Assembly: GCA_013285465.1 (NCBI GenBank)
Contig: CP053449.1
Span: forward strand, 2,566,735 to 2,630,734
Source: Pseudomonadota bacterium
Lineage (GTDB): Bacteria > Pseudomonadota > Alphaproteobacteria > Micavibrionales > CSBR16-224
Length of the DNA: 64,000 bases
Reading direction: 5' to 3'
The notes beneath the pieces are model-generated. The model did not search any database, was not told the origin of the DNA, and saw only the letters and a list, made by a program, of their open reading frames with translations. Made by a program: the position numbers and the translations under genes. Shown here in pieces: positions 1 through 64,000 of the stretch (positions are counted from its first letter, which is position 1; every line of letters begins with the position of its first letter).

Positions 1-1
1 C

Positions 2-1084
2 AAACTCACTGTTGACGGGCAGGATTACAGCATCACACCCGCAACGCGGGACGAGGCCAATAGCTGGTGGGCGCAAAACCGCCCGCCGGTGACTGTCACA
101 CCGCAGCTGATTTCCGCTGATATCGGCCTGCCTGATTTATGCGATACGGGCTTTTCCGATATCGGCGCAATCGGCGGCAAAGCCGCCTATCTTGGCGAGC
201 TGTGCCAATTGCATGATAAAGGCATTACCATTCCCGGCGGTTTTGTGATCCCCGTCCATCATTATATAAGCCATATGCAGGCAACGGGGATTGATACCCT
301 CATCAACGGCTTGATCAAATCCGAGGGGCTGCGTTATGCCCGCCCGGCGGAGGTACAGCTTTATAATATCCAATCCGCCATCAAAACCATGCCCGTCTCG
401 CAAAAACTGCTGCGTGATATTCAGACGCGGATGCGTGCTTTCGGCGCGAAAAAAGTTATTCTGCGCTCCAGCGCCAATGCCGAGGATATTCAAGGCTTCA
501 CAGGTGCAGGGCTGTACCGTTCAAAAGTCATTTCCGCCGATGCGGATGAAAAACAGATCGCCGCCGCTCTCCGCGCCGTTTGGGGCAGTCTCTGGAATAT
601 CCGCGCCTATCGCGAACGCGTCTGGTACCGCATTGATAATGACGCCACGGCGATGGCGGTGATCGTCCAGCCTTTTGTCAGTGATGTTGTTGCCAATGGC
701 GTTGCCGTCACCGCCAACCCGTTCCACCACCGCAGACCGGGGCATTTTATCAATGCCCAGACCATGGCGGGCAATATCACAGGCGCAACCGGCACGGCAA
801 CACCGGAATCACTCATTGTTTATACTTTCACCGATGAACTTGAAACCGTACTGTTTTCCCGCAGCTCCCTCAATGGCGGCAAACCGATCTTGTCGGAACA
901 AAATCTGGAAACCCTGACCGGCCATCTGGAGGACATCCATAAATTCTTCATCCCCACCCGCAAAGGCAGCGGCGACCCGCGCGCCATGGATGTGGAATTT
1001 CTGCTGCACAAAGACGGGCATTTCACCTTTCTGCAAGCCCGCCCCTATACCGTAGATTTCCGCTCGAAGGAGGAAGAAGAATGA
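2..1084 (+). CDS. PEP/pyruvate-binding domain protein (partial, 5' end outside window)
   Basis: The frame is open to the left edge, so the true start lies upstream; the in-frame GTG at 89 is probably internal. The visible part is a PPDK/PEP-synthase N-terminal ATP-grasp-like domain. Counting from the GTG codon, it has a GGKAAYLGE motif near residues 29-37, IPGGFVIP near 48-55, RSSANAED at 126-133, a VANGVAVTANP segment, and the closing VEF...LQARPY motif. In PEP synthase and PPDK this domain binds ATP and phosphorylates a mobile His domain. Here the protein ends right after the domain, so no phospho-His or PEP-binding domain follows. Whatever partner domain exists must be N-terminal and out of view, or on another protein. 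The stop codon overlaps the next ATG (ATGA), so the two genes are translationally coupled. The exact reaction is unknown. Confidence 0.8.
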   Translation, partial: KLTVDGQDYSITPATRDEANSWWAQNRPPVTVTPQLISADIGLPDLCDTGFSDIGAIGGKAAYLGELCQLHDKGITIPGGFVIPVHHYISHMQATGIDTLINGLIKSEGLRYARPAEVQLYNIQSAIKTMPVSQKLLRDIQTRMRAFGAKKVILRSSANAEDIQGFTGAGLYRSKVISADADEKQIAAALRAVWGSLWNIRAYRERVWYRIDNDATAMAVIVQPFVSDVVANGVAVTANPFHHRRPGHFINAQTMAGNITGATGTATPESLIVYTFTDELETVLFSRSSLNGGKPILSEQNLETLTGHLEDIHKFFIPTRKGSGDPRAMDVEFLLHKDGHFTFLQARPYTVDFRSKEEEE

Positions 1085-1461
1085 ACAGTGAAGATAATAA
1101 AGAAATTCCCAGACTTGCAGGCGGCTATATCGGAACGGAGATTGATGAAAAATGGTGGCGCCGCTATAAAGAAAACGGTTTTTTTATGCGCGGCAACGGC
1201 GAGGGAGAATTGACAGAGGATGGATTATCCTTTCGCCGCTATCTGACAAAAGACCCGCTTATCATCCCTTATAAAAATATAACAGGCATTACATTCGGCA
1301 AATGGCATGCGGGTAAATGGCTTGCAGGCAAACCCGTTTTGAAACTGCATTGGACTGCGGAAGGTGACGCGCGAAAGCTCTGCGCGGGTTTTTATTTCAA
1401 ACTATCCGAAAATCAATTGCAGCGGCTGGTTGAAACCATAAAGAAAAAGGCCAATATATAA
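1081..1461 (+). CDS. conserved hypothetical, small PH-like protein
   Basis: Encodes 126 aa without signal peptide or membrane segment. It starts inside the stop codon of the PEP-binding-domain gene (ATGA overlap), which suggests coupled expression and perhaps a shared role. The sequence alternates short hydrophobic strands (LSFRRYLT, PLIIPYKNITGITFG, KPVLKLHW) and ends in an amphipathic helix (SENQLQRLVETIKKKA). This resembles the strand-rich, C-terminal-helix layout of bacterial pleckstrin-homology-like domains, but that is only a layout argument. No catalytic motif is visible. Function unknown. Confidence 0.7.
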   Translation: MNSEDNKEIPRLAGGYIGTEIDEKWWRRYKENGFFMRGNGEGELTEDGLSFRRYLTKDPLIIPYKNITGITFGKWHAGKWLAGKPVLKLHWTAEGDARKLCAGFYFKLSENQLQRLVETIKKKANI

Positions 1462-1467
1462 AAACGG

Positions 1468-1755
1468 TTATCGATAAAAAGCGACGGAAAAGCTGACCTC
1501 GCCCAACGGCTTCACATGATGCAGCACCTGCGGTTCGACAACGCCGTTATAACCGGAGCGCAGAATATGTTTTTCAGACGTGCCGATCACATATTCCAGT
1601 TCCCCGTCCACAACTTCAATCACACCCCAAACACCCTCCTTTGTCCGGTGATTTTTTAAAAAACCGGGCGGGAGCGTTTTCTCCGTATAAACAGGCGTTC
1701 GACTGTAAAATGTCACATTATCCGGAAGGTCCCTCATCACTCCCCCCATTTTCAC
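1468..1755 (-). CDS. DUF1971 (YeaR/TehB-like) cupin-type protein
   Basis: A 95-aa protein of the DUF1971 family, small cupin-like proteins that include E. coli YeaR and domains annotated as tellurite-resistance associated. Family features visible: an N-terminal RTPVYTEKTLPPGFLKNH segment, the central GVWGVIEVVDGELEYVI strand pair, then VVEPQVLHHVKPLGEVSFSVAFYR with conserved H residues near the C-terminus. Two starts are possible: ATG at 1755 (AGGAAAGG upstream) or the in-frame ATG at 1737 (GGGGGAG upstream). It converges with the preceding gene and is followed at its 5' side by a long noncoding stretch. A role in metal or nitrosative stress is known only by family association. Confidence 0.75.
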   Translation of the reverse strand: MKMGGVMRDLPDNVTFYSRTPVYTEKTLPPGFLKNHRTKEGVWGVIEVVDGELEYVIGTSEKHILRSGYNGVVEPQVLHHVKPLGEVSFSVAFYR

Positions 1756-1942
1756 CGCACCTTTCCTACTATAACAATTTTTATTTAATTTTTAGATAAT
1801 AGGTTGTATTTTTTAAGCGTGAGAGCTTTGCTTTGCCGTGATACGACATTCACTTAAAAGCCGCGCTATAAAACTATGGTAGCGTTTTTACGCTTCATTA
1901 CCAAATCTTTTTTGCGACCGGAACCTTATCGCAGCCTAAAAT

Positions 1943-1969
1943 AAAATACTCTCATTATGGGAGTGTTTT
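1943..1969 (-). terminator. hairpin with T-rich tail, probable terminator
   Basis: An 11-bp stem (1943-1953 with 1959-1969; two G-T pairs) closes a 5-nt loop. Read on the minus strand it is followed by ATTTTATTTT, as in intrinsic terminators. It lies on the far side of the palindromic element at 1979-2089 from tRNA-Ser, so it could end a small transcript from that element. The stretch 1756-1942 holds no gene I can support. Confidence 0.5.
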
Positions 1970-1978
1970 CTGTGATAG

Positions 1979-2089
1979 GAGGGTGGGATTATTTTGCGGC
2001 GGCACAATTGTGCCTTGCAAAATCGCAACCGCTAGAGCGCGCTTGCAGCGCGCTAAGCTTGTTGTCGAACCCTGCAGGCTCTCACCCTC
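1979..2089. repeat. 111-nt nested palindromic element, possible ncRNA or dispersed repeat
   Basis: GAGGGTG at 1979-1985 pairs with CACCCTC at 2083-2089 as an outer closing stem. Inside are three palindromic arms: ATTTTGC (1991-1997) with GCAAAAT (2017-2023) enclosing the perfect palindrome GGCACAATTGTGCC (2001-2014); AGCGCGC (2036-2042) with GCGCGCT (2048-2054); and CCTGCAGG (2071-2078). On the minus strand it carries GGGTTCGA and AATCCCACCCTCC, resembling the 3' part of the neighbouring tRNA-Ser split by an insertion. It sits between two terminator-like hairpins. No protein product is credible. It may be a structured RNA, a REP/MITE-like repeat, or a decayed tRNA copy. Confidence 0.55.
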
Positions 2090-2101
2090 ACACCGCATCC
2101 G

Positions 2102-2140
2102 CATAATAAAACACCCCCGTTAAGGGGGGCTTTTATTATG
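2102..2140 (-). terminator. strong bidirectional hairpin terminator of tRNA-Ser
   Basis: CATAATAAAA (2102-2111) pairs with TTTTATTATG (2131-2140), and CCCCC pairs with GGGGG inside, with a 5-nt loop and a two-base internal mismatch. Both strands give a GC stem followed by a TTTTATT run. The outer stem reaches into the encoded CCA end of tRNA-Ser, so it most likely terminates that transcript. Confidence 0.8.
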
Positions 2141-2228
2141 GCGGAGGGGGTGGGATTCGAACCCACGATGGAGTTGCCCCCATGCCGGTTTTCAAGACCG
2201 GTGCATTCAACCGCTCTGCCACCCCTCC
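2139..2228 (-). tRNA. tRNA-Ser (anticodon TGA)
   Basis: A 90-nt class II tRNA with CCA encoded. The 5' acceptor strand GGAGGGG (from 2228) pairs with the 3' strand before GCCA. The anticodon arm is CCGGTCTTGAAAACCGG, giving anticodon TGA. An extended variable arm (CATGGGGGCAACTCCATC region) identifies serine, and the T arm is GTGGGTTCGAATCCCAC. It reads codons of the UCN box. Transcription is in the same direction as the upstream peptide-transporter operon. Confidence 0.97.
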
Positions 2229-2289
2229 GCTGATGAGATAACAGGAAGCCAGTATCGTCAAATTTTCTTTTCTGTTCAAGCTGTTTTTT

Positions 2290-3255
2290 CTAATGCTGTG
2301 ATTTCGGATTCAGCGCATCCTGCAACCCGTCGCCGACAATATTAAACGCCATCACGGTGATGAAAATCATCCCGCCCGGATACAGCGTCAAAAACGGATG
2401 TTCCCAAACCAGCTCCTGCGCCCCTGTCAGCATATTCCCCCAGCTGGCCGCGGGCGGCTGGATCCCCAGCCCCAGAAAGCTTAGAACCGATTCCAGCAGA
2501 ATAATATTCCCGACCGACAGCGTCACCGCCACAATCATCACCGCCACCACATTCGGCAACACATGGCGCAGCAAAATTCTGAGCGGCGCAACCCCCAGCG
2601 CACGGGCCGCGCGGATATAATCCTGTTCCTTGACCACATAAACCTGCGCCCGCACCAGCCGCGCCACCGTTGTCCAGCCAAATAGCGCAATCACAAAAAC
2701 AATATGCAGCACGCTTAAACCGCTGCCGTCAAAACGGCTCGGATCAATCCCCAGTTTCGCAATATCAATGGAGGACAAAATAATCAAAAACGGCAGCAGC
2801 GGCAGAATAATTACGCCATCAGTCAGACGCATCAAGAAATTATCCAGCCGTCCGCCATAAAAGCCAGCCAGCAAGCCGATTAATGTCCCGATCACCGCCA
2901 CCAGCAATGCCGTCACCAGCCCGACGGTCAGGGAAATACGCCCCCCGTAAAGCAGCCGCAGAAAAATATCCCGCCCCAGCGCATCAGTACCCAGAAAATG
3001 TTCCGGCGACGGCGGCAAAAAACGGCTGATCAAATCAACATCATTGGCGTTCAGCCCCAGCATTTTTTCAAACAGCCCCGCCGCCAGCGCCATCGCACAT
3101 AAAAAAATCAGCACACAAAGCGAAAATACCGCAAAACGGTTGCGTTTAAACCGTCTGAGAACCTGCCGCGTCCCGTAAAGCGACCCTGTATCTTTAGCGC
3201 CTGTTGCCGCAATATTTGCTGCAGCATTTTCCGCCTCCGCCTGCAACATTGTCAT
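2290..3255 (-). CDS. peptide ABC transporter permease, DppC/OppC type
   Basis: 321-aa inner-membrane permease of a peptide/nickel-type ABC importer. An N-terminal cytoplasmic stretch of about 40 residues precedes the first membrane helix (FAVFSLCVLIFLCAMALAA), as is typical for DppC/OppC. The sequence HFLGTDALGRDIFLRLLYGG is a family signature. The EAA loop that contacts the ATPase is visible as RAARALGVAPLRILLRHVLPN. The start codon overlaps the stop of the DppB-like gene (ATGA). It is the last gene of the operon; the tRNA-Ser gene follows and no ATPase gene is present downstream. Confidence 0.93.
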   Translation of the reverse strand: MTMLQAEAENAAANIAATGAKDTGSLYGTRQVLRRFKRNRFAVFSLCVLIFLCAMALAAGLFEKMLGLNANDVDLISRFLPPSPEHFLGTDALGRDIFLRLLYGGRISLTVGLVTALLVAVIGTLIGLLAGFYGGRLDNFLMRLTDGVIILPLLPFLIILSSIDIAKLGIDPSRFDGSGLSVLHIVFVIALFGWTTVARLVRAQVYVVKEQDYIRAARALGVAPLRILLRHVLPNVVAVMIVAVTLSVGNIILLESVLSFLGLGIQPPAASWGNMLTGAQELVWEHPFLTLYPGGMIFITVMAFNIVGDGLQDALNPKSQH

Positions 3256-4235
3256 GCCGTCTTCCCCGCTTTTTCCGCCGTCATTTTGACGCGGGGGTCT
3301 AGAAACACATATAAAACATCCGCCGCGAAATTTGCCGCCAGAACAAAAAAAGTCGAAAACAACAGCGCGACCAGCGCCATATTATAATCATTCCCCATGA
3401 TGGAGTCGTAAATCAGCTTCCCCATCCCCGGCCATGAAAACATCGTTTCGGTAATCAGCGCACCGCTGAAAAACGTGCCGAAATCCAGCGCGATAATCGT
3501 TACCACCGGAATCATCGCACTGCGCAGCGCATGCACCCAGATCACGCGGTTTTCACCGCAGCCCTTCGCCCGCGCCGTCTGGATATGATTCGCACCAAGA
3601 CTTTCGATCATCGCACCGCGGATATAGCGGATATAACCGCCGATACTCGCCAATGTCAGCGTCATCACCGGCAGCACCATATGTGCAACCCGCCCCAAAA
3701 ACCCGCCTTCTCCATCGCCGCCCGTCCCGCCTGCGGGAAGCCAGCCAAGCCAGACGGCAAAGACGCTCATCAAAATCAGCGCCAACCAGAACGGCGGGAT
3801 GGAAATACCGGCAAAGCAAAACAGATTCACAAAACGGTCGGCAAAACCGTAAGGATTATGCGCCGCATAAACACCGACAGGAAGCGCCACCAGCAATGTC
3901 AGAAACAGGCTTGCCGCCATCAGGAAAAAAGTTGTCCCCATCCGCGGCATCAGCACTTCCAGCACAGGGCGTCCAAATAAGCGGCTATGCCCGAAATCAC
4001 CCTGCAAAGCCGCGCCCAGCCAGTTTATATAACGCTCCGATAACGGACGGTCCAATCCGTAAATCACCCTGAGCCGCGCCGCATCTTCCGGCCCCGCATG
4101 CGGGTTGGCGGCCAGCATCATATCGATCGGATCGCCCGGCATTAAACCCATTAACATGTAAATCAGAAAGGAAACGATCAGCAGCATCAGACAAAGCTGC
4201 ACGGCGCGTGTGCCGACAAATCCGGCGGAAATCAT
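3252..4235 (-). CDS. peptide ABC transporter permease, DppB/OppB type
   Basis: 327-aa inner-membrane permease. The N-terminus (TRAVQLCLMLLIVSFLIYMLMGLMPGDPID) is the typical DppB first helix followed by the conserved PGDP motif. The EAA loop reads ARAKGCGENRVIWVHALRSA, and a late LITETMFSWPGMGKL signature is present. It would pair with the DppC-type permease encoded just downstream. Both its start and its stop overlap neighbouring genes by ATGA, so the three genes are translated as a coupled unit. Confidence 0.93.
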   Translation of the reverse strand: MISAGFVGTRAVQLCLMLLIVSFLIYMLMGLMPGDPIDMMLAANPHAGPEDAARLRVIYGLDRPLSERYINWLGAALQGDFGHSRLFGRPVLEVLMPRMGTTFFLMAASLFLTLLVALPVGVYAAHNPYGFADRFVNLFCFAGISIPPFWLALILMSVFAVWLGWLPAGGTGGDGEGGFLGRVAHMVLPVMTLTLASIGGYIRYIRGAMIESLGANHIQTARAKGCGENRVIWVHALRSAMIPVVTIIALDFGTFFSGALITETMFSWPGMGKLIYDSIMGNDYNMALVALLFSTFFVLAANFAADVLYVFLDPRVKMTAEKAGKTA

Positions 4236-5125
4236 GGTCCCGCATCCTCCTGCACCGGCGGTTCCTCGACAGGCGCGGTTTCCACAAGCGGCGCGTCCGT
4301 TTCAATCGCCGGTGTCTCTGTGCCGTTTTCATTTGCCGCGCCGCTGTCTTGCTGCGCCTCCTGCATCAACACCGTCTGCCGCAATTCGGGAATAAAACCC
4401 TCTTTGATCTGTTCACGATAGGCTTGGTAAATAAGCGGCCAAAACTTTTGATCAACCGGCTTTCCGGTATATTGCGGCAAATGGCGGTAAATATACATGC
4501 GTGCAATACGGCAGAAATATTGCGGCGAGGTTTGCGGCGGATTTTCCGCATCCCATGCCATCACTTCGTTGAAAATTCTTTCCGTTCTGTCGATATCCTC
4601 ACTGATATAGATAGCGACATTTTTACTGCCGTAAAGCTCCGTATAGACTTCCACCGCATCCAGATCATCCGCGCCTTCACAGCGGCGGGCATCAAGACGC
4701 AGACGGAATGATCCCAACAGATTCCAGAAAACCGCCTTATCCATATGGCCGATTTCCTCATATCTTTTCGCCAGCTGGAAATAAAAAACAGGTTCGATCA
4801 CAGGCGCCAAAGGCTGCAGCGTGTTGATAATCTCTACCGCACGTTCCGCCTCCTGCACATCAAACAGAAAAACGGCGTCGAAATATTTATATCTTTCACG
4901 GTAATGATCCATACGCAGCAAGGCCTGATCCATCGTCAAAGACCGGAACAGCACCGTCTTCCCCCACATCAGAGTCGCAACGGATCCGACCAGCAGATAG
5001 GCGGCAAAAACCATAACCAGCAGTGCTTTTTTAAGAATACGCCCCCAAAAGCGGGAGAGGGATTCCTGCTTTTTCTTCGGCAGATTTTTTGCCGCATCTT
5101 TCAGCTTTTGTGACTTCTTTCCCAC
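4232..5125 (-). CDS. unknown single-pass membrane protein within the peptide ABC operon
   Basis: 297 aa. A basic, Lys-rich N-terminus is followed by one membrane helix near residues 33-53 (KALLVMVFAAYLLVGSVATL). A mostly helical soluble region comes next, with stretches such as EAERAVEIINTLQPLAP and PVFYFQLAKRYEEIGHMDKAVFWNLLG that look like TPR-type helix pairs. The C-terminal 45 residues are rich in Pro, Glu, Ala and Thr. It lies between the binding-protein gene and the DppB-like gene, 3 nt after the former and overlapping the latter, so it is a fixed part of the transporter operon. Such a gene is not a standard Dpp/Opp component. I do not recognise a family. Confidence 0.85.
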   Translation of the reverse strand: MGKKSQKLKDAAKNLPKKKQESLSRFWGRILKKALLVMVFAAYLLVGSVATLMWGKTVLFRSLTMDQALLRMDHYRERYKYFDAVFLFDVQEAERAVEIINTLQPLAPVIEPVFYFQLAKRYEEIGHMDKAVFWNLLGSFRLRLDARRCEGADDLDAVEVYTELYGSKNVAIYISEDIDRTERIFNEVMAWDAENPPQTSPQYFCRIARMYIYRHLPQYTGKPVDQKFWPLIYQAYREQIKEGFIPELRQTVLMQEAQQDSGAANENGTETPAIETDAPLVETAPVEEPPVQEDAGP

Positions 5126-5128
5126 GGT

Positions 5129-6844
5129 TTAAGGCTCCCTCCTCCATTCTTCCACCCATAATGTTGACGGGTCCTGATGTCCCGTCGGGCGGATGCCCTT
5201 CAGCCATTTTGGCACAATAAAACTATTGGCGCGATAGTAAAGCGGCAAGGCCGGAAGTTCCTCTGCATAAATCGCCTGAATACGTTTCCACAGCGCCATA
5301 TTCTTGTCCGGCGCACAAACCCGTTCCAGATCATCCAGCACTTGGTCGGCCTCGGCATTTTTAAAACCCGGATAATTCTGGCCGGCATAATTATTTTCCG
5401 CAGACGGAATCATGCTTGAATGCAGCGTCGTACGCGGAATATTTTTCGGCGCACTCATCCAGGCATACATGACACCGTCATCAAATTTGCGCATCCGTGT
5501 CGTTTCCCCGAACAACACCCGTGCCGTTTCGTTTTTCAAAACGGTCTGCACGCCGATTTTTCCCCAATCCGACTGGATGGCCTGCTGCACCAGCTCGCGC
5601 GAGCGGTTGCCGGCTGTTGTCATCAGCCGGAATTGCAGTTTTTCACCCTTGTCATTATAGCGGAAACCGTCTTTCGCCTTTTTCCATCCAGCCTCATCCA
5701 GCAGCGCTTCGGCCTTTTGCGGGTCATAGACATATTTACGCACCTCCTTATCGTAAATCACATCCATCGGATGGATATTAACATGGGCAACAGGCTGCCG
5801 CCCGCCGAATAATCTGGCACTGACGGCATCACGGTTGATGCCGTGCAGCAAAGCGCGGCGCACGCGCACATCCTGAAAATGCGGGTTATCAAGATTGAAA
5901 TCAATATGCTCGTAAGTCAGGCCGGTCTCGTAAAAAACCTCGAATTTACCTTTCGCCATCCGCTTTAGACGTTTTTCCAGCCCGACAGCCTCATCCACCA
6001 TCAGCCCCAGCTCGCCGGCAATATAATCAATATCGCCCGATAACAGATTGGTACCCAGCGCCGCACTGTTCTCGATAATGCGGATGATGATTTTATCAAA
6101 ATAAGGCGGCTGTCCCCACCAATGCGGGTTTTTCACCATAGTAAAAGACGCGCCCGGCTCCACCCCCGCAATCAGATACGGACCCAGATACAGGCCGGGG
6201 GTCAAGGGCGCAGCATCATAAAGTGTGCGGTCTTTATACGTTGCGGGCTCTTTTTCAAAAACCGCGCCTTCCAGATGCGCGGGCAGCAGGCGGAAATCAT
6301 TAATGGCGGCAAATTCGCATTTCACCTCGTCAAATTCGATGGTGAAGTTTTTCTCATCCTCTGCCGTAATGCTGACGATATCTTTGGCGAATAAATCAAA
6401 ATTCGATGCCCCCGCCATCGGATGTTTGCCGACCTGCCATGTGAATAACACATCTTTGGTGGTCACTTCCGTACCGTCCCCCCATTTCAGCCCGTCTTGC
6501 AACGTATAGCGGGCGCGGATGGTTTTTGTGCCGTCAGCGCGGGTAATCTCTTCCGCCCGCCCGTTCTCGAAAGAGGGCAGCTCCGTACATAACATGCAAA
6601 AGGGTCGCCAATCATGGTTATAGGCGGTCATCTGGCGGTGCACCATGCCCAGCACATAGGATTTTGCCACCATGGAATCAATAATGGGATTCATGGTCGA
6701 AGGAAACTGCGTCATACCGATCACCAGTTTCTGTTCGGGCTGTTCCCCCGGTTTTTGCGCCAGCGCCGGAAAAACAGCGGAAAATCCCCAAACCAGCAGG
6801 AAAACCGCAAAATTACACAATAAAACACGAAAAATCTTTGCCAT
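5129..6844 (-). CDS. peptide ABC transporter substrate-binding protein (SBP_bac_5)
   Basis: 571 aa starting at ATG 6844, chosen because GAGGGG precedes it closely and the protein then begins with a clean signal peptide (MAKIFRVLLCNF...FPALAQ). Longer in-frame starts up to 6889 would bury the signal. Family 5 extracellular solute-binding features: KLVIGMTQFPSTMNPII near the mature N-terminus, LQDGLKWGDGTEVTTKDVLFTW, RVRRALLHGINRDAV, and a closing PLYYRANSFIVPKWLKGIRP. It captures oligopeptides or similar ligands in the periplasm for the DppB/DppC-like permeases encoded downstream on the same strand. Confidence 0.92.
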   Translation of the reverse strand: MAKIFRVLLCNFAVFLLVWGFSAVFPALAQKPGEQPEQKLVIGMTQFPSTMNPIIDSMVAKSYVLGMVHRQMTAYNHDWRPFCMLCTELPSFENGRAEEITRADGTKTIRARYTLQDGLKWGDGTEVTTKDVLFTWQVGKHPMAGASNFDLFAKDIVSITAEDEKNFTIEFDEVKCEFAAINDFRLLPAHLEGAVFEKEPATYKDRTLYDAAPLTPGLYLGPYLIAGVEPGASFTMVKNPHWWGQPPYFDKIIIRIIENSAALGTNLLSGDIDYIAGELGLMVDEAVGLEKRLKRMAKGKFEVFYETGLTYEHIDFNLDNPHFQDVRVRRALLHGINRDAVSARLFGGRQPVAHVNIHPMDVIYDKEVRKYVYDPQKAEALLDEAGWKKAKDGFRYNDKGEKLQFRLMTTAGNRSRELVQQAIQSDWGKIGVQTVLKNETARVLFGETTRMRKFDDGVMYAWMSAPKNIPRTTLHSSMIPSAENNYAGQNYPGFKNAEADQVLDDLERVCAPDKNMALWKRIQAIYAEELPALPLYYRANSFIVPKWLKGIRPTGHQDPSTLWVEEWRREP

Positions 6845-6907
6845 ACGCCCCTCTGTCGTCTTAAATAGTACGGGACATAAGAGTAACAAAACATCAGGGC
6901 CTTTTCT

Positions 6908-7282
6908 ATGGGACTTTTATATGTTGTCTGCGGTTTCTTTGTCGTCGTCATGATGGCGGCGCTGCCGGTATTGCCTTTCGTGAAGGTCTGGCTGCGTCTG
7001 CGCAAGCATCACCGCGATTTGTGGAACGGTATGGGGCCGTTTGACATTATGGATCTGGTCACCAGCGGCGGCGCGCAATATAACTTTCTGCGCATTATTC
7101 AAAAAGCGCATGAACAGGAAAAACTGGTGGAACGCGACCCCGAACTGATTAAATGGACAAATGTCTGTAACGAGCTGATCAAGGCCTTTCCCAAAACCTT
7201 TATGAGCCAAATCATTCTGTTTTTCGTTCTCTTCTTTATTGCCTCCTCATTCACCGCCGGACTTGTCAGCCTGTTTTCTTAA
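6908..7282 (+). CDS. small hypothetical membrane protein
   Basis: 124 aa with an N-terminal membrane helix (LLYVVCGFFVVVMMAALPVLPFV), a polar middle of about 65 residues, and a C-terminal helix (SQIILFFVLFFIASSFTAGLVSLF). Both ends of the polar loop should be on the same side of the inner membrane. The gene is divergent from the peptide-transporter operon and 18 nt before the dehydrogenase gene, with which it may be cotranscribed. I do not recognise a family. Confidence 0.7.
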   Translation: MGLLYVVCGFFVVVMMAALPVLPFVKVWLRLRKHHRDLWNGMGPFDIMDLVTSGGAQYNFLRIIQKAHEQEKLVERDPELIKWTNVCNELIKAFPKTFMSQIILFFVLFFIASSFTAGLVSLFS

Positions 7283-7300
7283 AAAGAAGGAATCCCCGCT

Positions 7301-8551
7301 ATGAACAAGGAAGAGTTTTACGCCGCATTAAAAAAGCTGGAAACCCGTTTCGAAAAAATGGAGCCCGAGCTTGAAACCACTTTGCGCGATCCTGCGGCGG
7401 GGGTTGAGGGCTATATCGTTGTCTGGAATACCGGTATCTGCGCCGGCGGGCCGCTGGAATTCTGCGGCAAAGGCGGCACACGGATCACGCCCGAAGTTAC
7501 ATTGGACGAGGTCAAAATGCTGGCACGCCGCATGGCGCTGAAGAACGCCGCCGCAGGTCTGCCGCTGGGAGGATCGAAGTCAGGTTTAAAGGCCGACCCC
7601 AATGCCGGAGATTTTGAAAAAAAATACCGCCGCTTTGCACAGCTGTGTAAACCGCTGCTGTTTGAAAACGGCGGCGTTTTCGGCGGTTTCGGTTTTGATA
7701 TCGGCGCACGCCCCGTACATCCGCACTGGATTTGCGATGAACTCGGCTCATTACGCTGTTTTACAGGAAAACCCGTTGAAATGGGCGGCACGGATTACGA
7801 CCGCGAAGGCATTGCCGGCCTGGGCGTTGCCGTCGCGGCAAAAGCCGCTTTGGAGGCCGATAACAAAAACGCGAAAGGCGCGGCATTCGCCGTACAAGGT
7901 GCAGGGGCAATGGGCGGCGCAGTCATCCGTTATTTCAGCGAATTTGGCGGTGTTCTAAAGGCTGTCGCCGATCCGCGTTTGGGCGGTACATGGATTTTCG
8001 ACGAAGACGGCGCTCCCGCCGCTTTACTGGATGCGCTGGGGCGCGGCGCGATTGATATCGCACATAAACTGCTGCAAGACAGCGATTATGAACATCTTCC
8101 GGAGGATACAACCTCCGTATTATATCAAGATGTCGATATTCTTTTCCCCTGCGCCGTGCAGGATGTCGTCACAAAAGACAATGCCGCAAAAATCATTGCT
8201 TCCTATCTTGTCGAAGGCGCGAACGGCCCCTGCACAGCAGAAGCACACAAACTGCTGCACGATAAAAATGTGATTGTTATTCCCGATTTTATCGCCAATC
8301 CCGGCGGTATCATCGCAGCCTATGTCGAGATGACCTCTCCCGTCAGCCCTGCGGAAAATGAAGAAAAACGCACCAAGGTTAACGAGGCCAAAACCCTGAC
8401 AAAAATCAAAATCGCCGAAAACGTCCAGCGCCTGATGAAACTTGTCCGCGATCTGGATGTGTCCCCCGTGCAGGCGGGAATGTATCTGGCACTGCAAAGC
8501 ATTTTTGCCTGCAACGGAAAAGAAGCCTGTGATAACACCGCCGCCGCATAA
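7301..8551 (+). CDS. Glu/Leu/Phe/Val dehydrogenase family protein
   Basis: 416-aa NAD(P)-dependent amino-acid dehydrogenase. The substrate-binding domain contains the Lys motif as GLPLGGSKSGLKADP (residues 87-100; usual form GGGKGG). A family-typical GKPVEMGGTDYDREG follows. The Rossmann glycine motif is FAVQGAGAMGG (G200, G202, G205). Later, FPCAVQDVV and VEGANGPCTAEAHKLL match the family. The usual PAPD segment reads GGFGFDIG here, so the enzyme is an atypical branch and its substrate cannot be assigned. It would interconvert an amino acid and its 2-oxo acid with release of ammonia. AAGGAA precedes the ATG. Confidence 0.88.
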   Translation: MNKEEFYAALKKLETRFEKMEPELETTLRDPAAGVEGYIVVWNTGICAGGPLEFCGKGGTRITPEVTLDEVKMLARRMALKNAAAGLPLGGSKSGLKADPNAGDFEKKYRRFAQLCKPLLFENGGVFGGFGFDIGARPVHPHWICDELGSLRCFTGKPVEMGGTDYDREGIAGLGVAVAAKAALEADNKNAKGAAFAVQGAGAMGGAVIRYFSEFGGVLKAVADPRLGGTWIFDEDGAPAALLDALGRGAIDIAHKLLQDSDYEHLPEDTTSVLYQDVDILFPCAVQDVVTKDNAAKIIASYLVEGANGPCTAEAHKLLHDKNVIVIPDFIANPGGIIAAYVEMTSPVSPAENEEKRTKVNEAKTLTKIKIAENVQRLMKLVRDLDVSPVQAGMYLALQSIFACNGKEACDNTAAA

Positions 8552-8587
8552 AAATACGTCAATTTAACCCGAACCGAAAGAAGATGA

Positions 8588-8920
8588 ATGCCTGATAAAA
8601 AACCTGAAAACAACAGCAACAAAAAAGTCTTTATCATCGCCTTAAACCGCGATCCCGTTGACCCGAAAGGCAAGACCCGCGCCGAACTGAGCGCGATCTT
8701 CAAAAAACAGACCAATAACGTGCTGCCGCTGTTTAAACAGGAATTAAAAGACAGCGGGCTGGAGAAAGACGTCACAATTCAACAACTCGCCCCCAATCTT
8801 GGCATGGTCATCGTTGAAACAACGCCGGAAGCGGCGGAAAAAATCGAAAAACTGAAAACCGTGCGCATGGTCATGGAAAACCAGAAAATCTACCTGCCAC
8901 GCCGCGGCCCGAAACGGTGA
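8588..8920 (+). CDS. conserved hypothetical small protein
   Basis: 110 aa, soluble, Lys-rich, with two short beta-like stretches (KKVFIIALNR and LGMVIVETTPEAAEKIEKLKTVRMVME). The pattern of a strand, a helix ending AAEKIEKL and a closing strand resembles the small ferredoxin-like fold of peptidase-inhibitor I9 propeptides, but no diagnostic motif is present. It ends inside the alternative GTG start of the next gene. Function unknown. Confidence 0.65.
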   Translation: MPDKKPENNSNKKVFIIALNRDPVDPKGKTRAELSAIFKKQTNNVLPLFKQELKDSGLEKDVTIQQLAPNLGMVIVETTPEAAEKIEKLKTVRMVMENQKIYLPRRGPKR

Positions 8921-10014
8921 TTTTCCAAAAAAGGTTCGCTAAAATGCCGAAACTGCGAACGACTTTTACCTTCTGGACAACACTCATATTTTTATTGTTC
9001 GTTGGGCTGCAATATTTCCCGTTAACGGGTGTGTTTCTTATGATGGTCGGCGCTCCTATCTGGACCGGCTTTTTTCCACACCTCATTGCTTTAGCTATTA
9101 TCACAGATATTTTAATCAGACAAAAATTTCCGAGATTTTTACTGGTTATTCCCCTTTTTCCTTACGCCGTCTATTACGTGTTTTTTGCTGTAGACGGCCT
9201 TCATATAAAAGAGATCGAACGAGAACTGCAATCCCAGAATCCGGTAAAAATCATCACCTATAATCCGGATAAATATGCGCTCATTTTTCCGCAATATCAC
9301 GCCCGCGACTTTGTTCAACACTATAAAGTGCCTGTATCATACGAAGCCAATAGCAACCGCCCTGAAGGCTACACCGCATATAGAATTATTACCGGAGATT
9401 TATGTGTGCAGTCGCGGGGAATAAAAGAACACAGTCACGTTACCAGCACCGTATCATGGAAGGAAAAGGCATTATTCGCTTATAAGAATTTCACGAATCT
9501 CTGCAAATTAGAGATACCTGAATCTCCAACAAAACAGCACCTAACTATAAGAATAGAAGGAATTTCCAAAGAAAGTAATAAATCTCCGCAAAAGCTGCAA
9601 AAAATAGAATACAGCTTTTACCTAGATGAGAAACCTATTGGTATATTTACCGCAGCCCAATACGTAGCTAGGCCACGCTTCCCGAAATTCATCATTGGCT
9701 GTGCGCTTATATCAAACCCTCCCGCATGGAAATGCGTATATCAACTGCGCTATAAAAGGAAAGTTTTGAATACTTTTCCCAAAAATACGGATTTAGAGAA
9801 ATATGGCACAAACCCTATTGCACAGATGTTAAAAATTGAAAAATACACAGAAAGTGATCTAGAGAGTTTTAAAAACTACCCAGAAACTGAAAAATATTTA
9901 AAGGAACTGATTGCAAAAAAAACCACACCAGAACCTTGCGATAATCCAGATAATGAGTGGGGTTGTTACTTTAACAAGAAACCCCCTAAAACGGAGGATA
10001 ACAACGTAGAATAA
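8917..10014 (+). CDS. AT-rich unknown membrane protein
   Basis: Up to 365 aa. The GTG at 8917 overlaps the preceding stop, but ATG at 8944 with AAGG upstream is also plausible. The first 95 residues form three membrane helices (FWTTLIFLLFVGLQYF, LMMVGAPIWTGFFPHLIALAII, FLLVIPLFPYAVYYVFFAV). The remaining 260 residues form a strand-rich soluble domain with several cysteines. Base composition is unlike the neighbours: lines 9541 and 9841 are 32% and 27% GC by hand count, and AGA/ATA/AAA codons are common. This suggests recent acquisition or relaxed selection. No family recognised. Confidence 0.75.
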   Translation: MIFQKRFAKMPKLRTTFTFWTTLIFLLFVGLQYFPLTGVFLMMVGAPIWTGFFPHLIALAIITDILIRQKFPRFLLVIPLFPYAVYYVFFAVDGLHIKEIERELQSQNPVKIITYNPDKYALIFPQYHARDFVQHYKVPVSYEANSNRPEGYTAYRIITGDLCVQSRGIKEHSHVTSTVSWKEKALFAYKNFTNLCKLEIPESPTKQHLTIRIEGISKESNKSPQKLQKIEYSFYLDEKPIGIFTAAQYVARPRFPKFIIGCALISNPPAWKCVYQLRYKRKVLNTFPKNTDLEKYGTNPIAQMLKIEKYTESDLESFKNYPETEKYLKELIAKKTTPEPCDNPDNEWGCYFNKKPPKTEDNNVE

Positions 10015-10041
10015 TAGTACGCACAGCGTCATTTACGCTGA

Positions 10042-10070
10042 TTGCAGTCAGTCTCACTCTTTCCTATAAT
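10042..10070 (+). promoter_or_regulatory. sigma-70 promoter for the ThDP enzyme gene
   Basis: TTGCAG at 10042-10047 and a consensus TATAAT at 10065-10070 are separated by exactly 17 nt. Initiation would fall near 10077, so the ATG at 10082 would have almost no leader. This supports the downstream ATG at 10115. Confidence 0.75.
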
Positions 10071-10114
10071 GTTCTCCGTAAATGACAGAACCTAAAACGA
10101 AAGGTCACACAGCC

Positions 10115-11791
10115 ATGCAGCCCGTTCCCGCTCCCGATATCCAGACACGCTCCGGCGGACGCATTCTTGTCGATGCTTTGAAAAATCACGGCGTCACAAC
10201 AGCTTTTTGCGTGGCGGGAGAAAGCTATCTCGATGTGCTGGATGCCTTCCACGACACGCCGGAGATCAAACTTGTCACCTGCCGTCAGGAAGGCGGCGCA
10301 GCTTTTATGGCCGAGGCACATGGCAAACTGACGCGCACACCCGGTATCTGCCTTGTGACGCGCGGCCCCGGCGCTTGTAATGCCTCCATCGGCGTGCATA
10401 CGGCGATGCAGGATTCCACGCCGATGATTTTACTTGTCGGGCAGGTTGCCCGCGACCAGATCGGGCGCGAAGCTTTTCAGGAAATTGATTACCGCCGTTT
10501 TTTCGCACCGCCGGTGACAAAATGGGCGGAACAGATTGACAGCGCCGACCGCATCCCTGAGATGATCGCCCGCGCCTTCCGCATTGCGATGGAAGGCCGC
10601 CCCGGCCCTGTCGTGCTGGCATTGCCGGAGGATATGCTTTGCGAACAGGTTTTCGCCGCTGATGTCGCGCCGATGCCGCTTTCCGGCAATCCGCCCGCGG
10701 CGGATGACCTCGCCAAATTAAACACGCTGATCACAAAAGCGGAAAATCCCGTCGCTCTGATCGGCGGCAGCGGCTGGACGGATCGGGCTGTCGAAGACTT
10801 TTCCGAAATCGCCGCACAACTCGGCCTGTCCGTGACCACAGGTTTCCGCCGTCAGGATGCCTTTCCGACAAGTCATGACAGTTTTATCGGTGAGCTTGGC
10901 ACAGGCGCGAACCCCGCCCTTATCGCCCATGTCAAACAAGCCGATTTCGTGCTGGCCATCGGCACACGACTATCGGAAATCGTTACACAAGGCTATACGC
11001 TGCTGCAAGCGCCGACTCCGCAACAAACACTTGTACATATCCACGCATCCGGCGCAGAACTCGGTAAGGTTTACACCCCCGCATTGGGAATTGCCGCCGC
11101 AACGGAAGCCTTCTGCGCAGCATGGAAAGACACACTGCCAAAACCAAATACCGCATGGAAAAAACACACGGAACAGGCGCGCGCAACATATCTGGACTGG
11201 TCAACAATCAAAGACACCGATAAATACCCGCTGGATATGGATTACATTTTCGCCGCTTTGCAAAAACGCCTGCCAAAAGATGTGATTTTTACCACAGATG
11301 CCGGAAATTTCAGTTGCTGGGCGCAGCGTTACCTGCCCTATGGCAGGCCCGGGCGCTTGCTGGCACCGACCAGCGGCGCGATGGGATACGGTTTTCCGGC
11401 AGCCCTTGCCGCGGCTTTGGCACATCCCGACCGGATCATCATCGGTATGGCGGGTGACGGCGGCATTATGATGAACGGGCAGGAGCTGGCCAGCGCCGTC
11501 CAGCAAAAAGCCGCCCCGATTATGCTGGTTTTTGATAACGGCATTTTCGGCACGATCCGCACCCATCAGGAAAAACGCTATCCCGGCCGTATCAGCGCCA
11601 CCGAACTCTTGAACCCTGATTTTGCCGCATGGGCGGAAAGCTTTGGCGCAAACGGTTTTGCCGTGCATGGCAACAAGGAGTTCGATGCCGCGCTGGAGGC
11701 CGCTTTGGCAGACCGCAAGAAACCCAGCATCATCGAATGCAATATTTCCGCGGAACAGATTCTGCCCGGTAAGAAACTCAGCACGCTTTAA
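10115..11791 (+). CDS. thiamine-diphosphate-dependent enzyme, acetolactate synthase large-subunit-like
   Basis: 558 aa from ATG 10115, preferred over 10082 because AAAGG precedes it and the promoter's expected start site leaves no leader for 10082. The catalytic Glu of the ThDP family is in VTCRQEGGAAFMAEAHGK, followed by the TRGPGACN cofactor-site signature. The central domain resembles the FAD/ADP-binding middle domain. The C-terminal ThDP motif begins GDGGIMMNGQELASA and closes FDNGIFG. Family members condense 2-oxo acids after decarboxylation (acetolactate synthase, oxalyl-CoA decarboxylase, benzoylformate decarboxylase and others). No small regulatory subunit gene is adjacent, so a biosynthetic IlvB role is not established. 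Confidence 0.88.
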   Translation: MQPVPAPDIQTRSGGRILVDALKNHGVTTAFCVAGESYLDVLDAFHDTPEIKLVTCRQEGGAAFMAEAHGKLTRTPGICLVTRGPGACNASIGVHTAMQDSTPMILLVGQVARDQIGREAFQEIDYRRFFAPPVTKWAEQIDSADRIPEMIARAFRIAMEGRPGPVVLALPEDMLCEQVFAADVAPMPLSGNPPAADDLAKLNTLITKAENPVALIGGSGWTDRAVEDFSEIAAQLGLSVTTGFRRQDAFPTSHDSFIGELGTGANPALIAHVKQADFVLAIGTRLSEIVTQGYTLLQAPTPQQTLVHIHASGAELGKVYTPALGIAAATEAFCAAWKDTLPKPNTAWKKHTEQARATYLDWSTIKDTDKYPLDMDYIFAALQKRLPKDVIFTTDAGNFSCWAQRYLPYGRPGRLLAPTSGAMGYGFPAALAAALAHPDRIIIGMAGDGGIMMNGQELASAVQQKAAPIMLVFDNGIFGTIRTHQEKRYPGRISATELLNPDFAAWAESFGANGFAVHGNKEFDAALEAALADRKKPSIIECNISAEQILPGKKLSTL

Positions 11792-11803
11792 AAACAGCCT
11801 ATC

Positions 11804-11819
11804 TGGCACGGTTCTTGCA
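11804..11819 (+). promoter_or_regulatory. sigma-54 (RpoN) promoter
   Basis: The 16-mer TGGCACGGTTCTTGCA matches the sigma-54 consensus TGGCACG-N4-TTGCW at every defined position, with GG and GC at the required -24/-12 spacing. Initiation near 11830 would give a leader of about 25 nt containing the AAAGGAG ribosome site of the gene at 11856. An activator of the NtrC type is then required. No upstream activator site was recognised. Confidence 0.85.
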
Positions 11820-11855
11820 ACATTCCTTTCCTGAAAAGAAAGGAGTGCGCCTAAA

Positions 11856-12377
11856 ATGGCAATTTCATCAGTTAATCCGTTCGCTAATGGCAGAACAGCG
11901 GGATATATGCCCGTTTTCGGGAAAAATTTTCCGCCGCAGCCTGCTACACCCAAAAATGACACGGAAAAAACTGCCGCCTCCACATCCGCGAAAACCCGCA
12001 ATTTTGACGACCGCACGGCGGGTATGACCCATATGAATGAAACAATTACGGGAGAAGGATGGTCGTTTTTCGATCTTCTCGATATCGTCAACCCCTTGCA
12101 GCACATTCCGATTGTCAGCAGCATTTACCGCAGTATCACAGGTGACGAAATTAAACCCGCCGCCCGCGCCATCGGCGGATTTCTGTTCGGCGGCCCGCTG
12201 GGGCTGGCGTCAGGGATCGTAAACGGTGCCGTCGCAGATGCCACAGGCAAGGATCTGCCGGAAACACTGCTGGCCTCCGCCACAAGCCATAGAAAAACCG
12301 CCGTCCCGTCACATATTTCCGGCGAGACTGCTTTTCTTGCACAGCACTATTCACAAACCCCTCATAACAGAGTATAA
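11856..12377 (+). CDS. unknown protein under sigma-54 control
   Basis: 173 aa starting with ATG after a strong AAAGGAG. The first 55 residues are low-complexity and polar, followed by WSFFDLLDIVNPLQHIPIVSSIYRSITGDEI and then a glycine-rich hydrophobic stretch (AARAIGGFLFGGPLGLASGIVNGAVADATG). That stretch looks like a short membrane-interacting hairpin. There is no signal peptide. The conserved-looking core suggests a real family, which I cannot name. The promoter makes it part of an RpoN regulon, which in alphaproteobacteria often means flagellar, polar or nitrogen functions; that link is inference. Confidence 0.8.
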   Translation: MAISSVNPFANGRTAGYMPVFGKNFPPQPATPKNDTEKTAASTSAKTRNFDDRTAGMTHMNETITGEGWSFFDLLDIVNPLQHIPIVSSIYRSITGDEIKPAARAIGGFLFGGPLGLASGIVNGAVADATGKDLPETLLASATSHRKTAVPSHISGETAFLAQHYSQTPHNRV

Positions 12378-12406
12378 AACCCTGTAACATCAATACAAAT
12401 TAACTT

Positions 12407-13357
12407 ATGCAGGGCTTGTTTTACCGCGTTATGCAGCGTTTTTTCATTACAAATGCCGATATCGGGCAAGAAAATTTCCGCAGCCCCGGTGCTGTGCTGG
12501 CTATCGGCAATCTTGACGGCGTTCATAAAGGCCATACCGCCTTACTGTCCCGCGCCAAAGAACTGGCCACTGAAAAAGCCGCTCCGGCCGCCGTTATGAG
12601 CTTTTCACCGCATCCGCGCCTGTTTTTTCAGCCCGATGCCGCGCCCTTTCTGCTCACGGATGACGATACCAAAGCCGGTTTGCTGGAAGAAAAAGGTATT
12701 GATTGTCTTTACAGCGTTCAGTTTGACGCGGCACTGGCGGAAATGTCGGCGCTGGATTTTATCCGCAGCCTGCTGGTCGGCACTGTCGGTTGCGGTACAG
12801 TGATTGTCGGTGAAGATTTCCGCTTCGGCAAAAACCGTCTGGGTGATATTGATATCCTGAAACAGGCCGGTGAAGCCTACGGTTTCGAGCTGCAAACCCT
12901 GCGCCTTGTCACAGATGATAAGGCCGGCGTTTTCTCCTCCAGCCGTGTCCGCGACTGCATCCGCGCAGGCGATATCTCCGGTGCGAATGCGCTGCTGGGA
13001 TGGAACTGGCACTATCCCGTGACGGTCTTGGACAGCGAAAGGGACGATTCCGGTCTGACCTGCCTCTCCGCCAAAGCCGCAAACTCCGCAGTTTTACCGC
13101 CAAAACCGGGCGGTTATACAGGTTTTGCCCGTATCACAGGGGGTAATCCTGCGGCAAATACAATCCAGAAGGTTTTTATTTTGCACAATACGCCTGATTT
13201 GGTTAGAATTTTCTTTGATGCGCGTTTTTACACAACGCCCATCCCCGCAGGTGCCACTCTTGCCCTGCACCCCGAAGACGAGACACAAACAGAGGGCCTT
13301 TCCGCCGCAACTGCGGAATGGTTGATGCAGCAGGGAAACAAACGGGAAAGCCTATGA
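12407..13357 (+). CDS. ribF: RibF-type FAD synthetase with degenerate riboflavin-kinase half
   Basis: 316 aa (or 308 from ATG 12431; neither start has a good ribosome site). The N-terminal nucleotidyltransferase domain is intact: AIGNLDGVHKGH, SFSPHPR, VIVGEDFRFG and VFSSSRVRDCIRAG, the signatures for adenylating FMN to FAD. The C-terminal domain keeps only a weak outline (LLP...GGYTGFARI). It lacks the GDxxGRxxGFPTAN motif and the NEQRF-type catalytic Glu of riboflavin kinase. So the second activity, riboflavin to FMN, is probably lost. The gene overlaps lspA by ATGA. In many alphaproteobacteria ileS sits between ribF and lspA; it is absent here. Confidence 0.85.
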   Translation: MQGLFYRVMQRFFITNADIGQENFRSPGAVLAIGNLDGVHKGHTALLSRAKELATEKAAPAAVMSFSPHPRLFFQPDAAPFLLTDDDTKAGLLEEKGIDCLYSVQFDAALAEMSALDFIRSLLVGTVGCGTVIVGEDFRFGKNRLGDIDILKQAGEAYGFELQTLRLVTDDKAGVFSSSRVRDCIRAGDISGANALLGWNWHYPVTVLDSERDDSGLTCLSAKAANSAVLPPKPGGYTGFARITGGNPAANTIQKVFILHNTPDLVRIFFDARFYTTPIPAGATLALHPEDETQTEGLSAATAEWLMQQGNKRESL

Positions 13358-13938
13358 CGAATTCCAAATTTTTCTTCCTATACGGACTGATTTTTATTTT
13401 CAGCATCATTTTCATTGACCAGTATATGAAATGGGTGATGATCGAAACGGTTCTGCGCATAGAAGAACAGCGCGACCTGCTGCCCTTTACAGAATGGTTT
13501 ATGACACCGAAACATCTGGAATATTTCTATGATGAACGCGAACCTTTCCTGACCAAGGAACTGCTGCCCATACTGAATTTGAACATGGTCTGGAATCAGG
13601 GCGTCAGCTTTGGTTTTCTGGACACGAATGAGCCGATTATGGCTTATGTTTTCACAGGAATTTCCGTTGCGATTTCCATGGGTTTTCTGGTCTGGCTGGC
13701 TATGGCGGAGCGTTTCCTGACGGTCGTCTCCACTAGCATGATCGTCGGCGGTGCCATCGGCAATGCGATTGACCGCATCCGTTTCCGTGCCGTTGCCGAC
13801 TTTATCGAGTTCCATATCGGGGATTTTCACTTCCCTGTTTTCAACTTTGCTGATATATGTATCACCATCGGTGCCATCGGTATTGCCTGGGCCGTATTGT
13901 TTGAACAGAAAAAATCCTACTTAACCGTGGATGTTTGA
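13354..13938 (+). CDS. lspA: lipoprotein signal peptidase II
   Basis: 194 aa from ATG 13354, which overlaps the ribF stop as ATGA; the longer start at 13318 is unnecessary. Inner-membrane aspartic protease that cleaves the signal peptide of diacylglyceryl-modified prolipoproteins. Family blocks: NMVWNQGVSFGFL (residues 78-89), GGAIGNAIDR (132-141), VADFIEFH with catalytic D149, and FNFADICI with catalytic D167. Four membrane helices are expected. An insert of about 35 polar residues (EEQRDLLPF to TKELLPIL) after the first helix makes it longer than the usual 160-170 aa. A lipoprotein gene follows directly. Confidence 0.93.
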   Translation: MTNSKFFFLYGLIFIFSIIFIDQYMKWVMIETVLRIEEQRDLLPFTEWFMTPKHLEYFYDEREPFLTKELLPILNLNMVWNQGVSFGFLDTNEPIMAYVFTGISVAISMGFLVWLAMAERFLTVVSTSMIVGGAIGNAIDRIRFRAVADFIEFHIGDFHFPVFNFADICITIGAIGIAWAVLFEQKKSYLTVDV

Positions 13939-13950
13939 AAAAGGCGGATT

Positions 13951-14502
13951 TTGCCCAAAATGAACAAGAAAATTCTGGCATCTGTTATTTTTGCACTCGG
14001 CATTCTGCCTTTTGTTTCCGGCTGTTCACAGGTCAAGCAAGAGCTGGGTATCGGGCGTAACTCGCCGGATGAATTCGCTGTTGTTAAACGCGCGCCGCTC
14101 AGCCTGCCGCCGGAATATAACCTGTTGCCGCCCGATCCGAACAAACCGCATACCGAGGTTATCAGTGACCGCCGCCCCGAACAGGCGGCAGAGGCCGTTT
14201 TCGGCCTTGAAAGCACCAAAGAGAGCCTGCCGCCGGAAACAGCTCTGCTGGAAAAAGCCGGTGCCTATTACGCCAATCCTGAAATTCGCAGCGTTCTCGA
14301 CCGGGAAGCCGGCTACATCGTCTTTTACAATGAAGAGAAAAACCTGACCGAGCGCATTCTGTTCTGGAAGAAAGATAAGGAAGAACCGGTTTTGGTTGAT
14401 GCAAAAGCCGAGGCCGAAAGGCTGAAAAAGAACCAAGAAGAAGGCCTGCCGCCGCATGAGGGCGAGGTTCCGACCATCCACAAAAAGAACGGTCTGTTTT
14501 AA
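13951..14502 (+). CDS. DUF3035 lipoprotein
   Basis: 183 aa from TTG 13951 (AAGGCGG at good distance) or 180 aa from ATG 13960; the true start is uncertain. A signal sequence ends in the lipobox FVSGC, so the mature protein is a lipid-anchored envelope protein. The region RNSPDEFAVVKRAPLSLPPEYNLLPP is the signature of the alphaproteobacterial DUF3035 family. The tail is charged and partly disordered. It lies 12 nt after lspA, whose product would mature it. The function of the family is not known. Confidence 0.85.
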   Translation: MPKMNKKILASVIFALGILPFVSGCSQVKQELGIGRNSPDEFAVVKRAPLSLPPEYNLLPPDPNKPHTEVISDRRPEQAAEAVFGLESTKESLPPETALLEKAGAYYANPEIRSVLDREAGYIVFYNEEKNLTERILFWKKDKEEPVLVDAKAEAERLKKNQEEGLPPHEGEVPTIHKKNGLF

Positions 14503-15035
14503 GGTTTCAAATGCGTTTTCGGCGATGATTTTTCAGGAGCCTGCGACGGCTCCTCTTTTATATCCGCCGCTTTTCCCGTGAAAACAGTCTTTAGCGAAGA
14601 TGCCAGCGTCTTTTTAAAATCATTTAAGGAAGATTTGACGGATTGCACCGCCGTCTCGCCGGGATGGAACTGTTTTAATCCGCAGGCACGGTCAATTTCA
14701 CCTTGTAATTTTCCCGTACACCACAATCCGGCCATACGGAAATCGCTGATAAAAGACCAAAGCGGATGCGCGAATGTTGCGGGACGGTTGCGTTCAACCA
14801 GCGCATGTGATGTCCATGCCGCGCCATAAGCCAGACCAAGACCGACCAAAGGCAGCGCCCAGATTTGCGTCACAGCCGCAACAGCCAGCGTTGCCAGCCC
14901 CAGCGCCGTTCCGGCAATATGAAAGGCGCGGGTGGTTTTACGGCTGTGTTCCTGCAGATAAAAATCCCAGAATTCCCCGTAATTGCCGAAATGCCGTCCC
15001 GGCGCCTTGACGCTTTTTTCCTGGTTTTCCGTCAC
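14499..15035 (-). CDS. Mpo1-like/DUF962 membrane protein
   Basis: 178 aa. The N-terminal half matches the DUF962 (yeast Mpo1/YGL010w-like) family: FWDFYLQEHSRKTTRAFHIAGT, then two hydrophobic helices, then HALVERNRPATFAHPLWSFISDFRM. Mpo1 is an iron-dependent dioxygenase in fatty-acid alpha-oxidation, and the conserved His residues H36, H45 and the HALVERN histidine would be metal ligands. The C-terminal 65 residues are charged and look like an extension. Its stop overlaps the convergent DUF3035 stop, and the terminator of that gene lies inside this coding end. Confidence 0.82.
   Translation of the reverse strand: MTENQEKSVKAPGRHFGNYGEFWDFYLQEHSRKTTRAFHIAGTALGLATLAVAAVTQIWALPLVGLGLAYGAAWTSHALVERNRPATFAHPLWSFISDFRMAGLWCTGKLQGEIDRACGLKQFHPGETAVQSVKSSLNDFKKTLASSLKTVFTGKAADIKEEPSQAPEKSSPKTHLKP
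14535..14560 (+). terminator. intrinsic terminator of the ribF-lspA-DUF3035 unit
   Basis: AGGAGCC (14535-14541) pairs with GGCTCCT (14548-14554) around a 6-nt loop, followed by CTTTTATAT. It lies 33 nt after the DUF3035 stop, inside the 3' coding end of the convergent DUF962 gene. Confidence 0.75.
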
Positions 15036-15049
15036 ATCAGCCCTGTTTC

Positions 15050-16138
15050 TTATGAATCACCAAGGCAGATACCCAGCGCCCGCGCCGTTTTCACGAGCAG
15101 CCCGTCAGTTTCCACAGCCTGATAGGATTCGATTGCCTCGACAATCGGCACTTCAATGACGTCACGGTTCGACCATGCCACCATGCAATCGAATTTCCCC
15201 GCTTTTACCAGCTCCACCGCACGCACACCGAATGCCGAAGCAATCAGGCGGTCTGCCGGAATCGGCGAGCAACCGCGCTGGACATGGCCCAAAATGGTCA
15301 CACGGGTTTCAAAACCTGTTTTCTTGGAAATCTTGTCTGCAAAATAATGGCCGATACCGCCATAGCGTTTCTCGCCATCGGCATGTTCCATCTGCACCAT
15401 ACTGCCGGTCGCGGTTTTCACAGCTTCCGAAACGATCACCAGCGCAAAGTTGCGGCCCTGATCTTCACGGATGGAGATAATTTTCTTCGCAATAACATCC
15501 AGGTCATACTGGATTTCAGGAATCAGGATAATATCCGCACCGCCGGCAATACCGGACTGGATGGCAATATGCCCCGCATCACGTCCCATAACTTCCAGAA
15601 TCATCACACGGTCATGGCTGGCCGCTGTCGGCTGCAAACGGTCAAGCGCTTCGGTCGCCGTCCAGACGGCGGTTTCAAAACCGACGGAAAGCTCGGTGCG
15701 GCCCAGATCGTTATCAATGGTTTTCGGAATACCGATCAGGTTAAATCCGCCTTCCTGTGCCAGACGGCGCAAAATAGCCAGACTGCCGTCACCGCCGATA
15801 CCGATCACCGCTTCCAGCCCGAGGGATTTGATTCCATCGGTAATTTCTTTGGAACGGTCTTTAAAACTGCCGTCAGGCATCGGAAAATTAAACGGGTTTC
15901 CGCGGTTTGTCGTTCCCAGAATTGTGCCGCCAAGCCGCATAATGGTCGTATCCATCATCTGCGGCGTTAAAATCTGGTAACGGTGCGGCGTCTCCAAAAG
16001 CCCCGCCGTACCGTCTTCAATGCCGATAATTTCATAACCCGCCAGCGTTCCCGCATGCACAACCGCCCGCAGAACCGCGTTCAATCCGGCGCAGTCGCCA
16101 CCACTCGTCAGAATACCAATACGCTTTTTCTGTGCCAT
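15050..16138 (-). CDS. pfkA: 6-phosphofructokinase, ATP-type with Lys in the PPi position
   Basis: 362 aa. Phosphorylates fructose 6-phosphate at C1 in glycolysis. ILTSGGDCAGLNAVLR starts the nucleotide domain, GGDGS (115-119) carries the Gly of ATP-type enzymes, and PKTIDND (138-144) carries the catalytic Asp. E. coli-type ATP enzymes have PGTIDND there, while pyrophosphate enzymes have Lys together with Asp in GGDD. The Gly/Lys combination is typical of the actinobacterial-type (group III) ATP-PFKs, which are non-allosteric. MGRDAGHIA and HVQRGCSP bind substrate. AGGGG precedes the ATG. Phosphoryl donor should be treated as likely, not certain, ATP. Confidence 0.92.
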   Translation of the reverse strand: MAQKKRIGILTSGGDCAGLNAVLRAVVHAGTLAGYEIIGIEDGTAGLLETPHRYQILTPQMMDTTIMRLGGTILGTTNRGNPFNFPMPDGSFKDRSKEITDGIKSLGLEAVIGIGGDGSLAILRRLAQEGGFNLIGIPKTIDNDLGRTELSVGFETAVWTATEALDRLQPTAASHDRVMILEVMGRDAGHIAIQSGIAGGADIILIPEIQYDLDVIAKKIISIREDQGRNFALVIVSEAVKTATGSMVQMEHADGEKRYGGIGHYFADKISKKTGFETRVTILGHVQRGCSPIPADRLIASAFGVRAVELVKAGKFDCMVAWSNRDVIEVPIVEAIESYQAVETDGLLVKTARALGICLGDS

Positions 16139-16240
16139 AGACCCCTATTTCCTTATTTGTTTTCTTTACGAATTGCTGGTATTATTATTAGTATTACCGC
16201 ATAGGTTTAACAAGAGTTTTATCAGGACTGAATTTTTACA

Positions 16241-16444
16241 ATGCTGGATGATGAAGAAGAAATCCACGAGATGCTGGAACAGCTGAAGATGGAGCACCGG
16301 GATCTTGATGTCGTAATCGAACAACTTATCGATACGCCGCCGGTGGATTTCCTGCGTATCCAGCGTCTGAAAAAGCGCAAACTGGCGCTGAAAGACCAGA
16401 TTTCGAAACTCGAATCGCTGCTGCTTCCCGATATTATTGCTTAA
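16241..16444 (+). CDS. YdcH/DUF465 family protein
   Basis: 67-aa all-helical protein of the DUF465 family. The core HRDLDVVIEQLIDTPPVDFLRIQRLKKRKLALKDQISKLE is the family helix pair, with the DFLRIQRLKKRKLALKD signature. Probably a coiled-coil dimer. It is divergent from pfkA and converges with the symporter gene 2 nt later. The function of the family is unknown. Confidence 0.85.
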   Translation: MLDDEEEIHEMLEQLKMEHRDLDVVIEQLIDTPPVDFLRIQRLKKRKLALKDQISKLESLLLPDIIA

Positions 16445-16446
16445 GA

Positions 16447-17694
16447 TTACGGCTTAATCAGCCTGTTCATCACGACACTGGCGGTTAAATCGCCCGTGAC
16501 ATTAATCGTCGTCCGGCACATATCCAGAATACGGTCTACCGCCAGAATCATCGCAATCCCCTCCGCCGTTACGCCGATATTGTGCAGAATCGTCGATAAA
16601 ATCACCAGCCCGACTCCCGGCGTGCCGGGTGAACCGACCGAAGCACCGACAATTGTCACCGCCAGAACGCAAGTTTGGGTTAATGTCAGATCAATCCCGA
16701 AGACCTGCGCCAGAAACAGCGCCGCAATCATCTGGTAAATCGCCGTCCCGTCCATATTGATGGTTGTTCCCAACGGAATGACGAAGTCGGAAATTTCGGG
16801 GCGCAGCTTCAAATTATCTTCCGCCACGCGCAGCGTAATCGGCATCGTCGCCGCCGAGCTTGACGAGGAAAAGGCCAGAATTTGCGCATCTCGGATATGT
16901 TTTAAAAACAGCCATGGACTGCGCCGTCCGATCACCGCCACCAATGTCAGGTAAAAAGCCAGCAAACTTAAAAGCCCCGCCAGCACGCAGCCCATATAAA
17001 CCGACATTGCTTTCAGCGTATCCATGCCCAGCTGTGCCGTCAGCCCGCATAAGAACGAAAAAACCGCATAAGGCGCAATCATCATCGCCCAATCGACAAA
17101 TTTCATCGAAACCGCCTGCAGGGATTCCATGAAAGACACCAGCGGCGCGGCGCGCGCCTGCCCGATAGACAGTAAAGCAACGCCCAAAAGCACGGAACCG
17201 ATCACGATTTGCAGCATGGCTTTGTCAAACAGCGCCTTCACCGGATTAACGGGAAAGATCGACATCAGCATTTGCGGCAAAGGCGGGCGGTTTTGCACAA
17301 TCGGCAAATCACCCAGCTGCGCCGCTTTCGTGCCCGCATCCACCAACAGCTCTTGCGGCACATAACGTCCCGGCTGTACGATTGTGGCGATACTCACCCC
17401 GACAATAACGGCAAAAATCGTTGTTGCGACAAAATACAAACCGACCCCGATACCGGTATTGCGCAAATGTTCGACATCGCGCCCCGAAACCACCGCCAAA
17501 GTGACGGAACTGACAACCAGCGGCACAACAATCATGCTGATCAGCGCCATAAAGATATTGCCCGGCAGGGATATCCAGGGAAGAACGGCTTCCAGCTGCG
17601 CGGCACTTAGCAGCCCCAGCCCGTGCGCCGACATCGCATATCCTGCCAACAGCCCCGTCAGAATACCTGTCAGCATTTTTTTCCAAAGCGCCAT
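16447..17694 (-). CDS. dicarboxylate/amino acid:cation symporter (DAACS, GltP/DctA type)
   Basis: 415-aa secondary transporter with about eight membrane helices and two re-entrant loops. The serine-rich hairpin motif is FSSSSSAATMPITL, followed by FVIPLGTTINMDGTAIYQ (the NMDGT cation-site motif) and VGASVGSPGTPGVGL. The final helix has RILDMCRTTINVTGD, with the Asp and Arg that bind the substrate carboxylates in this family. It imports acidic amino acids or C4-dicarboxylates with protons or sodium. The start lies 2 nt after the broken VOC gene. Confidence 0.92.
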   Translation of the reverse strand: MALWKKMLTGILTGLLAGYAMSAHGLGLLSAAQLEAVLPWISLPGNIFMALISMIVVPLVVSSVTLAVVSGRDVEHLRNTGIGVGLYFVATTIFAVIVGVSIATIVQPGRYVPQELLVDAGTKAAQLGDLPIVQNRPPLPQMLMSIFPVNPVKALFDKAMLQIVIGSVLLGVALLSIGQARAAPLVSFMESLQAVSMKFVDWAMMIAPYAVFSFLCGLTAQLGMDTLKAMSVYMGCVLAGLLSLLAFYLTLVAVIGRRSPWLFLKHIRDAQILAFSSSSSAATMPITLRVAEDNLKLRPEISDFVIPLGTTINMDGTAIYQMIAALFLAQVFGIDLTLTQTCVLAVTIVGASVGSPGTPGVGLVILSTILHNIGVTAEGIAMILAVDRILDMCRTTINVTGDLTASVVMNRLIKP

Positions 17695-17696
17695 TT

Positions 17697-17918
17697 TCAG
17701 CTCGGTCCTTCCTGATTTTTTGCAACGCCGCCTTTTTCCGGCGCAACGATTTCCACCTTGATACGGTCAGGGTCTTCAAAATATACCGCATAACTCTCTT
17801 CGCCGCCAGCATGGGGATATGTCTCCTGATATAGCAGCGTCAGACCGCGCCGCATCAGTTTTTCCGCCGGCTCTGCCAATATGGTGCGGCATAAGCCGTT
17901 TTTCCCCGCTTTATTTTA
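17697..17918 (-). pseudogene. truncated VOC/glyoxalase-type gene remnant
   Basis: The frame from a stop at 17916-17918 down to 17697 encodes the C-terminal half of a vicinal-oxygen-chelate domain: AEKLMRRGLTLLYQE, then GGEESYAVYFEDPDRIKVEIV, the typical closing strand pair with its conserved Glu metal ligand. The N-terminal half of about 60-70 residues, including the first metal ligand, is missing. The only starts are a TTG at 17879 or internal codons. A whole VOC domain is about 120 aa, so this is best read as a decapitated gene between the thioredoxin promoter and the symporter. A short functional product is possible but unlikely. Confidence 0.6.
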
Positions 17919-17927
17919 CGGATAACC

Positions 17928-17957
17928 TTGACACTTCATATTCGCGCATGTTACGAA
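17928..17957 (+). promoter_or_regulatory. probable promoter of the thioredoxin gene
   Basis: A consensus TTGACA at 17928-17933 is followed at 17-18 nt by a poor -10 (TTACGA/TACGAA). It is the only promoter-like sequence in the short gap before the gene. Confidence 0.4.
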
Positions 17958-18007
17958 TCCCCCTTGAGGCTAGGTAAAAAATTACGAAAATGAAAGGATT
18001 TTCAACT

Positions 18008-18871
18008 ATGTCATCCGTCCTGAAAGTTACAAAAGACAATTTTGAGACAGAGGTTCTCAAATCAGACAAACCCGTTCTGGTCGATTTTTACGCCGATTGG
18101 TGCGGCCCGTGCAAATCTTTGGCACCGACCATTGATGAAATCGCCGGTGAACGCGCTGACGAAATTAAAGTCGTTAAAATTGACGTTGATGCCGATCCCG
18201 AAATCGCTGCAAAATACGGTGTCCGCTCCATGCCGACACTGGTTGTTTTCAAAGAAGGCACAGCTGTTTCCGGTGTTGCCGGCGCATTGCCGAAAAGCGA
18301 CCTGAACGCATTCATTGATGATGCGCTGACGAAAGACCCCGCCGAAATCGCCCGCCAAATGGAAGAAACCGGCAAAAAAATCGTCAACACCATCTTTGAT
18401 AAAGCGCTGGAACTTGGCCTTGTCACGGACGAAGATGCCGCAGATAAAGGCGAAGCGCTGGATACGCTGTTCAAGACCGCAATGATGACCGGTACATTGA
18501 CACAAGACGATATCCAAAACACCGGCGGCGACCCGATTGCCGTTCTGGAAGCGATTGCCGCGAAAAAAAACGGCCCGGCCAATGATGCAGGCAATGATGC
18601 TGATCTGGATGGCGGTAAGCCCTCTCCGAACACGCCTTCCGCAAAATTGAAAGACTCTTTCGATGGCGCAATCGGCAATGCCCGTGAAAAACTGCATGAT
18701 GCCGCAGACACATTGTCCCATGTCGCAGACGGTTTGAAAAACCCGGAAGTTCAGGAAAAACTGAAAAACGACGTCAAAGACGCCGTTGAAACCGGTAAAG
18801 CCGTCGGCAAAATGGCGACACAAGCTGCAAAAGAGAAAATGAAGAAATTCTTCGGCGGCAGAAAACGCTAA
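18008..18871 (+). CDS. thioredoxin with long C-terminal helical extension
   Basis: 287 aa from ATG 18008 (AAAGGA at good spacing; the earlier ATG at 17990 has no site). Residues 1-106 are a complete thioredoxin: WCGPC at 31-35, cis-Pro in SMPT near 74-77. The remaining 180 residues are not thioredoxin. First comes a helical part (EIARQMEETGKKIVNTIFDKALELG), then a Gly/Asn/Asp-rich linker, then an amphipathic helical tail (LHDAADTLSHVADGL, KLKNDVKDAVETGKAVGK) ending in a basic KKFFGGRKR. It does not look like the TPR tail of CnoX. No signal peptide, so cytoplasmic. A chaperone-like or surface-binding role for the tail is only a guess. Confidence 0.85.
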   Translation: MSSVLKVTKDNFETEVLKSDKPVLVDFYADWCGPCKSLAPTIDEIAGERADEIKVVKIDVDADPEIAAKYGVRSMPTLVVFKEGTAVSGVAGALPKSDLNAFIDDALTKDPAEIARQMEETGKKIVNTIFDKALELGLVTDEDAADKGEALDTLFKTAMMTGTLTQDDIQNTGGDPIAVLEAIAAKKNGPANDAGNDADLDGGKPSPNTPSAKLKDSFDGAIGNAREKLHDAADTLSHVADGLKNPEVQEKLKNDVKDAVETGKAVGKMATQAAKEKMKKFFGGRKR

Positions 18872-18894
18872 GTTTTTCTCAAAAGACGGAATAC

Positions 18895-18926
18895 AAAAAG
18901 GCCGGGGCAATCCGGCCTTTTTATTT
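18895..18926. terminator. bidirectional intrinsic terminator
   Basis: GGCCGG and CCGGCC flank a 6-nt loop (18900-18917), with A's before and T's after, so it works in both directions. It separates the convergent thioredoxin and mfd genes; the mfd stop lies inside it. Confidence 0.88.
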
Positions 18927-21900
18927 ACTCCGGCTGGGGCTTCCCTTCCAGTAGAGCAATCAGTTCCTGCAAAATACGTTTACTGCCCTGAACGCGCAGC
19001 GCCGGATCATCCCAGCTGCGGATATAGGCAAGGCTCTGATCGGGACGCAATTTAACCGTCCCCGCCGCCCGCTGGATATAGCCGACCAGCCGTTCAACGG
19101 CGGCAAATTCGTTTTTATAAAATGACACTGTCGCGCCTTTCGGTCCGGCCTCCAGTTTTTCCACACCGGCACGGCGGCACAGATGTTTGATGGTCACGGT
19201 CTGCAGCAGATTTTCAACCTCACCCGGCAAGTCGCCGAAGCGATCGATCATTTCCGCGGCAAAACCGTCAATCTCCTCCTCGGTTTCCAGCCCGCCAAGG
19301 CGGCGATACAGCGACAGGCGCAAATGCAAATCACCGACATAGCGTTCGGGAATCATCACCGCAATGCCCAGATTGATCTGCGGCGTCCATTCATGGCGCA
19401 CAGTTTGCTCTTCTCCCGCGCTGCCCGCCGCGTTTTTAAAGCGGATTTCCGCCACAGCCTCTTCCAGCATTTTCTGGTAAAGCTCGACCCCGATTTCACG
19501 GATATGGCCGGACTGATCCTCGCCGAGCAAGTTCCCCGCACCGCGAATATCCAGATCATGGCTGGCCAGCTGAAAGCCCGCCCCCAGCGTATCCAGCCGC
19601 TCGATCACCTCCAGCCGCTGCAAGGCGGTCTTGGTCAGCGGTTTTCGCGCATCATAAGTCAGATAGGCATAGCCGCGCTGTTTTGACCGCCCAATCCGCC
19701 CGCGCAACTGGTAAAGCTGCGCCAGCCCGAACATATCGGCGCGGTGAATCACCATCGTATTGGCATTGGGAATATCAAGGCCGGATTCGATAATCGTTGT
19801 CGCCAGCAGAATATCATATTTGCCGTCATAAAAGGCCGAAACACGGTTTTCCAGCTCTTCCGTCGCCATTTGTCCATGCGCCGTCACAAATTTCAGCTCC
19901 GGCACCAGCTCTTTCAACTGTTTCTCCAATTTGGAAATATCCGCCACACGCGGACAAACATAGAAAGACTGCCCGCCGCGGTGATGTTCACGCATCAGCG
20001 CCTCGCGGATAATGACGGAGTCAAATACCGATACATAAGTCCGCACCGCCAGACGGTCAACCGGCGGCGTGGTAATCAGGCTCATATCCCGCACACCGGC
20101 CATTGAAAGCTGCATCGTGCGCGGAATCGGTGTCGCCGTCATGGTTAAAACATGCACTTGCGAGCGCAGTTTCTTCAGTTTTTCCTTCTGCTTCACACCA
20201 AAACGCTGTTCTTCATCAACAACCAGCAATCCCAAATGCGCGAAATCAATCTTGTCACTTAAAAGCGCATGTGTGCCGACCACAATATTAATACTGCCGT
20301 CTTTTAAGCCTTCCCGCGTCTGTTTTGCCTCTTTGGCGGAAACAAGCCGCGATAATTGCGCGATTTTCAGACCGAAACCGCGAAAACGCTCATGAAATCC
20401 CTGATAATGCTGGCGACACAAAAGCGTCGTCGGGGCAAGAATGGCCACCTGCACACCTGACATTGCCGCAACAAAGGCTCCGCGCAGCGCAACCTCCGTC
20501 TTGCCAAAACCGACATCGCCGCAGATCAGCCTGTCCATGGCATGGTCCTGCTCCAGATCCGCAATAACATCCTTAATGGCATTTTCCTGATCTTCCGTTT
20601 CAGGATACGGGAAACCTGCGGAAAATTCCTGATATAAACCATCGGCAACATGCAGGGAATCGGTCTTGTTCAGGATGCGTGCCGCCGCAATTTTCATTAA
20701 TTCTTCCGCCATTGCCAGCAGATCTTTCTTGATCTTGGCCTTACGGCTTTGCCATCCCGCACCGCCCAGCCGGTCAAGCGCCACCGAGACACTGTCACTG
20801 CCGTAGCGTGATAAAACTTCAATATGTTCAACAGGCACGTACAGCTTATCACCGCCCGCGTACAGTATTTTCAAAAAATCATGCGCGGCATGGCCGACCG
20901 AGAGTGTTTCAAGCCCACTGAAAACACCGATGCCGTGTTCTTCATGCACAACATAATCACCGTCATTTAGAACCGATAAATCTTCCAGAACATCCTGCAA
21001 TTTGCGGGATTTTTTCTTTTGCCCCGCAGGGCGCACCAAACGGTCTCCCAGAATATCCTGCTCGGTTATGACTGTAAAATCAGTGGCTTCAAAGCCGCGC
21101 TCCAACGGCAGCACCGCCGTTCCGGCCATGTTTTTCTTAAGCGCAGACAGGCTGTCAAAAGACCCGACCGGCAGCACGGCGCCAAAACCGTGCTGTTCCA
21201 GAACCGTCTGCATTCTTTTACATGCACCCTCGCTATAACCTGCGATCAAAACGCGCCGGTCATCTTTCAGTAATGCCCGTATGTGTGTGATTAAGGCATC
21301 ATACACATTTGCGCCATCCTGTACGCGCACATCCGAAAAATCACGACCGCGCCGTGCAACGGTTTTTTCCGTCTTACCTTCACCCGGCGCAGGAAAAGGC
21401 AATAACAAATGCACGGCCTCTGCCGCCGTCAATATCTCCGCCCAGCGATTGTGATCAATATAGTGACGCATAGCGGGTATCGGCTTATAAGGCGCGGAAA
21501 AACTGCTTTCCGCCATATTTTCGCGCCGTGCTTCGTAAAAATCATAAATCTGTTCAAGCCGGCTCTGCCGTGCCGCCTCGGCATTTTCTCCGAAAACCAG
21601 CACCGCTTCCGGCACATAGTCCGGCAAGACCTCCATTTCTTCATAAAACAGCGGCAGCCAATGTTCCAGCCCTGCGGTTTTCCGTCCTTCGCTGACGGCG
21701 TTATAAACAGGGTCTTCTTCTTTTTGTGTGACCGCCCCGAATAATTCACGGTAAGCGCCGCGAAAGCGTTTGATTGTCTTTTCATTGAGGAAAATTTCCG
21801 ACACCGGCTGCAGCGAAAATCCCGCAGCCTCCCCCGTACTGCGCTGGCTCAACGGGTCAAAATATTTTAAAGATTCAATTTCTTCGCCGAACAGATCAAT

Positions 21901-22467
21901 ACGCAGCGGCGTCTCTTCATTTGCCGGAAAAATATCAAAAATACTGCCGCGCACGGCGTATTCTCCGGCCTCGCGTACTGTCTCGACGCGGTGATAGCCA
22001 TTCGCGGCAAGATAGGTCGTCAACGCCTCCATATCCAGAAAACCGCTTTTTTTGATATCAAAAGCCGTTTCTTTCAAAACGCTGCGCGGCAGAACCTTCT
22101 GCACGACGGCATTCACCGTCGTTAGAATAATAACAGGACGGTCTTTTTTCCGGTGCAGCAGATAAGACAAAGCCTCAAGCCGTGCGCCGGATATGCCGCT
22201 TGTCGGCGAAACCCGGTCATAAGGCAGGCAATCCCAGGCCGGAAAACAGATAATGTCAGCCTCTACGCCCAGAAAGCCGAGCATCATTTCCACGCGGCGC
22301 ATTTCTTCCTCATCCGCTGCGATATAGAGCGGCGGATGGGACGTATCTGCAGCCAAGGCCTTCAGAACAAGCGCTTCCGCACCGGCAACCACACCGTAAT
22401 GTTTCCGGAAATCGCGGTAAGCGGGGATATTTTCAAGATTTTCCCGCTGCGTCAGTTCGGGCTTCAT
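18925..22467 (-). CDS. mfd: transcription-repair coupling factor Mfd
   Basis: 1180 aa from ATG 22467 (AGAAGAG upstream; a TTG at 22491 adds 8 residues). An ATP-driven translocase that removes RNA polymerase stalled at lesions and recruits UvrA. The UvrB-like N-terminal domain has DCLPYDRVSPTSG. The RNA-polymerase-interacting domain follows DYVVHEEHGIGVF. The helicase core shows GDVGFGKTEVALR, the DEEQRFG box, TMTATPIPRTM, and QLRGRIGRSKQRGYAYL (motif VI/TRG region). The C-terminal regulatory domain ends near the stop. Length fits the family (about 1150-1180). Confidence 0.97.
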   Translation of the reverse strand: MKPELTQRENLENIPAYRDFRKHYGVVAGAEALVLKALAADTSHPPLYIAADEEEMRRVEMMLGFLGVEADIICFPAWDCLPYDRVSPTSGISGARLEALSYLLHRKKDRPVIILTTVNAVVQKVLPRSVLKETAFDIKKSGFLDMEALTTYLAANGYHRVETVREAGEYAVRGSIFDIFPANEETPLRIDLFGEEIESLKYFDPLSQRSTGEAAGFSLQPVSEIFLNEKTIKRFRGAYRELFGAVTQKEEDPVYNAVSEGRKTAGLEHWLPLFYEEMEVLPDYVPEAVLVFGENAEAARQSRLEQIYDFYEARRENMAESSFSAPYKPIPAMRHYIDHNRWAEILTAAEAVHLLLPFPAPGEGKTEKTVARRGRDFSDVRVQDGANVYDALITHIRALLKDDRRVLIAGYSEGACKRMQTVLEQHGFGAVLPVGSFDSLSALKKNMAGTAVLPLERGFEATDFTVITEQDILGDRLVRPAGQKKKSRKLQDVLEDLSVLNDGDYVVHEEHGIGVFSGLETLSVGHAAHDFLKILYAGGDKLYVPVEHIEVLSRYGSDSVSVALDRLGGAGWQSRKAKIKKDLLAMAEELMKIAAARILNKTDSLHVADGLYQEFSAGFPYPETEDQENAIKDVIADLEQDHAMDRLICGDVGFGKTEVALRGAFVAAMSGVQVAILAPTTLLCRQHYQGFHERFRGFGLKIAQLSRLVSAKEAKQTREGLKDGSINIVVGTHALLSDKIDFAHLGLLVVDEEQRFGVKQKEKLKKLRSQVHVLTMTATPIPRTMQLSMAGVRDMSLITTPPVDRLAVRTYVSVFDSVIIREALMREHHRGGQSFYVCPRVADISKLEKQLKELVPELKFVTAHGQMATEELENRVSAFYDGKYDILLATTIIESGLDIPNANTMVIHRADMFGLAQLYQLRGRIGRSKQRGYAYLTYDARKPLTKTALQRLEVIERLDTLGAGFQLASHDLDIRGAGNLLGEDQSGHIREIGVELYQKMLEEAVAEIRFKNAAGSAGEEQTVRHEWTPQINLGIAVMIPERYVGDLHLRLSLYRRLGGLETEEEIDGFAAEMIDRFGDLPGEVENLLQTVTIKHLCRRAGVEKLEAGPKGATVSFYKNEFAAVERLVGYIQRAAGTVKLRPDQSLAYIRSWDDPALRVQGSKRILQELIALLEGKPQPE

Positions 22468-22510
22468 CACTCTTCTGCCTGTCTGTTCCAAATTCCGTCC
22501 ATACGGGATG

Positions 22511-22546
22511 TTAAAATGAAAGAAACCGCCGGATCGTCCCAGCGGT
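22511..22546 (-). terminator. intrinsic terminator after the 231-aa gene
   Basis: On the minus strand an 8-bp stem (ACCGCTGG with CCGGCGGT, 22546-22525) closes a 6-nt loop and is followed by TTTCTTTCATTTT. It lies between the 231-aa gene and mfd, so mfd probably has its own promoter. Confidence 0.65.
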
Positions 22547-22560
22547 CTCTTCTATCACAG

Positions 22561-22586
22561 TTCCGCACGGGGCGGAATTTTTTTTG
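22561..22586 (+). terminator. plus-strand terminator-like hairpin
   Basis: TTCCGC and GCGGAA flank a short G/C loop, followed by eight T's on the plus strand only. No plus-strand gene ends here; both neighbours are on the minus strand. It may block antisense transcription. Confidence 0.5.
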
Positions 22587-22597
22587 CAAAAACAGGT

Positions 22598-23293
22598 TTA
22601 AGGCTGTTTCTTATTATCCGGCTTTTTCGGTGCCGGACGTGTTGTTTTATTATCGTTTTCGGATTTCTGCTGCGCCGCAGGCGTCGTATCATTTGCAGTT
22701 TGATCCGGCGTTTTCGCAGCCTTTTCAGCTTCACGTTTTTCGCGGCGCTGCATTTCTTCGAATTTTTTCGCCAGCGACATAAATTTATGCGCTTTCATTG
22801 TTTCGTCAAAAGCGCGGCTGGCCGCCTGTTTCACGGTTTTAAACGCACCTTTGTAATCCAGCAGACCGCCGGGCGTTTCGACTTCCGTGACTTCCATCGA
22901 CATCAGCTCTTTTGCCTCGTCGCTGGAATAGAATTCATCCAGCCATTTCAGATTGTCTTTAATATCATCCGCGGCATCACTGCCTTCGGCTTCCATTTTT
23001 TCGACAATCTCTTTCATCGCTTCAACCTGATCCTTTTTCGGATCAATGTTCAAATGCTTGCGTACAACACCTGTCAACACGCGGACTTCCGCCATTTGCG
23101 GAAGAATCTCGTAAGCGGTTTCAATCGTGCTGTTGCGCGGATTAATCAATGTGTGGTGCTGGTCATTCAAAGCCTGGCCAAGGTCACGCACCAAAAGCTC
23201 AACATCGCCGACATGAAGAATCTTTTTGCGGTGCTTGCTGACAGCCTTCGCAAAGGTTATACCCAGCTTTGCCAAAGTAAATTTCGGGATCAT
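22598..23293 (-). CDS. conserved hypothetical, helical protein with charged tail
   Basis: 231 aa with AAAGGA upstream of ATG 23293. Mostly helical and highly charged: KFTLAKLGITFAKAVSKHRKKILHV at the start, a central acidic part (EIVEKMEAEGSDAADDIKDNLKWLDEF), and a helix YKGAFKTVKQAASRAFDETMKAHKFMSLAKKFEEM. The last 55 residues are Lys/Pro/Gln/Asn-rich and likely disordered. No signal peptide or membrane segment. It lies between mfd and parB but is not obviously linked to either. I do not recognise a family. Confidence 0.75.
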   Translation of the reverse strand: MIPKFTLAKLGITFAKAVSKHRKKILHVGDVELLVRDLGQALNDQHHTLINPRNSTIETAYEILPQMAEVRVLTGVVRKHLNIDPKKDQVEAMKEIVEKMEAEGSDAADDIKDNLKWLDEFYSSDEAKELMSMEVTEVETPGGLLDYKGAFKTVKQAASRAFDETMKAHKFMSLAKKFEEMQRREKREAEKAAKTPDQTANDTTPAAQQKSENDNKTTRPAPKKPDNKKQP

Positions 23294-23403
23294 TGTGCTA
23301 TTTCCTTTTGGTGTTTGTATTGTCTAGAATTCTTACTTACAAAAAATTTGCGTGTTTGAACAGCATTATCCTATATATTACATATGTTCTTGTCAATTTA
23401 AAA

Positions 23404-24366
23404 TTATGCCGAAAATTTCCGCAATAAACTATCCAGCTGATCCAGATCACGGTATGAGATCGTCATCGTGCCGCGCTCGGGATGCCCGTTTTCCGGGTCA
23501 ATCGTCACTTTCAGCCCCAGCTGGCCTGTCAGTTTTTCTTCCAGCGCAATCAGATCAACACTTTTCTTTTCCGGTTTTGCCGCGGCTTTTTTCGCTATTT
23601 TGCCCTTCACCGCTCCGGCGGCGCGGCGTTCCGTTTCACGCACGCTAAGTCCTTGTTTAACAACAATATCTGCCAGCGCCTTCATATCCGCAGCACCCAG
23701 AATCGCACGGGCATGTCCTGCGCTCAATAATCCTTCACGCAAATAATCCGCAACAACGACAGGCAGCTTCAACAGGCGCAGCGTATTGGCAACATGGCTG
23801 CGGCTTTTGCCAAGCTGTCCGGCCAGATCTTCCTGACGGTAGGAAAATTCTTCGATCAGGCGCTGATAACCTTCCGCTTCTTCCACAGGGTTCAAATCCT
23901 GACGTTGCAGGTTTTCAATCAGCGCGATTTCCAGCGCCGTGCGGTCATCAATCTCTTTAATGACAACAGGCAGATTATGCAGCTGCGCTTCCTGCGCGGC
24001 ACGCCAGCGGCGCTCCCCCGCGACAATTTCGTAATCGCCGCCATTAAGCGGGCGCACCAAAAGCGGCTGCAGCACGCCGTGAATTTTCACCGATTCGACC
24101 AGCTGCTTCATTTTTTCATCCGCAAAATGACGGCGCGGCTGGTATTTTCCCGGCACCAGCGCCGTGACAGGCAGTTCCTGAATTTTTACACCCGCCTTAC
24201 GAGCCGCCGTTTCAACAGCGCCGGATAATTCCCCTTCATCCGCATCTTCCGCCAAAGCCGCTGCAAAATCGGCATAATCGGATGCGCCATCCTGAAACAG
24301 AGCATCGAGGCCGCGACCAAGGCCGCCGCGTTTTTTCTTTTTCATCTGTGATGATTGTCCGCTCAT
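23404..24366 (-). CDS. parB: chromosome partitioning protein ParB
   Basis: 320 aa from ATG 24366 with AAGGAGG five nt upstream. A CTP-dependent DNA clamp that loads at parS and spreads, marking the origin region for segregation. GLGRGLDALF at the N-terminus is the ParA-stimulating motif. GKYQPRRHF and GERRWRAAQEAQL are the CTP-binding boxes. IENLQRQDLNPVEEAEGYQRL and LGKSRSHVANTLRLLKLP form the helix-turn-helix that reads parS. A basic linker leads to the dimerising C-terminus. It lies 13 nt after parA, and two perfect parS sites are within 2.5 kb. Confidence 0.97.
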   Translation of the reverse strand: MSGQSSQMKKKKRGGLGRGLDALFQDGASDYADFAAALAEDADEGELSGAVETAARKAGVKIQELPVTALVPGKYQPRRHFADEKMKQLVESVKIHGVLQPLLVRPLNGGDYEIVAGERRWRAAQEAQLHNLPVVIKEIDDRTALEIALIENLQRQDLNPVEEAEGYQRLIEEFSYRQEDLAGQLGKSRSHVANTLRLLKLPVVVADYLREGLLSAGHARAILGAADMKALADIVVKQGLSVRETERRAAGAVKGKIAKKAAAKPEKKSVDLIALEEKLTGQLGLKVTIDPENGHPERGTMTISYRDLDQLDSLLRKFSA

Positions 24367-24379
24367 ACTGCCTCCTTAG

Positions 24380-25204
24380 TTATGCCGCTTCTTGGCCCTT
24401 CTGTTTCTCCGCTTTCGTGCGGCTGTGGCGGCGCAGAACTTCCCGCGCCAATTGAATATAAGCCTGCGATCCCGGGCAACGCATATCATAAACAATTGCC
24501 GGCAATCCATAGGACGGCGCCTCGGAAATACGAACATTCCGTGGAATAACCGCCTTAAACACCTTATCGCCAAAATGCGCACGCACATCTTCCGCGACCT
24601 GACCGGAAAGATTATTGCGCTTGTCATACATGGTCAGAACAATGCCCTCCAGTGACAATCTGCTGTTAAAGCTGCTGCAAACCCGCTCAATCGTGCGTAC
24701 CAGATGCGCCAGACCTTCCAGAGCGTAAAACTCGCATTGCAGCGGCACAATCACGCCGTTTGAACAAACAAGCGCGTTTAAAGTCAATAAGTTAAGCGAT
24801 GGCGGGCAATCAAATAACACATAATCAAATGCCGTCCCGTCATATTTTTCAAAGGCTTTGCGCAGCCGCGATTCGCGGTTTTTTGCGTCCACCAGCTCAA
24901 TCTCCGCACCGGACAAATGAACTGATGACGGAATCACAAACAGGCGCGGCACGCGGGTTTCAACAGCCGCCTCCGCAACGCCGCACTCTCCGAACAATAC
25001 TTCATATGTGCCGTTGACGCGGCTGGCGCGGTCAATACCGAAGCCGGTAGAGGCATTTCCCTGCGGATCAAGATCCACCAGCAGAACCCGCCGCCCGACA
25101 GCCGCCAAAGCCGTTGCAAGATTCACCGCCGTCGTCGTTTTACCGACGCCGCCTTTTTGATTTGCGATACTGATAAAATGTGTGTCTGTCTTTTTTCTTG
25201 TCAT
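24380..25204 (-). CDS. parA: chromosome partitioning ATPase ParA
   Basis: 274-aa deviant-Walker ATPase that moves ParB-parS complexes. The signature QKGGVGKTTTAVNLATALA carries the deviant Walker A lysine, DLDPQGNASTG is Walker A', and YVLFDCPPSLNLLTLNAL is Walker B. The protein lacks the N-terminal HTH of plasmid ParA, as expected for a chromosomal type. The ATG at 25204 has no strong ribosome site. A parS copy lies 49 nt before the start, between rsmG and parA, so ParB could occupy its own operon's control region. Confidence 0.97.
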   Translation of the reverse strand: MTRKKTDTHFISIANQKGGVGKTTTAVNLATALAAVGRRVLLVDLDPQGNASTGFGIDRASRVNGTYEVLFGECGVAEAAVETRVPRLFVIPSSVHLSGAEIELVDAKNRESRLRKAFEKYDGTAFDYVLFDCPPSLNLLTLNALVCSNGVIVPLQCEFYALEGLAHLVRTIERVCSSFNSRLSLEGIVLTMYDKRNNLSGQVAEDVRAHFGDKVFKAVIPRNVRISEAPSYGLPAIVYDMRCPGSQAYIQLAREVLRRHSRTKAEKQKGQEAA

Positions 25205-25252
25205 GATGGGTATTATAGATACAGGAATTTAAACCCGCATTCCAGCAGAAAA

Positions 25253-25268
25253 TGTTTCACGTGAAACA
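25253..25268. other. parS site 1
   Basis: The 16-bp palindrome TGTTTCACGTGAAACA, identical to the bacterial parS consensus. It lies in the rsmG-parA gap. Confidence 0.95.
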
Positions 25269-25270
25269 TT

Positions 25271-25882
25271 TTACAGCCGTGCGATCTCTTCCAGCACCAG
25301 CACAACGCCGTCATCACCGGTTATACTTGGCTGTTTTTTAATGGAAAATTTCCAGTTTTCCTGTGCTGCCGCAATTTCCTCCTCTGCCGTCTGGCCTTTC
25401 AGGAAAATACAGGAACCTCCCCCTTTCAAAAGCGGTGCGGCGTAATCCAGCAATTGCGGTAAAGCGGCCAAAGCACGTGCCGTCACAATTTCCGCATTCC
25501 GTACCGGTGATTCTTCGATACGACAGGCATGAACTTTAACGGGCGCATCACAGGCCCGCGCGACTTCACGCAGGAATACGGCTTTACGGATATCGGATTC
25601 GACCAGATGTATATCTTTTACACCCAAGATAGCCAAAACCAGCCCCGGAAAACCGGCGCCACTGCCGATATCGACCAATGCGCCGGTTTTTTCTTTCACA
25701 AGCGGGTAAAGCTGCGCCGAATCCAGAAAATGGCGCTGCCACATATCGGTAAGCGTATTCTTACTGACAAGATTGATACTGTTTTGCCATTTTTCAAGAA
25801 GCTCTGCATAAAGTTCCAGACGCGCGAATGTTTCACGTGAAACATCAAAACCGGCGCTGTCGCAAAATTCCTGATATTGCAT
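25271..25882 (-). CDS. rsmG: 16S rRNA (guanine-527-N7) methyltransferase RsmG
   Basis: 203 aa. An AdoMet-dependent enzyme that makes m7G527 in 16S rRNA. LVDIGSGAGFPGLVLAI is the AdoMet motif, HLVESDIRKAVFLREVAR motif II, and TARALAALPQLLDYAAPLL the family signature. The N-terminal DVSRETF codons are formed by the second parS palindrome, which constrains the protein there. It follows mnmG with 5 nt spacing, as in the conserved mnmG-rsmG-parA-parB order. Confidence 0.96.
   Translation of the reverse strand: MQYQEFCDSAGFDVSRETFARLELYAELLEKWQNSINLVSKNTLTDMWQRHFLDSAQLYPLVKEKTGALVDIGSGAGFPGLVLAILGVKDIHLVESDIRKAVFLREVARACDAPVKVHACRIEESPVRNAEIVTARALAALPQLLDYAAPLLKGGGSCIFLKGQTAEEEIAAAQENWKFSIKKQPSITGDDGVVLVLEEIARL
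25829..25844. other. parS site 2, inside rsmG
   Basis: A second perfect TGTTTCACGTGAAACA within the rsmG coding region, 576 bp from site 1. It encodes part of DVSRETF on the minus strand. A parS inside gidB/rsmG is known from other bacteria. Confidence 0.95.
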
Positions 25883-25887
25883 GGGGT

Positions 25888-27792
25888 TTACGCTGTTTTA
25901 CGGCTGTTTTTGGCGGATTTTCCGCCTTTTTTGACGTAGCGCAAAAGCGCGACCAGTGCCGCGGGGGTTACACCGGAAATGCGCCCCGCCGCCTCCAGCG
26001 TTTTCGGGCGGTGTGCGATAAATTTCAAACGGATCTCCTGCGACAATCCGCCGATGCCGTCATAATCGAGGTCATCGGGGATTTGCAGTGATGCGTCCTT
26101 GCGGAACATATCGACATCCGCCTGCTGCCGTTCAATATAGCCGGAATATTGCGCGTCAATTTCGATTTGCTCGCGAATAGCGGGGGAAATCTCTGCCAAT
26201 TCCGGCCAGATTTCCGTCAGTGTCTCAAAGCTCACATGCGGGAAACGCAACAGCTCAAAAGCGGAGCGGCGCACACCGTCCTGTGTAATATCAATCCCGC
26301 GCTGCGCCAGCGCATGCGGGGTTTCCTTCATTTCCTCGCGCATTTTCTGCTGTGCGGTCTCCAGAGCCGTTATTTTTGCGGTAAACGCCGCCGCCCTTTC
26401 CGTACTGACACAGCCGATCACAATGCCCCGCGACGTCAGACGCTGGTCGGCATTATCAGCACGTAGCAGCAAACGGTATTCGGCGCGCGAGGTAAACATA
26501 CGGTAAGGCTCCGTCACGCCCAGCGTGACCAGATCATCAATCATCACGCCTGCATAGGCTTCGGCGCGGTCAAGTGTAAAGACCTCTCCCTCGCCGGCAA
26601 CGCGGAGGGCGGCATTAATGCCTGCAATAAGGCCTTGCGCCGCCGCTTCCTCATAACCTGTGGTGCCGTTGATCTGTCCTGCCATAAACAGCCCTTCGGC
26701 TTTTTTCACCTCCAGCGTATGTTTCAATGCGCGGGGGTCAATATAATCATATTCGATGGCATAGCCATGCTGAAGAATGACGGCATTTTCCAGACCGGGA
26801 ATGGTTTTCAAAACCGCCTCTTGCACATCTGCGGGCAAGGAGGTTGAAATACCGTTCGGATAGACCGTATCATCATCAAGCCCTTCGGGTTCAAGGAAAA
26901 TCTGGTGGCGTTCCTTATCGGCAAAACGCACGACTTTATCTTCGATCGAGGGACAGTAACGCGGGCCGGAGCTTTTGATCTGGCCGGAATAAATCGGTGC
27001 GACATGCAGGTTGTCGCGGATTAGCTCATGCGTTTCAGGGCTTGTATAGGTAATGTGACAGCTGATCTGCGGCACGGTGATTTCCGTTGTCAGGAAGGAG
27101 AACGGCACAGGCGCGGGATCGGCGAATTGTTCTTCCAGCACATCCCAATTGATGGTGGTTCCATCCAAACGCGGCGGTGTGCCTGTTTTTAACCGTCCCA
27201 GCGGCAGTTCCAGCCTGTCCAGTGTTTCAGCAAGGCCGATCGCAGGCGCTTCGCCGATGCGCCCGGCCGGTGTGCGGGTCGTGCCGCGATGGATAATGCC
27301 GCGCAGGAATGTTCCCGTTGTCAGCACAACAGCTTTGCAGAAAAGCGTATCACCCGCATCTGTGACAACAGCTGTGACGCTATTTTGATCATCCAGCAGA
27401 ATATCTTCCGCCGCCGCTTCCAGTACAGCGAGATTTTCCATGTTGAAAATCATGTCCTGAATGGCGGCGCGGTAAAGTTTGCGGTCGGCTTGTGTGCGCG
27501 GCCCGCGCACAGCCGGACCTTTGCTGGCATTCAGCATACGGAACTGGATTCCCGCCTTATCTGCCGCGCGACCCATAATGCCGTCCAGCGCATCAACCTC
27601 GCGCACCAGATGCCCCTTACCCAACCCGCCAATGGCAGGATTGCAGGACATGGCACCGATCGTGTCTTTTTTATGGGTGACAAGACATGTTTTCGCGCCC
27701 ATACGTGCGGAAGCCGCCGCAGCTTCGCAACCTGCATGCCCGCCACCGATGACGATGACATCATAATCCTGTTTTGCCCGTGTTTCGGACAT
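25888..27792 (-). CDS. mnmG: tRNA U34 carboxymethylaminomethyl synthesis enzyme MnmG
   Basis: 634 aa from ATG 27792 (GGAAAG upstream; the frame extends to 27885, but the extra residues are not family-like). FAD enzyme that with MnmE installs cmnm5 at U34 of tRNAs. [14 protein letters not shown] binds [27 protein letters not shown] is the family signature, and [17 protein letters not shown] and [11 protein letters not shown] follow. The C-terminal domain has the helical MnmE/tRNA-binding part ending [21 protein letters not shown]. Its partner mnmE is 13 kb away on the other side of the putative origin. Confidence 0.97.
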
Positions 27793-27902
27793 GGCACTGT
27801 CTTTCCGATTTATTAGGGTTTCTTTGGTATTATGAATATAGAAGAGCCGGAAATTATGCAACAAAAAACTGCCGCTATCTGCCATAGCGGAATGAGGTCT
27901 TC

Positions 27903-28418
27903 ATGGATAAAACGGATAAAAAGACCCGTAACCTGACAGAGCGCCAGCTTGAAGGCGATTTCACCAGCCATGCGACGCCGTTGCGGGAATTTTCGCTGAT
28001 TTCCGATGTTTTGCGCGAATTTTTTATGAATTATACGCCGGAAGGTCTGGAAAGCTTAGCGCAGCAGCGGCTGCATGATCTGGATGTCGCCGGACAGCGC
28101 GTTATGCAGTATCATCTTGATTTTGAACTGGAAACAGTCGATATCGATATGGATAGCGATAGGCCGGAAGAAGAAAAAGCCCGTCTGGCGCAATTTTACG
28201 CCCGTAATCCGCTTTTTGCCAAGGCGCGGGAAGAGTTTCAGCTGGCCAGCAGCGCCCTCTCGGCCATTGACGGCAAAGCCGCCTTTCAGATCATCGGGCA
28301 TATTCAGGAAACCATCAATAATGTCGTGGATACGATGCGCAGCAAAAAGCAAATTGAAGCCATGCACAGAAATCCTTTCATGCCCCCTTCCCCCAACGGC
28401 AAAACACGGATACACTAA
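27903..28418 (+). CDS. conserved hypothetical protein
   Basis: 171 aa, soluble, helical and acidic, divergent from mnmG. Visible stretches: PLREFSLISDVLREFFMNYTPEGLESLAQQ, EELETVDIDMDSDRP, and FQIIGHIQETINNVVDTMRSKKQIEAMHRNP. The short C-terminal tail is Pro-rich. The weak pattern does not match a family I know. It precedes rnr by 47 nt on the same strand. Confidence 0.7.
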   Translation: MDKTDKKTRNLTERQLEGDFTSHATPLREFSLISDVLREFFMNYTPEGLESLAQQRLHDLDVAGQRVMQYHLDFELETVDIDMDSDRPEEEKARLAQFYARNPLFAKAREEFQLASSALSAIDGKAAFQIIGHIQETINNVVDTMRSKKQIEAMHRNPFMPPSPNGKTRIH

Positions 28419-28465
28419 CAAATAAGAACAATCTGCTTATCACCTTAGCCAAAGGCTTATTTCCA

Positions 28466-30760
28466 TTGTCAAAAAACCGCAAGCATTTCCCCAGCGCTGA
28501 CGATATTCTTGCTTTCGTCAAAGATAGCGGCACGCCCGCAACCAAACGCGAAATTTCCCGCGCCTTCCGCATTCAGGGGCAGGACCGCGTTGCCTTTAAA
28601 CAGCTTTTAAAACAAATGGTCGAAGACGGCATGCTGGCGCAGACTGCCGGAAAAAGCTATGCGCCGCCGGGCGGTCTGCCTGACGTAACGACAGTCAAAA
28701 TCACGGAAATCGGCGGTGACGGCGAATGGCTGGCCGTGCCGGAAAAATGGCATGGTGACGGACGTCCGCCGCTGGTGATTATGAAGCCCGGCAAGGATAA
28801 TGACCCCGTCGGCACAAAAGCGCTGGTGCGGCTGCGACCTGTGCACGGACAGAACAAGACCTATGAAGGGCGGATTATCAAACATTTCAGCCCGCATGAA
28901 CACAGCACGCATATCGTCGGCACCATTCATTTCCCGACGCCGGATGCTGCACTGTTTTTTCCCGCCGAGCGCGGCAACCCCGCCCCGCTGCCTGTTCCGA
29001 AAGAGTTTCTGGAGAAGGTAAAGGAAAACGATCTTGTTGCCGCCGTTTATACGCCGGGACGCGATATCCGTATCGTCGATGTGCTGGGACAGCAGGATGA
29101 CCCCAAGCTTTTGACTCTGATTGCCATTTATCAGGAAGGCATTCCGAATGTTTTCCCTGATGAGGTTTTAAAAGAATGTGAAGATATGTCCGTACCGGAA
29201 GTCGGCGGCGCACGCAAAGATTTGTCGCATATTTCACTGGTCACGATTGACGGCGCGGATGCGCGCGATTTTGATGATGCCGTTTTCGCCGAGCCCGATA
29301 CCGACCCGCAGAACAAGGGCGGTTGGCATATTGTTGTCGCGATTGCCGATGTTTCCTATTACGTCCGCCCCGGTACGCCGCTGAACGAACATGCGCTGGA
29401 ACGCGGCAATTCCACCTATTTCCCCGACCGTGTTGTACCGATGCTGCCGGAAAAACTGTCGAACGAGCTTTGCTCGCTGATGCCGAATGTGCCGCGCGCC
29501 TGTATGGCTGTGCATTTATGGATTGATAAACATGGCGAGCTGCAAAAATATGAATTCATCCGCGGCTTGATGAAATCAAAAGCCCGCCTGACTTATGAGC
29601 AGGTGGAAGATGCCCATAACGGCCATCCCGACGCGACGACAAAGCCGCTGATGGAAACCGTCATCAAACCGCTTTACGAGGCATTTCATGTTCTGGACAA
29701 ATCACGCACGGTGCGCGGTGCCTTGGAGCTGGATCTTCCCGAATATCAAGTGCGTCTGAACGAGGACGGAACGGTAAAAGAAATGACGCGGCGCACGCGG
29801 CTGGACAGTCATAAGCTGATCGAAGAATTTATGATTCTGGCCAATATTGCCGCTGCGCAGGCGATCGAGGATAGCGGTGTCCCCGGCATCTTCCGTATTC
29901 ACCCGCCGCCGGAATCCGGACGGCTGGCCGCCGCCAATGATTTCCTGAAATCCATCGGGCAAAGCGCGGCCAAGGCGCTGAGTCCTGTGCCAAAAGACAT
30001 TAATGCGATTTTGGAAAAAGTCAAAAACACCAAATTTTCCGAAGTCGTCAATACCATCGTGTTGCGCAGCCAGAGTCAGGCTCTTTATCATCCTGAGAAC
30101 AAAGGACATTTCGGCCTGTCGCTGACACATTACGCGCATTTTACTTCTCCCATCCGCCGTTATGCCGATCTGATCGTGCACCGCGCCTTGATCCGCATTT
30201 TTAAGCTGGGCAAAGACGGGCTGACGGATGATGAAATATCCCAGATTGAATCCATTGCCGATCACATTTCCGAGACCGAGCGCCGTTCCATGGGTGCGGA
30301 GCGCAAATCCGTTGACCGTTTCGCCGCGCTGTATCTGAAAGACCGCACCGGTGCGGAATTCCGCGCCACCATCGGCGGGATGAGCCGTGCGGGATTATTT
30401 GTGACATTGACGGAAACAGGCTCGGACGGGTTTATTCCCTGCCGGCTTTTGCCCAATGATTACTATATGCATGATGAAAAACGTCATATGCTGGTCGGGC
30501 GTAAAACAAAATTCTCTTTCCAGCTTTGCGCGCCTGTGAAGGTCAAGCTGAAGGAAATCGATGTCATGGGCGGCAGTATGATTTTCACGCTGGTGGAATA
30601 TGACGGCCGCGAGATGCCCGAACCGCCGCCCGATGGCGGTATGCGCAAGCCTTATAGACAGGCGCGGCGGAAAAAGCTTAACGATGACGGCAAAAAACGC
30701 GACAAGCGCGATTTTCAGAAAAAGCACAAAAAGCCGAAAGGTAAAAAGCGGCAGAAATAA
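28466..30760 (+). CDS. rnr: ribonuclease R
   Basis: 764 aa from TTG 28466 with AAAGG 8-10 nt upstream. Processive 3'-5' exoribonuclease for structured RNA. The N-terminal winged-helix region has KREISRAFRIQGQDR, followed by cold-shock domains. The RNB catalytic domain has TIDGADARDFDDAVFAE with the metal-binding Asp cluster, and HYAHFTSPIRRYADLIVHRAL closes the active site. An S1 domain (GMSRAGLFVTLTETGSDGFIP) and a Lys/Arg-rich tail follow, as in RNase R rather than RNase II. Confidence 0.96.
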   Translation: MSKNRKHFPSADDILAFVKDSGTPATKREISRAFRIQGQDRVAFKQLLKQMVEDGMLAQTAGKSYAPPGGLPDVTTVKITEIGGDGEWLAVPEKWHGDGRPPLVIMKPGKDNDPVGTKALVRLRPVHGQNKTYEGRIIKHFSPHEHSTHIVGTIHFPTPDAALFFPAERGNPAPLPVPKEFLEKVKENDLVAAVYTPGRDIRIVDVLGQQDDPKLLTLIAIYQEGIPNVFPDEVLKECEDMSVPEVGGARKDLSHISLVTIDGADARDFDDAVFAEPDTDPQNKGGWHIVVAIADVSYYVRPGTPLNEHALERGNSTYFPDRVVPMLPEKLSNELCSLMPNVPRACMAVHLWIDKHGELQKYEFIRGLMKSKARLTYEQVEDAHNGHPDATTKPLMETVIKPLYEAFHVLDKSRTVRGALELDLPEYQVRLNEDGTVKEMTRRTRLDSHKLIEEFMILANIAAAQAIEDSGVPGIFRIHPPPESGRLAAANDFLKSIGQSAAKALSPVPKDINAILEKVKNTKFSEVVNTIVLRSQSQALYHPENKGHFGLSLTHYAHFTSPIRRYADLIVHRALIRIFKLGKDGLTDDEISQIESIADHISETERRSMGAERKSVDRFAALYLKDRTGAEFRATIGGMSRAGLFVTLTETGSDGFIPCRLLPNDYYMHDEKRHMLVGRKTKFSFQLCAPVKVKLKEIDVMGGSMIFTLVEYDGREMPEPPPDGGMRKPYRQARRKKLNDDGKKRDKRDFQKKHKKPKGKKRQK

Positions 30761-30763
30761 GCG

Positions 30764-31141
30764 CTAAAGCGGCTGGCGGATCAGCAGATTGACCCAGACA
30801 CAGCCGCCGGCAACCATTAATGTTGCCGGAATAATCGTCCAATGCGGTTTCATGCCGAAAAACACTACCGTCATCAGCACGGACAGAATAATCATATTGA
30901 AGATGTTGACCGGCGTCACAAGGCCGGGATCAAACCATTGATAGCTTTTCGCCACCATGAAATTGCCGAAAAAGAAAAACAGCGGCAGTGACAGCAACAT
31001 GCGCGTCAGCTCCGTTGTTTTTGCGTAGATACCTGCCAATGTCGTGGACATCAGATGGCCGCTGGTAAAGAAAATTCCCGCAAGAATGGCGGCATGGGCC
31101 AGAATGGAAATCGGCAAAAGCTTGAAAAACTGCAACAGCAT
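30764..31141 (-). CDS. small four-helix membrane protein
   Basis: 125 aa, almost entirely four membrane helices: SILAHAAILAGIFFTSGHL, MLLSLPLFFFFGNFMVAKSY, FNMIILSVLMTVVFFGM and IIPATLMVAGGCVWVNLLI. The size and layout resemble half-size drug/metabolite-superfamily or small EamA-like proteins, but no diagnostic residue (such as the SMR glutamate) is visible. It lies 16 nt after rho on the same strand and converges with rnr, so it probably rides on the rho transcript. Function unknown. Confidence 0.75.
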   Translation of the reverse strand: MLLQFFKLLPISILAHAAILAGIFFTSGHLMSTTLAGIYAKTTELTRMLLSLPLFFFFGNFMVAKSYQWFDPGLVTPVNIFNMIILSVLMTVVFFGMKPHWTIIPATLMVAGGCVWVNLLIRQPL

Positions 31142-31157
31142 TTTGCCGGAAACACCC

Positions 31158-32462
31158 CTACTGGTTCATTGCCTGGAAGAAATCGTCATTGCATTTGGTA
31201 TCCCGCATCTTGTCGACAAGGAATTCTACAGCATCGACGGTGCCCATCGGGTTGAGAATACGGCGCAGAACCCACATTTTCGACAATGTGTCCTGATCGA
31301 CCAGCAATTCCTCTTTCCGTGTACCGGATTTTTGAATATCAATGGCCGGGAAGACACGTTTGTCGGAGATTTTGCGGTCAAGCACGATCTCGGAGTTACC
31401 TGTTCCCTTGAACTCCTCAAAGATGACCTCATCCATACGGCTTCCGGTATCGATCAATGCGGTGGCGATAATCGTCAGCGAGCCGCCCTGTTCAATATTC
31501 CGTGCCGCGCCGAAGAAACGTTTCGGGCGTTGCAGGGCATTGGCATCAACACCACCGGTCAGAACCTTACCGGAGCTGGGGACGACGGTATTATAAGCAC
31601 GCGCCAGACGCGTGATGGAATCAAGCAGAATGACGACATCGCGTTTATGTTCGACGAGGCGTTTTGCTTTTTCAAGAACCATTTCCGCAACCTGAACATG
31701 GCGGGCGGCGGGTTCGTCAAATGTCGAGGAAATAACCTCACCCTTGACCGAACGGGCCATATCCGTCACCTCTTCAGGGCGCTCGTCAATCAGCAGAACG
31801 ATCAGATAAGCTTCGGGATGGTTGGTTTCAACCGAATGCGCGATATTTTGCAGCATCACGGTTTTACCTGTCCGCGGCGGCGCAACGATAAGTGCACGCT
31901 GTCCGAAACCGAGCGGCGAGACAAGCTCGATCACCCGCTGCAGCTGTATCTGCGGCTGATGGCCGCCCTTGCTGTTGGTTTTCGGCATACCGATTGTCGG
32001 CAGGGTCGGGTTTTCCAGCTCCAGCGTGATTTTTCTTTCCGGATAGAGCGGGGTCAGATTGTCAAAATTGATGCGGTGTTTCAGCGTATCGGGTTTCGAG
32101 AAATTGACCGAGCTGACTTTCAGCAGGGCAAAATAGCGCTCGTTATCTTTCGGGGCGCGGATTTCACCTTCAATCGTGTCACCTGTGCGCAACCCGAAGC
32201 GTTTGATCTGGCTGGGCGATACGTAAATATCGTCAGGACCGGGAAGATAGTTTTCTTCCGGAGAGCGCAGAAAACCGAAGCCGTCTTGCAAAATTTCGAG
32301 AACGCCGTTGCCGACGATGGATTCATCCTTATCTGCCAGCCGCTTTAAAATAGCAAACATGATTTCCTGTTTGCGCATAGAGCCGGCATTTTCAACGCCC
32401 ATCTCTTCCGCATAGGTTAAAAGGTCGGCAGGTGATTTGGATTTCAGTTCTTGGAGATTCAT
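31158..32462 (-). CDS. rho: transcription termination factor Rho
   Basis: 434 aa. Hexameric RNA-dependent ATPase that terminates transcripts at C-rich rut sites. The N-terminal [20 protein letters not shown] domain is followed by the RNA-binding OB fold ([23 protein letters not shown]). The ATPase core has [18 protein letters not shown] (Walker A), [13 protein letters not shown] (Walker B) and the RNA-binding Q and R loops ([20 protein letters not shown]). Length is normal. A leader of about 170 nt with a C-rich, G-poor tract before the start suggests autogenous control. Confidence 0.97.
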
Positions 32463-32642
32463 GAAATATTACCGTTGATGATGTTGGGGATGGGTTTATA
32501 ACGTCGGTTGATACAAAGCGGGTTCAAAAGATATGTCTTTTTCCCTGATACGCGGCCAATAATGAGGCCGAAACGCAAAACTCCTAGATTTCCTATTATT
32601 TATAAGGGGGAATTGTTGTCGTTATTCAGATGTAACATGTTT

Positions 32643-32671
32643 TTTCTAGCCGATTCCCACCCCCCTGTCAA
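32643..32671 (-). promoter_or_regulatory. probable rho promoter
   Basis: On the minus strand a consensus TTGACA (32671-32666) and TAGAAA (32648-32643) are 17 nt apart, giving a rho leader of about 170-180 nt. The C-rich, G-poor part of the leader lies at about 32463-32515. Confidence 0.55.
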
Positions 32672-32698
32672 CATAAACTATGCCAAAAGGAACAGGGG

Positions 32699-33775
32699 CT
32701 ATTTTCGGCAAAGCGTCCCGGGCAGGGGAATAACGCCCTCGGCGGCCAGCCATGACAGCCCCGCCTGCAGGCATATTGACTGCACCCAGCGCAGACGCGG
32801 CAGCTCCTGCGGTACGGATCGCCACGCATTATCCGCAAAATATCCCGTGACCGTCGCGACAACGGAGAGGACATCCTCCCGCGGATATTGATGTCCCGAG
32901 ACCTCTTCATAATATTTGATAATGCTCTGCGGCGGAATGCCGCTTTCCGCCGCCACGCATTGTGCAAACAGCACAACATCCAGCAGCACCTGCCCCCAGC
33001 AGGTATCCGTCCAATCCACAATAACGGCGCGGAATTCGGGGTTAAACAGGATATTGTCCGAGCGCAGATCGAAATGCACAACGCCTTCCGGCCCCGTCAT
33101 TGCGCGCATACGGCTTTGCAGGCGTATAAGTTCGGGCAAATGTGTCTCCAGCCAGTGCCGCGCCGCATCCGCATCTTCAAACAGCGCCGCAAAATGCTGC
33201 TGGCGGTTTGAATCATCTTCTCTTTCAAAGCGTTTCCACAATCTTTCGCCAAGAAAAAAATCACTGACATGATTGCTTTCCCGTCCGTCAGGCAAATCCG
33301 CAACATCGCCGCGCATAACACTGCTGTGCAGTCGCCAGAGCAGATCAACCACCGCCTGCGTTTTTGCCACGGTCCAGGGTAAGGCGGTTTGGCCGTCCAC
33401 CATATCCCAGATTCCCAGCCGCCAGTCATCTTCATCTCCGACGGAGATACTGCCGTGAAAACGCGGCGCCAGCTCCTGCAAAAATTTGAGTGTTTTATAG
33501 GCGTTGATTTCTTGCTGCAGCGCCTTAGCGCCGTGCGCCGTCTGGCCGGGATGGGATCCTTTTATAAAATATTTCCCGCCATCCGCCGCGGTCGCACGGA
33601 AACAGGCCGACGGGCTGTAGCCGCCCCAGGCAATGTCCGCGTTTAAGATTTTTCCGGTGATTTTTTCGATTTCCGACAACACTTCCGGCGGCAAATCCGC
33701 CCATTCCGGGCGGGCCTCTCTTTCCGGCGGCTCGGGCAACGCCGGATGAAATGCGGGGGAAGACTCCGTCGTCAT
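32699..33775 (-). CDS. aminoglycoside-phosphotransferase-like kinase
   Basis: 358 aa of the APH/choline-kinase-like fold. The ATP-binding Lys is in KYFIKGSHPGQ, the catalytic loop is GVVHFDLRSDNILFN, and the metal-binding Asp is in AVIVDWTDTCWG. The substrate lobe does not match a known resistance enzyme, and many chromosomal members phosphorylate small metabolites, so antibiotic resistance should not be assumed. Its start overlaps the stop of the 211-aa gene (TAATG), so the two are coupled. On this side it is the second gene from the putative origin. Confidence 0.85.
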   Translation of the reverse strand: MTTESSPAFHPALPEPPEREARPEWADLPPEVLSEIEKITGKILNADIAWGGYSPSACFRATAADGGKYFIKGSHPGQTAHGAKALQQEINAYKTLKFLQELAPRFHGSISVGDEDDWRLGIWDMVDGQTALPWTVAKTQAVVDLLWRLHSSVMRGDVADLPDGRESNHVSDFFLGERLWKRFEREDDSNRQQHFAALFEDADAARHWLETHLPELIRLQSRMRAMTGPEGVVHFDLRSDNILFNPEFRAVIVDWTDTCWGQVLLDVVLFAQCVAAESGIPPQSIIKYYEEVSGHQYPREDVLSVVATVTGYFADNAWRSVPQELPRLRWVQSICLQAGLSWLAAEGVIPLPGTLCRK

Positions 33776-34410
33776 TACTCGGCAGCCATATCCTGTACGA
33801 TCGGCATGCCTTCGATTTTCAGCTCTTCATCCGACAGATTGACCATCCCGTCGGGCGTGACATGCACGGTGGTTTTGAACAGCGAATCCTTGAACAGCAT
33901 AAAAGCTTCAGCCGTATAGCCGCCGTCTTCATCCTTGGACAGAATTTTGACCGGATGCACCATTTCCTGAATAACCTTGCGTCCCTGTGCCGGCGGTTCG
34001 GTACGCCAGTGAATTTCATCCACGCTTTCGATCACGATAAAACGCCCGTGACGACCGCGCACATAGGTAAAGAAGAAACGGATATAATCCGCCACATTGC
34101 TGTCGCTTAATTTGACGGGCGCTTTCTCATTCACGTCATAGATGGTCTGGTTCGTCCAGTTGACGACATTGACATCATCTTTTTTATAAATGGCATATTT
34201 ACGCACGGAAGGAACAGCGGATAAATCCGTCATTTCCAGAAAGGAATAATCCGGGTAAAAGGGCAAACGGCGCTTGCGGATCGTTGTTGAATCCGGATTG
34301 AACGGGATCGGTTCAATATGCGGATTGATCTCGTCAAGGAAAGCCGGAACATCCGGTGTATCCAGTTTTTCCCATTCAACTTGCGGCATTGCGTTGGCTC
34401 CTGCTGTCAT
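33775..34410 (-). CDS. conserved hypothetical next to the putative origin
   Basis: 211 aa from ATG 34410 (GAGGA upstream) or 204 aa from ATG 34389, which has an equally good GGAG. Soluble, with no signal peptide. Strand-rich core: VRKYAIYKKDDVNVVNWTNQTIYDV, VADYIRFFFTYVRGRHGRFIVIESVDEI, and AFMLFKDSLFKTTVHVTPDGMVNLSDEELKIEG. The last block looks like a repeated ligand-binding half with an ER/IE pair. I do not recognise the family. Coupled to the APH-like gene downstream and divergent from hemE across the 431-bp putative origin. Confidence 0.8.
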   Translation of the reverse strand: MTAGANAMPQVEWEKLDTPDVPAFLDEINPHIEPIPFNPDSTTIRKRRLPFYPDYSFLEMTDLSAVPSVRKYAIYKKDDVNVVNWTNQTIYDVNEKAPVKLSDSNVADYIRFFFTYVRGRHGRFIVIESVDEIHWRTEPPAQGRKVIQEMVHPVKILSKDEDGGYTAEAFMLFKDSLFKTTVHVTPDGMVNLSDEELKIEGMPIVQDMAAE

Positions 34411-34841
34411 TTCCGTTCATCCTCAAAACTGTAGCATATTCCCGTCCGATTCCTCCACAGGCTTTGTGGAAAAAACTGTATGAGATGTGCACAACTGTAC
34501 AAAACCCGTCCGGCGTCATTTTTTTTCCCCGTATCTATACGGCCTTATCCGTTTATTTTTACAGGCAGCATGGTTTCTGCACAGCTTGTGGAAAAACCGC
34601 TTTTTCTTAAATAAAACCGTCGCTTGACCTTTTCTTGCCCTGTGGGCTTTCTTGTGAAAAAGTCTTTATGCACAGGATTCACAGCACCAACCTACAAAAA
34701 CAATATTCTTTTTCTTTTTAATTGTTATTTGTTTTTATTTGGACAGCGCGTGAAAAAATGGCATCTTCTAGTCATTCCTGATCGGTGTTCGGTCAAGAGG
34801 GATGAGTTTAGACGAAAAGCGGTAAAGAAAGGCTTAAAGCG
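34411..34841. other. putative chromosomal replication origin (oriC)
   Basis: A 431-bp gap between divergent genes, next to hemE as in Caulobacter. One 9-mer matches the DnaA-box consensus TTATNCACA exactly (34666-34674). Five match at 8 of 9 positions: TGTGGAAAA at 34465-34473, TGTGCACAA at 34486-34494, TTCTGCACA at 34575-34583, TGTGGAAAA at 34587-34595 and TGTGAAAAA at 34653-34661. A weaker one is at 34451. Positions 34691-34740 are 84% A+T, a fitting unwinding element on the hemE side of the boxes. parS/parAB lie 9 kb away. G/C strand bias changes sign around here. Confidence 0.82.
34691..34740. other. A+T-rich DNA-unwinding element candidate
   Basis: Only 8 of 50 bases are G or C, with long T runs on the plus strand. 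It directly follows the exact DnaA box at 34666-34674. Confidence 0.65.
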
Positions 34842-35906
34842 GTGACACAGGCAGTCAAAAAAAATGCGGACGGACAGAAGAAGCCCCTGCTGGCGGTGCT
34901 TGCGGGGGAAAAAGCGGCGCGTCCGCCTTTCTGGTTTATGCGGCAGGCCGGGCGGTATCTGCCGGAATACCGTGCTTTGCGCAAAGATGCGGGCAGTTTT
35001 CTGGATTTGTGCTATACGCCGGAACTGGCGGCGGAAGTCACCGTACAACCGCTGCGCCGTTACGGTATGGATGCGGCGATTCTATTCTCCGATATTCTGG
35101 TTGTACCGCATGCTTTGGGGCAGGAAGTGGCTTTTCAGGAAGGCAAAGGGCCTGTTCTGGGCGCATTGGATATCGGTGTGCTGGATGTTGACAATCTCCA
35201 TGACAAGGCAGCGCCTGTTTATGAAACCGTGCGCAAAACCCGGGCATTGTTGCGGGAAGATCCCGCATTGGACGACCAGGCGCTGATCGGTTTTGCCGGT
35301 GCACCCTGGACTGTTGCAACCTATATGGTTGAAGGCGGCGGCAGCAAGGAATTCATGAAAATCCGTGAAATGATGTACCGGAGCCCGGATCAGCTGGATG
35401 CGCTGATCGCTGTCTTGACCGAAGCAACCATAGCCTATCTGTCACGGCAGATTGAGGCCGGCGCAGAGGCCATACAGATATTCGACAGCTGGGCAGGCAT
35501 TTTGCCCGAAGATATGTTTGAGAAATATGTGATTGCGCCGACAGCGGAAATTGTCGCGGTTTTGCGGCAGGATTATCCGGACGTGCCGGTCATCGGCTTC
35601 CCGAAGGGTGCAGGACTGCTGTATAAAAACTATGCAGAGCAGACCGGCGTGACGGCTTTGGGGCTGGATTATACTTTACCGCCGGAATGGGCTGCGCAGG
35701 AGCTGCAAAGCATTTGTCCCGTGCAGGGTTGTCTTGATCCTGCCCTGTTGCTGGCCGGAGGCGATGTTATGCTGGCGGCGGCGCAGCGCATTCTGGATGT
35801 GTTTTCCGGCGGGTCGTTTATTTTTAATCTTGGTCACGGCATTAACAAAGAGACGAAACCGGAAACGGTGGCGCAGCTTTCCGCTTTTCTAAAAGGGTCG
35901 ACATAA
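34842..35906 (+). CDS. hemE: uroporphyrinogen decarboxylase
   Basis: 354 aa from GTG 34842 with AAAGG upstream. Cytoplasmic enzyme that removes four acetate carboxyls from uroporphyrinogen III to give coproporphyrinogen [23 protein letters not shown] is the N-terminal signature, with the Arg residues that bind substrate. The second signature [19 protein letters not shown] and [10 protein letters not shown] follow, and [12 protein letters not shown] closes the barrel. First gene of the hemE-hemH-hemJ run. Confidence 0.97.
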
Positions 35907-35910
35907 AATA

Positions 35911-36993
35911 ATGGCACGCAGACTGGCAGTTGTGTTGATGAATCTTGGCGGCCCTTTGGGGCGCAAAGACATTTATCCGTTTCTGCTGAATTTTTTTTCC
36001 GACAAGAATATCATCGGCGCGCCCTATCCTTTGCGGCGCATGATCGCAAAGCTGATTGCTTCACGCCGGTCAAAAGGTGCCGCGCTGGAAGCCTATCGCG
36101 AGCTGGGATATAAATCACCTTTGTTGAAAAATACGCGGGCGCAGCAAGAGGCGCTGGAAGCCGCTATAAAGAAAAACCTGCCGCAGGGTTTTGGCGCGGT
36201 GCGTGTTTTTACGACCATGCGCTACTGGCATCCGCGCAGCGGTAAGGTTGTGCTGGATGTGAAGGATTACAACCCCTCACATGTTGTTTTACTGCCGCTT
36301 TACCCGCAATATTCCACCACAACGGTGAAATCCTCGATTGAAGACTGGCAACAAGCCGCCGGTGAACACGGCCTTGTTTGCAATACGACGCCGGTTTGTT
36401 GCTGGCCGTTTCAAAACGGTTTTATCGCCGCCTCGGCCGACCGTATCCGCAGCGCCTGGGAGAAAGCGCGCCGCCTGAATCCGCATATTGAGTATCGTGT
36501 GTTATTTTCCGCACACGGGTTGCCGGAGAAAGTCGTAAAAAAAGGCGACCCCTATCAATGGCAATGTGAGGAATCGGCGGCAAAAATCGCAGCGGCAACG
36601 GGGATTGAAAATATTGACTGGGAAATTTGTTATCAAAGTCGCGTCGGGCCGATGAAATGGATTACGCCGTCGACGGATGAGGCTTTGAATAAGGCGGCGC
36701 AGGACGGTAAAGGCATTCTGGTCTATCCGCATGCTTTTGTCTCGGAACATGTGGAAACGCTGGTTGAAATTGAAAATGAATACCGCGAAACTGCGCGGCA
36801 TCTGGGTATTCCGGATTTTGTCCGCGTCGCAACGGCGGGAACGCATCCGCTTTTTATCGACGGATTGGCGGATCTTGTGCATTATGTGCTGGATCAGCGC
36901 CCGCAACCCGCACTGTATTGCGGACATTCGCGCGGGCGGATCTGTCCGGGTACATATAAAAACTGTGCCTATCAAATCTTGAAAAAAGGATAA
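35911..36993 (+). CDS. hemH: ferrochelatase with Cys-rich C-terminus
   Basis: 360 aa, four nt after hemE. Inserts ferrous iron into protoporphyrin IX. VVLMNLGGPLG starts the fold, and VLFSAHGLPEKVV carries the catalytic His. QSRVGPMKWITPSTDEAL and PHAFVSEHVETLVEIENEY carry the acidic ligands. The last 25 residues contain three cysteines (ALYCGHSRGRICPG and NCAYQI), with more Cys in the body (VCNTTPVCC). Caulobacter ferrochelatase carries a [2Fe-2S] cluster held by C-terminal cysteines plus one internal Cys. A similar cluster is possible here, but the spacing is not identical to published cases. Confidence 0.95.
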   Translation: MARRLAVVLMNLGGPLGRKDIYPFLLNFFSDKNIIGAPYPLRRMIAKLIASRRSKGAALEAYRELGYKSPLLKNTRAQQEALEAAIKKNLPQGFGAVRVFTTMRYWHPRSGKVVLDVKDYNPSHVVLLPLYPQYSTTTVKSSIEDWQQAAGEHGLVCNTTPVCCWPFQNGFIAASADRIRSAWEKARRLNPHIEYRVLFSAHGLPEKVVKKGDPYQWQCEESAAKIAAATGIENIDWEICYQSRVGPMKWITPSTDEALNKAAQDGKGILVYPHAFVSEHVETLVEIENEYRETARHLGIPDFVRVATAGTHPLFIDGLADLVHYVLDQRPQPALYCGHSRGRICPGTYKNCAYQILKKG

Positions 36994-36999
36994 AAAAAT

Positions 37000-37452
37000 A
37001 TGCAGGATTTTTTGCTGGGAATCTACGACTGGTTAAGAGCGCTTCATATCATCGCGGTTATCAGCTGGATGGCGGGAATGCTGTATCTGCCGCGTCTTTA
37101 TGTTTATCACTGCGCAGCGGAAACGGGATCGGAGCTGTCAGAAACGCTGAAAATCATGGAACGCCGCTTGCTGCGCCTGATTATCAATCCGGCGATGATC
37201 GTCACATGGCTGCTGGGGCTGAGTATGCTGTACAGCAATCCGTCATTGCTGCAGAACCCGTGGATGCATGTCAAACTGACCTGTCTGGTGCTGATGCAGC
37301 TTGTACACGCCTTTTTTGCCAGAAGCCGCAGGAATTTTGACGCGGATAAAAATACCCGCTCACAAAAATTCTACCGCTTTGCCAATGAAGCACCGACGGT
37401 CTTGATGATTATTATCGTCATTATGGTGATTGTCCGCCCGTTTTCCGGCTGA
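37000..37452 (+). CDS. hemJ: protoporphyrinogen oxidase HemJ
   Basis: 150-aa four-helix inner-membrane protein (UPF0093). Converts protoporphyrinogen IX to protoporphyrin IX, the step between HemE products and HemH. The conserved His is in LRALHIIAVISWMAGMLYLPRLYVYH, followed by MERRLLRLIINPAMIVTWLLGL. WMHVKLTCLVLMQLVHAFF carries the conserved Lys and the second His. Six nt after hemH; completes the terminal heme operon, apart from coproporphyrinogen oxidase, which is not here. Confidence 0.93.
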   Translation: MQDFLLGIYDWLRALHIIAVISWMAGMLYLPRLYVYHCAAETGSELSETLKIMERRLLRLIINPAMIVTWLLGLSMLYSNPSLLQNPWMHVKLTCLVLMQLVHAFFARSRRNFDADKNTRSQKFYRFANEAPTVLMIIIVIMVIVRPFSG

Positions 37453-37457
37453 GTTTT

Positions 37458-39251
37458 TTAAAGCCAGGCAGGGCGTTCCGGCATAAGCAGTGCCAGGGCA
37501 AAGAAAATCACCAGCGTCATAATTGCTGCCAGCATGCCCGACATGCCGCCGGGGGGGAGCGCCTGCTTTCCGGCATCAGCGCTTTGAAACGACATGACTT
37601 TCTTCAAGGCACCGGCACCGAAAAAACGCACGGTGAAATAAGCCATGACGGCAAGTCCGCCCGCCAGTGTGAAATCATAGATCATCTGTTCATTCGCGGG
37701 GGTTTCCGGTGTGAGCGCCATACCGCGGAGGCCGGCAAAAAACCACGCGCCCGCCAATGCGGCGGCGATTGTTGTGCCGACGGCGGCGCCGACTTTGCGC
37801 GGCTTATCCGTCAATGATTTGATGGCCTGATCTGCAAAGACAACACAGGCTCTCGCATATTTGTCGGATAATCCGCGCGGATAAAGGGTTTTGACATGTT
37901 GCAGCATTTTCTTTTTCGTCATACTGCCGGTATGGGAGAAAACATCTTTGACCAGCCGCAATTTCATCGCGGTTTTCATCAGGGCTTCGGTCGCCATCGG
38001 GCCTTTGACGATTTTTTGCAGGGCGGCAATGCCGGATTTTACCTGCGGGTCGAGGAAATCATCAATATGCAGAATACAGGATTGATATCCGGCAAGCTGC
38101 GCATCATAGCGTTTGCCGCCGATGGAGAACTCCGCCGTGCCGTATGGAATTTCAACATGGTAATGCAGTTCCGCCTGCGGCGGCGTGTGTGCAGCTGCTT
38201 GCGTCGCAGGCTGTCCCGCCGTTTGCGGTGATGTTGTTGCGGGTGTTGCCGCTGCTGCTGCCGCTGCCGTAAGGGCATCAAGACTTTCAGGATCGGGCAT
38301 GACCATGGAAATTGCCGCATGCTGCTCCGTCGCCAGCTTGGTTTCGCCGCCCGTTGCCTCCAGCAGGTCGCGGATTTCCGCAGGCATATTGGCGGTACTG
38401 ATGCTCATATTCGTGAAAGCTTCAAAAGCGACGCTGTTGTGAAGACTGACATAGCCGGTTTTGTTGCATTCCGTGCAGCCGACATATTTCGTGCCGCGGC
38501 ATTTCGGACATTGTATATATTTCAAGCCGCGACATTCACGGCAAATAGCGTCTTTTTTACCGAAACATTCCGGACATTTTATTTTTGTGCCGCCCGCACC
38601 CGGCAGTTCGCCCAGTCCCAGACAGCGCAGGCAGTCGGTTTTACCGAAACCCTTGCATTCGATACAGGGGGTCTGGCCTTTGCCGTGGCAGTAACCGCAT
38701 TTATCCTGTTTTTTGCCTTTGCATTTCGGGCATTTTTCGTGACAGGTATAGTCTGCGTTTAATTCTTTCAGGGCGAATTTTTGTTGGCTTCCCCAGCCCA
38801 GCAGCGGTGCTTTTTTCAAATATTCACCGGCCAGAATGACGGTTTTGGGATTGCTTAAATTCTGTGTTTTTAAAGCCGCAATTTTTTCCTGCATCTCCAG
38901 CTTGGAGTTACAAAAAGTGCCTGTTTTGTCTTGTCCGGCGGTGCGGCTTTCGATGATTGTGGGCGTTAGTTGCAAAGTAATCGGGATATCAAAAGCAAAA
39001 ACATCCTGTTTTTTCTTCGCGACCCGGACATCGGTGCCGGAAAGTCCGTTACCGGTAACCCAGTCCGTGATATGTTTTGCGGCGGTCTCGGCCAGATCAG
39101 GCACGCCCTTTTCAGGGGGATAGGGTTCTTTTCCCCAGACATAAGACGGCGGCACGGCGGCACGGACAGGCGGCGGTGTCTGCGTTTGTGAAGGCGGCGG
39201 TGTTGCAGCCCCCTTCTTTGTCTGCGTTGCTGTGTCGTCTGTTTCCGGCAA
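37458..39251 (-). CDS. membrane protein with eight CXXC pairs (DnaJ-like zinc-finger array, no J domain)
   Basis: 597 aa. Residues 1-50 are Pro/Thr-rich and probably disordered. Residues 170-262 hold eight CXXC pairs (C174/177, 185/188, 196/199, 207/210, 226/229, 237/240, 248/251, 259/262), several as CXXCXGXG like DnaJ, which has only four. An Ala/Pro/Thr-rich linker follows near 325-355. The C-terminal part has three membrane helices (VGAAVGTTIAAALAGAWFFAG, FTLAGGLAVMAYFTVRFF, GMLAAIMTLVIFFALALL). No HPD motif or signal peptide is seen. It probably binds zinc in the cytoplasm while tethered to the inner membrane. Converges with hemJ, 5 nt apart. Function unknown. Confidence 0.88.
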   Translation of the reverse strand: MPETDDTATQTKKGAATPPPSQTQTPPPVRAAVPPSYVWGKEPYPPEKGVPDLAETAAKHITDWVTGNGLSGTDVRVAKKKQDVFAFDIPITLQLTPTIIESRTAGQDKTGTFCNSKLEMQEKIAALKTQNLSNPKTVILAGEYLKKAPLLGWGSQQKFALKELNADYTCHEKCPKCKGKKQDKCGYCHGKGQTPCIECKGFGKTDCLRCLGLGELPGAGGTKIKCPECFGKKDAICRECRGLKYIQCPKCRGTKYVGCTECNKTGYVSLHNSVAFEAFTNMSISTANMPAEIRDLLEATGGETKLATEQHAAISMVMPDPESLDALTAAAAAAATPATTSPQTAGQPATQAAAHTPPQAELHYHVEIPYGTAEFSIGGKRYDAQLAGYQSCILHIDDFLDPQVKSGIAALQKIVKGPMATEALMKTAMKLRLVKDVFSHTGSMTKKKMLQHVKTLYPRGLSDKYARACVVFADQAIKSLTDKPRKVGAAVGTTIAAALAGAWFFAGLRGMALTPETPANEQMIYDFTLAGGLAVMAYFTVRFFGAGALKKVMSFQSADAGKQALPPGGMSGMLAAIMTLVIFFALALLMPERPAWL

Positions 39252-39286
39252 GGAAAAATATCCTTAAAACAGTTTATTAAAAAATA

Positions 39287-40018
39287 TTACGCTTCGGAGG
39301 CTTTGCGTTGCTCCGCCGTTAAAAGATTACGCGCGAGGAAATCCGCGGTGCGGACATTGGCTTCGCGGGCGGCATTCTCGTCAAAATGTTCGCCGCCGAT
39401 CCGTGCGAAAGCGTGGTCAACGCCCTGATAATGGAAAATTTCGATATGGTCATAAGCCGAAAGTGTTTTTATAATTTTTTCCTGCGCTTCCGGCGGGACG
39501 AATTGATCTTTTTCCGCGATATGCATCAGTAGCGGCTTTTTAATCTTTTCAGCGCCGTCCAGCGCATCCTGAATACCGACGCCGTAATAGCTGACATTGC
39601 AATCCGCATCGGAATTTACCGCCGTCAGATAGGCCAGTTTGCCGCCAAGACAAAAGCCGATCGTGCCGACTTTGCCGTTTGTGCCGGGATAGCCGCGCAT
39701 ATGATTGATGGTGGCGATCAGATCCTCCACGCCTTTTTCTTCGTCAAAACCTTGATAAAGTTCGAAAGCGCGCGCCCATTCCTCCTCCGTATGGTCGGTC
39801 AGTTGAATGCCGGGCTCCTGCCGCCAGAACAGATCGGGGCAAACCGCGACATAGCCCTGATAGGCCAGATTGTCGCAAATCGCGCGCATGACGCCGTTCA
39901 CACCGAAAATTTCCTGAATGACGATAACAACCGGTGCGCCGTCCTCCGCTTCTTTTTGTCCGGAGAGATAGGCTGAAAATGTACCGCCGTCGCTGCTTTT
40001 GATCGTGATGTCGGTCAT
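39287..40018 (-). CDS. dienelactone hydrolase family protein
   Basis: 243 aa from ATG 40018; an upstream TTG at 40036 overlaps the GAGGAG ribosome site and is not the start. Alpha/beta hydrolase. The nucleophile elbow is GTIGFCLGGKLAY (Cys instead of Ser, typical of this family), the Asp is in HIAEKDQFVPPEA, and the His in QGVDHAFAR. PVVIVIQEIFGVN near the N-terminus contains the conserved Glu that modulates the Cys. Members hydrolyse dienelactones in aromatic breakdown, but most chromosomal copies are of unknown substrate. Monocistronic by position. Confidence 0.92.
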   Translation of the reverse strand: MTDITIKSSDGGTFSAYLSGQKEAEDGAPVVIVIQEIFGVNGVMRAICDNLAYQGYVAVCPDLFWRQEPGIQLTDHTEEEWARAFELYQGFDEEKGVEDLIATINHMRGYPGTNGKVGTIGFCLGGKLAYLTAVNSDADCNVSYYGVGIQDALDGAEKIKKPLLMHIAEKDQFVPPEAQEKIIKTLSAYDHIEIFHYQGVDHAFARIGGEHFDENAAREANVRTADFLARNLLTAEQRKASEA

Positions 40019-40129
40019 ATGTGCAAAGCTCCTCAAGCCTTATAGAAACCGTGAAGGTTTTCTGATAAACTCCCGTAAAACTATATCGCAACAAAATCAG
40101 GCTGTATAGGCCGGAGCATAAAGAAATTC

Positions 40130-40552
40130 ATGGAGATGACGGAGTCTTTTTACAAAGCGCATGTTTTTTGCTGCAATAATGAACGGCCTGCAGGCCATAT
40201 ACGCGGCTGTTGCCGTGAAAAAGGCGGTGTGTCGTTGCAGAATTACATGAAAGTGCGGGCAAAAGAGCTCGGCATCGAGAAAACGCGCATCAACAAGGCC
40301 GGTTGTCTTGACCGCTGCGAGCTGGGGCCTGTGATGGTGATCTATCCCGAAGGGGTCTGGTACCATTACGCCACGCGCGAGGATGTGGACGAGATTCTTG
40401 AAACACATTTGCTTGGCGGAAAAATTGTCGAAAGGTTGCAGCTGGAAAACGACCAGACGGAACTGACACCTGCGCAGGCAGAGTCTTTGGCTTGTGTCAT
40501 GCAATGTATGCCGCCCAAAACAGAGCCGGAAGAAACGGGGAAAGAAGTATGA
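40130..40552 (+). CDS. thioredoxin-like [2Fe-2S] ferredoxin
   Basis: 140 aa of the thioredoxin-fold (2Fe-2S) ferredoxin family. Cysteines C14/C15, C27/C28, C59 and C63 match the family pattern HVFxC...ERPAGHIRGCC and NKAGCLDRCELGPVMVIYPEGVWY, whose middle Cys residues bind the cluster. An acidic C-terminal tail has two more Cys (SLACVMQCMPP). The stop overlaps the mnmE start by ATGA, so it is coupled to tRNA-modification enzyme synthesis. A redox role beside MnmE/MnmG is inference. Confidence 0.88.
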   Translation: MEMTESFYKAHVFCCNNERPAGHIRGCCREKGGVSLQNYMKVRAKELGIEKTRINKAGCLDRCELGPVMVIYPEGVWYHYATREDVDEILETHLLGGKIVERLQLENDQTELTPAQAESLACVMQCMPPKTEPEETGKEV

Positions 40553-41868
40553 CGATTTTTGCCCTGTCCTCCCCGCCCGGCAAAGGCGGTGTGGCCGTCT
40601 TCCGCGTATCCGGCCCAGCGGCTTTAAACAGCTATCACGCCCTGACAAAACGGAAAAAATCCCTGCCGCCGCGCAAGGCGACCTATTGCCGTATGATGCA
40701 TCCTGTCAGCGGCGATGTGATTGACCGCGGTCTGGCGGTTTATTTTCAGGCACCCGCCAGTTTCACCGGCGAAGATGTGGTGGAATATTATACCCATGGC
40801 GGTACGGCAGGTGTGGCGGCAATGCTGGCGGCGCTGGGAGCCTGTGAAGGGCTGCGCCCCGCGGAAGCCGGAGAATTTACCAAATCGGCAGTCTTGAACG
40901 GCAAGCTTGACCTGACCGAGGCCGAGGCTGTCGGCGATATGATTAATGCCGAAACCGAAATCCAGCATCAACTGGCCGCCGCACAATATGAAGGCAGCCT
41001 GAAACAGCTTTATGACGGTTGGACGGCGCGGCTGGTGCAGATGCTGGCCTATCAGGAGGCGGAAATCGAATTCCCTGACGAGGATATGCCTGACGGTATC
41101 GCGGAAGAACTGCGGCCGCAAATTGCGGAATTGCTGGCCGATATGCGCGCGCATCTGGATGATGCCAGAAAAGGTGAAAGGCTGCGTGAGGGCCTGAAAA
41201 TTGTGATACTGGGCCCACCGAATGCCGGAAAATCAAGCCTGCTGAATGCGCTGGCCAAACGTGATGTGGCAATTGTGTCCGAAACGGCGGGGACGACCCG
41301 CGACGTGATTGAAGCGCATCTCAATCTGGGCGGTTATGCGGTGACGCTGACGGATACGGCAGGGCTGCGCGGCGAGACGCAGGATGCGATTGAAAAAGAA
41401 GGTATGGCACGGGCGCGCAGCCATGCGGCGGAGGCGGATTTGAAGGTGTTTTTATTCGATGCGGCAGAGGGGTTTGATAAGGCGTTTTTTAAAGAGATTG
41501 ATGTGCAAACGCTGCTGGTAGCCAATAAAACCGATGCGGCGGAGAATGTGAAACTTCCTGAAGGGGTGTTGCCGCTTTCCGTGAAAACCGGGGACGGGCT
41601 GACATTCTTCCTGAAACGGCTGACGGATGAGCTGGCGCAGCGTTGGGCGCTGCCGAAAGATCATGCGCCGCTGCTGACGCGGCAGCGTCACCGCGATACG
41701 CTGGAAGAAAGCGCCGCGGCGCTGGAACAGTCACTGGCGGCGGAATTGCCCGAGCTGGCAGCGGAGGATTTACGGCTGGCGCTGCGTGCATTGGGCAGGC
41801 TGACAGGCCGCGTCGATGTCGAGGCTTTGCTCGACGTTATTTTCCGCGATTTCTGTATCGGGAAGTGA
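40549..41868 (+). CDS. mnmE: tRNA modification GTPase MnmE
   Basis: 439 aa from ATG 40549, overlapping the ferredoxin stop; the frame opens earlier but MTIFALSSPPGKGG is the family N-terminus. Potassium-activated GTPase that with MnmG modifies U34. The folate-binding N-domain has GEFTKSAVLNGKLDLTEAEAVGDMI. The G domain inserted in a helical region has GPPNAGKSSLLN (G1), TRD (G2), DTAGLR (G3) and NKTD (G4). The C-terminal FCIGK carries the invariant catalytic-pathway Cys. Confidence 0.97.
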   Translation: MTIFALSSPPGKGGVAVFRVSGPAALNSYHALTKRKKSLPPRKATYCRMMHPVSGDVIDRGLAVYFQAPASFTGEDVVEYYTHGGTAGVAAMLAALGACEGLRPAEAGEFTKSAVLNGKLDLTEAEAVGDMINAETEIQHQLAAAQYEGSLKQLYDGWTARLVQMLAYQEAEIEFPDEDMPDGIAEELRPQIAELLADMRAHLDDARKGERLREGLKIVILGPPNAGKSSLLNALAKRDVAIVSETAGTTRDVIEAHLNLGGYAVTLTDTAGLRGETQDAIEKEGMARARSHAAEADLKVFLFDAAEGFDKAFFKEIDVQTLLVANKTDAAENVKLPEGVLPLSVKTGDGLTFFLKRLTDELAQRWALPKDHAPLLTRQRHRDTLEESAAALEQSLAAELPELAAEDLRLALRALGRLTGRVDVEALLDVIFRDFCIGK

Positions 41869-41870
41869 TC

Positions 41871-42695
41871 TTATTTTTTAATGCCGGAAAGCAGCTCCGC
41901 TGTTTGCGCGGCGCTGTCCACAGCAGCCATGCCGACGGTGTGATAACCGGAATCGACATGCATCACCTCGCCCGTCACGCCTGCGCCGAGATCGGAAAGC
42001 AGGAACAGGCCGGCACCGCCGACATCTTCGATCGTGACATTGCGGCGCAGCGGGGAGTTATATTCATTCCATTTCAGAATATAGCGGAAATCGCCGATAC
42101 CGCTGGCGGCCAGTGTGCGGATCGGGCCTGCGCTGATGGCATTCACGCGGATATTCTGCGGGCCGAGGTCATTGGCGAGATAGCGGACGGAGGCTTCCAG
42201 AGCCGCTTTGGCAACGCCCATGACATTGTAATGCGGCATCACGCGTTCCGCGCCGTAATAGGTCATGGTGACCATGCTGCCGCCGTCGCTCATCAGTTTG
42301 GCGGCGCGGCGGGCAACGGCGGTAAAGGAATAGACGGAAATATCCATCGTCATCATGAAATTATCGCGGCTGGTATCAACATACATGCCTGTTAATTCGT
42401 TTTTATCGGAATAGGCGATGGCGTGAATCAGGAAGTCGATTTTGCCCCATTCTTTTTCCAGCGTCTCGAAAACAGCATCCAGACCGGCCTCATCCGTAAC
42501 ATCACAGGGCAGAACCAGTTTTGAACCGGTTTTTTCCGCCAGCGGGCGCACGCGTTTTTCCAAGGCCTCGCCCTGATAGGTGAAGGCGAGTTCCGCACCG
42601 CATTGATGCAGTTTCTCGGCAATACCCCATGCGATGGATCTGTCATTGGCAACACCCATAACCAGACCGCGTTTTCCAGACATCAGCTCAGACAT
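41871..42695 (-). CDS. fabI: enoyl-[acyl-carrier-protein] reductase (NADH) FabI
   Basis: 274 aa. Last reductive step of fatty-acid elongation; the target of triclosan in other bacteria. GLVMGVANDRSIAWGIA is the FabI nucleotide motif. HAIAYSDKNEL follows, and the catalytic set is Y147, Y156 and K163 in TYYGAERVMPHYNVMGVAK. AISAGPIRTLAASGI closes the site. It converges with mnmE only 2 nt apart and is divergent from the M23 peptidase gene. Confidence 0.96.
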   Translation of the reverse strand: MSELMSGKRGLVMGVANDRSIAWGIAEKLHQCGAELAFTYQGEALEKRVRPLAEKTGSKLVLPCDVTDEAGLDAVFETLEKEWGKIDFLIHAIAYSDKNELTGMYVDTSRDNFMMTMDISVYSFTAVARRAAKLMSDGGSMVTMTYYGAERVMPHYNVMGVAKAALEASVRYLANDLGPQNIRVNAISAGPIRTLAASGIGDFRYILKWNEYNSPLRRNVTIEDVGGAGLFLLSDLGAGVTGEVMHVDSGYHTVGMAAVDSAAQTAELLSGIKK

Positions 42696-42776
42696 AGTTT
42701 TGTTTCCGTCTCTTCCAACTTGTTTTAAACACTCGCCTTTTTAGCCCCTGCCGAAAAAGCGTTCGGGCAAACAATA

Positions 42777-42796
42777 CACAATATATATAATTTGTG
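42777..42796. promoter_or_regulatory. AT-rich inverted repeat in the fabI/M23 divergent gap
   Basis: CACAA (42777-42781) and TTGTG (42792-42796) flank a TATATATAAT core. It could be a -10 region with an operator for one or both divergent genes. No matching -35 element was found. Confidence 0.3.
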
Positions 42797-42917
42797 CTAG
42801 AGTTTAATAAGGGTTTAGTTATTCTTCAACTTTCCTTCAAGTCTTTCCTCTACAATGAATATGTGATATAGCTACGAATAAGAATCGAGCGAAAACCAAC
42901 CACCAAAAAGGTGTGAT

Positions 42918-44510
42918 GTGCAAGAGCAATACCCGCGATACAGCGCCCCTGAGGGAGAAATGCGCGTAACAAGCTTTCCGAAATTCCGTCTGCGTTATGT
43001 TGTCTTTGGATTTGCGACATTGGCGGCGCTTTTGGTTTTGGCAGGCGAACCGCAGCAGGATGCCCTGACAGGCACGGATAAAGTATTCGATATTCACCAG
43101 ATTTCCGCCGCCGCAGCCCCTGTTTCCGCAGATCAGGAAGATGCCGCAGCGCAGATGAGCATGATTGCGCCGGCAGCGGGAAATGCCTCCGGTCCTATCG
43201 ACCTGACTGATATGCTGGTGCCGCTGAAAAACAAACTTTTTGCAGAGAGCGATAACAATGCGCCGGTAAATGCCGTGCGCCTGACAGCGGAAGAAACCGC
43301 CCTGCCGGTTGCCGCAGTTCTTACACCGTCCAAAAAGCCTTTTTTGAAAGTTGAGGAAGCTGTTATCAAAGGCGGGTTGACGGCAAAAAAAATCACCATC
43401 TCCTCCGGCGATACGCTGGGTTCCATCCTGAACGACAAGGGCGGGCTGACGGCAACGCAGACCTATGATATCTGCCTTGCCGTGAAAGATGTCTATGACC
43501 CTGCCCGCGATATGAAAGCCGGACAGAAACTGGCACTGTATTTTGACGGCGGTGATTTTAAAGGCATGGAAATCCGCAAAAATCTGATCGACGGCGTGAA
43601 ACTGGTTGCGCTGGATGACGGACGTTACGGTGTGAAAGAAACGGCTGTGCCGACCCAGAATGTGTATTTTTCCGCGCGCGGCGATATCGACAGTTCCCTG
43701 TATAAAGCCGCGACGGATCAGGGGATGCCGGATAGCGCCATTCTCGAGATGATCCGCATTTATTCCTGGGCGGTGGATTTCCAGCGCGATATCCGCCCCG
43801 GTGACAATTTTGAAGCCATGTATAAGCTGTCGATGACCAAAGACGGGAAAGCCGTTCCGGGATCGGCGGAAATCGTCTATGCCAATTTGAATCTGCGCGG
43901 CGCGGATACGGCAGTTTACCGCTTTACCGACAGCGAAGGCGATATCGGCTATTATGAAGAGACCGGAAAATCCATCCGCAAGGCACTGATGCGGACACCG
44001 ATTGACGGCGCGCGCCTGTCCTCGGGCTTCGGTATGCGGAAACATCCGGTTCTCGGTTATTCAAAAATGCATCGCGGTCTGGATTTTGCCGCACCGACGG
44101 GAACGCCGATTTATGCGGCGGGCGACGGGCGTATTGCTTATCTGGGGACGAAAGGCGGTTACGGCAAATTTATTAAAATCCGCCATCATGCCGGTCTGGA
44201 AACCGCTTATGCACATATGAGCCGTTATAAAAAAGGCCTGACAAGCGGTGCGCGTGTCAAACAGGGCGAGATTATCGGCTATGTCGGGACAACAGGGCGT
44301 TCAACGGGACCGCATCTGCATTATGAAGTCGTGGTGAACGGTCATCAGGCCGATCCGCGTAAGGTTAAAATGCAGGAAGGCAAAAAGCTGGCGGGGAAAG
44401 ATCTTGAAATTTTCCACGGCGTTGTTAATCAAACCCGCGCGCAATATGTCTCCCTGCTCAAGAAGTCTGCAACGCGCCATGCGTCCCTGAATAATACCCG
44501 CAGCAACTGA
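42918..44510 (+). CDS. M23-family murein endopeptidase with signal anchor
   Basis: 530 aa from GTG 42918 (AAGG upstream), or 516 aa from ATG 42960, which has GAGGGAG and may be the true start. A membrane anchor (YVVFGFATLAALLVLAG) puts it in the periplasm. A LysM-like/OapA-like region has ITISSGDTLGSILNDKGG. The LytM domain is complete: GFGMRKHPVLGYSKMHRGLDFAAPTGTPI with H and D metal ligands, YAHMSR, and GPHLHYEVVVNG with the HxH. It should cleave stem-peptide cross-links during growth or division. All metal ligands are present, so it is likely an active enzyme, not an EnvC-type activator. Confidence 0.93.
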   Translation: MQEQYPRYSAPEGEMRVTSFPKFRLRYVVFGFATLAALLVLAGEPQQDALTGTDKVFDIHQISAAAAPVSADQEDAAAQMSMIAPAAGNASGPIDLTDMLVPLKNKLFAESDNNAPVNAVRLTAEETALPVAAVLTPSKKPFLKVEEAVIKGGLTAKKITISSGDTLGSILNDKGGLTATQTYDICLAVKDVYDPARDMKAGQKLALYFDGGDFKGMEIRKNLIDGVKLVALDDGRYGVKETAVPTQNVYFSARGDIDSSLYKAATDQGMPDSAILEMIRIYSWAVDFQRDIRPGDNFEAMYKLSMTKDGKAVPGSAEIVYANLNLRGADTAVYRFTDSEGDIGYYEETGKSIRKALMRTPIDGARLSSGFGMRKHPVLGYSKMHRGLDFAAPTGTPIYAAGDGRIAYLGTKGGYGKFIKIRHHAGLETAYAHMSRYKKGLTSGARVKQGEIIGYVGTTGRSTGPHLHYEVVVNGHQADPRKVKMQEGKKLAGKDLEIFHGVVNQTRAQYVSLLKKSATRHASLNNTRSN

Positions 44511-44526
44511 CGGGGCCGGTTGCGTT

Positions 44527-45279
44527 ATGAGGTTTACGCACACGCTCTCCAAACTCGTCGATTTTGTCCTGCCGCCGCGCTGTGCGGTGACGGGAGAAAT
44601 TGTCGATATTTCCGGCACATTATCAGCATCCTCATGGTCGAAAATCCGCTTTATTGACCGTCCGTTCTGTATTTGCTGCGGCTTGCCTTTCGATTTTACA
44701 ACAGAGGATATGCCGGGGAATGAAGACGGCACATTGTGCGGCAGCTGTCTTGATGCGCCGCCGGAATTTGACCGCGCCCGTTCCGTTTTTGTCTATGAGG
44801 GCGCAGGGCGGGAAATGATTCTGGCTTTCAAACATGGTGACAGGCTGGATTTGACCCCCAGCTTTACCGGCTGGCTGATGCGGACAGGCGGTGCGTTGAT
44901 TGCAGAAAGCGATATTGTTCTGCCCGTACCGCTGCACCGGCAGCGGCTGTTTAAACGGCGTTATAATCAGGCGGCAATATTGGCGCGGGCGCTGGAGAAA
45001 CAGGAAAACTGCCGCATTGTTTTCGATCCCTTTATTTTGCAGCGCACACGCAAAACGCCGCCGCAGAAGGGATTAAACAAAACGGAGCGGCAGAAAAACA
45101 TGCAAAGCGCCTTTGCCGTGCCACCGGGGAAAGCCGCGGTGATCAAGGACAAAAATCTTTTACTGATTGATGATGTCTATACCAGCGGCGCAACGCTGAA
45201 TGCCTGCACGAAGGCATTGAAGAAAAACGGCGCCAAAAGCGTCTTCGTCCTGACGCTGGCGCGTGTTTTGCTGACATAG
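44527..45279 (+). CDS. comF: ComF family phosphoribosyltransferase-like protein
   Basis: 250 aa. The N-terminal zinc-finger-like part has Cys pairs PPRCAVTG, FCICCGLPF and LCGSCLDAPP. The C-terminal PRTase domain has VLPVPLHRQRLFKRRYNQAAILAR and the PRPP loop LLIDDVYTSGATLNACTKAL. ComF proteins act in uptake and processing of transforming DNA. GLNKTERQKNMQSAFAV is the family core. Sixteen nt after the M23 gene on the same strand, so possibly cotranscribed. Confidence 0.92.
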   Translation: MRFTHTLSKLVDFVLPPRCAVTGEIVDISGTLSASSWSKIRFIDRPFCICCGLPFDFTTEDMPGNEDGTLCGSCLDAPPEFDRARSVFVYEGAGREMILAFKHGDRLDLTPSFTGWLMRTGGALIAESDIVLPVPLHRQRLFKRRYNQAAILARALEKQENCRIVFDPFILQRTRKTPPQKGLNKTERQKNMQSAFAVPPGKAAVIKDKNLLLIDDVYTSGATLNACTKALKKNGAKSVFVLTLARVLLT

Positions 45280-45289
45280 TTTGTTTCTT

Positions 45290-45460
45290 TTAAGAGAATT
45301 TTTTGCAGTCGTCTTCGTAAAAGACCGGATCTGCTGCCGCGTTGCGGCGCTTGGGGGATTGTTCCGAGAGGAAATAGCGTTCTTCAACCATGGTGGCGCG
45401 TTCGATCATTGCGGTAATGCGGTCTGAGGTTTCGAGTTGCCGGGCGGGGTTATAGCGCAT
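45290..45460 (-). CDS. small hypothetical protein
   Basis: 56 aa from ATG 45460, chosen over 45487 because GGAGAG precedes it at good spacing. Starts MRYNPARQLETSDRI, charged and helical (ITAMIERATMVEERYFL), with one Cys. No recognised family. It converges with comF (about 10 nt apart). The short length makes it moderately likely. Confidence 0.5.
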   Translation of the reverse strand: MRYNPARQLETSDRITAMIERATMVEERYFLSEQSPKRRNAAADPVFYEDDCKKFS

Positions 45461-45585
45461 GAATTTTCTCTCCAAAAGTTGAAACAACGGCCTATCACAC
45501 CATATTTTTCAGGTATTTGTCAAGAAATCAGAAAAGCGGGAAGATGTTATGAAATATTCTTGCGGCGGCGTCTTTTTGTTTTTTG

Positions 45586-46377
45586 TCAGCCGCTATAGCT
45601 TTGCAGCAGGCTGCCCGCGACCAGATACCAGCCATCAACCAGCACAAAGAAGATGATTTTGAAGGGCAGCGCAATCATCACAGGCGGCAGCATCATCATC
45701 CCCATTGACATCAGGATCGAGGCCGTCACCATATCAATGACCAGAAAGGGCAGGAATAACAGGAAGCCGATCTCGAAAGCGCGGCGCAGTTCCGAAATCA
45801 TAAAGGCCGGAATCAAAACCTGCAGCGGCGTGTCCATTGCTTCCTCAACGCGTTCCAGCCCTGTGCGTTTTTCGGCAATACCGAGAAACAGCTCCAGATC
45901 TTTTTCACGGACATTTTTCAGCATGAATTTTTTGAAGGGTTCCGTTGTGCGCTCGAAAGCCTGTACTTCTTCAATCTGGTTATTCACCAGCGGTGCGATG
46001 CCGTCTTCATAGGCGGCGGTCAGTGTCGGCGACATAATGAAAAAAGTCAGGAACAGCGCGAGGCTGATCAGAACGCTGTTGGGAGGCGTTTGCTGCGTTC
46101 CCATCGCCGTCCGCAGGAAAGACAGCACAATGACGATACGGGTGAAAGAGGTCATCATCACCAGAATAGACGGCGCAAGCGACAGCACCGTCATTAAGGC
46201 GACAAGCTGGACAACACGTCCGGCCATAGAGCCGCCGCCTCCGCCTGCGACGGCATTTTCACCCAGATCAAGCGTGATGCTTTGCGCCAGCACGGCATCG
46301 GGCAGGAACAGCGCCGCGCAGCTAAAAAGCAGCGCTGCAGCAGCAAGCAGGAAATGCAGGGCTTTACGCTTTTTCAT
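45586..46377 (-). CDS. fliP: flagellar export protein FliP
   Basis: 263 aa from ATG 46377 with GGAGG upstream; the frame could open at 46416, but the shorter form is better supported and overlaps fliO by 14 nt. A signal peptide (LHFLLAAAALLFSCAALFLPDAVLAQ) is followed by four membrane helices. LMTVLSLAPSILVMMTSFTRIVIVLSFLR and LPFLVIDMVTASILMSMGMMMLPPVMIALPFKI are the two PROSITE-like signatures. FliP pentamers form the export gate. It shares an operon with fliO, flhX and deoC. Confidence 0.95.
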   Translation of the reverse strand: MKKRKALHFLLAAAALLFSCAALFLPDAVLAQSITLDLGENAVAGGGGGSMAGRVVQLVALMTVLSLAPSILVMMTSFTRIVIVLSFLRTAMGTQQTPPNSVLISLALFLTFFIMSPTLTAAYEDGIAPLVNNQIEEVQAFERTTEPFKKFMLKNVREKDLELFLGIAEKRTGLERVEEAMDTPLQVLIPAFMISELRRAFEIGFLLFLPFLVIDMVTASILMSMGMMMLPPVMIALPFKIIFFVLVDGWYLVAGSLLQSYSG

Positions 46378-46699
46378 GCGCCTCCGGCTCCTGTTTTTCC
46401 AGATCTTTTTTATCAAGTGTGATTCCGGCGGCGATAAGGCTTTCGGATTGCGGGCCGAGCATGATCATATAGCCTTTTTTATTATATTCGATCAGGACGA
46501 GGCGGCGGCGGTAATCCAGCGGCGTGGAATCAACAACTCTTAAACGCCCGCGGGTATTACTGAAAATTTTCGCGTTTTTTGCGGCACCTGCAACAGCCTG
46601 CCCGCCCCAGCGCTTTGCCGCAAAGCCGATGAGATACATCAGGGCGATGACAAAGACAAAGGCGGCAAGAACCTTGAAATAGTAGAAGGAAGAATCCAT
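46364..46699 (-). CDS. fliO: flagellar biosynthetic protein FliO
   Basis: 111 aa with one N-terminal membrane helix (YFKVLAAFVFVIALMYLIGFAAKRW) and a cytoplasmic part containing RGRLRVVDSTPLDYRRRLVLIEYNKKGYMIMLGP, the FliO/FliZ core. It assists FliP assembly. Overlaps fliP and lies 6 nt after the 90-aa gene. Confidence 0.85.
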   Translation of the reverse strand: MDSSFYYFKVLAAFVFVIALMYLIGFAAKRWGGQAVAGAAKNAKIFSNTRGRLRVVDSTPLDYRRRLVLIEYNKKGYMIMLGPQSESLIAAGITLDKKDLEKQEPEAHEKA

Positions 46700-46705
46700 A
46701 AGGGG

Positions 46706-46978
46706 TCAGTCCGTATCTTTTTCGTCGCCGTCTGTTTCGGATTCAAAATTGCGGATGGCGGCAACCAGCTTGTCCAGAGCGCCGATCAGACCGGAGAGTT
46801 TTTCTTCCATCCCTGCGGCTTCATTTTCCGGCAGTTCACCGATATCATTGCAGATGTCCTCGACATTTTTATCAAGCCCGACCAGCGGGATGACTTCGCC
46901 TTTTGTAATGCGTCTTTCGCAGTCCTGAATATAGGTTTTGACCTGCTCGATCCGCGCAGTAATTTCCTGTGCCGACAT
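46706..46978 (-). CDS. small helical protein in the flagellar export operon
   Basis: 90 aa, acidic and helical, with CERRITKGEVIPLVGLDKNVEDIC in the middle and a very acidic tail. It lies between flhX (21 nt after) and fliO (6 nt before), so a flagellar link is likely from position only. Helices and size resemble a small export chaperone. No recognised family. Confidence 0.7.
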   Translation of the reverse strand: MSAQEITARIEQVKTYIQDCERRITKGEVIPLVGLDKNVEDICNDIGELPENEAAGMEEKLSGLIGALDKLVAAIRNFESETDGDEKDTD

Positions 46979-46999
46979 GGGGGCGCCTCGTGCCTTGTG

Positions 47000-47290
47000 T
47001 TAAAGTTTTCCGTTTGCCTTATAAACATAGGCCAAAATTTCGGCAACGGCAACCAAAGCTTCTGAGGGGATGGAACTTTCCGTGCCGATCTGGGCCAGCA
47101 TTTCGGCAAGATCGCTATCCTCGCGGATTTCGATGCCTTTTTCACGCGCCAGCGCGATGATTTGCTCGGCAATCACGCCATAACCTGACGCGGTGATTTT
47201 CGGAAGTTTGAACTCGCCCGTTTCCTCGTCGTAACTTTTCAGTGCGACGGCGGTTTTGCGTTTATCCTTTTCGGAAATCTCATCCGTCAT
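47000..47290 (-). CDS. FlhB C-terminal-domain homologue (FlhX/FhlB type)
   Basis: 96 aa matching the cytoplasmic C-terminal domain of FlhB/YscU without the membrane part: KRKTAVALKSYDEETGEFKLPKITASGYGVIAEQIIALAREKGIEIREDSDLAEMLAQI. The NPTH autocleavage motif of FlhB is absent; the sequence starts after its place. In other bacteria such proteins can substitute for the cleaved FlhB tail in substrate switching. Six nt after deoC and 21 nt before the 90-aa gene. Confidence 0.85.
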   Translation of the reverse strand: MTDEISEKDKRKTAVALKSYDEETGEFKLPKITASGYGVIAEQIIALAREKGIEIREDSDLAEMLAQIGTESSIPSEALVAVAEILAYVYKANGKL

Positions 47291-47296
47291 GGAAAG

Positions 47297-48340
47297 TTAC
47301 GCCATCGGGTGGCGGTAATCGGCGGAGTAATGTCCGGTGACGTAATGTTCCAACTGGCGTTCGATATCGCCCAGCAGGCTGGAGGCACCGAAACGGAACA
47401 GATCGGGCTTTAGCCAGTCATTGCCGAGTTCTTCCTTCATCAGGGCAAGATAAGCCAGCGAATCTTTTGCCGTGGAAATACCGCCTGCGGGTTTATAGCC
47501 GATTTTGTAACCGGTCTCGGCGAAATATTCGCGGATCATCCGGACCATCACCAGGGAGACGTCGAGATTGGCATTGATGCTTTCTTTTCCTGTCGAGGTT
47601 TTAATGAAATCAGCCCCTGCCATCATGGCGACCATGCTGGCTTTGGCGACATTGCGCATCGTGGCAAGCTCACCCGTTGCGAGAATCGCTTTCAGATGCG
47701 CCTCACCGCAAGCAGCGCGGAATTTGGAGACCTCGTCATAAAGACCGCGCCAGTTCTGTGTCAGCACATGGGCGCGGGTGATGACGATATCAATCTCTTT
47801 TGCACCCGCTTTGACGGAGGCTTCGATTTCCTTGATACGCTGCGGCATCGGTGACAGCCCGTGCGGGAAGCCTGTGGAAACGGCGGCAACGGGGATATTG
47901 GTGCCTTTCAGTTCGGCAACGGCGGTCGGTACCATTTCATGATAGACGCAGACGGCGCCGACGGTTAAATCCAGATCCTGTGCGCCGAGCGCTTCGAGAA
48001 GGTCGGTGCGGACAGGGTGTTTTGCTTTGGCGCAAAGGCGGCGGACGCGGCCTTTGGTATCATCGCCGGACAATGTCGTAAGATCCATGCAGGAGATTGC
48101 GCGCAAAAGCCATGCGGCCTGCCATTGTTTCTTCACGCTGCGGCGGCCGCCCAGTGTTTTGGTGCGGCGTTCAATGGCGCTGAAATTGGCCTGAATATGA
48201 TCCAGCCAGTCCAGATTTAAATCCGTTCCGGGGTTGCGGGCATGGGCGTGACCGTCAGTATGGGACGGTTTAACATTTAAATGATGGACAACGGGACCGG
48301 CGCCATCGCCTTGCCTCGTTGTTGAGTGCGTTGTTGACAT
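47297..48340 (-). CDS. deoC: deoxyribose-phosphate aldolase
   Basis: 347 aa from ATG 48340 with AAGGAGG five nt upstream; the frame opens at 48400 but without a site. Cleaves 2-deoxyribose 5-phosphate to acetaldehyde and glyceraldehyde 3-phosphate. The Schiff-base Lys is in GADFIKTSTGKES, a second Lys in YKPAGGIST, and EIDIVITRAHVL carries the barrel's acidic residue. The N-terminal 55 residues (His-rich, HTDGHAHARNPG) and the MALE-like tail make it longer than the 220-260 aa short type; long forms exist. It opens an operon that continues into flagellar export genes. Confidence 0.93.
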   Translation of the reverse strand: MSTTHSTTRQGDGAGPVVHHLNVKPSHTDGHAHARNPGTDLNLDWLDHIQANFSAIERRTKTLGGRRSVKKQWQAAWLLRAISCMDLTTLSGDDTKGRVRRLCAKAKHPVRTDLLEALGAQDLDLTVGAVCVYHEMVPTAVAELKGTNIPVAAVSTGFPHGLSPMPQRIKEIEASVKAGAKEIDIVITRAHVLTQNWRGLYDEVSKFRAACGEAHLKAILATGELATMRNVAKASMVAMMAGADFIKTSTGKESINANLDVSLVMVRMIREYFAETGYKIGYKPAGGISTAKDSLAYLALMKEELGNDWLKPDLFRFGASSLLGDIERQLEHYVTGHYSADYRHPMA

Positions 48341-48438
48341 TTGCGCCTCCTTGCAGTATCGATAGGGTGGCATCATAGAGCAAGAGAGCACGGTTTTCAA
48401 GCAATTTGCATTTATTGAAGAGAAGGAAGACAGCGACA

Positions 48439-49011
48439 GTGCGTTTTCTGTTTATACTGAGTTTTTGTATTATCGCATTTACGGCAACCCAGGTCATCGC
48501 ACAGCGTGACGCGCCGGGCTTTGGCGATCCGACAAAACTGAAAAAATACCATCCCGACCCGTCGCATCTGCCGCCCGGTTACGTTCCGCCCGAAGGCGGG
48601 ATTACCGATATTCAGGTCATGCGGCAGAACAAGATCGAAAAGGCGCAGCGTGTCGAGATGACATGTTCGTCAAAAGATATTTTTGTTTCCTATCGTACGA
48701 CCATTCAGCGCGATAATAAATATCACTTTAATGACCCTGATAACGAATATCTGTTTATTGTCGAAGGGTTAACAGAGGTACCGCGCAACGGCTATACGTA
48801 TAATCTGGTGATGGAGAAGGTAAAAAGCGATACGGTTTACCTGCGCCTGCTGTTGATACCGCCGCCGCCCGGCACGAAGAACAGCCTGAATATTGCCGAG
48901 AGAATTCCGTTTGGCGGCAAAGTCGCGCTGGGGAATAACCCTGTGACAAAAGCGCAGTTAACACTGGATTACAGCGACGGAAACACAGCCGTCATTAAAT
49001 GCAGCAATTAA
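48439..49011 (+). CDS. secreted hypothetical protein
   Basis: 190 aa from GTG 48439, preferred because AAGGAAG lies upstream and the protein then begins with a clean signal peptide (VRFLFILSFCIIAFTATQVIAQ, cleavage after IAQ). TTG codons at 48406 and 48415 are alternatives. The mature part has a Pro-rich linker (HLPPGYVPPEGG), then VEMTCSSKDIFVSYRTTI and strand-rich LTLDYSDGNTAVIKCS, where two Cys could form a disulfide. No recognised family. Divergent from deoC, 31 nt before rhlE. Confidence 0.75.
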   Translation: MRFLFILSFCIIAFTATQVIAQRDAPGFGDPTKLKKYHPDPSHLPPGYVPPEGGITDIQVMRQNKIEKAQRVEMTCSSKDIFVSYRTTIQRDNKYHFNDPDNEYLFIVEGLTEVPRNGYTYNLVMEKVKSDTVYLRLLLIPPPPGTKNSLNIAERIPFGGKVALGNNPVTKAQLTLDYSDGNTAVIKCSN

Positions 49012-49042
49012 TATTCAACAAGAAAGTAACCGCATTATTCAC

Positions 49043-50482
49043 ATGACAACAGCCACCGCAGAGAAAAAAATCACATTTCGCGACCTTGGTTTGAGCGAAG
49101 CTATTTTAAAAGCCATTGATGATATGGGTTACGAACACCCGACTCCGATTCAGGAGGCGGCGATTCCGCCTGTGCTGATGATGCGCGACCTTGTCGGCAT
49201 TGCCCAGACGGGGACGGGGAAAACCGCCTCATTTACCTTGCCGATGATCGAAATTCTGGCCGGTGGTCGTGTGCGTGCGCGGATGCCGCGCTCACTTGTG
49301 CTGGCACCGACGCGGGAGCTGGCGATGCAGGTTTCCGAAAATTTTGAACAATACGGCAAATATCTGAACTTGAACCATGCCGTGCTGGTGGGCGGTATTT
49401 CCATCGAACCGCAAATCCAGAAACTGGAACGCGGCGTGGATGTTTTGATTGCAACGCCGGGGCGGCTTCTGGATTTGTTCGAGCGCGGCAATGTGCTGCT
49501 GGCCGATATTAAAATTCTGGTGATTGACGAAGCCGACCGTATGCTGGATATGGGTTTTATTCCCGATATTGAAAAAATCATCGGTTTTCTGCCTGTGATG
49601 CGGCAGACGCTGCTGTTTTCCGCGACGATGGCGGACCCGATCCGTAAATTGTCAAAGAAATTTATGATGAACCCGAAAGAGGTCTCCGTTGCCTTGTCGT
49701 CAAAACCGACGGAAACGGTTGACCATGTGATTGTCGAGGTTTCAGAGCGTAATAAGAAAAAATCGCTGGTGAAAATCCTGTCGGACGAAAATGTCACCAA
49801 TGCTTTTATCTTTTGTAACCGTAAACGCGATATTGACGGGCTGAAACGGTCATTGGAGCGTGAAGGTTTTAAAGATGTGGCGGCGCTGCATGGTGATATG
49901 GACCAGCACAGCCGTACCCGCGTGCTGGACAGCTTTAAAAGCGGCGAAACAAAAATCCTTGTCTGCAGTGATGTTGCCGGACGCGGATTGGATGTTGCCG
50001 GTATTTCACATGTGTTCAATTACAATGTGCCGCACCATGCCGAGGATTATATTCACCGTATCGGACGGACGGGACGCGCCGGTTTGAAGGGCAAGGCCTT
50101 TACCTTTGCCACGCCGGAAGATGTCAAATATGTCGAGAATATCGAGAAATTGATCAAGGGCGGCATTCCGCGTTTTGAAATTGCCGGCGGAAAATCTTCC
50201 GAAGGAAAACCTGTGGCCGCAAAAGCCAAAGAACAGGATGAAAGAAAGCCGTCACGTAGCCGCAACACAAAACCCGCAGGGAAAAAACCGCCGCAAGAGA
50301 AACCGGCACAGACGGATTCTAAGGCGGATTCCAGAGAAAAATCCGCACAGAAAAAACCCGTGGAAAAACAAGCCGAAAAACACGGCATCCGCAACCAGCG
50401 CCCCGCAGCGGCAAAACAACGGGATGGCGGCAGTGACAAGACCAAAGGTTTTGGCGAAGACGTGCCTGATTTCTTTCGTTAA
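49043..50482 (+). CDS. rhlE: DEAD-box RNA helicase, RhlE type
   Basis: 479 aa. The helicase core has the Q motif (YEHPTPIQEAAI), AQTGTGKT (I), PTRELAMQ (Ia), VIDEADRMLDMGF (II), FSATM (III) and HRIGRTGRAGLKGKAF (VI). The C-terminal 100 residues are Lys/Arg/Pro/Gln-rich and disordered, which fits RNA-binding tails of RhlE-like helicases. It acts in ribosome assembly and mRNA decay. No special regulation is visible. Confidence 0.94.
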   Translation: MTTATAEKKITFRDLGLSEAILKAIDDMGYEHPTPIQEAAIPPVLMMRDLVGIAQTGTGKTASFTLPMIEILAGGRVRARMPRSLVLAPTRELAMQVSENFEQYGKYLNLNHAVLVGGISIEPQIQKLERGVDVLIATPGRLLDLFERGNVLLADIKILVIDEADRMLDMGFIPDIEKIIGFLPVMRQTLLFSATMADPIRKLSKKFMMNPKEVSVALSSKPTETVDHVIVEVSERNKKKSLVKILSDENVTNAFIFCNRKRDIDGLKRSLEREGFKDVAALHGDMDQHSRTRVLDSFKSGETKILVCSDVAGRGLDVAGISHVFNYNVPHHAEDYIHRIGRTGRAGLKGKAFTFATPEDVKYVENIEKLIKGGIPRFEIAGGKSSEGKPVAAKAKEQDERKPSRSRNTKPAGKKPPQEKPAQTDSKADSREKSAQKKPVEKQAEKHGIRNQRPAAAKQRDGGSDKTKGFGEDVPDFFR

Positions 50483-50527
50483 TCACGCGCCAATCTGATT
50501 ACTTTTTCTTTTTTCAGGAAAAAAACA

Positions 50528-50555
50528 AACGACCTTTACGGGTCGTTAACTTTTG
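50528..50555 (+). terminator. terminator-like hairpin after rhlE
   Basis: AACGACC (50528-50534) pairs with GGTCGTT (50541-50547), loop TTTACG, followed by AACTTTT. The T tail is weak. Confidence 0.5.
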
Positions 50556-50620
50556 GGATGTTATGCTGTGCGCACTTCACAAAGCAGTTACGCAAACCAA
50601 AAACCAAAGGAGCATTTCCC

Positions 50621-51373
50621 ATGGAGATTAAAAACCAGATCATTCTGATTACAGGCGCAAACCGCGGTATTGGCCGTGCCTATGTTGAAGAATTCCTGAA
50701 AGACGGCGCAAAGAAAATTTATCTTGGCGTGCGCGACCCTGACACGGTGAAAGAGCTTCTTGGCAAACATCCGGGTAAACTTGAAGTGCTGCGACTTGAT
50801 GTCACCAGCCCTGCGGATATCCGCGCCGCTGCGGAAAAAGCAAAAGATGTGACACTGCTGATCAGCAATGCCGGTCTGCTGGAATCCGGTGCGCTTTCCG
50901 ATAAAGAAGCGCCGTCACGCGGCCGCCGTGAAATGGAGGTCAATTATTTCGGCCCGCTCGCGCTTTTGAACGCTTTTGCGCCAATCCTGAAAAACAACGG
51001 CGGCGGCGGTTTTCTTGGCGTCTCCTCAATCGCAGGTTTTCTGCCTTTCCCGGGTCTTTCCACCTATACGGCATCAAAATCGGCAATGCATTTCCTGCTG
51101 ATGCAGGCGCGGACGGAGCTTGGCCTGCAAGGCACAAAAGTATTCGGTGTTTATCCCGGCCCGGTCGATACCGATATGGCGCGCGACATTGATATGCCGA
51201 AAGTGTCGCCCGAACATATTGCCAAAGAAACGCTGAAAGGCTTGCGCGAAGACCGCGAAGACATTCTGCCCGATCCTTATGCGCAGGAAATGTATGCGCT
51301 GTACCAAAAAGATCCGAAAGAAGTCGAGCGCAAAATGCGCCGCCAGTTCCAGGATATGGTTGAGGCTGCTTAA
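50621..51373 (+). CDS. short-chain dehydrogenase/reductase
   Basis: 250 aa from ATG 50621 (AAAGGAG eight nt upstream). Classical SDR: TGANRGIG at 11-18, NAG near 83-85, catalytic Ser in VSSIAG, Y149 and K153 in YTASK, and PGPVDTDMA after it. An NAD(P)H oxidoreductase of unknown substrate; nothing adjacent points to one. Followed by a strong terminator. Confidence 0.92.
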   Translation: MEIKNQIILITGANRGIGRAYVEEFLKDGAKKIYLGVRDPDTVKELLGKHPGKLEVLRLDVTSPADIRAAAEKAKDVTLLISNAGLLESGALSDKEAPSRGRREMEVNYFGPLALLNAFAPILKNNGGGGFLGVSSIAGFLPFPGLSTYTASKSAMHFLLMQARTELGLQGTKVFGVYPGPVDTDMARDIDMPKVSPEHIAKETLKGLREDREDILPDPYAQEMYALYQKDPKEVERKMRRQFQDMVEAA

Positions 51374-51402
51374 TAAAATTTCCAAAATATCTCGTGCTAA
51401 AG

Positions 51403-51437
51403 CGCCGTCCGTTTCCATGCGGGCGGCGTTTTTTTAT
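51403..51437 (+). terminator. intrinsic terminator of the SDR gene
   Basis: A 9-bp stem (CGCCGTCCG at 51403-51411 with CGGGCGGCG at 51420-51428) is followed by seven T's. It overlaps the stop of the convergent 263-aa gene. Confidence 0.85.
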
Positions 51438-52225
51438 GAGGAAAGCGGGCTGCTTGGAGGCCGAAAGAAAGTTTTTCGTAAAGACGGTTTGCGTTTTTTG
51501 ACCGGCGCGGCATCGGGGTCAACGGAATGGTTGAGCGCGCGCATAAATGTCGAGAAGCCCGTTTGCAGTTCTGCCGTGCTTTTGTCTTTATGATGATCGG
51601 CGGAAATTTCGCGGATAACGGGGATCAGTTTTGACAGGCTGTGCGAAAAACCGGGGGCGGCATAATGCATTTTGATACCGGCGGGGTCAACCGCCATCAT
51701 GCGTAGTAATGCGGCGGTAACGGCATGGCAGTTTTTCGCCTTTTGCGCCAGCGACACACCTTTATAGCGGTTCTCGCTACGGTTAACGGCGGTGCCGACC
51801 TCCATTGCCGATAGCCAGAGCGGCATAATATCCTCGAATGAGCCGATTTTGACAGGCACGGTGCGGTCACCCACTTTGCTGCGCCGCGCGCCATCGGTTG
51901 CGTAAACTTTGAGTTTGCTGATTTTTTTCTCATAGCCGCAGAATTTTGCGACTCTGTTGAAAACACGGTGTATACCCATATCGGCAGCCAGCAAATTGAA
52001 GATATTCAAGACGGATTGACCGCCGAGCCCCAGCTTTTTTTGCAGCGGATGATAAGATGTGCCGTGAATTTCCGAAAGGATTGTGCCGTGATCGGCATCC
52101 TTTAACACCAGAAAAGAATGGGAGGCATCGCGCCCAAAAACGAGATTATCAAGATTGCCGAGATCAAGCGGCGTTTCATGCAGGTCGATCCTTAAATTCT
52201 CCGGGAAATTTGTTCTGTATTTCAA
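51434..52225 (-). CDS. unknown protein, possible permuted-papain-fold hydrolase
   Basis: 263 aa, no signal peptide. An N-terminal part has GRDASHSFLVLKDADHGTILSEIHG with H36 in a SHxFLVL strand. A later NCHAVTAALLRMM has C166 followed by H167. The order His before Cys, with HxG...EIHG and NC.H.VT..L, resembles permuted papain-like families (LRAT, PPPDE, YiiX types) where His precedes Cys. This is a motif-level suggestion only. The C-terminal 35 residues are basic and disordered. Flanked by rhlE/SDR and nadE, with no shared operon visible. Confidence 0.75.
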   Translation of the reverse strand: MKYRTNFPENLRIDLHETPLDLGNLDNLVFGRDASHSFLVLKDADHGTILSEIHGTSYHPLQKKLGLGGQSVLNIFNLLAADMGIHRVFNRVAKFCGYEKKISKLKVYATDGARRSKVGDRTVPVKIGSFEDIMPLWLSAMEVGTAVNRSENRYKGVSLAQKAKNCHAVTAALLRMMAVDPAGIKMHYAAPGFSHSLSKLIPVIREISADHHKDKSTAELQTGFSTFMRALNHSVDPDAAPVKKRKPSLRKTFFRPPSSPLSS

Positions 52226-52320
52226 AACCCTCTTCTCCGCAAAAAAATCAAGTCATGACAATATATTACAGTAAAAATATGAAAAATTTGTCAATTTTGC
52301 GGGTTTTTCAGCTTTACGGT

Positions 52321-53997
52321 TTAAGCCGCATCAGCGAGAAGCGAGATAAAGCGGTTGGTGATGGGATAGCGGCGGTCGCGTCCGAAGGATTTCGGTGTGA
52401 TTTTAATGCCGGGCGCACCTTGGCGGCGTTTGAATTCCGCGCCGTCCAGAAGGTGCCAGATTTTATTGACCAGTTCCGGCGCGTGGCCGCGGGCGGTAAT
52501 CTCGTCCAGCCCCAGTTCCTTTTCAATCAGGCAATAGAGAATATCGTCCAGCTCTTCATAAGGCGGCAGGCTGTCTTCGTCTCGCTGATGCGGGCGCAGT
52601 TCCGCCGTCGGGGCTTTGGTCAGGACGGTTTCGGGAATAACGCGTCCCTGCGGTCCGCGCGAGAAGTCGGGATAGTTGCTGTTGCGCCAACGCGTTAGCG
52701 CATAAACCAGCGTTTTATAAACATCTTTCAGCGGTGCATAGGTGCCGCACATATCGCCATAGAGTGTGGCATAGCCGACGGCGCTTTCCGACTTATTGCC
52801 GGTGGACAGCACCATATGTCCCGTCGCATTGGAGAGAGTCATTAAAAACATGCCGCGGCTGCGTGCCTGAATATTTTCCGCTGTGATGCCCTCGATAGCG
52901 GCCAGCGGTGCGGCCATACCGGTCAGGGCATCCATTGCCGGTTCAATCGGCACGGTTTCCAGCCGCGCACCCATCAGCATGGCGCAGGTTTTCGCATCTT
53001 TCAGACTGTCATCACTGCTATGCGGGGATGGCATGGCAACGCAGAGAACATTCTCCGCACCCAGCGCATCGACAGCCAGTGCCGCCGTCAAAGCACTGTC
53101 AATGCCGCCGGACAGGCCGACGAGCACGCCGGAAAAACCGTTCTTTTCCACATAATCGCGCAGACCGAGCTGCAGAGTCTGGTAAATGCCCTGCATATCA
53201 TCGTAAAGCGGGACGGAGGCAGGGGCATCGGTACAGGCCAGAATGCGCCGCGCATTGCTTTCGGGGTCGGGTGCCCATGAGGTAACGGCGACATGTTCGC
53301 AATGCGAGGGGCAGAGCAGAACCTGCTGCCCGTGTTTATCCAGAATGAAAGAACCGCCGTCAAAGACGATTTCATCCTGTCCGCCGGTCTGGTTGATATA
53401 GATCAGCGGCAATCCGCTTTCTTTGACGCGGTTTCTGGCATGATCGACACGGGTGTGAAATTTTTCGATTTCAAACGGGCTGCCATTGGCGGCGATCAGG
53501 ATTTCCGCGCCTGTTTTGCGCAAATGTTCGGTGACGGCAGGTTTCCACATATCCTCACAGGTCATCAGGCCGAGGCGGTAGGATTTGAAATTCACCGGCT
53601 CGGGCAGTGGTCCGGCATCGAAAATCCGCACCTCGTCAAAAACGCCGTAATTGGGCAGTTCGTGTTTCGGGCGGACGGCGGTAATATGACGGTTCTCGAT
53701 AAACAGAATGGCATTGTAAAGCTTGCCGTCCACGGCACGCCACGGCGTGCTGAGCGCCAGCGCGGGGTGAAGATCGGGCAGGTTTTCAAGGATATAATCG
53801 ACATAGTCATGGACGCGGTTGATGAAAAACGGCTTGCGCGTCAAGTCTTCCAGCGGATAGCCTGTCAGCACCAGCTCGTTAAAAACAACCAGATCGGCCT
53901 TACCCGTCAGATCATGGCAGGTGGACAGGATTTTCTCCGCATTTTCTTTTAAAGCGCCAAGAACGGGGTTCAGCTGCGCCAGCGCAATTTTTAACAC
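52321..53997 (-). CDS. nadE: glutamine-dependent NAD+ synthetase
   Basis: 558 aa from GTG 53997 (a TTG at 54012 is an alternative). Converts deamido-NAD to NAD using glutamine. The N-terminal nitrilase-type amidase has [12 protein letters not shown] with catalytic Glu, [13 protein letters not shown] with Lys, and GLMTCEDMW with the Cys nucleophile. The synthetase domain has [16 protein letters not shown] (P-loop), [12 protein letters not shown], and [20 protein letters not shown]. The start lies inside the end of the DAHP-synthase gene, so they are coupled. Confidence 0.95.
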
Positions 53998-55376
53998 GCG
54001 GCCTGTCCCCAATCTTCGTCATTGCCGCGCAATTCGCGCAGTTTCTCCGCGACCTGAAAGGCCACTTCAATCGCCTGCCGCGCATTCAGACGCGGGTCGC
54101 AATGGGTGTGATAACGCTGGGATAAATCCTCGTCACTGATGGCAATGGCACCGCCTGTGCATTCCGTGACATCCTGTCCGGTCATTTCCAGATGGATGCC
54201 GCCGGGCCATGATTTCTCCGCCTTATGGACATCAAAGAATTGTTTGATTTCCGTCATCAGATTATCGAATTGGCGGGTTTTGTAACCGCTGGAGGATTTC
54301 TCGGTATTGCCGTGCATCGGGTCGCAAATCCATGACACGGTGCGGCCTTCGCGTTTGACCTTGCGGATCAGTTTCGGCAGATATTTTTCCACCTCGCCCG
54401 CGCCGAAGCGCGAGATCAGCGTAATGCGTCCGGCTTCGTCCTTCGGGTTCAGCGTATCAATCAGTTTTATCAGCTCGTCAGGTTTCAGGGACGGGCCGCA
54501 TTTGATGCCGATCGGGTTTTTCACGCCGCGCAGAAATTCGACATGCGCGCCGTCCGGCTGGCGGGTACGGTCACCGATCCACAGGAAATGTGCGGAGACG
54601 TCATACCAGTCGCCTGTTGTGGAATCGGTGCGGGTCAGTGCTTCTTCATAGGGCAGCAGCAATGCCTCATGCGAGACAAAGAAATCGGTTTCGCGCAAAG
54701 CGGCGGCACTGGCAGTATCCGCGCCGATGGCTGACAGGAAGGCCAGCGCATGTTCGATTTCCCGCGCCACGCGCATATAGCGTTCGCCTTCGGGACTGTC
54801 TGCGGCGAAATCCAGAATCCATTTTTTGACGCGGTGCAGATCGGCATAACCGCCGCGGGCAAAACTGCGCAGCAGGTTCAGTGTTGCCGTTGCCTGATTA
54901 TAGGCCTGCAAAATACGGTTGGGGTCGGGGCTGCGTCCGTCTGCGGAAAATTCCAGCGCATTGACGATATCGCCGCGATAGGCAGGCAGGGTTAATCCGT
55001 CTTTGACCTCGACATCGCTGGAGCGCGGCTTGGCAAACTGTCCCGCCATACGTCCCATTTTCACAACCGGCAAGCCGCCGGCATAGGTTAGAATAACGCT
55101 CATTTGCAGCAAGACGCGGAAGGTGTCGCGGATATTCTGCGGGTGGAATTCGGCAAAGCTTTCGGCGCAGTCGCCGCCTTGCAGCAGGAAGGCTTTTCCT
55201 TCGGCAACTTTGGCCAGTTTGTCCTTTAAATCACGGCTTTCCCCCGCGAAAACCAGCGGCGGCATATTTTTCAGGAAACGCAGGGTTTCTTCCAATTGGC
55301 TTTTATCCGGATATTCCGGCAGTTGCTGCGCCGGATGTTTTTTCCAGCTTGTCGGCGTCCATTTTTTCGCGCTCAC
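53991..55376 (-). CDS. class II 3-deoxy-7-phosphoheptulonate synthase
   Basis: 461 aa from GTG 55376 (AGAGGG upstream). First enzyme of the shikimate pathway, joining PEP and erythrose 4-phosphate. Class II (plant/AroA-II) signatures: [18 protein letters not shown] with a metal-binding Cys, [45 protein letters not shown] and [20 protein letters not shown]. Length fits class II enzymes (about 460). The 3' end overlaps the nadE start. Confidence 0.95.
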
Positions 55377-55517
55377 GTGACTTCATTCCCTCTTTTCGCA
55401 TTTTTCAGGAGTTCTATTTAACACGAAGTTGCAGGTTTCCAAAAGCATTATTGTATGTTATGCTAAACAACTTTTTAAAATGACTTTATTTACAGCCATT
55501 CCCTGCGGGAGGTACCT

Positions 55518-57125
55518 ATGGGCCATATTTTTTACGACCTTGAAACCTCGGATCTCGACCGTAATTTCGGTCAAATTTTTCAAATCGGCATGATCTATAC
55601 GGATGATGATTTGAACGAGATCGAGCGTAAGGAAATCCGTGCCCGCCGTAACCCGTGGATTGTTCCCTCCCCCGGTGCTTTGTTGACGACAGGCTTTGGC
55701 GATGAGGAGCTGGAAGATGAAAAAACCTCGATGTTCGAATTCGTCACCGAGCTGAAATCATGGCTGAATGATAAAGACTGGCCGCTGACTTTCTGGGGTT
55801 ATAACAGCCTGCGCTTTGACGAGCCTGTTTTGCAAAATGCGCTGCACCAGAATCTGGAAGAGCCGTTCCTAACCTCTTCTGCCAAAAACTGGGGCGAGCC
55901 GCGCAACAGTAAATCCGATGTTTTGAGTTTTGTGAAGGCCGTACATATTTATGCGCCTGATGTGCTGACGCTGAAGGAAAAGAACAGCTTTGGCAGTGTT
56001 TCGATTTCGCTACTGAAAGTTTGCGGGCAGAACGGTATCGGGCTGAATGAGGAAACCGCCCATGATGCGATGGCCGATATTGAAGCTACGCTGGAGGTTG
56101 CGCGTAAACTAAAGAAAGAAGCGCCGAAAATCTGGGACCAGATGATGAAAATGCGCAGCAAGGATGATGTTGAAAACTTTATGAAGGAAAACAGCGTCTT
56201 TGCCTATAGCAATGCGCCGCAGCGCGGCAATTTCGTTGCCGAGCATATGATGGCGACGGCAGTGGCGCAAAATGCGGGCTATGCCAATGAGCATATTGTG
56301 TTCGATCTGCGTTATGATCCGGCGGAATATCTGGATAAAACCGTGGATGAGTTGGTGGCGCTGCTGAAAACCGAAGATGAAGATCATTGGAAACAGCCGC
56401 TGCATACGCTGCGCAAAAACCAGCAGCCGATTTTGATGCCGCAGGAACTCGCCGGGCCGGTCATGCCTGATGATCTGGATGAGGAAACGCTGAAAATGCG
56501 GGCGAAGATGGTACACAGCAATGCCGACTTCCAGAAACGCATTGCCGAAGCGGCGAAAAAAGCCCGTCCGGTTTTTGAAGACGGGGCGGAGCCTGAGCAG
56601 CAGATTTTCGACTTTGTCGGGCGTGCGCATAACAAGGATGTCAAAAACTGGATGGAAGATTTTAAATCCGGTGACTGGGACCGACGCGCGGAACTGATTA
56701 AGGACTTCCCGAAACGGTTTGAACAGGCACTGAAAGACCAGCCGTCAATCCGCCGTTTTCAGACTTTTGCCCAGCGTATCATGTTTGCGGATGCGCCGGA
56801 AAAAATGGATGATACGGCGCAACAGAAATATGCGGAGGCGCTGTATAACCGCCTGACGACGGAAGATAAAGATGTGCCGTGGATGACGCTGCCGAAGGCG
56901 CGCGCACAGATCGAGGAAATTGTCGAAGACCGCAAAACCAATCCCGATACGCGCTGGAAGGAAAAAACCGATGAGCAGATCGCGGAACTGCGCACATATT
57001 ATGACCGGCTTGAAACACGGCTAAAGACAGCCGCGTTCGGGGCGAGCGACCCGGGAAACGACAACGCGTCCGAGGCAAATAAGACGGCGCAGAAACAGAA
57101 CCGTAACCCGAAACGCGGTATGTGA
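55518..57125 (+). CDS. sbcB: exodeoxyribonuclease I
   Basis: 535-aa 3'-5' single-strand exonuclease of the DEDDh class. FYDLETSDLD (exo I; D and E), WGYNSLRFDEPVL (exo II) and HDAMADIEATLEVA (exo III; H and D) place the catalytic residues. The SH3-like and C-terminal parts are present, including PILMPQELAGPVMPDDLDEETL. Slightly longer than E. coli ExoI (475 aa) because of a Lys/Asn-rich tail. A GGGAGG ribosome site precedes the ATG. Confidence 0.9.
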   Translation: MGHIFYDLETSDLDRNFGQIFQIGMIYTDDDLNEIERKEIRARRNPWIVPSPGALLTTGFGDEELEDEKTSMFEFVTELKSWLNDKDWPLTFWGYNSLRFDEPVLQNALHQNLEEPFLTSSAKNWGEPRNSKSDVLSFVKAVHIYAPDVLTLKEKNSFGSVSISLLKVCGQNGIGLNEETAHDAMADIEATLEVARKLKKEAPKIWDQMMKMRSKDDVENFMKENSVFAYSNAPQRGNFVAEHMMATAVAQNAGYANEHIVFDLRYDPAEYLDKTVDELVALLKTEDEDHWKQPLHTLRKNQQPILMPQELAGPVMPDDLDEETLKMRAKMVHSNADFQKRIAEAAKKARPVFEDGAEPEQQIFDFVGRAHNKDVKNWMEDFKSGDWDRRAELIKDFPKRFEQALKDQPSIRRFQTFAQRIMFADAPEKMDDTAQQKYAEALYNRLTTEDKDVPWMTLPKARAQIEEIVEDRKTNPDTRWKEKTDEQIAELRTYYDRLETRLKTAAFGASDPGNDNASEANKTAQKQNRNPKRGM

Positions 57126-57132
57126 CGGCGAA

Positions 57133-57615
57133 ATGGCGCGTTTTCTTTTTATACTGGCGGCGTGTCTTTTTGTTTTTCCCTTTGTAACGGCAGCTTCTGC
57201 GGAAGATACGGCTCCGGCTGTTGCGCGTGATGTGTTGTGCAAAATTTTCTTTGAAGACCCCGAAGCTTTTGAAAATGAAGACACCGAAAAATGTGACTGC
57301 ATTCCCTTCGGCACGGTCGAGGTTTGCCAGTGTTTCGATGGCGGACGGCAGGCTTTGACGCCAAACGGGCAGCCCTGCCTGCGCGACCCTGCCGCCGAAG
57401 ACCCGCGCCGGGTGAAACCGCTGGAGCGTCCGGATATTGATAACCGTACGGGCGGAGGTTTCAAAACCGTGCCGGTGCGTCATAGCGGCCGCGTTTATCT
57501 GAAAACCGTCACGCCTGACGGCAAGCCGCATTCCCTCTCCCGCATGGATGGTGACGCGCTGGATATTGTCTGCCCGCCCGGTTTCGGTGTGGAAGAGCTA
57601 AAGCCGGTGATGTAG
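57133..57615 (+). CDS. secreted Cys-rich hypothetical protein
   Basis: 160 aa. The signal peptide is clear (MARFLFILAACLFVFPFVTAASA). The mature part has seven cysteines, including KCDCIPFGTVEVCQCFDGG, likely disulfide-bonded in the periplasm. No recognised family. Seven nt after sbcB, so probably cotranscribed. Confidence 0.75.
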   Translation: MARFLFILAACLFVFPFVTAASAEDTAPAVARDVLCKIFFEDPEAFENEDTEKCDCIPFGTVEVCQCFDGGRQALTPNGQPCLRDPAAEDPRRVKPLERPDIDNRTGGGFKTVPVRHSGRVYLKTVTPDGKPHSLSRMDGDALDIVCPPGFGVEELKPVM

Positions 57616-57636
57616 CAGCGTCTATTTATTTTTTGT

Positions 57637-58872
57637 TTATTTGTTCCCCGGAAATTCACTGCTGATAATGGAGACTTTGTCGCGCAGCGAGGCGGAGCGG
57701 CGGCGGCGGGTGATTTCCATTAACATCAGGCGCGTCAGACCGTGTACTTGCGGATCGGCGGGGTCGAAACGTCCGTTCAACTCGAAAGCGTCAATCAGCT
57801 GATGGCGCTGGGTTTTTGAGGCCATGCCGATCATATCGCAGATGATAATACCGCTGAAATTACGGACGCGGATCTGACGCATGGCTTCTTCGGCGGCTTC
57901 CATATTGGTGACGAAAGCATCGGCATAGACGGCGTTGACATCAATGACGACGCAGGCTTCCGTTCGTTCAATCACAATATTGCCGCCCGAGGGCAGCGGC
58001 ACGACTTTTTCATGCAATTCCTGCAAGGCGGAGTGAATGTCATGTGCCTCGAAAAGTGATTTGACGCGGTCTTGCGGCGAGAATTGCGCAACGGTGATTT
58101 TCGGCACAAGATCAGGAGCGAATTTGACCGCCCAGGCCTTCGCCTGTTCCAGATGTTTCTGCGTCATGGTTTCGATATGGCCGAGGCCGCGGCGGGCATA
58201 ATCAATAAAAGCGCGTTCAATGGCGTCCGGCCCCCGCCAGACGCAGCCGGGTGTGTCGGCGGCATGTGCCTGTTTCGCCTTTTCCTTCGCCTCATCCCAT
58301 TCCGCAACGAGGCTGTCGGCCTCGCAGAGCAGGACATCATTATCGATATCGGGCGCCATCTGGCGGATGACCCAGCCGCCTTTCGGATGGTGTGAGGTCA
58401 GTTTCCGGCCGATGAATTCTTCCTGATCCTCGCTGACCCAATGTGACGAGAAAACGCCGACGACATTCGGGCTGTAAAGCAGCGTGCGCCCGGGGATGTG
58501 AATTTTTGTCGTCAGGCGGGCGAGTTTTTTGAAGCTTTCATCTTCGGTATCATGGCCTTCGGCTTTTACCTGTACGAACAGCCATTCCCCCGTACCGACC
58601 AGAAAGGAGATATCATTCGCGCCGCCATCGGGTTTATAAACATGTTTGGCGGGCAGCATGCCCTGTTTACCGTTGCCGAGATCGACAAAGGCGACGTTCA
58701 GCCTTGTATCCACCTGTGTGACGCGTCCGTAATAAATACCCGCCCATTTCGGCGTATTAAAAGCATAGCCGCGCGGGTAATCGAGGAACAGATCCTCCAG
58801 CCGGTGGCTTTTCTGCCCGATAACGGCGACATGTGTCTGGTTGTCGACGGTTTCCATGTAAAGATCGAACAT
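57637..58872 (-). CDS. ribonuclease E/G family protein (RNase G type)
   Basis: 411 aa. Endoribonuclease of rRNA/mRNA processing. The S1-like domain is visible as WAGIYYGRVTQVDTRLNVAFVDLGNGKQGML. The DNase I-like catalytic segment has CVVIDVNAVYAD and SGIIICDMIGM, whose Asp residues bind Mg. The RNase E zinc-link (CPxCxG) and the long scaffold tail are absent, and the usual TVDTN/IDFIDM motifs are changed (VIDVN/ICDMIGM), so specificity may differ. Last gene of the murA operon, 3 nt after maf. Confidence 0.88.
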   Translation of the reverse strand: MFDLYMETVDNQTHVAVIGQKSHRLEDLFLDYPRGYAFNTPKWAGIYYGRVTQVDTRLNVAFVDLGNGKQGMLPAKHVYKPDGGANDISFLVGTGEWLFVQVKAEGHDTEDESFKKLARLTTKIHIPGRTLLYSPNVVGVFSSHWVSEDQEEFIGRKLTSHHPKGGWVIRQMAPDIDNDVLLCEADSLVAEWDEAKEKAKQAHAADTPGCVWRGPDAIERAFIDYARRGLGHIETMTQKHLEQAKAWAVKFAPDLVPKITVAQFSPQDRVKSLFEAHDIHSALQELHEKVVPLPSGGNIVIERTEACVVIDVNAVYADAFVTNMEAAEEAMRQIRVRNFSGIIICDMIGMASKTQRHQLIDAFELNGRFDPADPQVHGLTRLMLMEITRRRRSASLRDKVSIISSEFPGNK

Positions 58873-58875
58873 TTT

Positions 58876-59454
58876 TTACTCCCCGGCGTGATAGCCTAAT
58901 CCATGAAGCATTTGACAGGTTTCGGGCAGTGACAGCCCGACGACATTTGTGTAGGAACCGCTGATAAACGGAATAAAAGCGGCGGCGGGTCCCTGAATGG
59001 CATAACCGCCGGCCTTGCCCTCCCAGTCACCGGTGGCAAGATAGGCTTGTTTTTCCGCGGCGGACAGGTTCTTGAATTTTACGATAGTGGTGACAAGTTT
59101 GACACTGGTTTTTCCATCCGGAGCGATAACAGCAATACCGCCCAAGACGCGGTGACGTTTCCCGGACAGCAGGTCAAGGCATTTGGCGGCGGTGGCTTCA
59201 TCTTCGGCCTTCGGCAAAATGCGCCGCCCGCAGGCGACAACCGTATCGGCGGCGAGGACGTAAGCGGTCTTTTCCGTCGCGGCGATTTTTTCCGCTTTAC
59301 CCAGCGCAATACGTTTTGCGTAAGCGGCAGGCAGTTCGTTTTTTAAAGGGGTTTCGTCAATATCGGCAGGTATAACGCTGCCGGGCCGGAGAGAGACCTG
59401 TTCCAGAAGTTGTAAACGTCTTGGAGAAGCGGAGGCCAGAATCAGTTGCGCCAT
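58876..59454 (-). CDS. maf: Maf nucleotide pyrophosphatase
   Basis: 192 aa. Hydrolyses noncanonical or UTP/dTTP-type nucleotides. LILASASPRRLQLLEQV (SxSPRR motif), AADTVVACGRRILPKAED (ADT catalytic Asp), SGKRHRVLGGIAVI and GKAGGYAIQGPAAAFI match the family fully. Fourteen nt after infA. Confidence 0.94.
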   Translation of the reverse strand: MAQLILASASPRRLQLLEQVSLRPGSVIPADIDETPLKNELPAAYAKRIALGKAEKIAATEKTAYVLAADTVVACGRRILPKAEDEATAAKCLDLLSGKRHRVLGGIAVIAPDGKTSVKLVTTIVKFKNLSAAEKQAYLATGDWEGKAGGYAIQGPAAAFIPFISGSYTNVVGLSLPETCQMLHGLGYHAGE

Positions 59455-59468
59455 GCCGTGTGACCCGC

Positions 59469-59693
59469 TTATTTGTGACGGAAAGTAATGCGGCCTTTGG
59501 TCAGGTCGTAAGGGGTCATTTCAACGGTGACGCGGTCGCCGACCAGCACGCGGATGCGGTTTTTGCGCATCTTGCCTGATGTATGGGCAAGGATTTCATG
59601 CGTGTTGTCTTCCAGCTTGACCCGGAACATCGCATTGGGCAGAAGTTCCGTGACAACACCTTCAAATTCCATCAAGTCTTCTTTTTCGGACAT
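59469..59693 (-). CDS. infA: translation initiation factor IF-1
   Basis: 74 aa, a single OB fold that blocks the ribosomal A site at initiation. [48 protein letters not shown] is the complete family core. Twenty nt after the UPF0262 gene. Confidence 0.97.
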
Positions 59694-59713
59694 GTTTACC
59701 TAAATTCTTGTTG

Positions 59714-60181
59714 TTAATAGATAATGCGGATATGCAAAACACAGATCAGTGTAAACAAACGCCGTGCCGTTGGCAAATCCGTTTTTACACCATATCCTGC
59801 AAGCTTTGTCTTTAATAGCGCAGCCGCTTCGTCGTGTAAAGCCCTGCGTCCCATATCAATGGCTTCTATATGGGCGTGGCTGGAACGGCGCGCGGCTTTG
59901 TAATAGCTTTCACAGACGATGAAATAGTCTTTAATCAGCCGGCGGAAGGGCGGCAGCGCAACGGAAAAATCCGTCTCTGCGTCATCTTCCGTGCCTTTCA
60001 GCGTGAATTTTACGGCGCGTCCGGCCAGAGATAATGTAACGTTATAGGGGGCGGTGGCCGTTTCGCAATGGAAATCATTGCCGTGCAGAAGATCTTCGAT
60101 GGCGGTGCGGCGCTCGCGTTCAATTTCCGGGGAAAGCCGGATATTGAGGCTGTCATCAAGAGCGATCTGCGCAATCGTCAT
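59714..60181 (-). CDS. UPF0262 family protein
   Basis: 155 aa from ATG 60181; the frame extends to 60274, but the extra part overlaps murA's end and lacks family sequence. Family blocks: IAQIALDDSLNIRLSPEIERERRTAIEDLL, PPFRRLIKDYFIVCESYYKA, HIEAIDMGRRALHDEAAALL and ARRLFTLICVLHIRI. UPF0262 is alphaproteobacterial and usually adjoins infA and maf, as here. Function unknown. hisD, often between murA and this gene, is absent. Confidence 0.9.
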   Translation of the reverse strand: MTIAQIALDDSLNIRLSPEIERERRTAIEDLLHGNDFHCETATAPYNVTLSLAGRAVKFTLKGTEDDAETDFSVALPPFRRLIKDYFIVCESYYKAARRSSHAHIEAIDMGRRALHDEAAALLKTKLAGYGVKTDLPTARRLFTLICVLHIRIIY

Positions 60182-60200
60182 GGCGTCTCTTTTCTTTTTA

Positions 60201-61466
60201 TCAGGCGGCGACGCGCTGAAGCTTTGCACCGCAGGCGCCGAGTTTCTGTTCCAGTTTCTCATAGCCGCGGTCAAGATGATAGATGCGGTTGACGACGGTC
60301 GTACCGTCAGCGGCCAGCGCCGCCAGAATCAGCGAAACCGAGGCGCGGAGATCGGTTGCCATGACTTCCGCTCCTTTCAGACGCGGCACGCCGCGCACGA
60401 CGGCGGAGGAACCGTGAACGGCAATATCCGCCCCCATACGCGCCAGTTCCGGCACATGCATAAAGCGGTTTTCAAAAATGGTTTCCTTGACTGTTCCCGC
60501 ACCTTCGGCAATGGTCAGCATCGCCATCGCCTGCGCTTGTAAATCGGTCGGAAAACCGGGATAAGGCGCGGTTGTAATATCAACGGCATTGAGCGTATTG
60601 CCCTTGCGGGTGACGGTGACATTGCCTTTGCCGTCATCTTTTAAGGATACGCCCGCCGTTTCCAGCATCGGAACCAGAGCTTCCAGATGGTCAAGCCGCG
60701 CATGTTTCAGTGTGACTTCGCCGCCTGTCATTGCGGCGGCAATGGCGTAAGTGCCTGTTTCGATCCGGTCGGGAATGACGCTGTGACTTGCGCCGGAAAG
60801 CGCTTCGACGCCTTCGATTTCAAGTGTTTCCGTTCCCAGTCCGGTGATTTTTGCACCCATGGCGATCAGGCAATCGGCAAGATCGGTAATTTCAGGTTCC
60901 AGCGCGGCATTGTGCAGCACGGTGCGGCCTTTGGCCAGCGTTGCCGCCATCAGCAGATTTTCCGTTGCGCCGACGGATTTGGTACGGAAGGTAATTTCCG
61001 CGCCTTTTAAGCCGCCTTGCGGTGTGCGGGCATGGATATAACCGTCTTTCAGCTCGATTTCCGCGCCCATTTTACGCAGACCTTCGATATGCAGATCAAC
61101 AGGGCGTGTGCCGATGGCGCAGCCGCCGGGCAGGGAAACCTTTGCCGTGCCGAAACGCGCCAGAAGCGGCCCCAGCACCAGAACGCTGGCGCGCATTTTG
61201 CGGACAAGATCATAAGGGGCGGTGGTGCTGTTAACAGGGGCGGCATCAATGGCCAGCTGTGTGCCTGTGCGGGTGGTTTTTGCGCCCATATTTTCCAGCA
61301 AATCAATCAGCGACAGAATGTCGTGCAGTTCCGGCACATTTTCCAGCACCAGCGTATCGGCGCTGAGCAGGGCGGCGCACATTAAAGGCAGGGCGGCGTT
61401 TTTTGCGCCGCTGATCGTAATCTCGCCATTCAGCGGATAGCCGCCTTCGATTTCCAGCTTGTCCAT
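60201..61466 (-). CDS. murA: UDP-N-acetylglucosamine 1-carboxyvinyltransferase
   Basis: 421 aa. Transfers enolpyruvate to UDP-GlcNAc, first step of peptidoglycan precursor synthesis. [17 protein letters not shown] holds the Lys/Asn of the substrate site (K22, N23); [14 protein letters not shown] holds C116, the fosfomycin-target Cys. [10 protein letters not shown]-type and [13 protein letters not shown] blocks follow. First gene of the five-gene minus-strand operon; gaps between genes are 3-20 nt. Confidence 0.97.
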
Positions 61467-61652
61467 CTATCGTCCTTTTCTGTCGTAAAGAGTAGCAGCT
61501 AAAGCCTATAGCGCAAAAGCGCCGGAAAGGCAAACAATCCCTGTCTGACAGAATGCCACAAAACACCGGCGGAATTATGGCACGGATAAGGTTATTTTGT
61601 GCAAATTTTGTGCAGGGATACAAATAAACGCCCATATTTTCCATAGAAAATA

Positions 61653-61722
61653 TTGCATTGCGGCAATTTTATGCTATAATAGGGTATCGGTGCTTGCATG
61701 TTCATTGCGAAATGCGTATAGT
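61653..61722 (+). promoter_or_regulatory. two tandem promoters of dnaK
   Basis: TTGCAT (61653-61658) and TATAAT (61675-61680) are 16 nt apart. TTGCAT (61694-61699) and TATAGT (61717-61722) are 17 nt apart. The second -35 extends as CTTGCA, near the alphaproteobacterial RpoH CTTG, but its -10 is ordinary, so a heat-shock assignment is not certain. The rest of the murA-dnaK gap (61467-61843) shows no gene. Confidence 0.6.
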
Positions 61723-61843
61723 TCCGGTGAAGAAAAGGTGTTTTGCGCGGCGGTTCTCTAAGGCGCAGCGCAAAATAGGGAATAGCGGATAATTGCTGAA
61801 TAGTCAGGGTTATCCCGAAATATTTGCCAAAAGGAGTAATATC

Positions 61844-63793
61844 ATGAGCAAAGTCATTGGTATCGATCTCGGTACGACCAATTCCTGCGTCGCCATTATG
61901 GACGGCGATAAACCCAAAGTTATTGAGAATGCAGAAGGCGCGCGGACAACGCCGTCAATGGTTGCTTTTGCCGAAGGCGGCGAGCGCCTTGTCGGACAGC
62001 CCGCAAAACGTCAGGCTGTGACCAACCCCGAAAACACGCTGCATGCGATTAAACGCCTGATCGGCCGCCGCTTTGACGAGGCCGAAGTGCAGGATATGGC
62101 GAAAAAAGCGCCGTATAAAATCATTAAAGGCGAAAACGGCGATGCCTGGGTTGAGGCGGAAGGCGAAAAATACGCCCCCAGCCAGATCAGCGCCTTTATT
62201 CTGCAAAAAATGAAGGAAACGGCGGAAGCTTTCCTCGGCGAAAAAGTCGAGAAAGCCGTTATTACCGTTCCGGCCTATTTTAACGATAGTCAGCGTCAGG
62301 CAACGAAAGATGCCGGTAAAATCGCCGGTCTGGAAGTGCTGCGCATTATCAACGAGCCGACAGCGGCAGCGCTGGCTTACGGGCTTGATAAAAAAGAAAA
62401 CGGTACAATTGTCGTTTATGACCTTGGTGGCGGTACGTTTGATGTCTCCGTCCTCGAAGTCGGTGACGGCGTCTTTGAAGTAAAAGCCACGAATGGTGAT
62501 ACCTTCCTTGGCGGTGAAGATTTTGACCTGCGTATCATCGACTATCTTGCCGATGAGTTCAAAAAGGAAAACGGTATCGATCTGCGCGAAGACAAGCTGG
62601 CACTGCAACGCCTGAAAGAGGCGGCGGAGAAAGCCAAGATCGAGCTGTCCTCGACAACGCAGACGGAAGTCAATTTGCCCTTTATCACGGCGGATTCCTC
62701 CGGCCCGAAACATTTGACGGTCAAGCTGACCCGCGCGAAACTGGAAGCGCTGGTGGATGATTTCGTTCAGCGTACTTTGAAACCGTGTAAGGCGGCTTTG
62801 AAAGATGCGGGCGTAAAAGCCTCGGAAATCAGCGCCGTTATTCTGGTCGGCGGTATGACGCGGATGCCGAAAATTCAGGAAATCGTCAAAGATTTCTTCG
62901 GTCAGGAGCCGCATAAAGGCGTGAACCCTGATGAAGTTGTCGCCGATGGTGCGGCTATTCAGGGCGGTGTCCTTTCCGGCGATGTTAAAGACGTGCTGCT
63001 GCTGGATGTGACGCCGTTGTCGCTGGGCATCGAAACGCTGGGTGGTGTTTTCACCCGCCTGATCGACCGCAATACGACGATCCCGACCAAAAAATCACAG
63101 GTCTTCTCGACCGCCGAAGACGGACAGAGCGCGGTGACCATCCGTGTCTTCCAGGGCGAGCGTGAAATGGCGGCGGATAACAAAATCCTCGGCCAGTTTG
63201 ACCTTGTCGGTATTCCGGCGGCACCGCGCGGTATTCCGCAGATCGAAGTCACATTTGACATTGATGCAAACGGTATCGTGCAGGTTTCAGCAAAAGATAA
63301 GGCGACCGGCAAGGAACAGCAAATCCGTATTCAGGCCTCCGGCGGTTTGTCGGATGCCGATATCGAGAAAATGGTTGAAGAGGCGGAGGCAAATGCTGAA
63401 ACCGATAAAAAACGCCGCAGCGTTGCCGAAAGCCGAAACCGTGCGGAAAGCCTGATCCACTCGACGGAGAAAACAATCTCCGAGCTGGGGGACAAGCTGG
63501 ACACGAATGACAAAACCGCAGCGGAAACGGCGATTGCAGATCTGAAAGAGGTTCTGGAAGGCGAAGATACCGATGCCATCACGGAAAAGCTTGAAGTTCT
63601 GGAACAGCTGGCGATGAAAATCGGCGAGCAGCTTTACAAAGCGCAGGAAGCCGAAGGTGGTGCGGATGCCGCAGCCGCAGCGGAAGAGTCTGCTGATGAA
63701 AATGTTGTCGATGCCGAATTTACCGAGGTTGAGGAAGAAGAAGCCGAAGACAACGGTAAAGGCAAAAAAGGCAAAAAAAGTAAATCCGCATAA
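61844..63793 (+). CDS. dnaK: chaperone DnaK (Hsp70)
   Basis: 649 aa from ATG 61844 with AAAGGAG upstream; an earlier ATG (61793) is not needed. [15 protein letters not shown] is the first Hsp70 signature, [15 protein letters not shown] the second, and [15 protein letters not shown] the third. The interdomain linker [16 protein letters not shown] and the substrate-binding domain follow. The lid ends in an acidic [14 protein letters not shown] tail and a basic end. Central chaperone, with dnaJ 80 nt downstream. Confidence 0.98.
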
Positions 63794-63808
63794 AACATGA
63801 ATCTGTCA

Positions 63809-63840
63809 TCCCGTCCCCGGCGTGAAGCCGGGGCGCGGGA
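63809..63840. repeat. GC-rich palindrome between dnaK and dnaJ
   Basis: CCCCGGC (63815-63821) and GCCGGGG (63827-63833) flank a 5-nt loop (GTGAA), and TCCCG/CGGGA extend the stem with a bulge. It resembles the dispersed CCCCGGC-GAA-GCCGGGG type repeats of alphaproteobacteria. No T tail, so not a standard terminator; may attenuate dnaJ expression. Confidence 0.65.
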
Positions 63841-63873
63841 GACGCATGTTACGCACAGATATTGGACCGGACC

Positions 63874-64000
63874 ATGGCAAAAAAAGACCTTTATGACGTG
63901 CTGGGCGTTTCAAAAACGGCGACAGCGGATGAGCTGAAAAAAGCCTACCGCAAGCTGGCGATGCAGCATCACCCCGACCGCAATCCCGGTGATGACAGCG
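63874..64000 (+). CDS. dnaJ: chaperone DnaJ (partial, 3' end outside window)
   Basis: Start of Dna[21 protein letters not shown], followed by the J-domain helix II ([12 protein letters not shown]) and the HPD motif in [11 protein letters not shown]. The window ends after 42 codons. Partner of DnaK; the order dnaK-dnaJ is standard. Confidence 0.96.

Follow-up and report, generated by a model that had tools for sequence, protein, structure and literature searches.

The 431-bp gap between two divergent genes at 34411-34841 (contig coordinates 2,601,145-2,601,575) raises the question of whether it is here that the chromosome of this alphaproteobacterium begins its replication. The window—the whole stretch of 64,000 nucleotides that was analysed—covers positions 2,566,735-2,630,734 of a single 2,673,443-bp contig. 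A replication origin had been proposed for the gap in a first-pass annotation, and this reading is now supported by the strand asymmetry of the replicon, by a switch at the same locus in the complete genome of a relative (G045) and by a conserved sequence core. Based on the location of the skew minimum, its independence of the coding strand, a box cluster beyond chance and a core conserved in both the order and the class, it appears that the gap is the chromosomal oriC, with a probability of about 96%. The origin located at hemE represents an already known kind, to which the gap adds another member. The features concerned are collected in Table 1.

Table 1. Features of the candidate origin and its surroundings (positions in the window)
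Feature	Position	Strand	Basis
Intergenic region with the candidate chromosomal origin	34411-34841		Box cluster, A+T tract, skew minimum
211-aa conserved protein without assigned function, left flank	33775-34410	-	Relatives across the order
hemE, uroporphyrinogen decarboxylase, right flank	34842-35906	+	Pfam URO-D, E = 7.4e-114
GANTC (CcrM) site in GATTCCTCCACA	34448-34452	+	Motif scan
Outer DnaA-box-like sites TTTTCCACA (34465-34473) and TTGTGCACA (34486-34494)	34465-34494	-	One mismatch each to TTATNCACA
Inverted DnaA-box-like pair, TTCTGCACA (+, 34575-34583) and TTTTCCACA (-, 34587-34595)	34575-34595		Box scan
DnaA-box-like site TTTTTCACA	34653-34661	-	Box scan
Core DnaA box 1, TTATGCACA	34666-34674	+	Exact to TTATNCACA; top order-profile match in the window
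Core DnaA box 2, GGATTCACA, abutting box 1	34675-34683	+	Conserved NNA[CT]NCACA position in the order profile; sequence read directly
CcrM site GATTC within core box 2	34676-34680	+	Motif scan
Spacer and degenerate DnaA-trio stretch GCACCAACCTACAAAA with one CTA triplet	34684-34699	+	Profile, trio scan
A+T-rich tract, presumed DNA unwinding element	34689-34745		42/50 A/T; skew minimum 34,714 inside
Two perfect parS sites TGTTTCACGTGAAACA (25253-25268, 25829-25844), beside and in rsmG, adjoining parA/parB	25253-25844		

Strand asymmetry and gene order around the gap

The skew of the whole replicon was followed in forty 12-kb samples spaced evenly round the contig and in the window, together about 20% of the genome. 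The cumulative minimum had been expected at the gap rather than at dnaA, and it is indeed interpolated at ~2,601,224 (~34,490 in the window), the maximum being found at ~1,301,281 (~1.301 Mb) vs the antipode of the candidate at 1,264,679 (1.265 Mb). Starting at the candidate and passing the zero point of the contig, the skew stays positive as far as ~1.28 Mb, apart from one slightly negative sample at 735 kb; from ~1.34 Mb onwards it is negative until the candidate is reached again. Within the window, the cumulative curve bottoms out at position 34,714, which belongs to the A+T-rich tract, it being understood that skew alone cannot locate an origin to base-pair precision. The switch at the gap, which the first-pass annotation had read from hand counts on genes of both strands, holds for the entire window, (G-C)/(G+C) being -0.082 in the left 34.5 kb and +0.059 in the right 29.3 kb. 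The skew of the third codon positions, taken on the plus strand, agrees with it, reaching -0.19 and -0.16 in the left genes of the two strands and +0.12 and +0.14 in the right ones; since it follows the side in genes of both orientations, the switch is an effect of replication and not of gene orientation. It should be pointed out that mnmG, rnr and rho (25888-32462, i.e. 2-9 kb left of the switch) exhibit a near-zero third-position skew within the negative arm, which would fit their recent move to the left of the origin.

Concerning the relatives, the skew rises from lower to higher values at hemE in most of their hemE loci. The record of the complete relative G045 (2,458,610 bp) starts at the hemE locus, the core being ~90 bp from the first base, and its skew switches sign at this locus and at ~1.2-1.3 Mb; G045 and G046 are presumably the two sequenced chromosomes of Micavibrio aeruginosavorus.

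The gap lies directly upstream of hemE, as in hemE-type origins of alphaproteobacteria, and the assignment of the right flank was borne out by the Pfam match. The left neighbour, originally described as a conserved unknown, likewise fits this description: 120 of the 142 genomes of the order encode a relative of the 211-aa protein at E ≤ 1e-30, and searches of Pfam, NCBIfam and PDB folds yielded no match for this protein (best PDB E = 0.08), on which grounds the idea of a known regulator was dropped. Its gene is mostly situated beside hemE in the relatives whose flank was read, the exception being G001, the flank of which shows no hemE. Two weaker paralogues of the protein are encoded elsewhere in the own genome. 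Directly behind the gene on the left flank, there is a gene of an APH-family phosphotransferase (32699-33775, minus strand), found in the same position in the window's family and in several genomes of the family f6.

With the hemE of the window as query, alphaproteobacterial loci were retrieved, several of them named Micavibrio, and in many such loci the genes hemE-hemH-hemJ-rho-(...)-mnmE-mnmG-rsmG-parA all occupy one side. The window (23404-41868) has hemE, hemH, hemJ and mnmE to the right of the origin and rho, mnmG, rsmG, parA and parB to the left, all of them pointing away from it; this split of the run is what inversions around the origin would be expected to give. In the order relative L045, rho is still on the right of the origin. 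In the relatives from Minwuia and Kordiimonadales (L060, L072, L074, L076), rho is likewise on the left, at a distance of ~6.8 kb from hemE, and points away from it, and the swap of rho across the origin may have happened more than once. The parS sites, previously placed 9 kb from the gap, are 8.6-9.4 kb to the left of the boxes and core; they are the only two in the genome even if up to 2 mismatches are allowed, and the pair is the centromere of the same origin domain.

DnaA boxes, the conserved core and competing explanations

The initial count of one exact and five 8-of-9 boxes within about 210 bp was reproduced. Against TTATNCACA, the exact 9-mer is at 34666-34674 (plus strand) and those with one mismatch start at 34465, 34486, 34587 and 34653 on the minus strand and at 34575 on the plus strand, all six thus falling in 34465-34674, i.e. 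210 bp. The exact match hinges on any base being allowed at position five; against the strict E. coli consensus TTATCCACA, the gap contains no exact and three one-mismatch matches. In 3000 shuffles of the 431-bp gap preserving dinucleotides, such 9-mers numbered 0.39 on average and 3 at most, six never being reached, so the cluster goes beyond chance, as expected of an origin. Among the 250-bp stretches of the window that lie outside the gap, none holds more than two boxes; the uniqueness of the cluster was judged on the 64 kb of the window together with ~480 kb sampled from the own genome. As for the congeners, the outer box TTTTCCACA at 34465-34473 is retained in both of them and the inverted pair in the 97% congener L125. 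The boxes are adjoined by an A+T-rich stretch, a feature of hemE-type origins: the 50-bp tract with 84% A+T reported at the outset corresponds to the best 50 bp (42/50, with starts 34689-34696), equalled in one other place of the 64 kb.

An earlier scan for DnaA-trios with loose boxes returned scattered matches of low quality, and a profile was used instead. It is 34 bp long and was trained on the gaps between hemE and the 211-aa gene in the order (~60 gaps, 59 sites entered); the window's own family is excluded from it, the two members offered having scored below the threshold. Its consensus, ttATCCCCg..ac.CACaGGcCCtac.ac, describes a directly adjoining pair of DnaA boxes, then a G+C spacer and a repeat of the CTAC type, and the core is in most cases located 75-130 bp before hemE across the order. 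Applied to the 64-kb window, the profile has its best match at 34666 on the plus strand (23.7 bits, vs 9.4 for the runner-up), and in 483 kb of other sequence from the own genome the best value is 12.6. Of 71 loci from other alphaproteobacteria, 52 have their best match on the strand of hemE and no more than 600 bp upstream of this gene, whereas an estimate from the sequence lengths predicts about one. Judged by these sequence comparisons, the conserved core common to the order and the class consists of the boxes at 34666-34683, which border the A+T-rich tract.

The boxes could also belong to a divergent promoter through which DnaA controls hemE and the 211-aa gene, with the origin some kilobases away, for example at mnmG/parS. 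The divergent genes do leave a promoter region in the gap, DnaA has a role in transcriptional regulation as well in Caulobacter (PMC4468827), and the skew lacks base-pair precision; however, the in-window minimum falls in the A+T tract beside the boxes, no other 250 bp of the 64 kb carries a comparable cluster, and the layout of core and A+T tract is that of an origin, recurring where the skew switches at hemE in other alphaproteobacteria, which leaves this explanation quite improbable. Both neighbours of the gap are transcribed away from it, as would suit a skew switch produced by gene orientation instead of replication, but this is refuted by the third-position skew, the sign of which goes with the side and not with the coding strand, and such an origin of the switch is next to impossible. 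Practically the same has to be said about an origin at dnaA. Origins linked to dnaA are common in bacteria at large, but here the gene is at 654 kb, ~730 kb from the gap and not adjacent to it, midway along the arm of positive skew, where there is no switch, and the 3.5 kb around it are devoid of the core motif (best profile score 1.6).

If the gap is the origin, DnaA would, in line with established DnaA biology, occupy both the weak to moderate boxes arrayed over 34465-34661 and the abutting pair at the core (34666-34683), the outer ones presumably tuning its assembly. A DnaA filament would then extend from the core over the adjoining strand and melt the A+T tract (34689-34745) to the right; the helicase would be loaded there and replication would proceed bidirectionally with two diverging forks. 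The new origin regions would subsequently be drawn apart by ParB bound to the pair of parS sites 9 kb further left.

Comparison with known origins

The Cori of Caulobacter crescentus is placed between hemE and COG1806, with the origin of Rickettsia prowazekii located similarly (PMC1914354). The analogy with these two bacteria, put forward in the first-pass annotation, stands as far as the hemE flank is concerned and fails for the left neighbour, which is not COG1806, and for the CtrA site. The window shares with both the position directly upstream of hemE, the A+T-richer gap of ~400 bp and the presence of several weak DnaA boxes (PMC1914354); moreover, hemE-hemH-hemJ lead away from the gap, and parS/parAB as well as mnmG are nearby, as in the Caulobacter/Rickettsia type. 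COG1806 (PF03618) is not beside the gap, being found solely at 811 kb, although this arrangement is not universal. Unlike in these comparison systems, dnaA is far from the gap, and the second base of the boxes is T (TTTTCCACA, TTATGCACA) and not the substitution of the Caulobacter G-boxes, core box 2 excepted. The gap contains no TTAA-N7-TTAA CtrA site, which is a feature of Caulobacter and not a universal one: just 3 of 64 origins of the order carry it, this scarcity agreeing with the published remark that most other origins in alphaproteobacteria show no CtrA sites (PMC4468827). Nor does either strand of the gap match the IHF consensus, though weak sites may remain; an IHF site is listed for Cori and Rickettsia and need not be universal. 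The predicted origins of Wolbachia, Ehrlichia and Anaplasma have hemE on one side and COG1253 (CBS domain) on the other (PMC1914354). The window resembles them in combining a hemE flank with a non-COG1806 gene, and differs in that the latter belongs to a 211-aa family without database relatives and is not COG1253.

Concerning the core itself, the basal unwinding system (BUS) described for Bacillus subtilis and further bacteria consists of tandem DnaA boxes, a short G+C-containing spacer, DnaA-trios and A+T-rich DNA (PMC8287927). The tandem boxes at 34666-34683 similarly abut a spacer and an A+T stretch at the presumed melting site, and many relatives carry canonical CTACTACTA trios; in contrast to the BUS, the trios are degenerate in the window's own genus, a single CTA being left in the window. 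The strict rule calls for an uninterrupted run of three or more DnaA-trios (NAN on the bound strand) no further than 16 bp from a box (PMC8287927); 31 of 63 aligned cores qualify, and the longest run within this distance in the window is one. From its sequence, the core of the window probably works like a BUS, though without the trio feature that defines it.

GANTC sites in origins of the order

The Caulobacter origin holds several GANTC sites, and the loss of ccrM left a DNA-content profile similar to that of the wild type (PMC3973325). Both GcrA and CcrM are encoded in the own genome, and ccrM was found in 131 of the 142 genomes of the order. In the gap of the window alone, GANTC is not significantly enriched (2 sites vs 1.1 expected). 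The 64 origin gaps of the order, however, contain 268 sites vs 84 by shuffles (3.2-fold), these counts coming from related, non-independent sequences. The density is 10.3 per kb in the gaps of the order vs 1.4 in the own genome, 1.8 in G045 and 2.3-3.4 in other non-coding stretches, part of the excess being the known ~1.5-fold intergenic one together with sites already noted in Caulobacter origins. Clusters are seen upstream of hemE, for example, in L189, L190, L188 and L164, and the G104 type of origin has 11 sites. The sites are located on the DnaA-box side of the core and are nearly absent from the A+T side, and in the 59 sequences they peak 50-75 bp (56 sites) and ~175-200 bp (38 sites) before the core. 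In 70 other alphaproteobacteria, the 500 bp upstream of hemE have 5.8 GANTC per kb vs 1.8. A fixed composite GANTC-NTN-CACA was rejected as a general rule, since it occurs in 11 of 62 gaps only, and ccrM loss was rejected as the cause of the few GANTC sites in the genus g34, most of which has ccrM.

It is tentatively suggested that hemE origins of the order—and, more weakly, of other alphaproteobacteria—carry a positioned cluster of CcrM sites, often with one in core box 2, the hemimethylation of which after fork passage might gate re-initiation as a GANTC counterpart of Dam/SeqA; this proposal is doubtful rather than likely. The oriC of E. coli carries a GATC cluster (Dam/SeqA), and there, as across the order, methylation sites crowd among the DnaA boxes, whereas here the methylase is CcrM (GANTC) and the window itself has just two sites. 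To our knowledge, no SeqA-like reader of GANTC has been described.

An origin is thus assigned for a little-studied, Micavibrio-related alphaproteobacterium, and the class-wide profile of box, box, spacer and trio upstream of hemE can be used to locate origins in unfinished genomes. If the GANTC cluster is functional, DNA methylation at the level of the origin would become testable in alphaproteobacteria.
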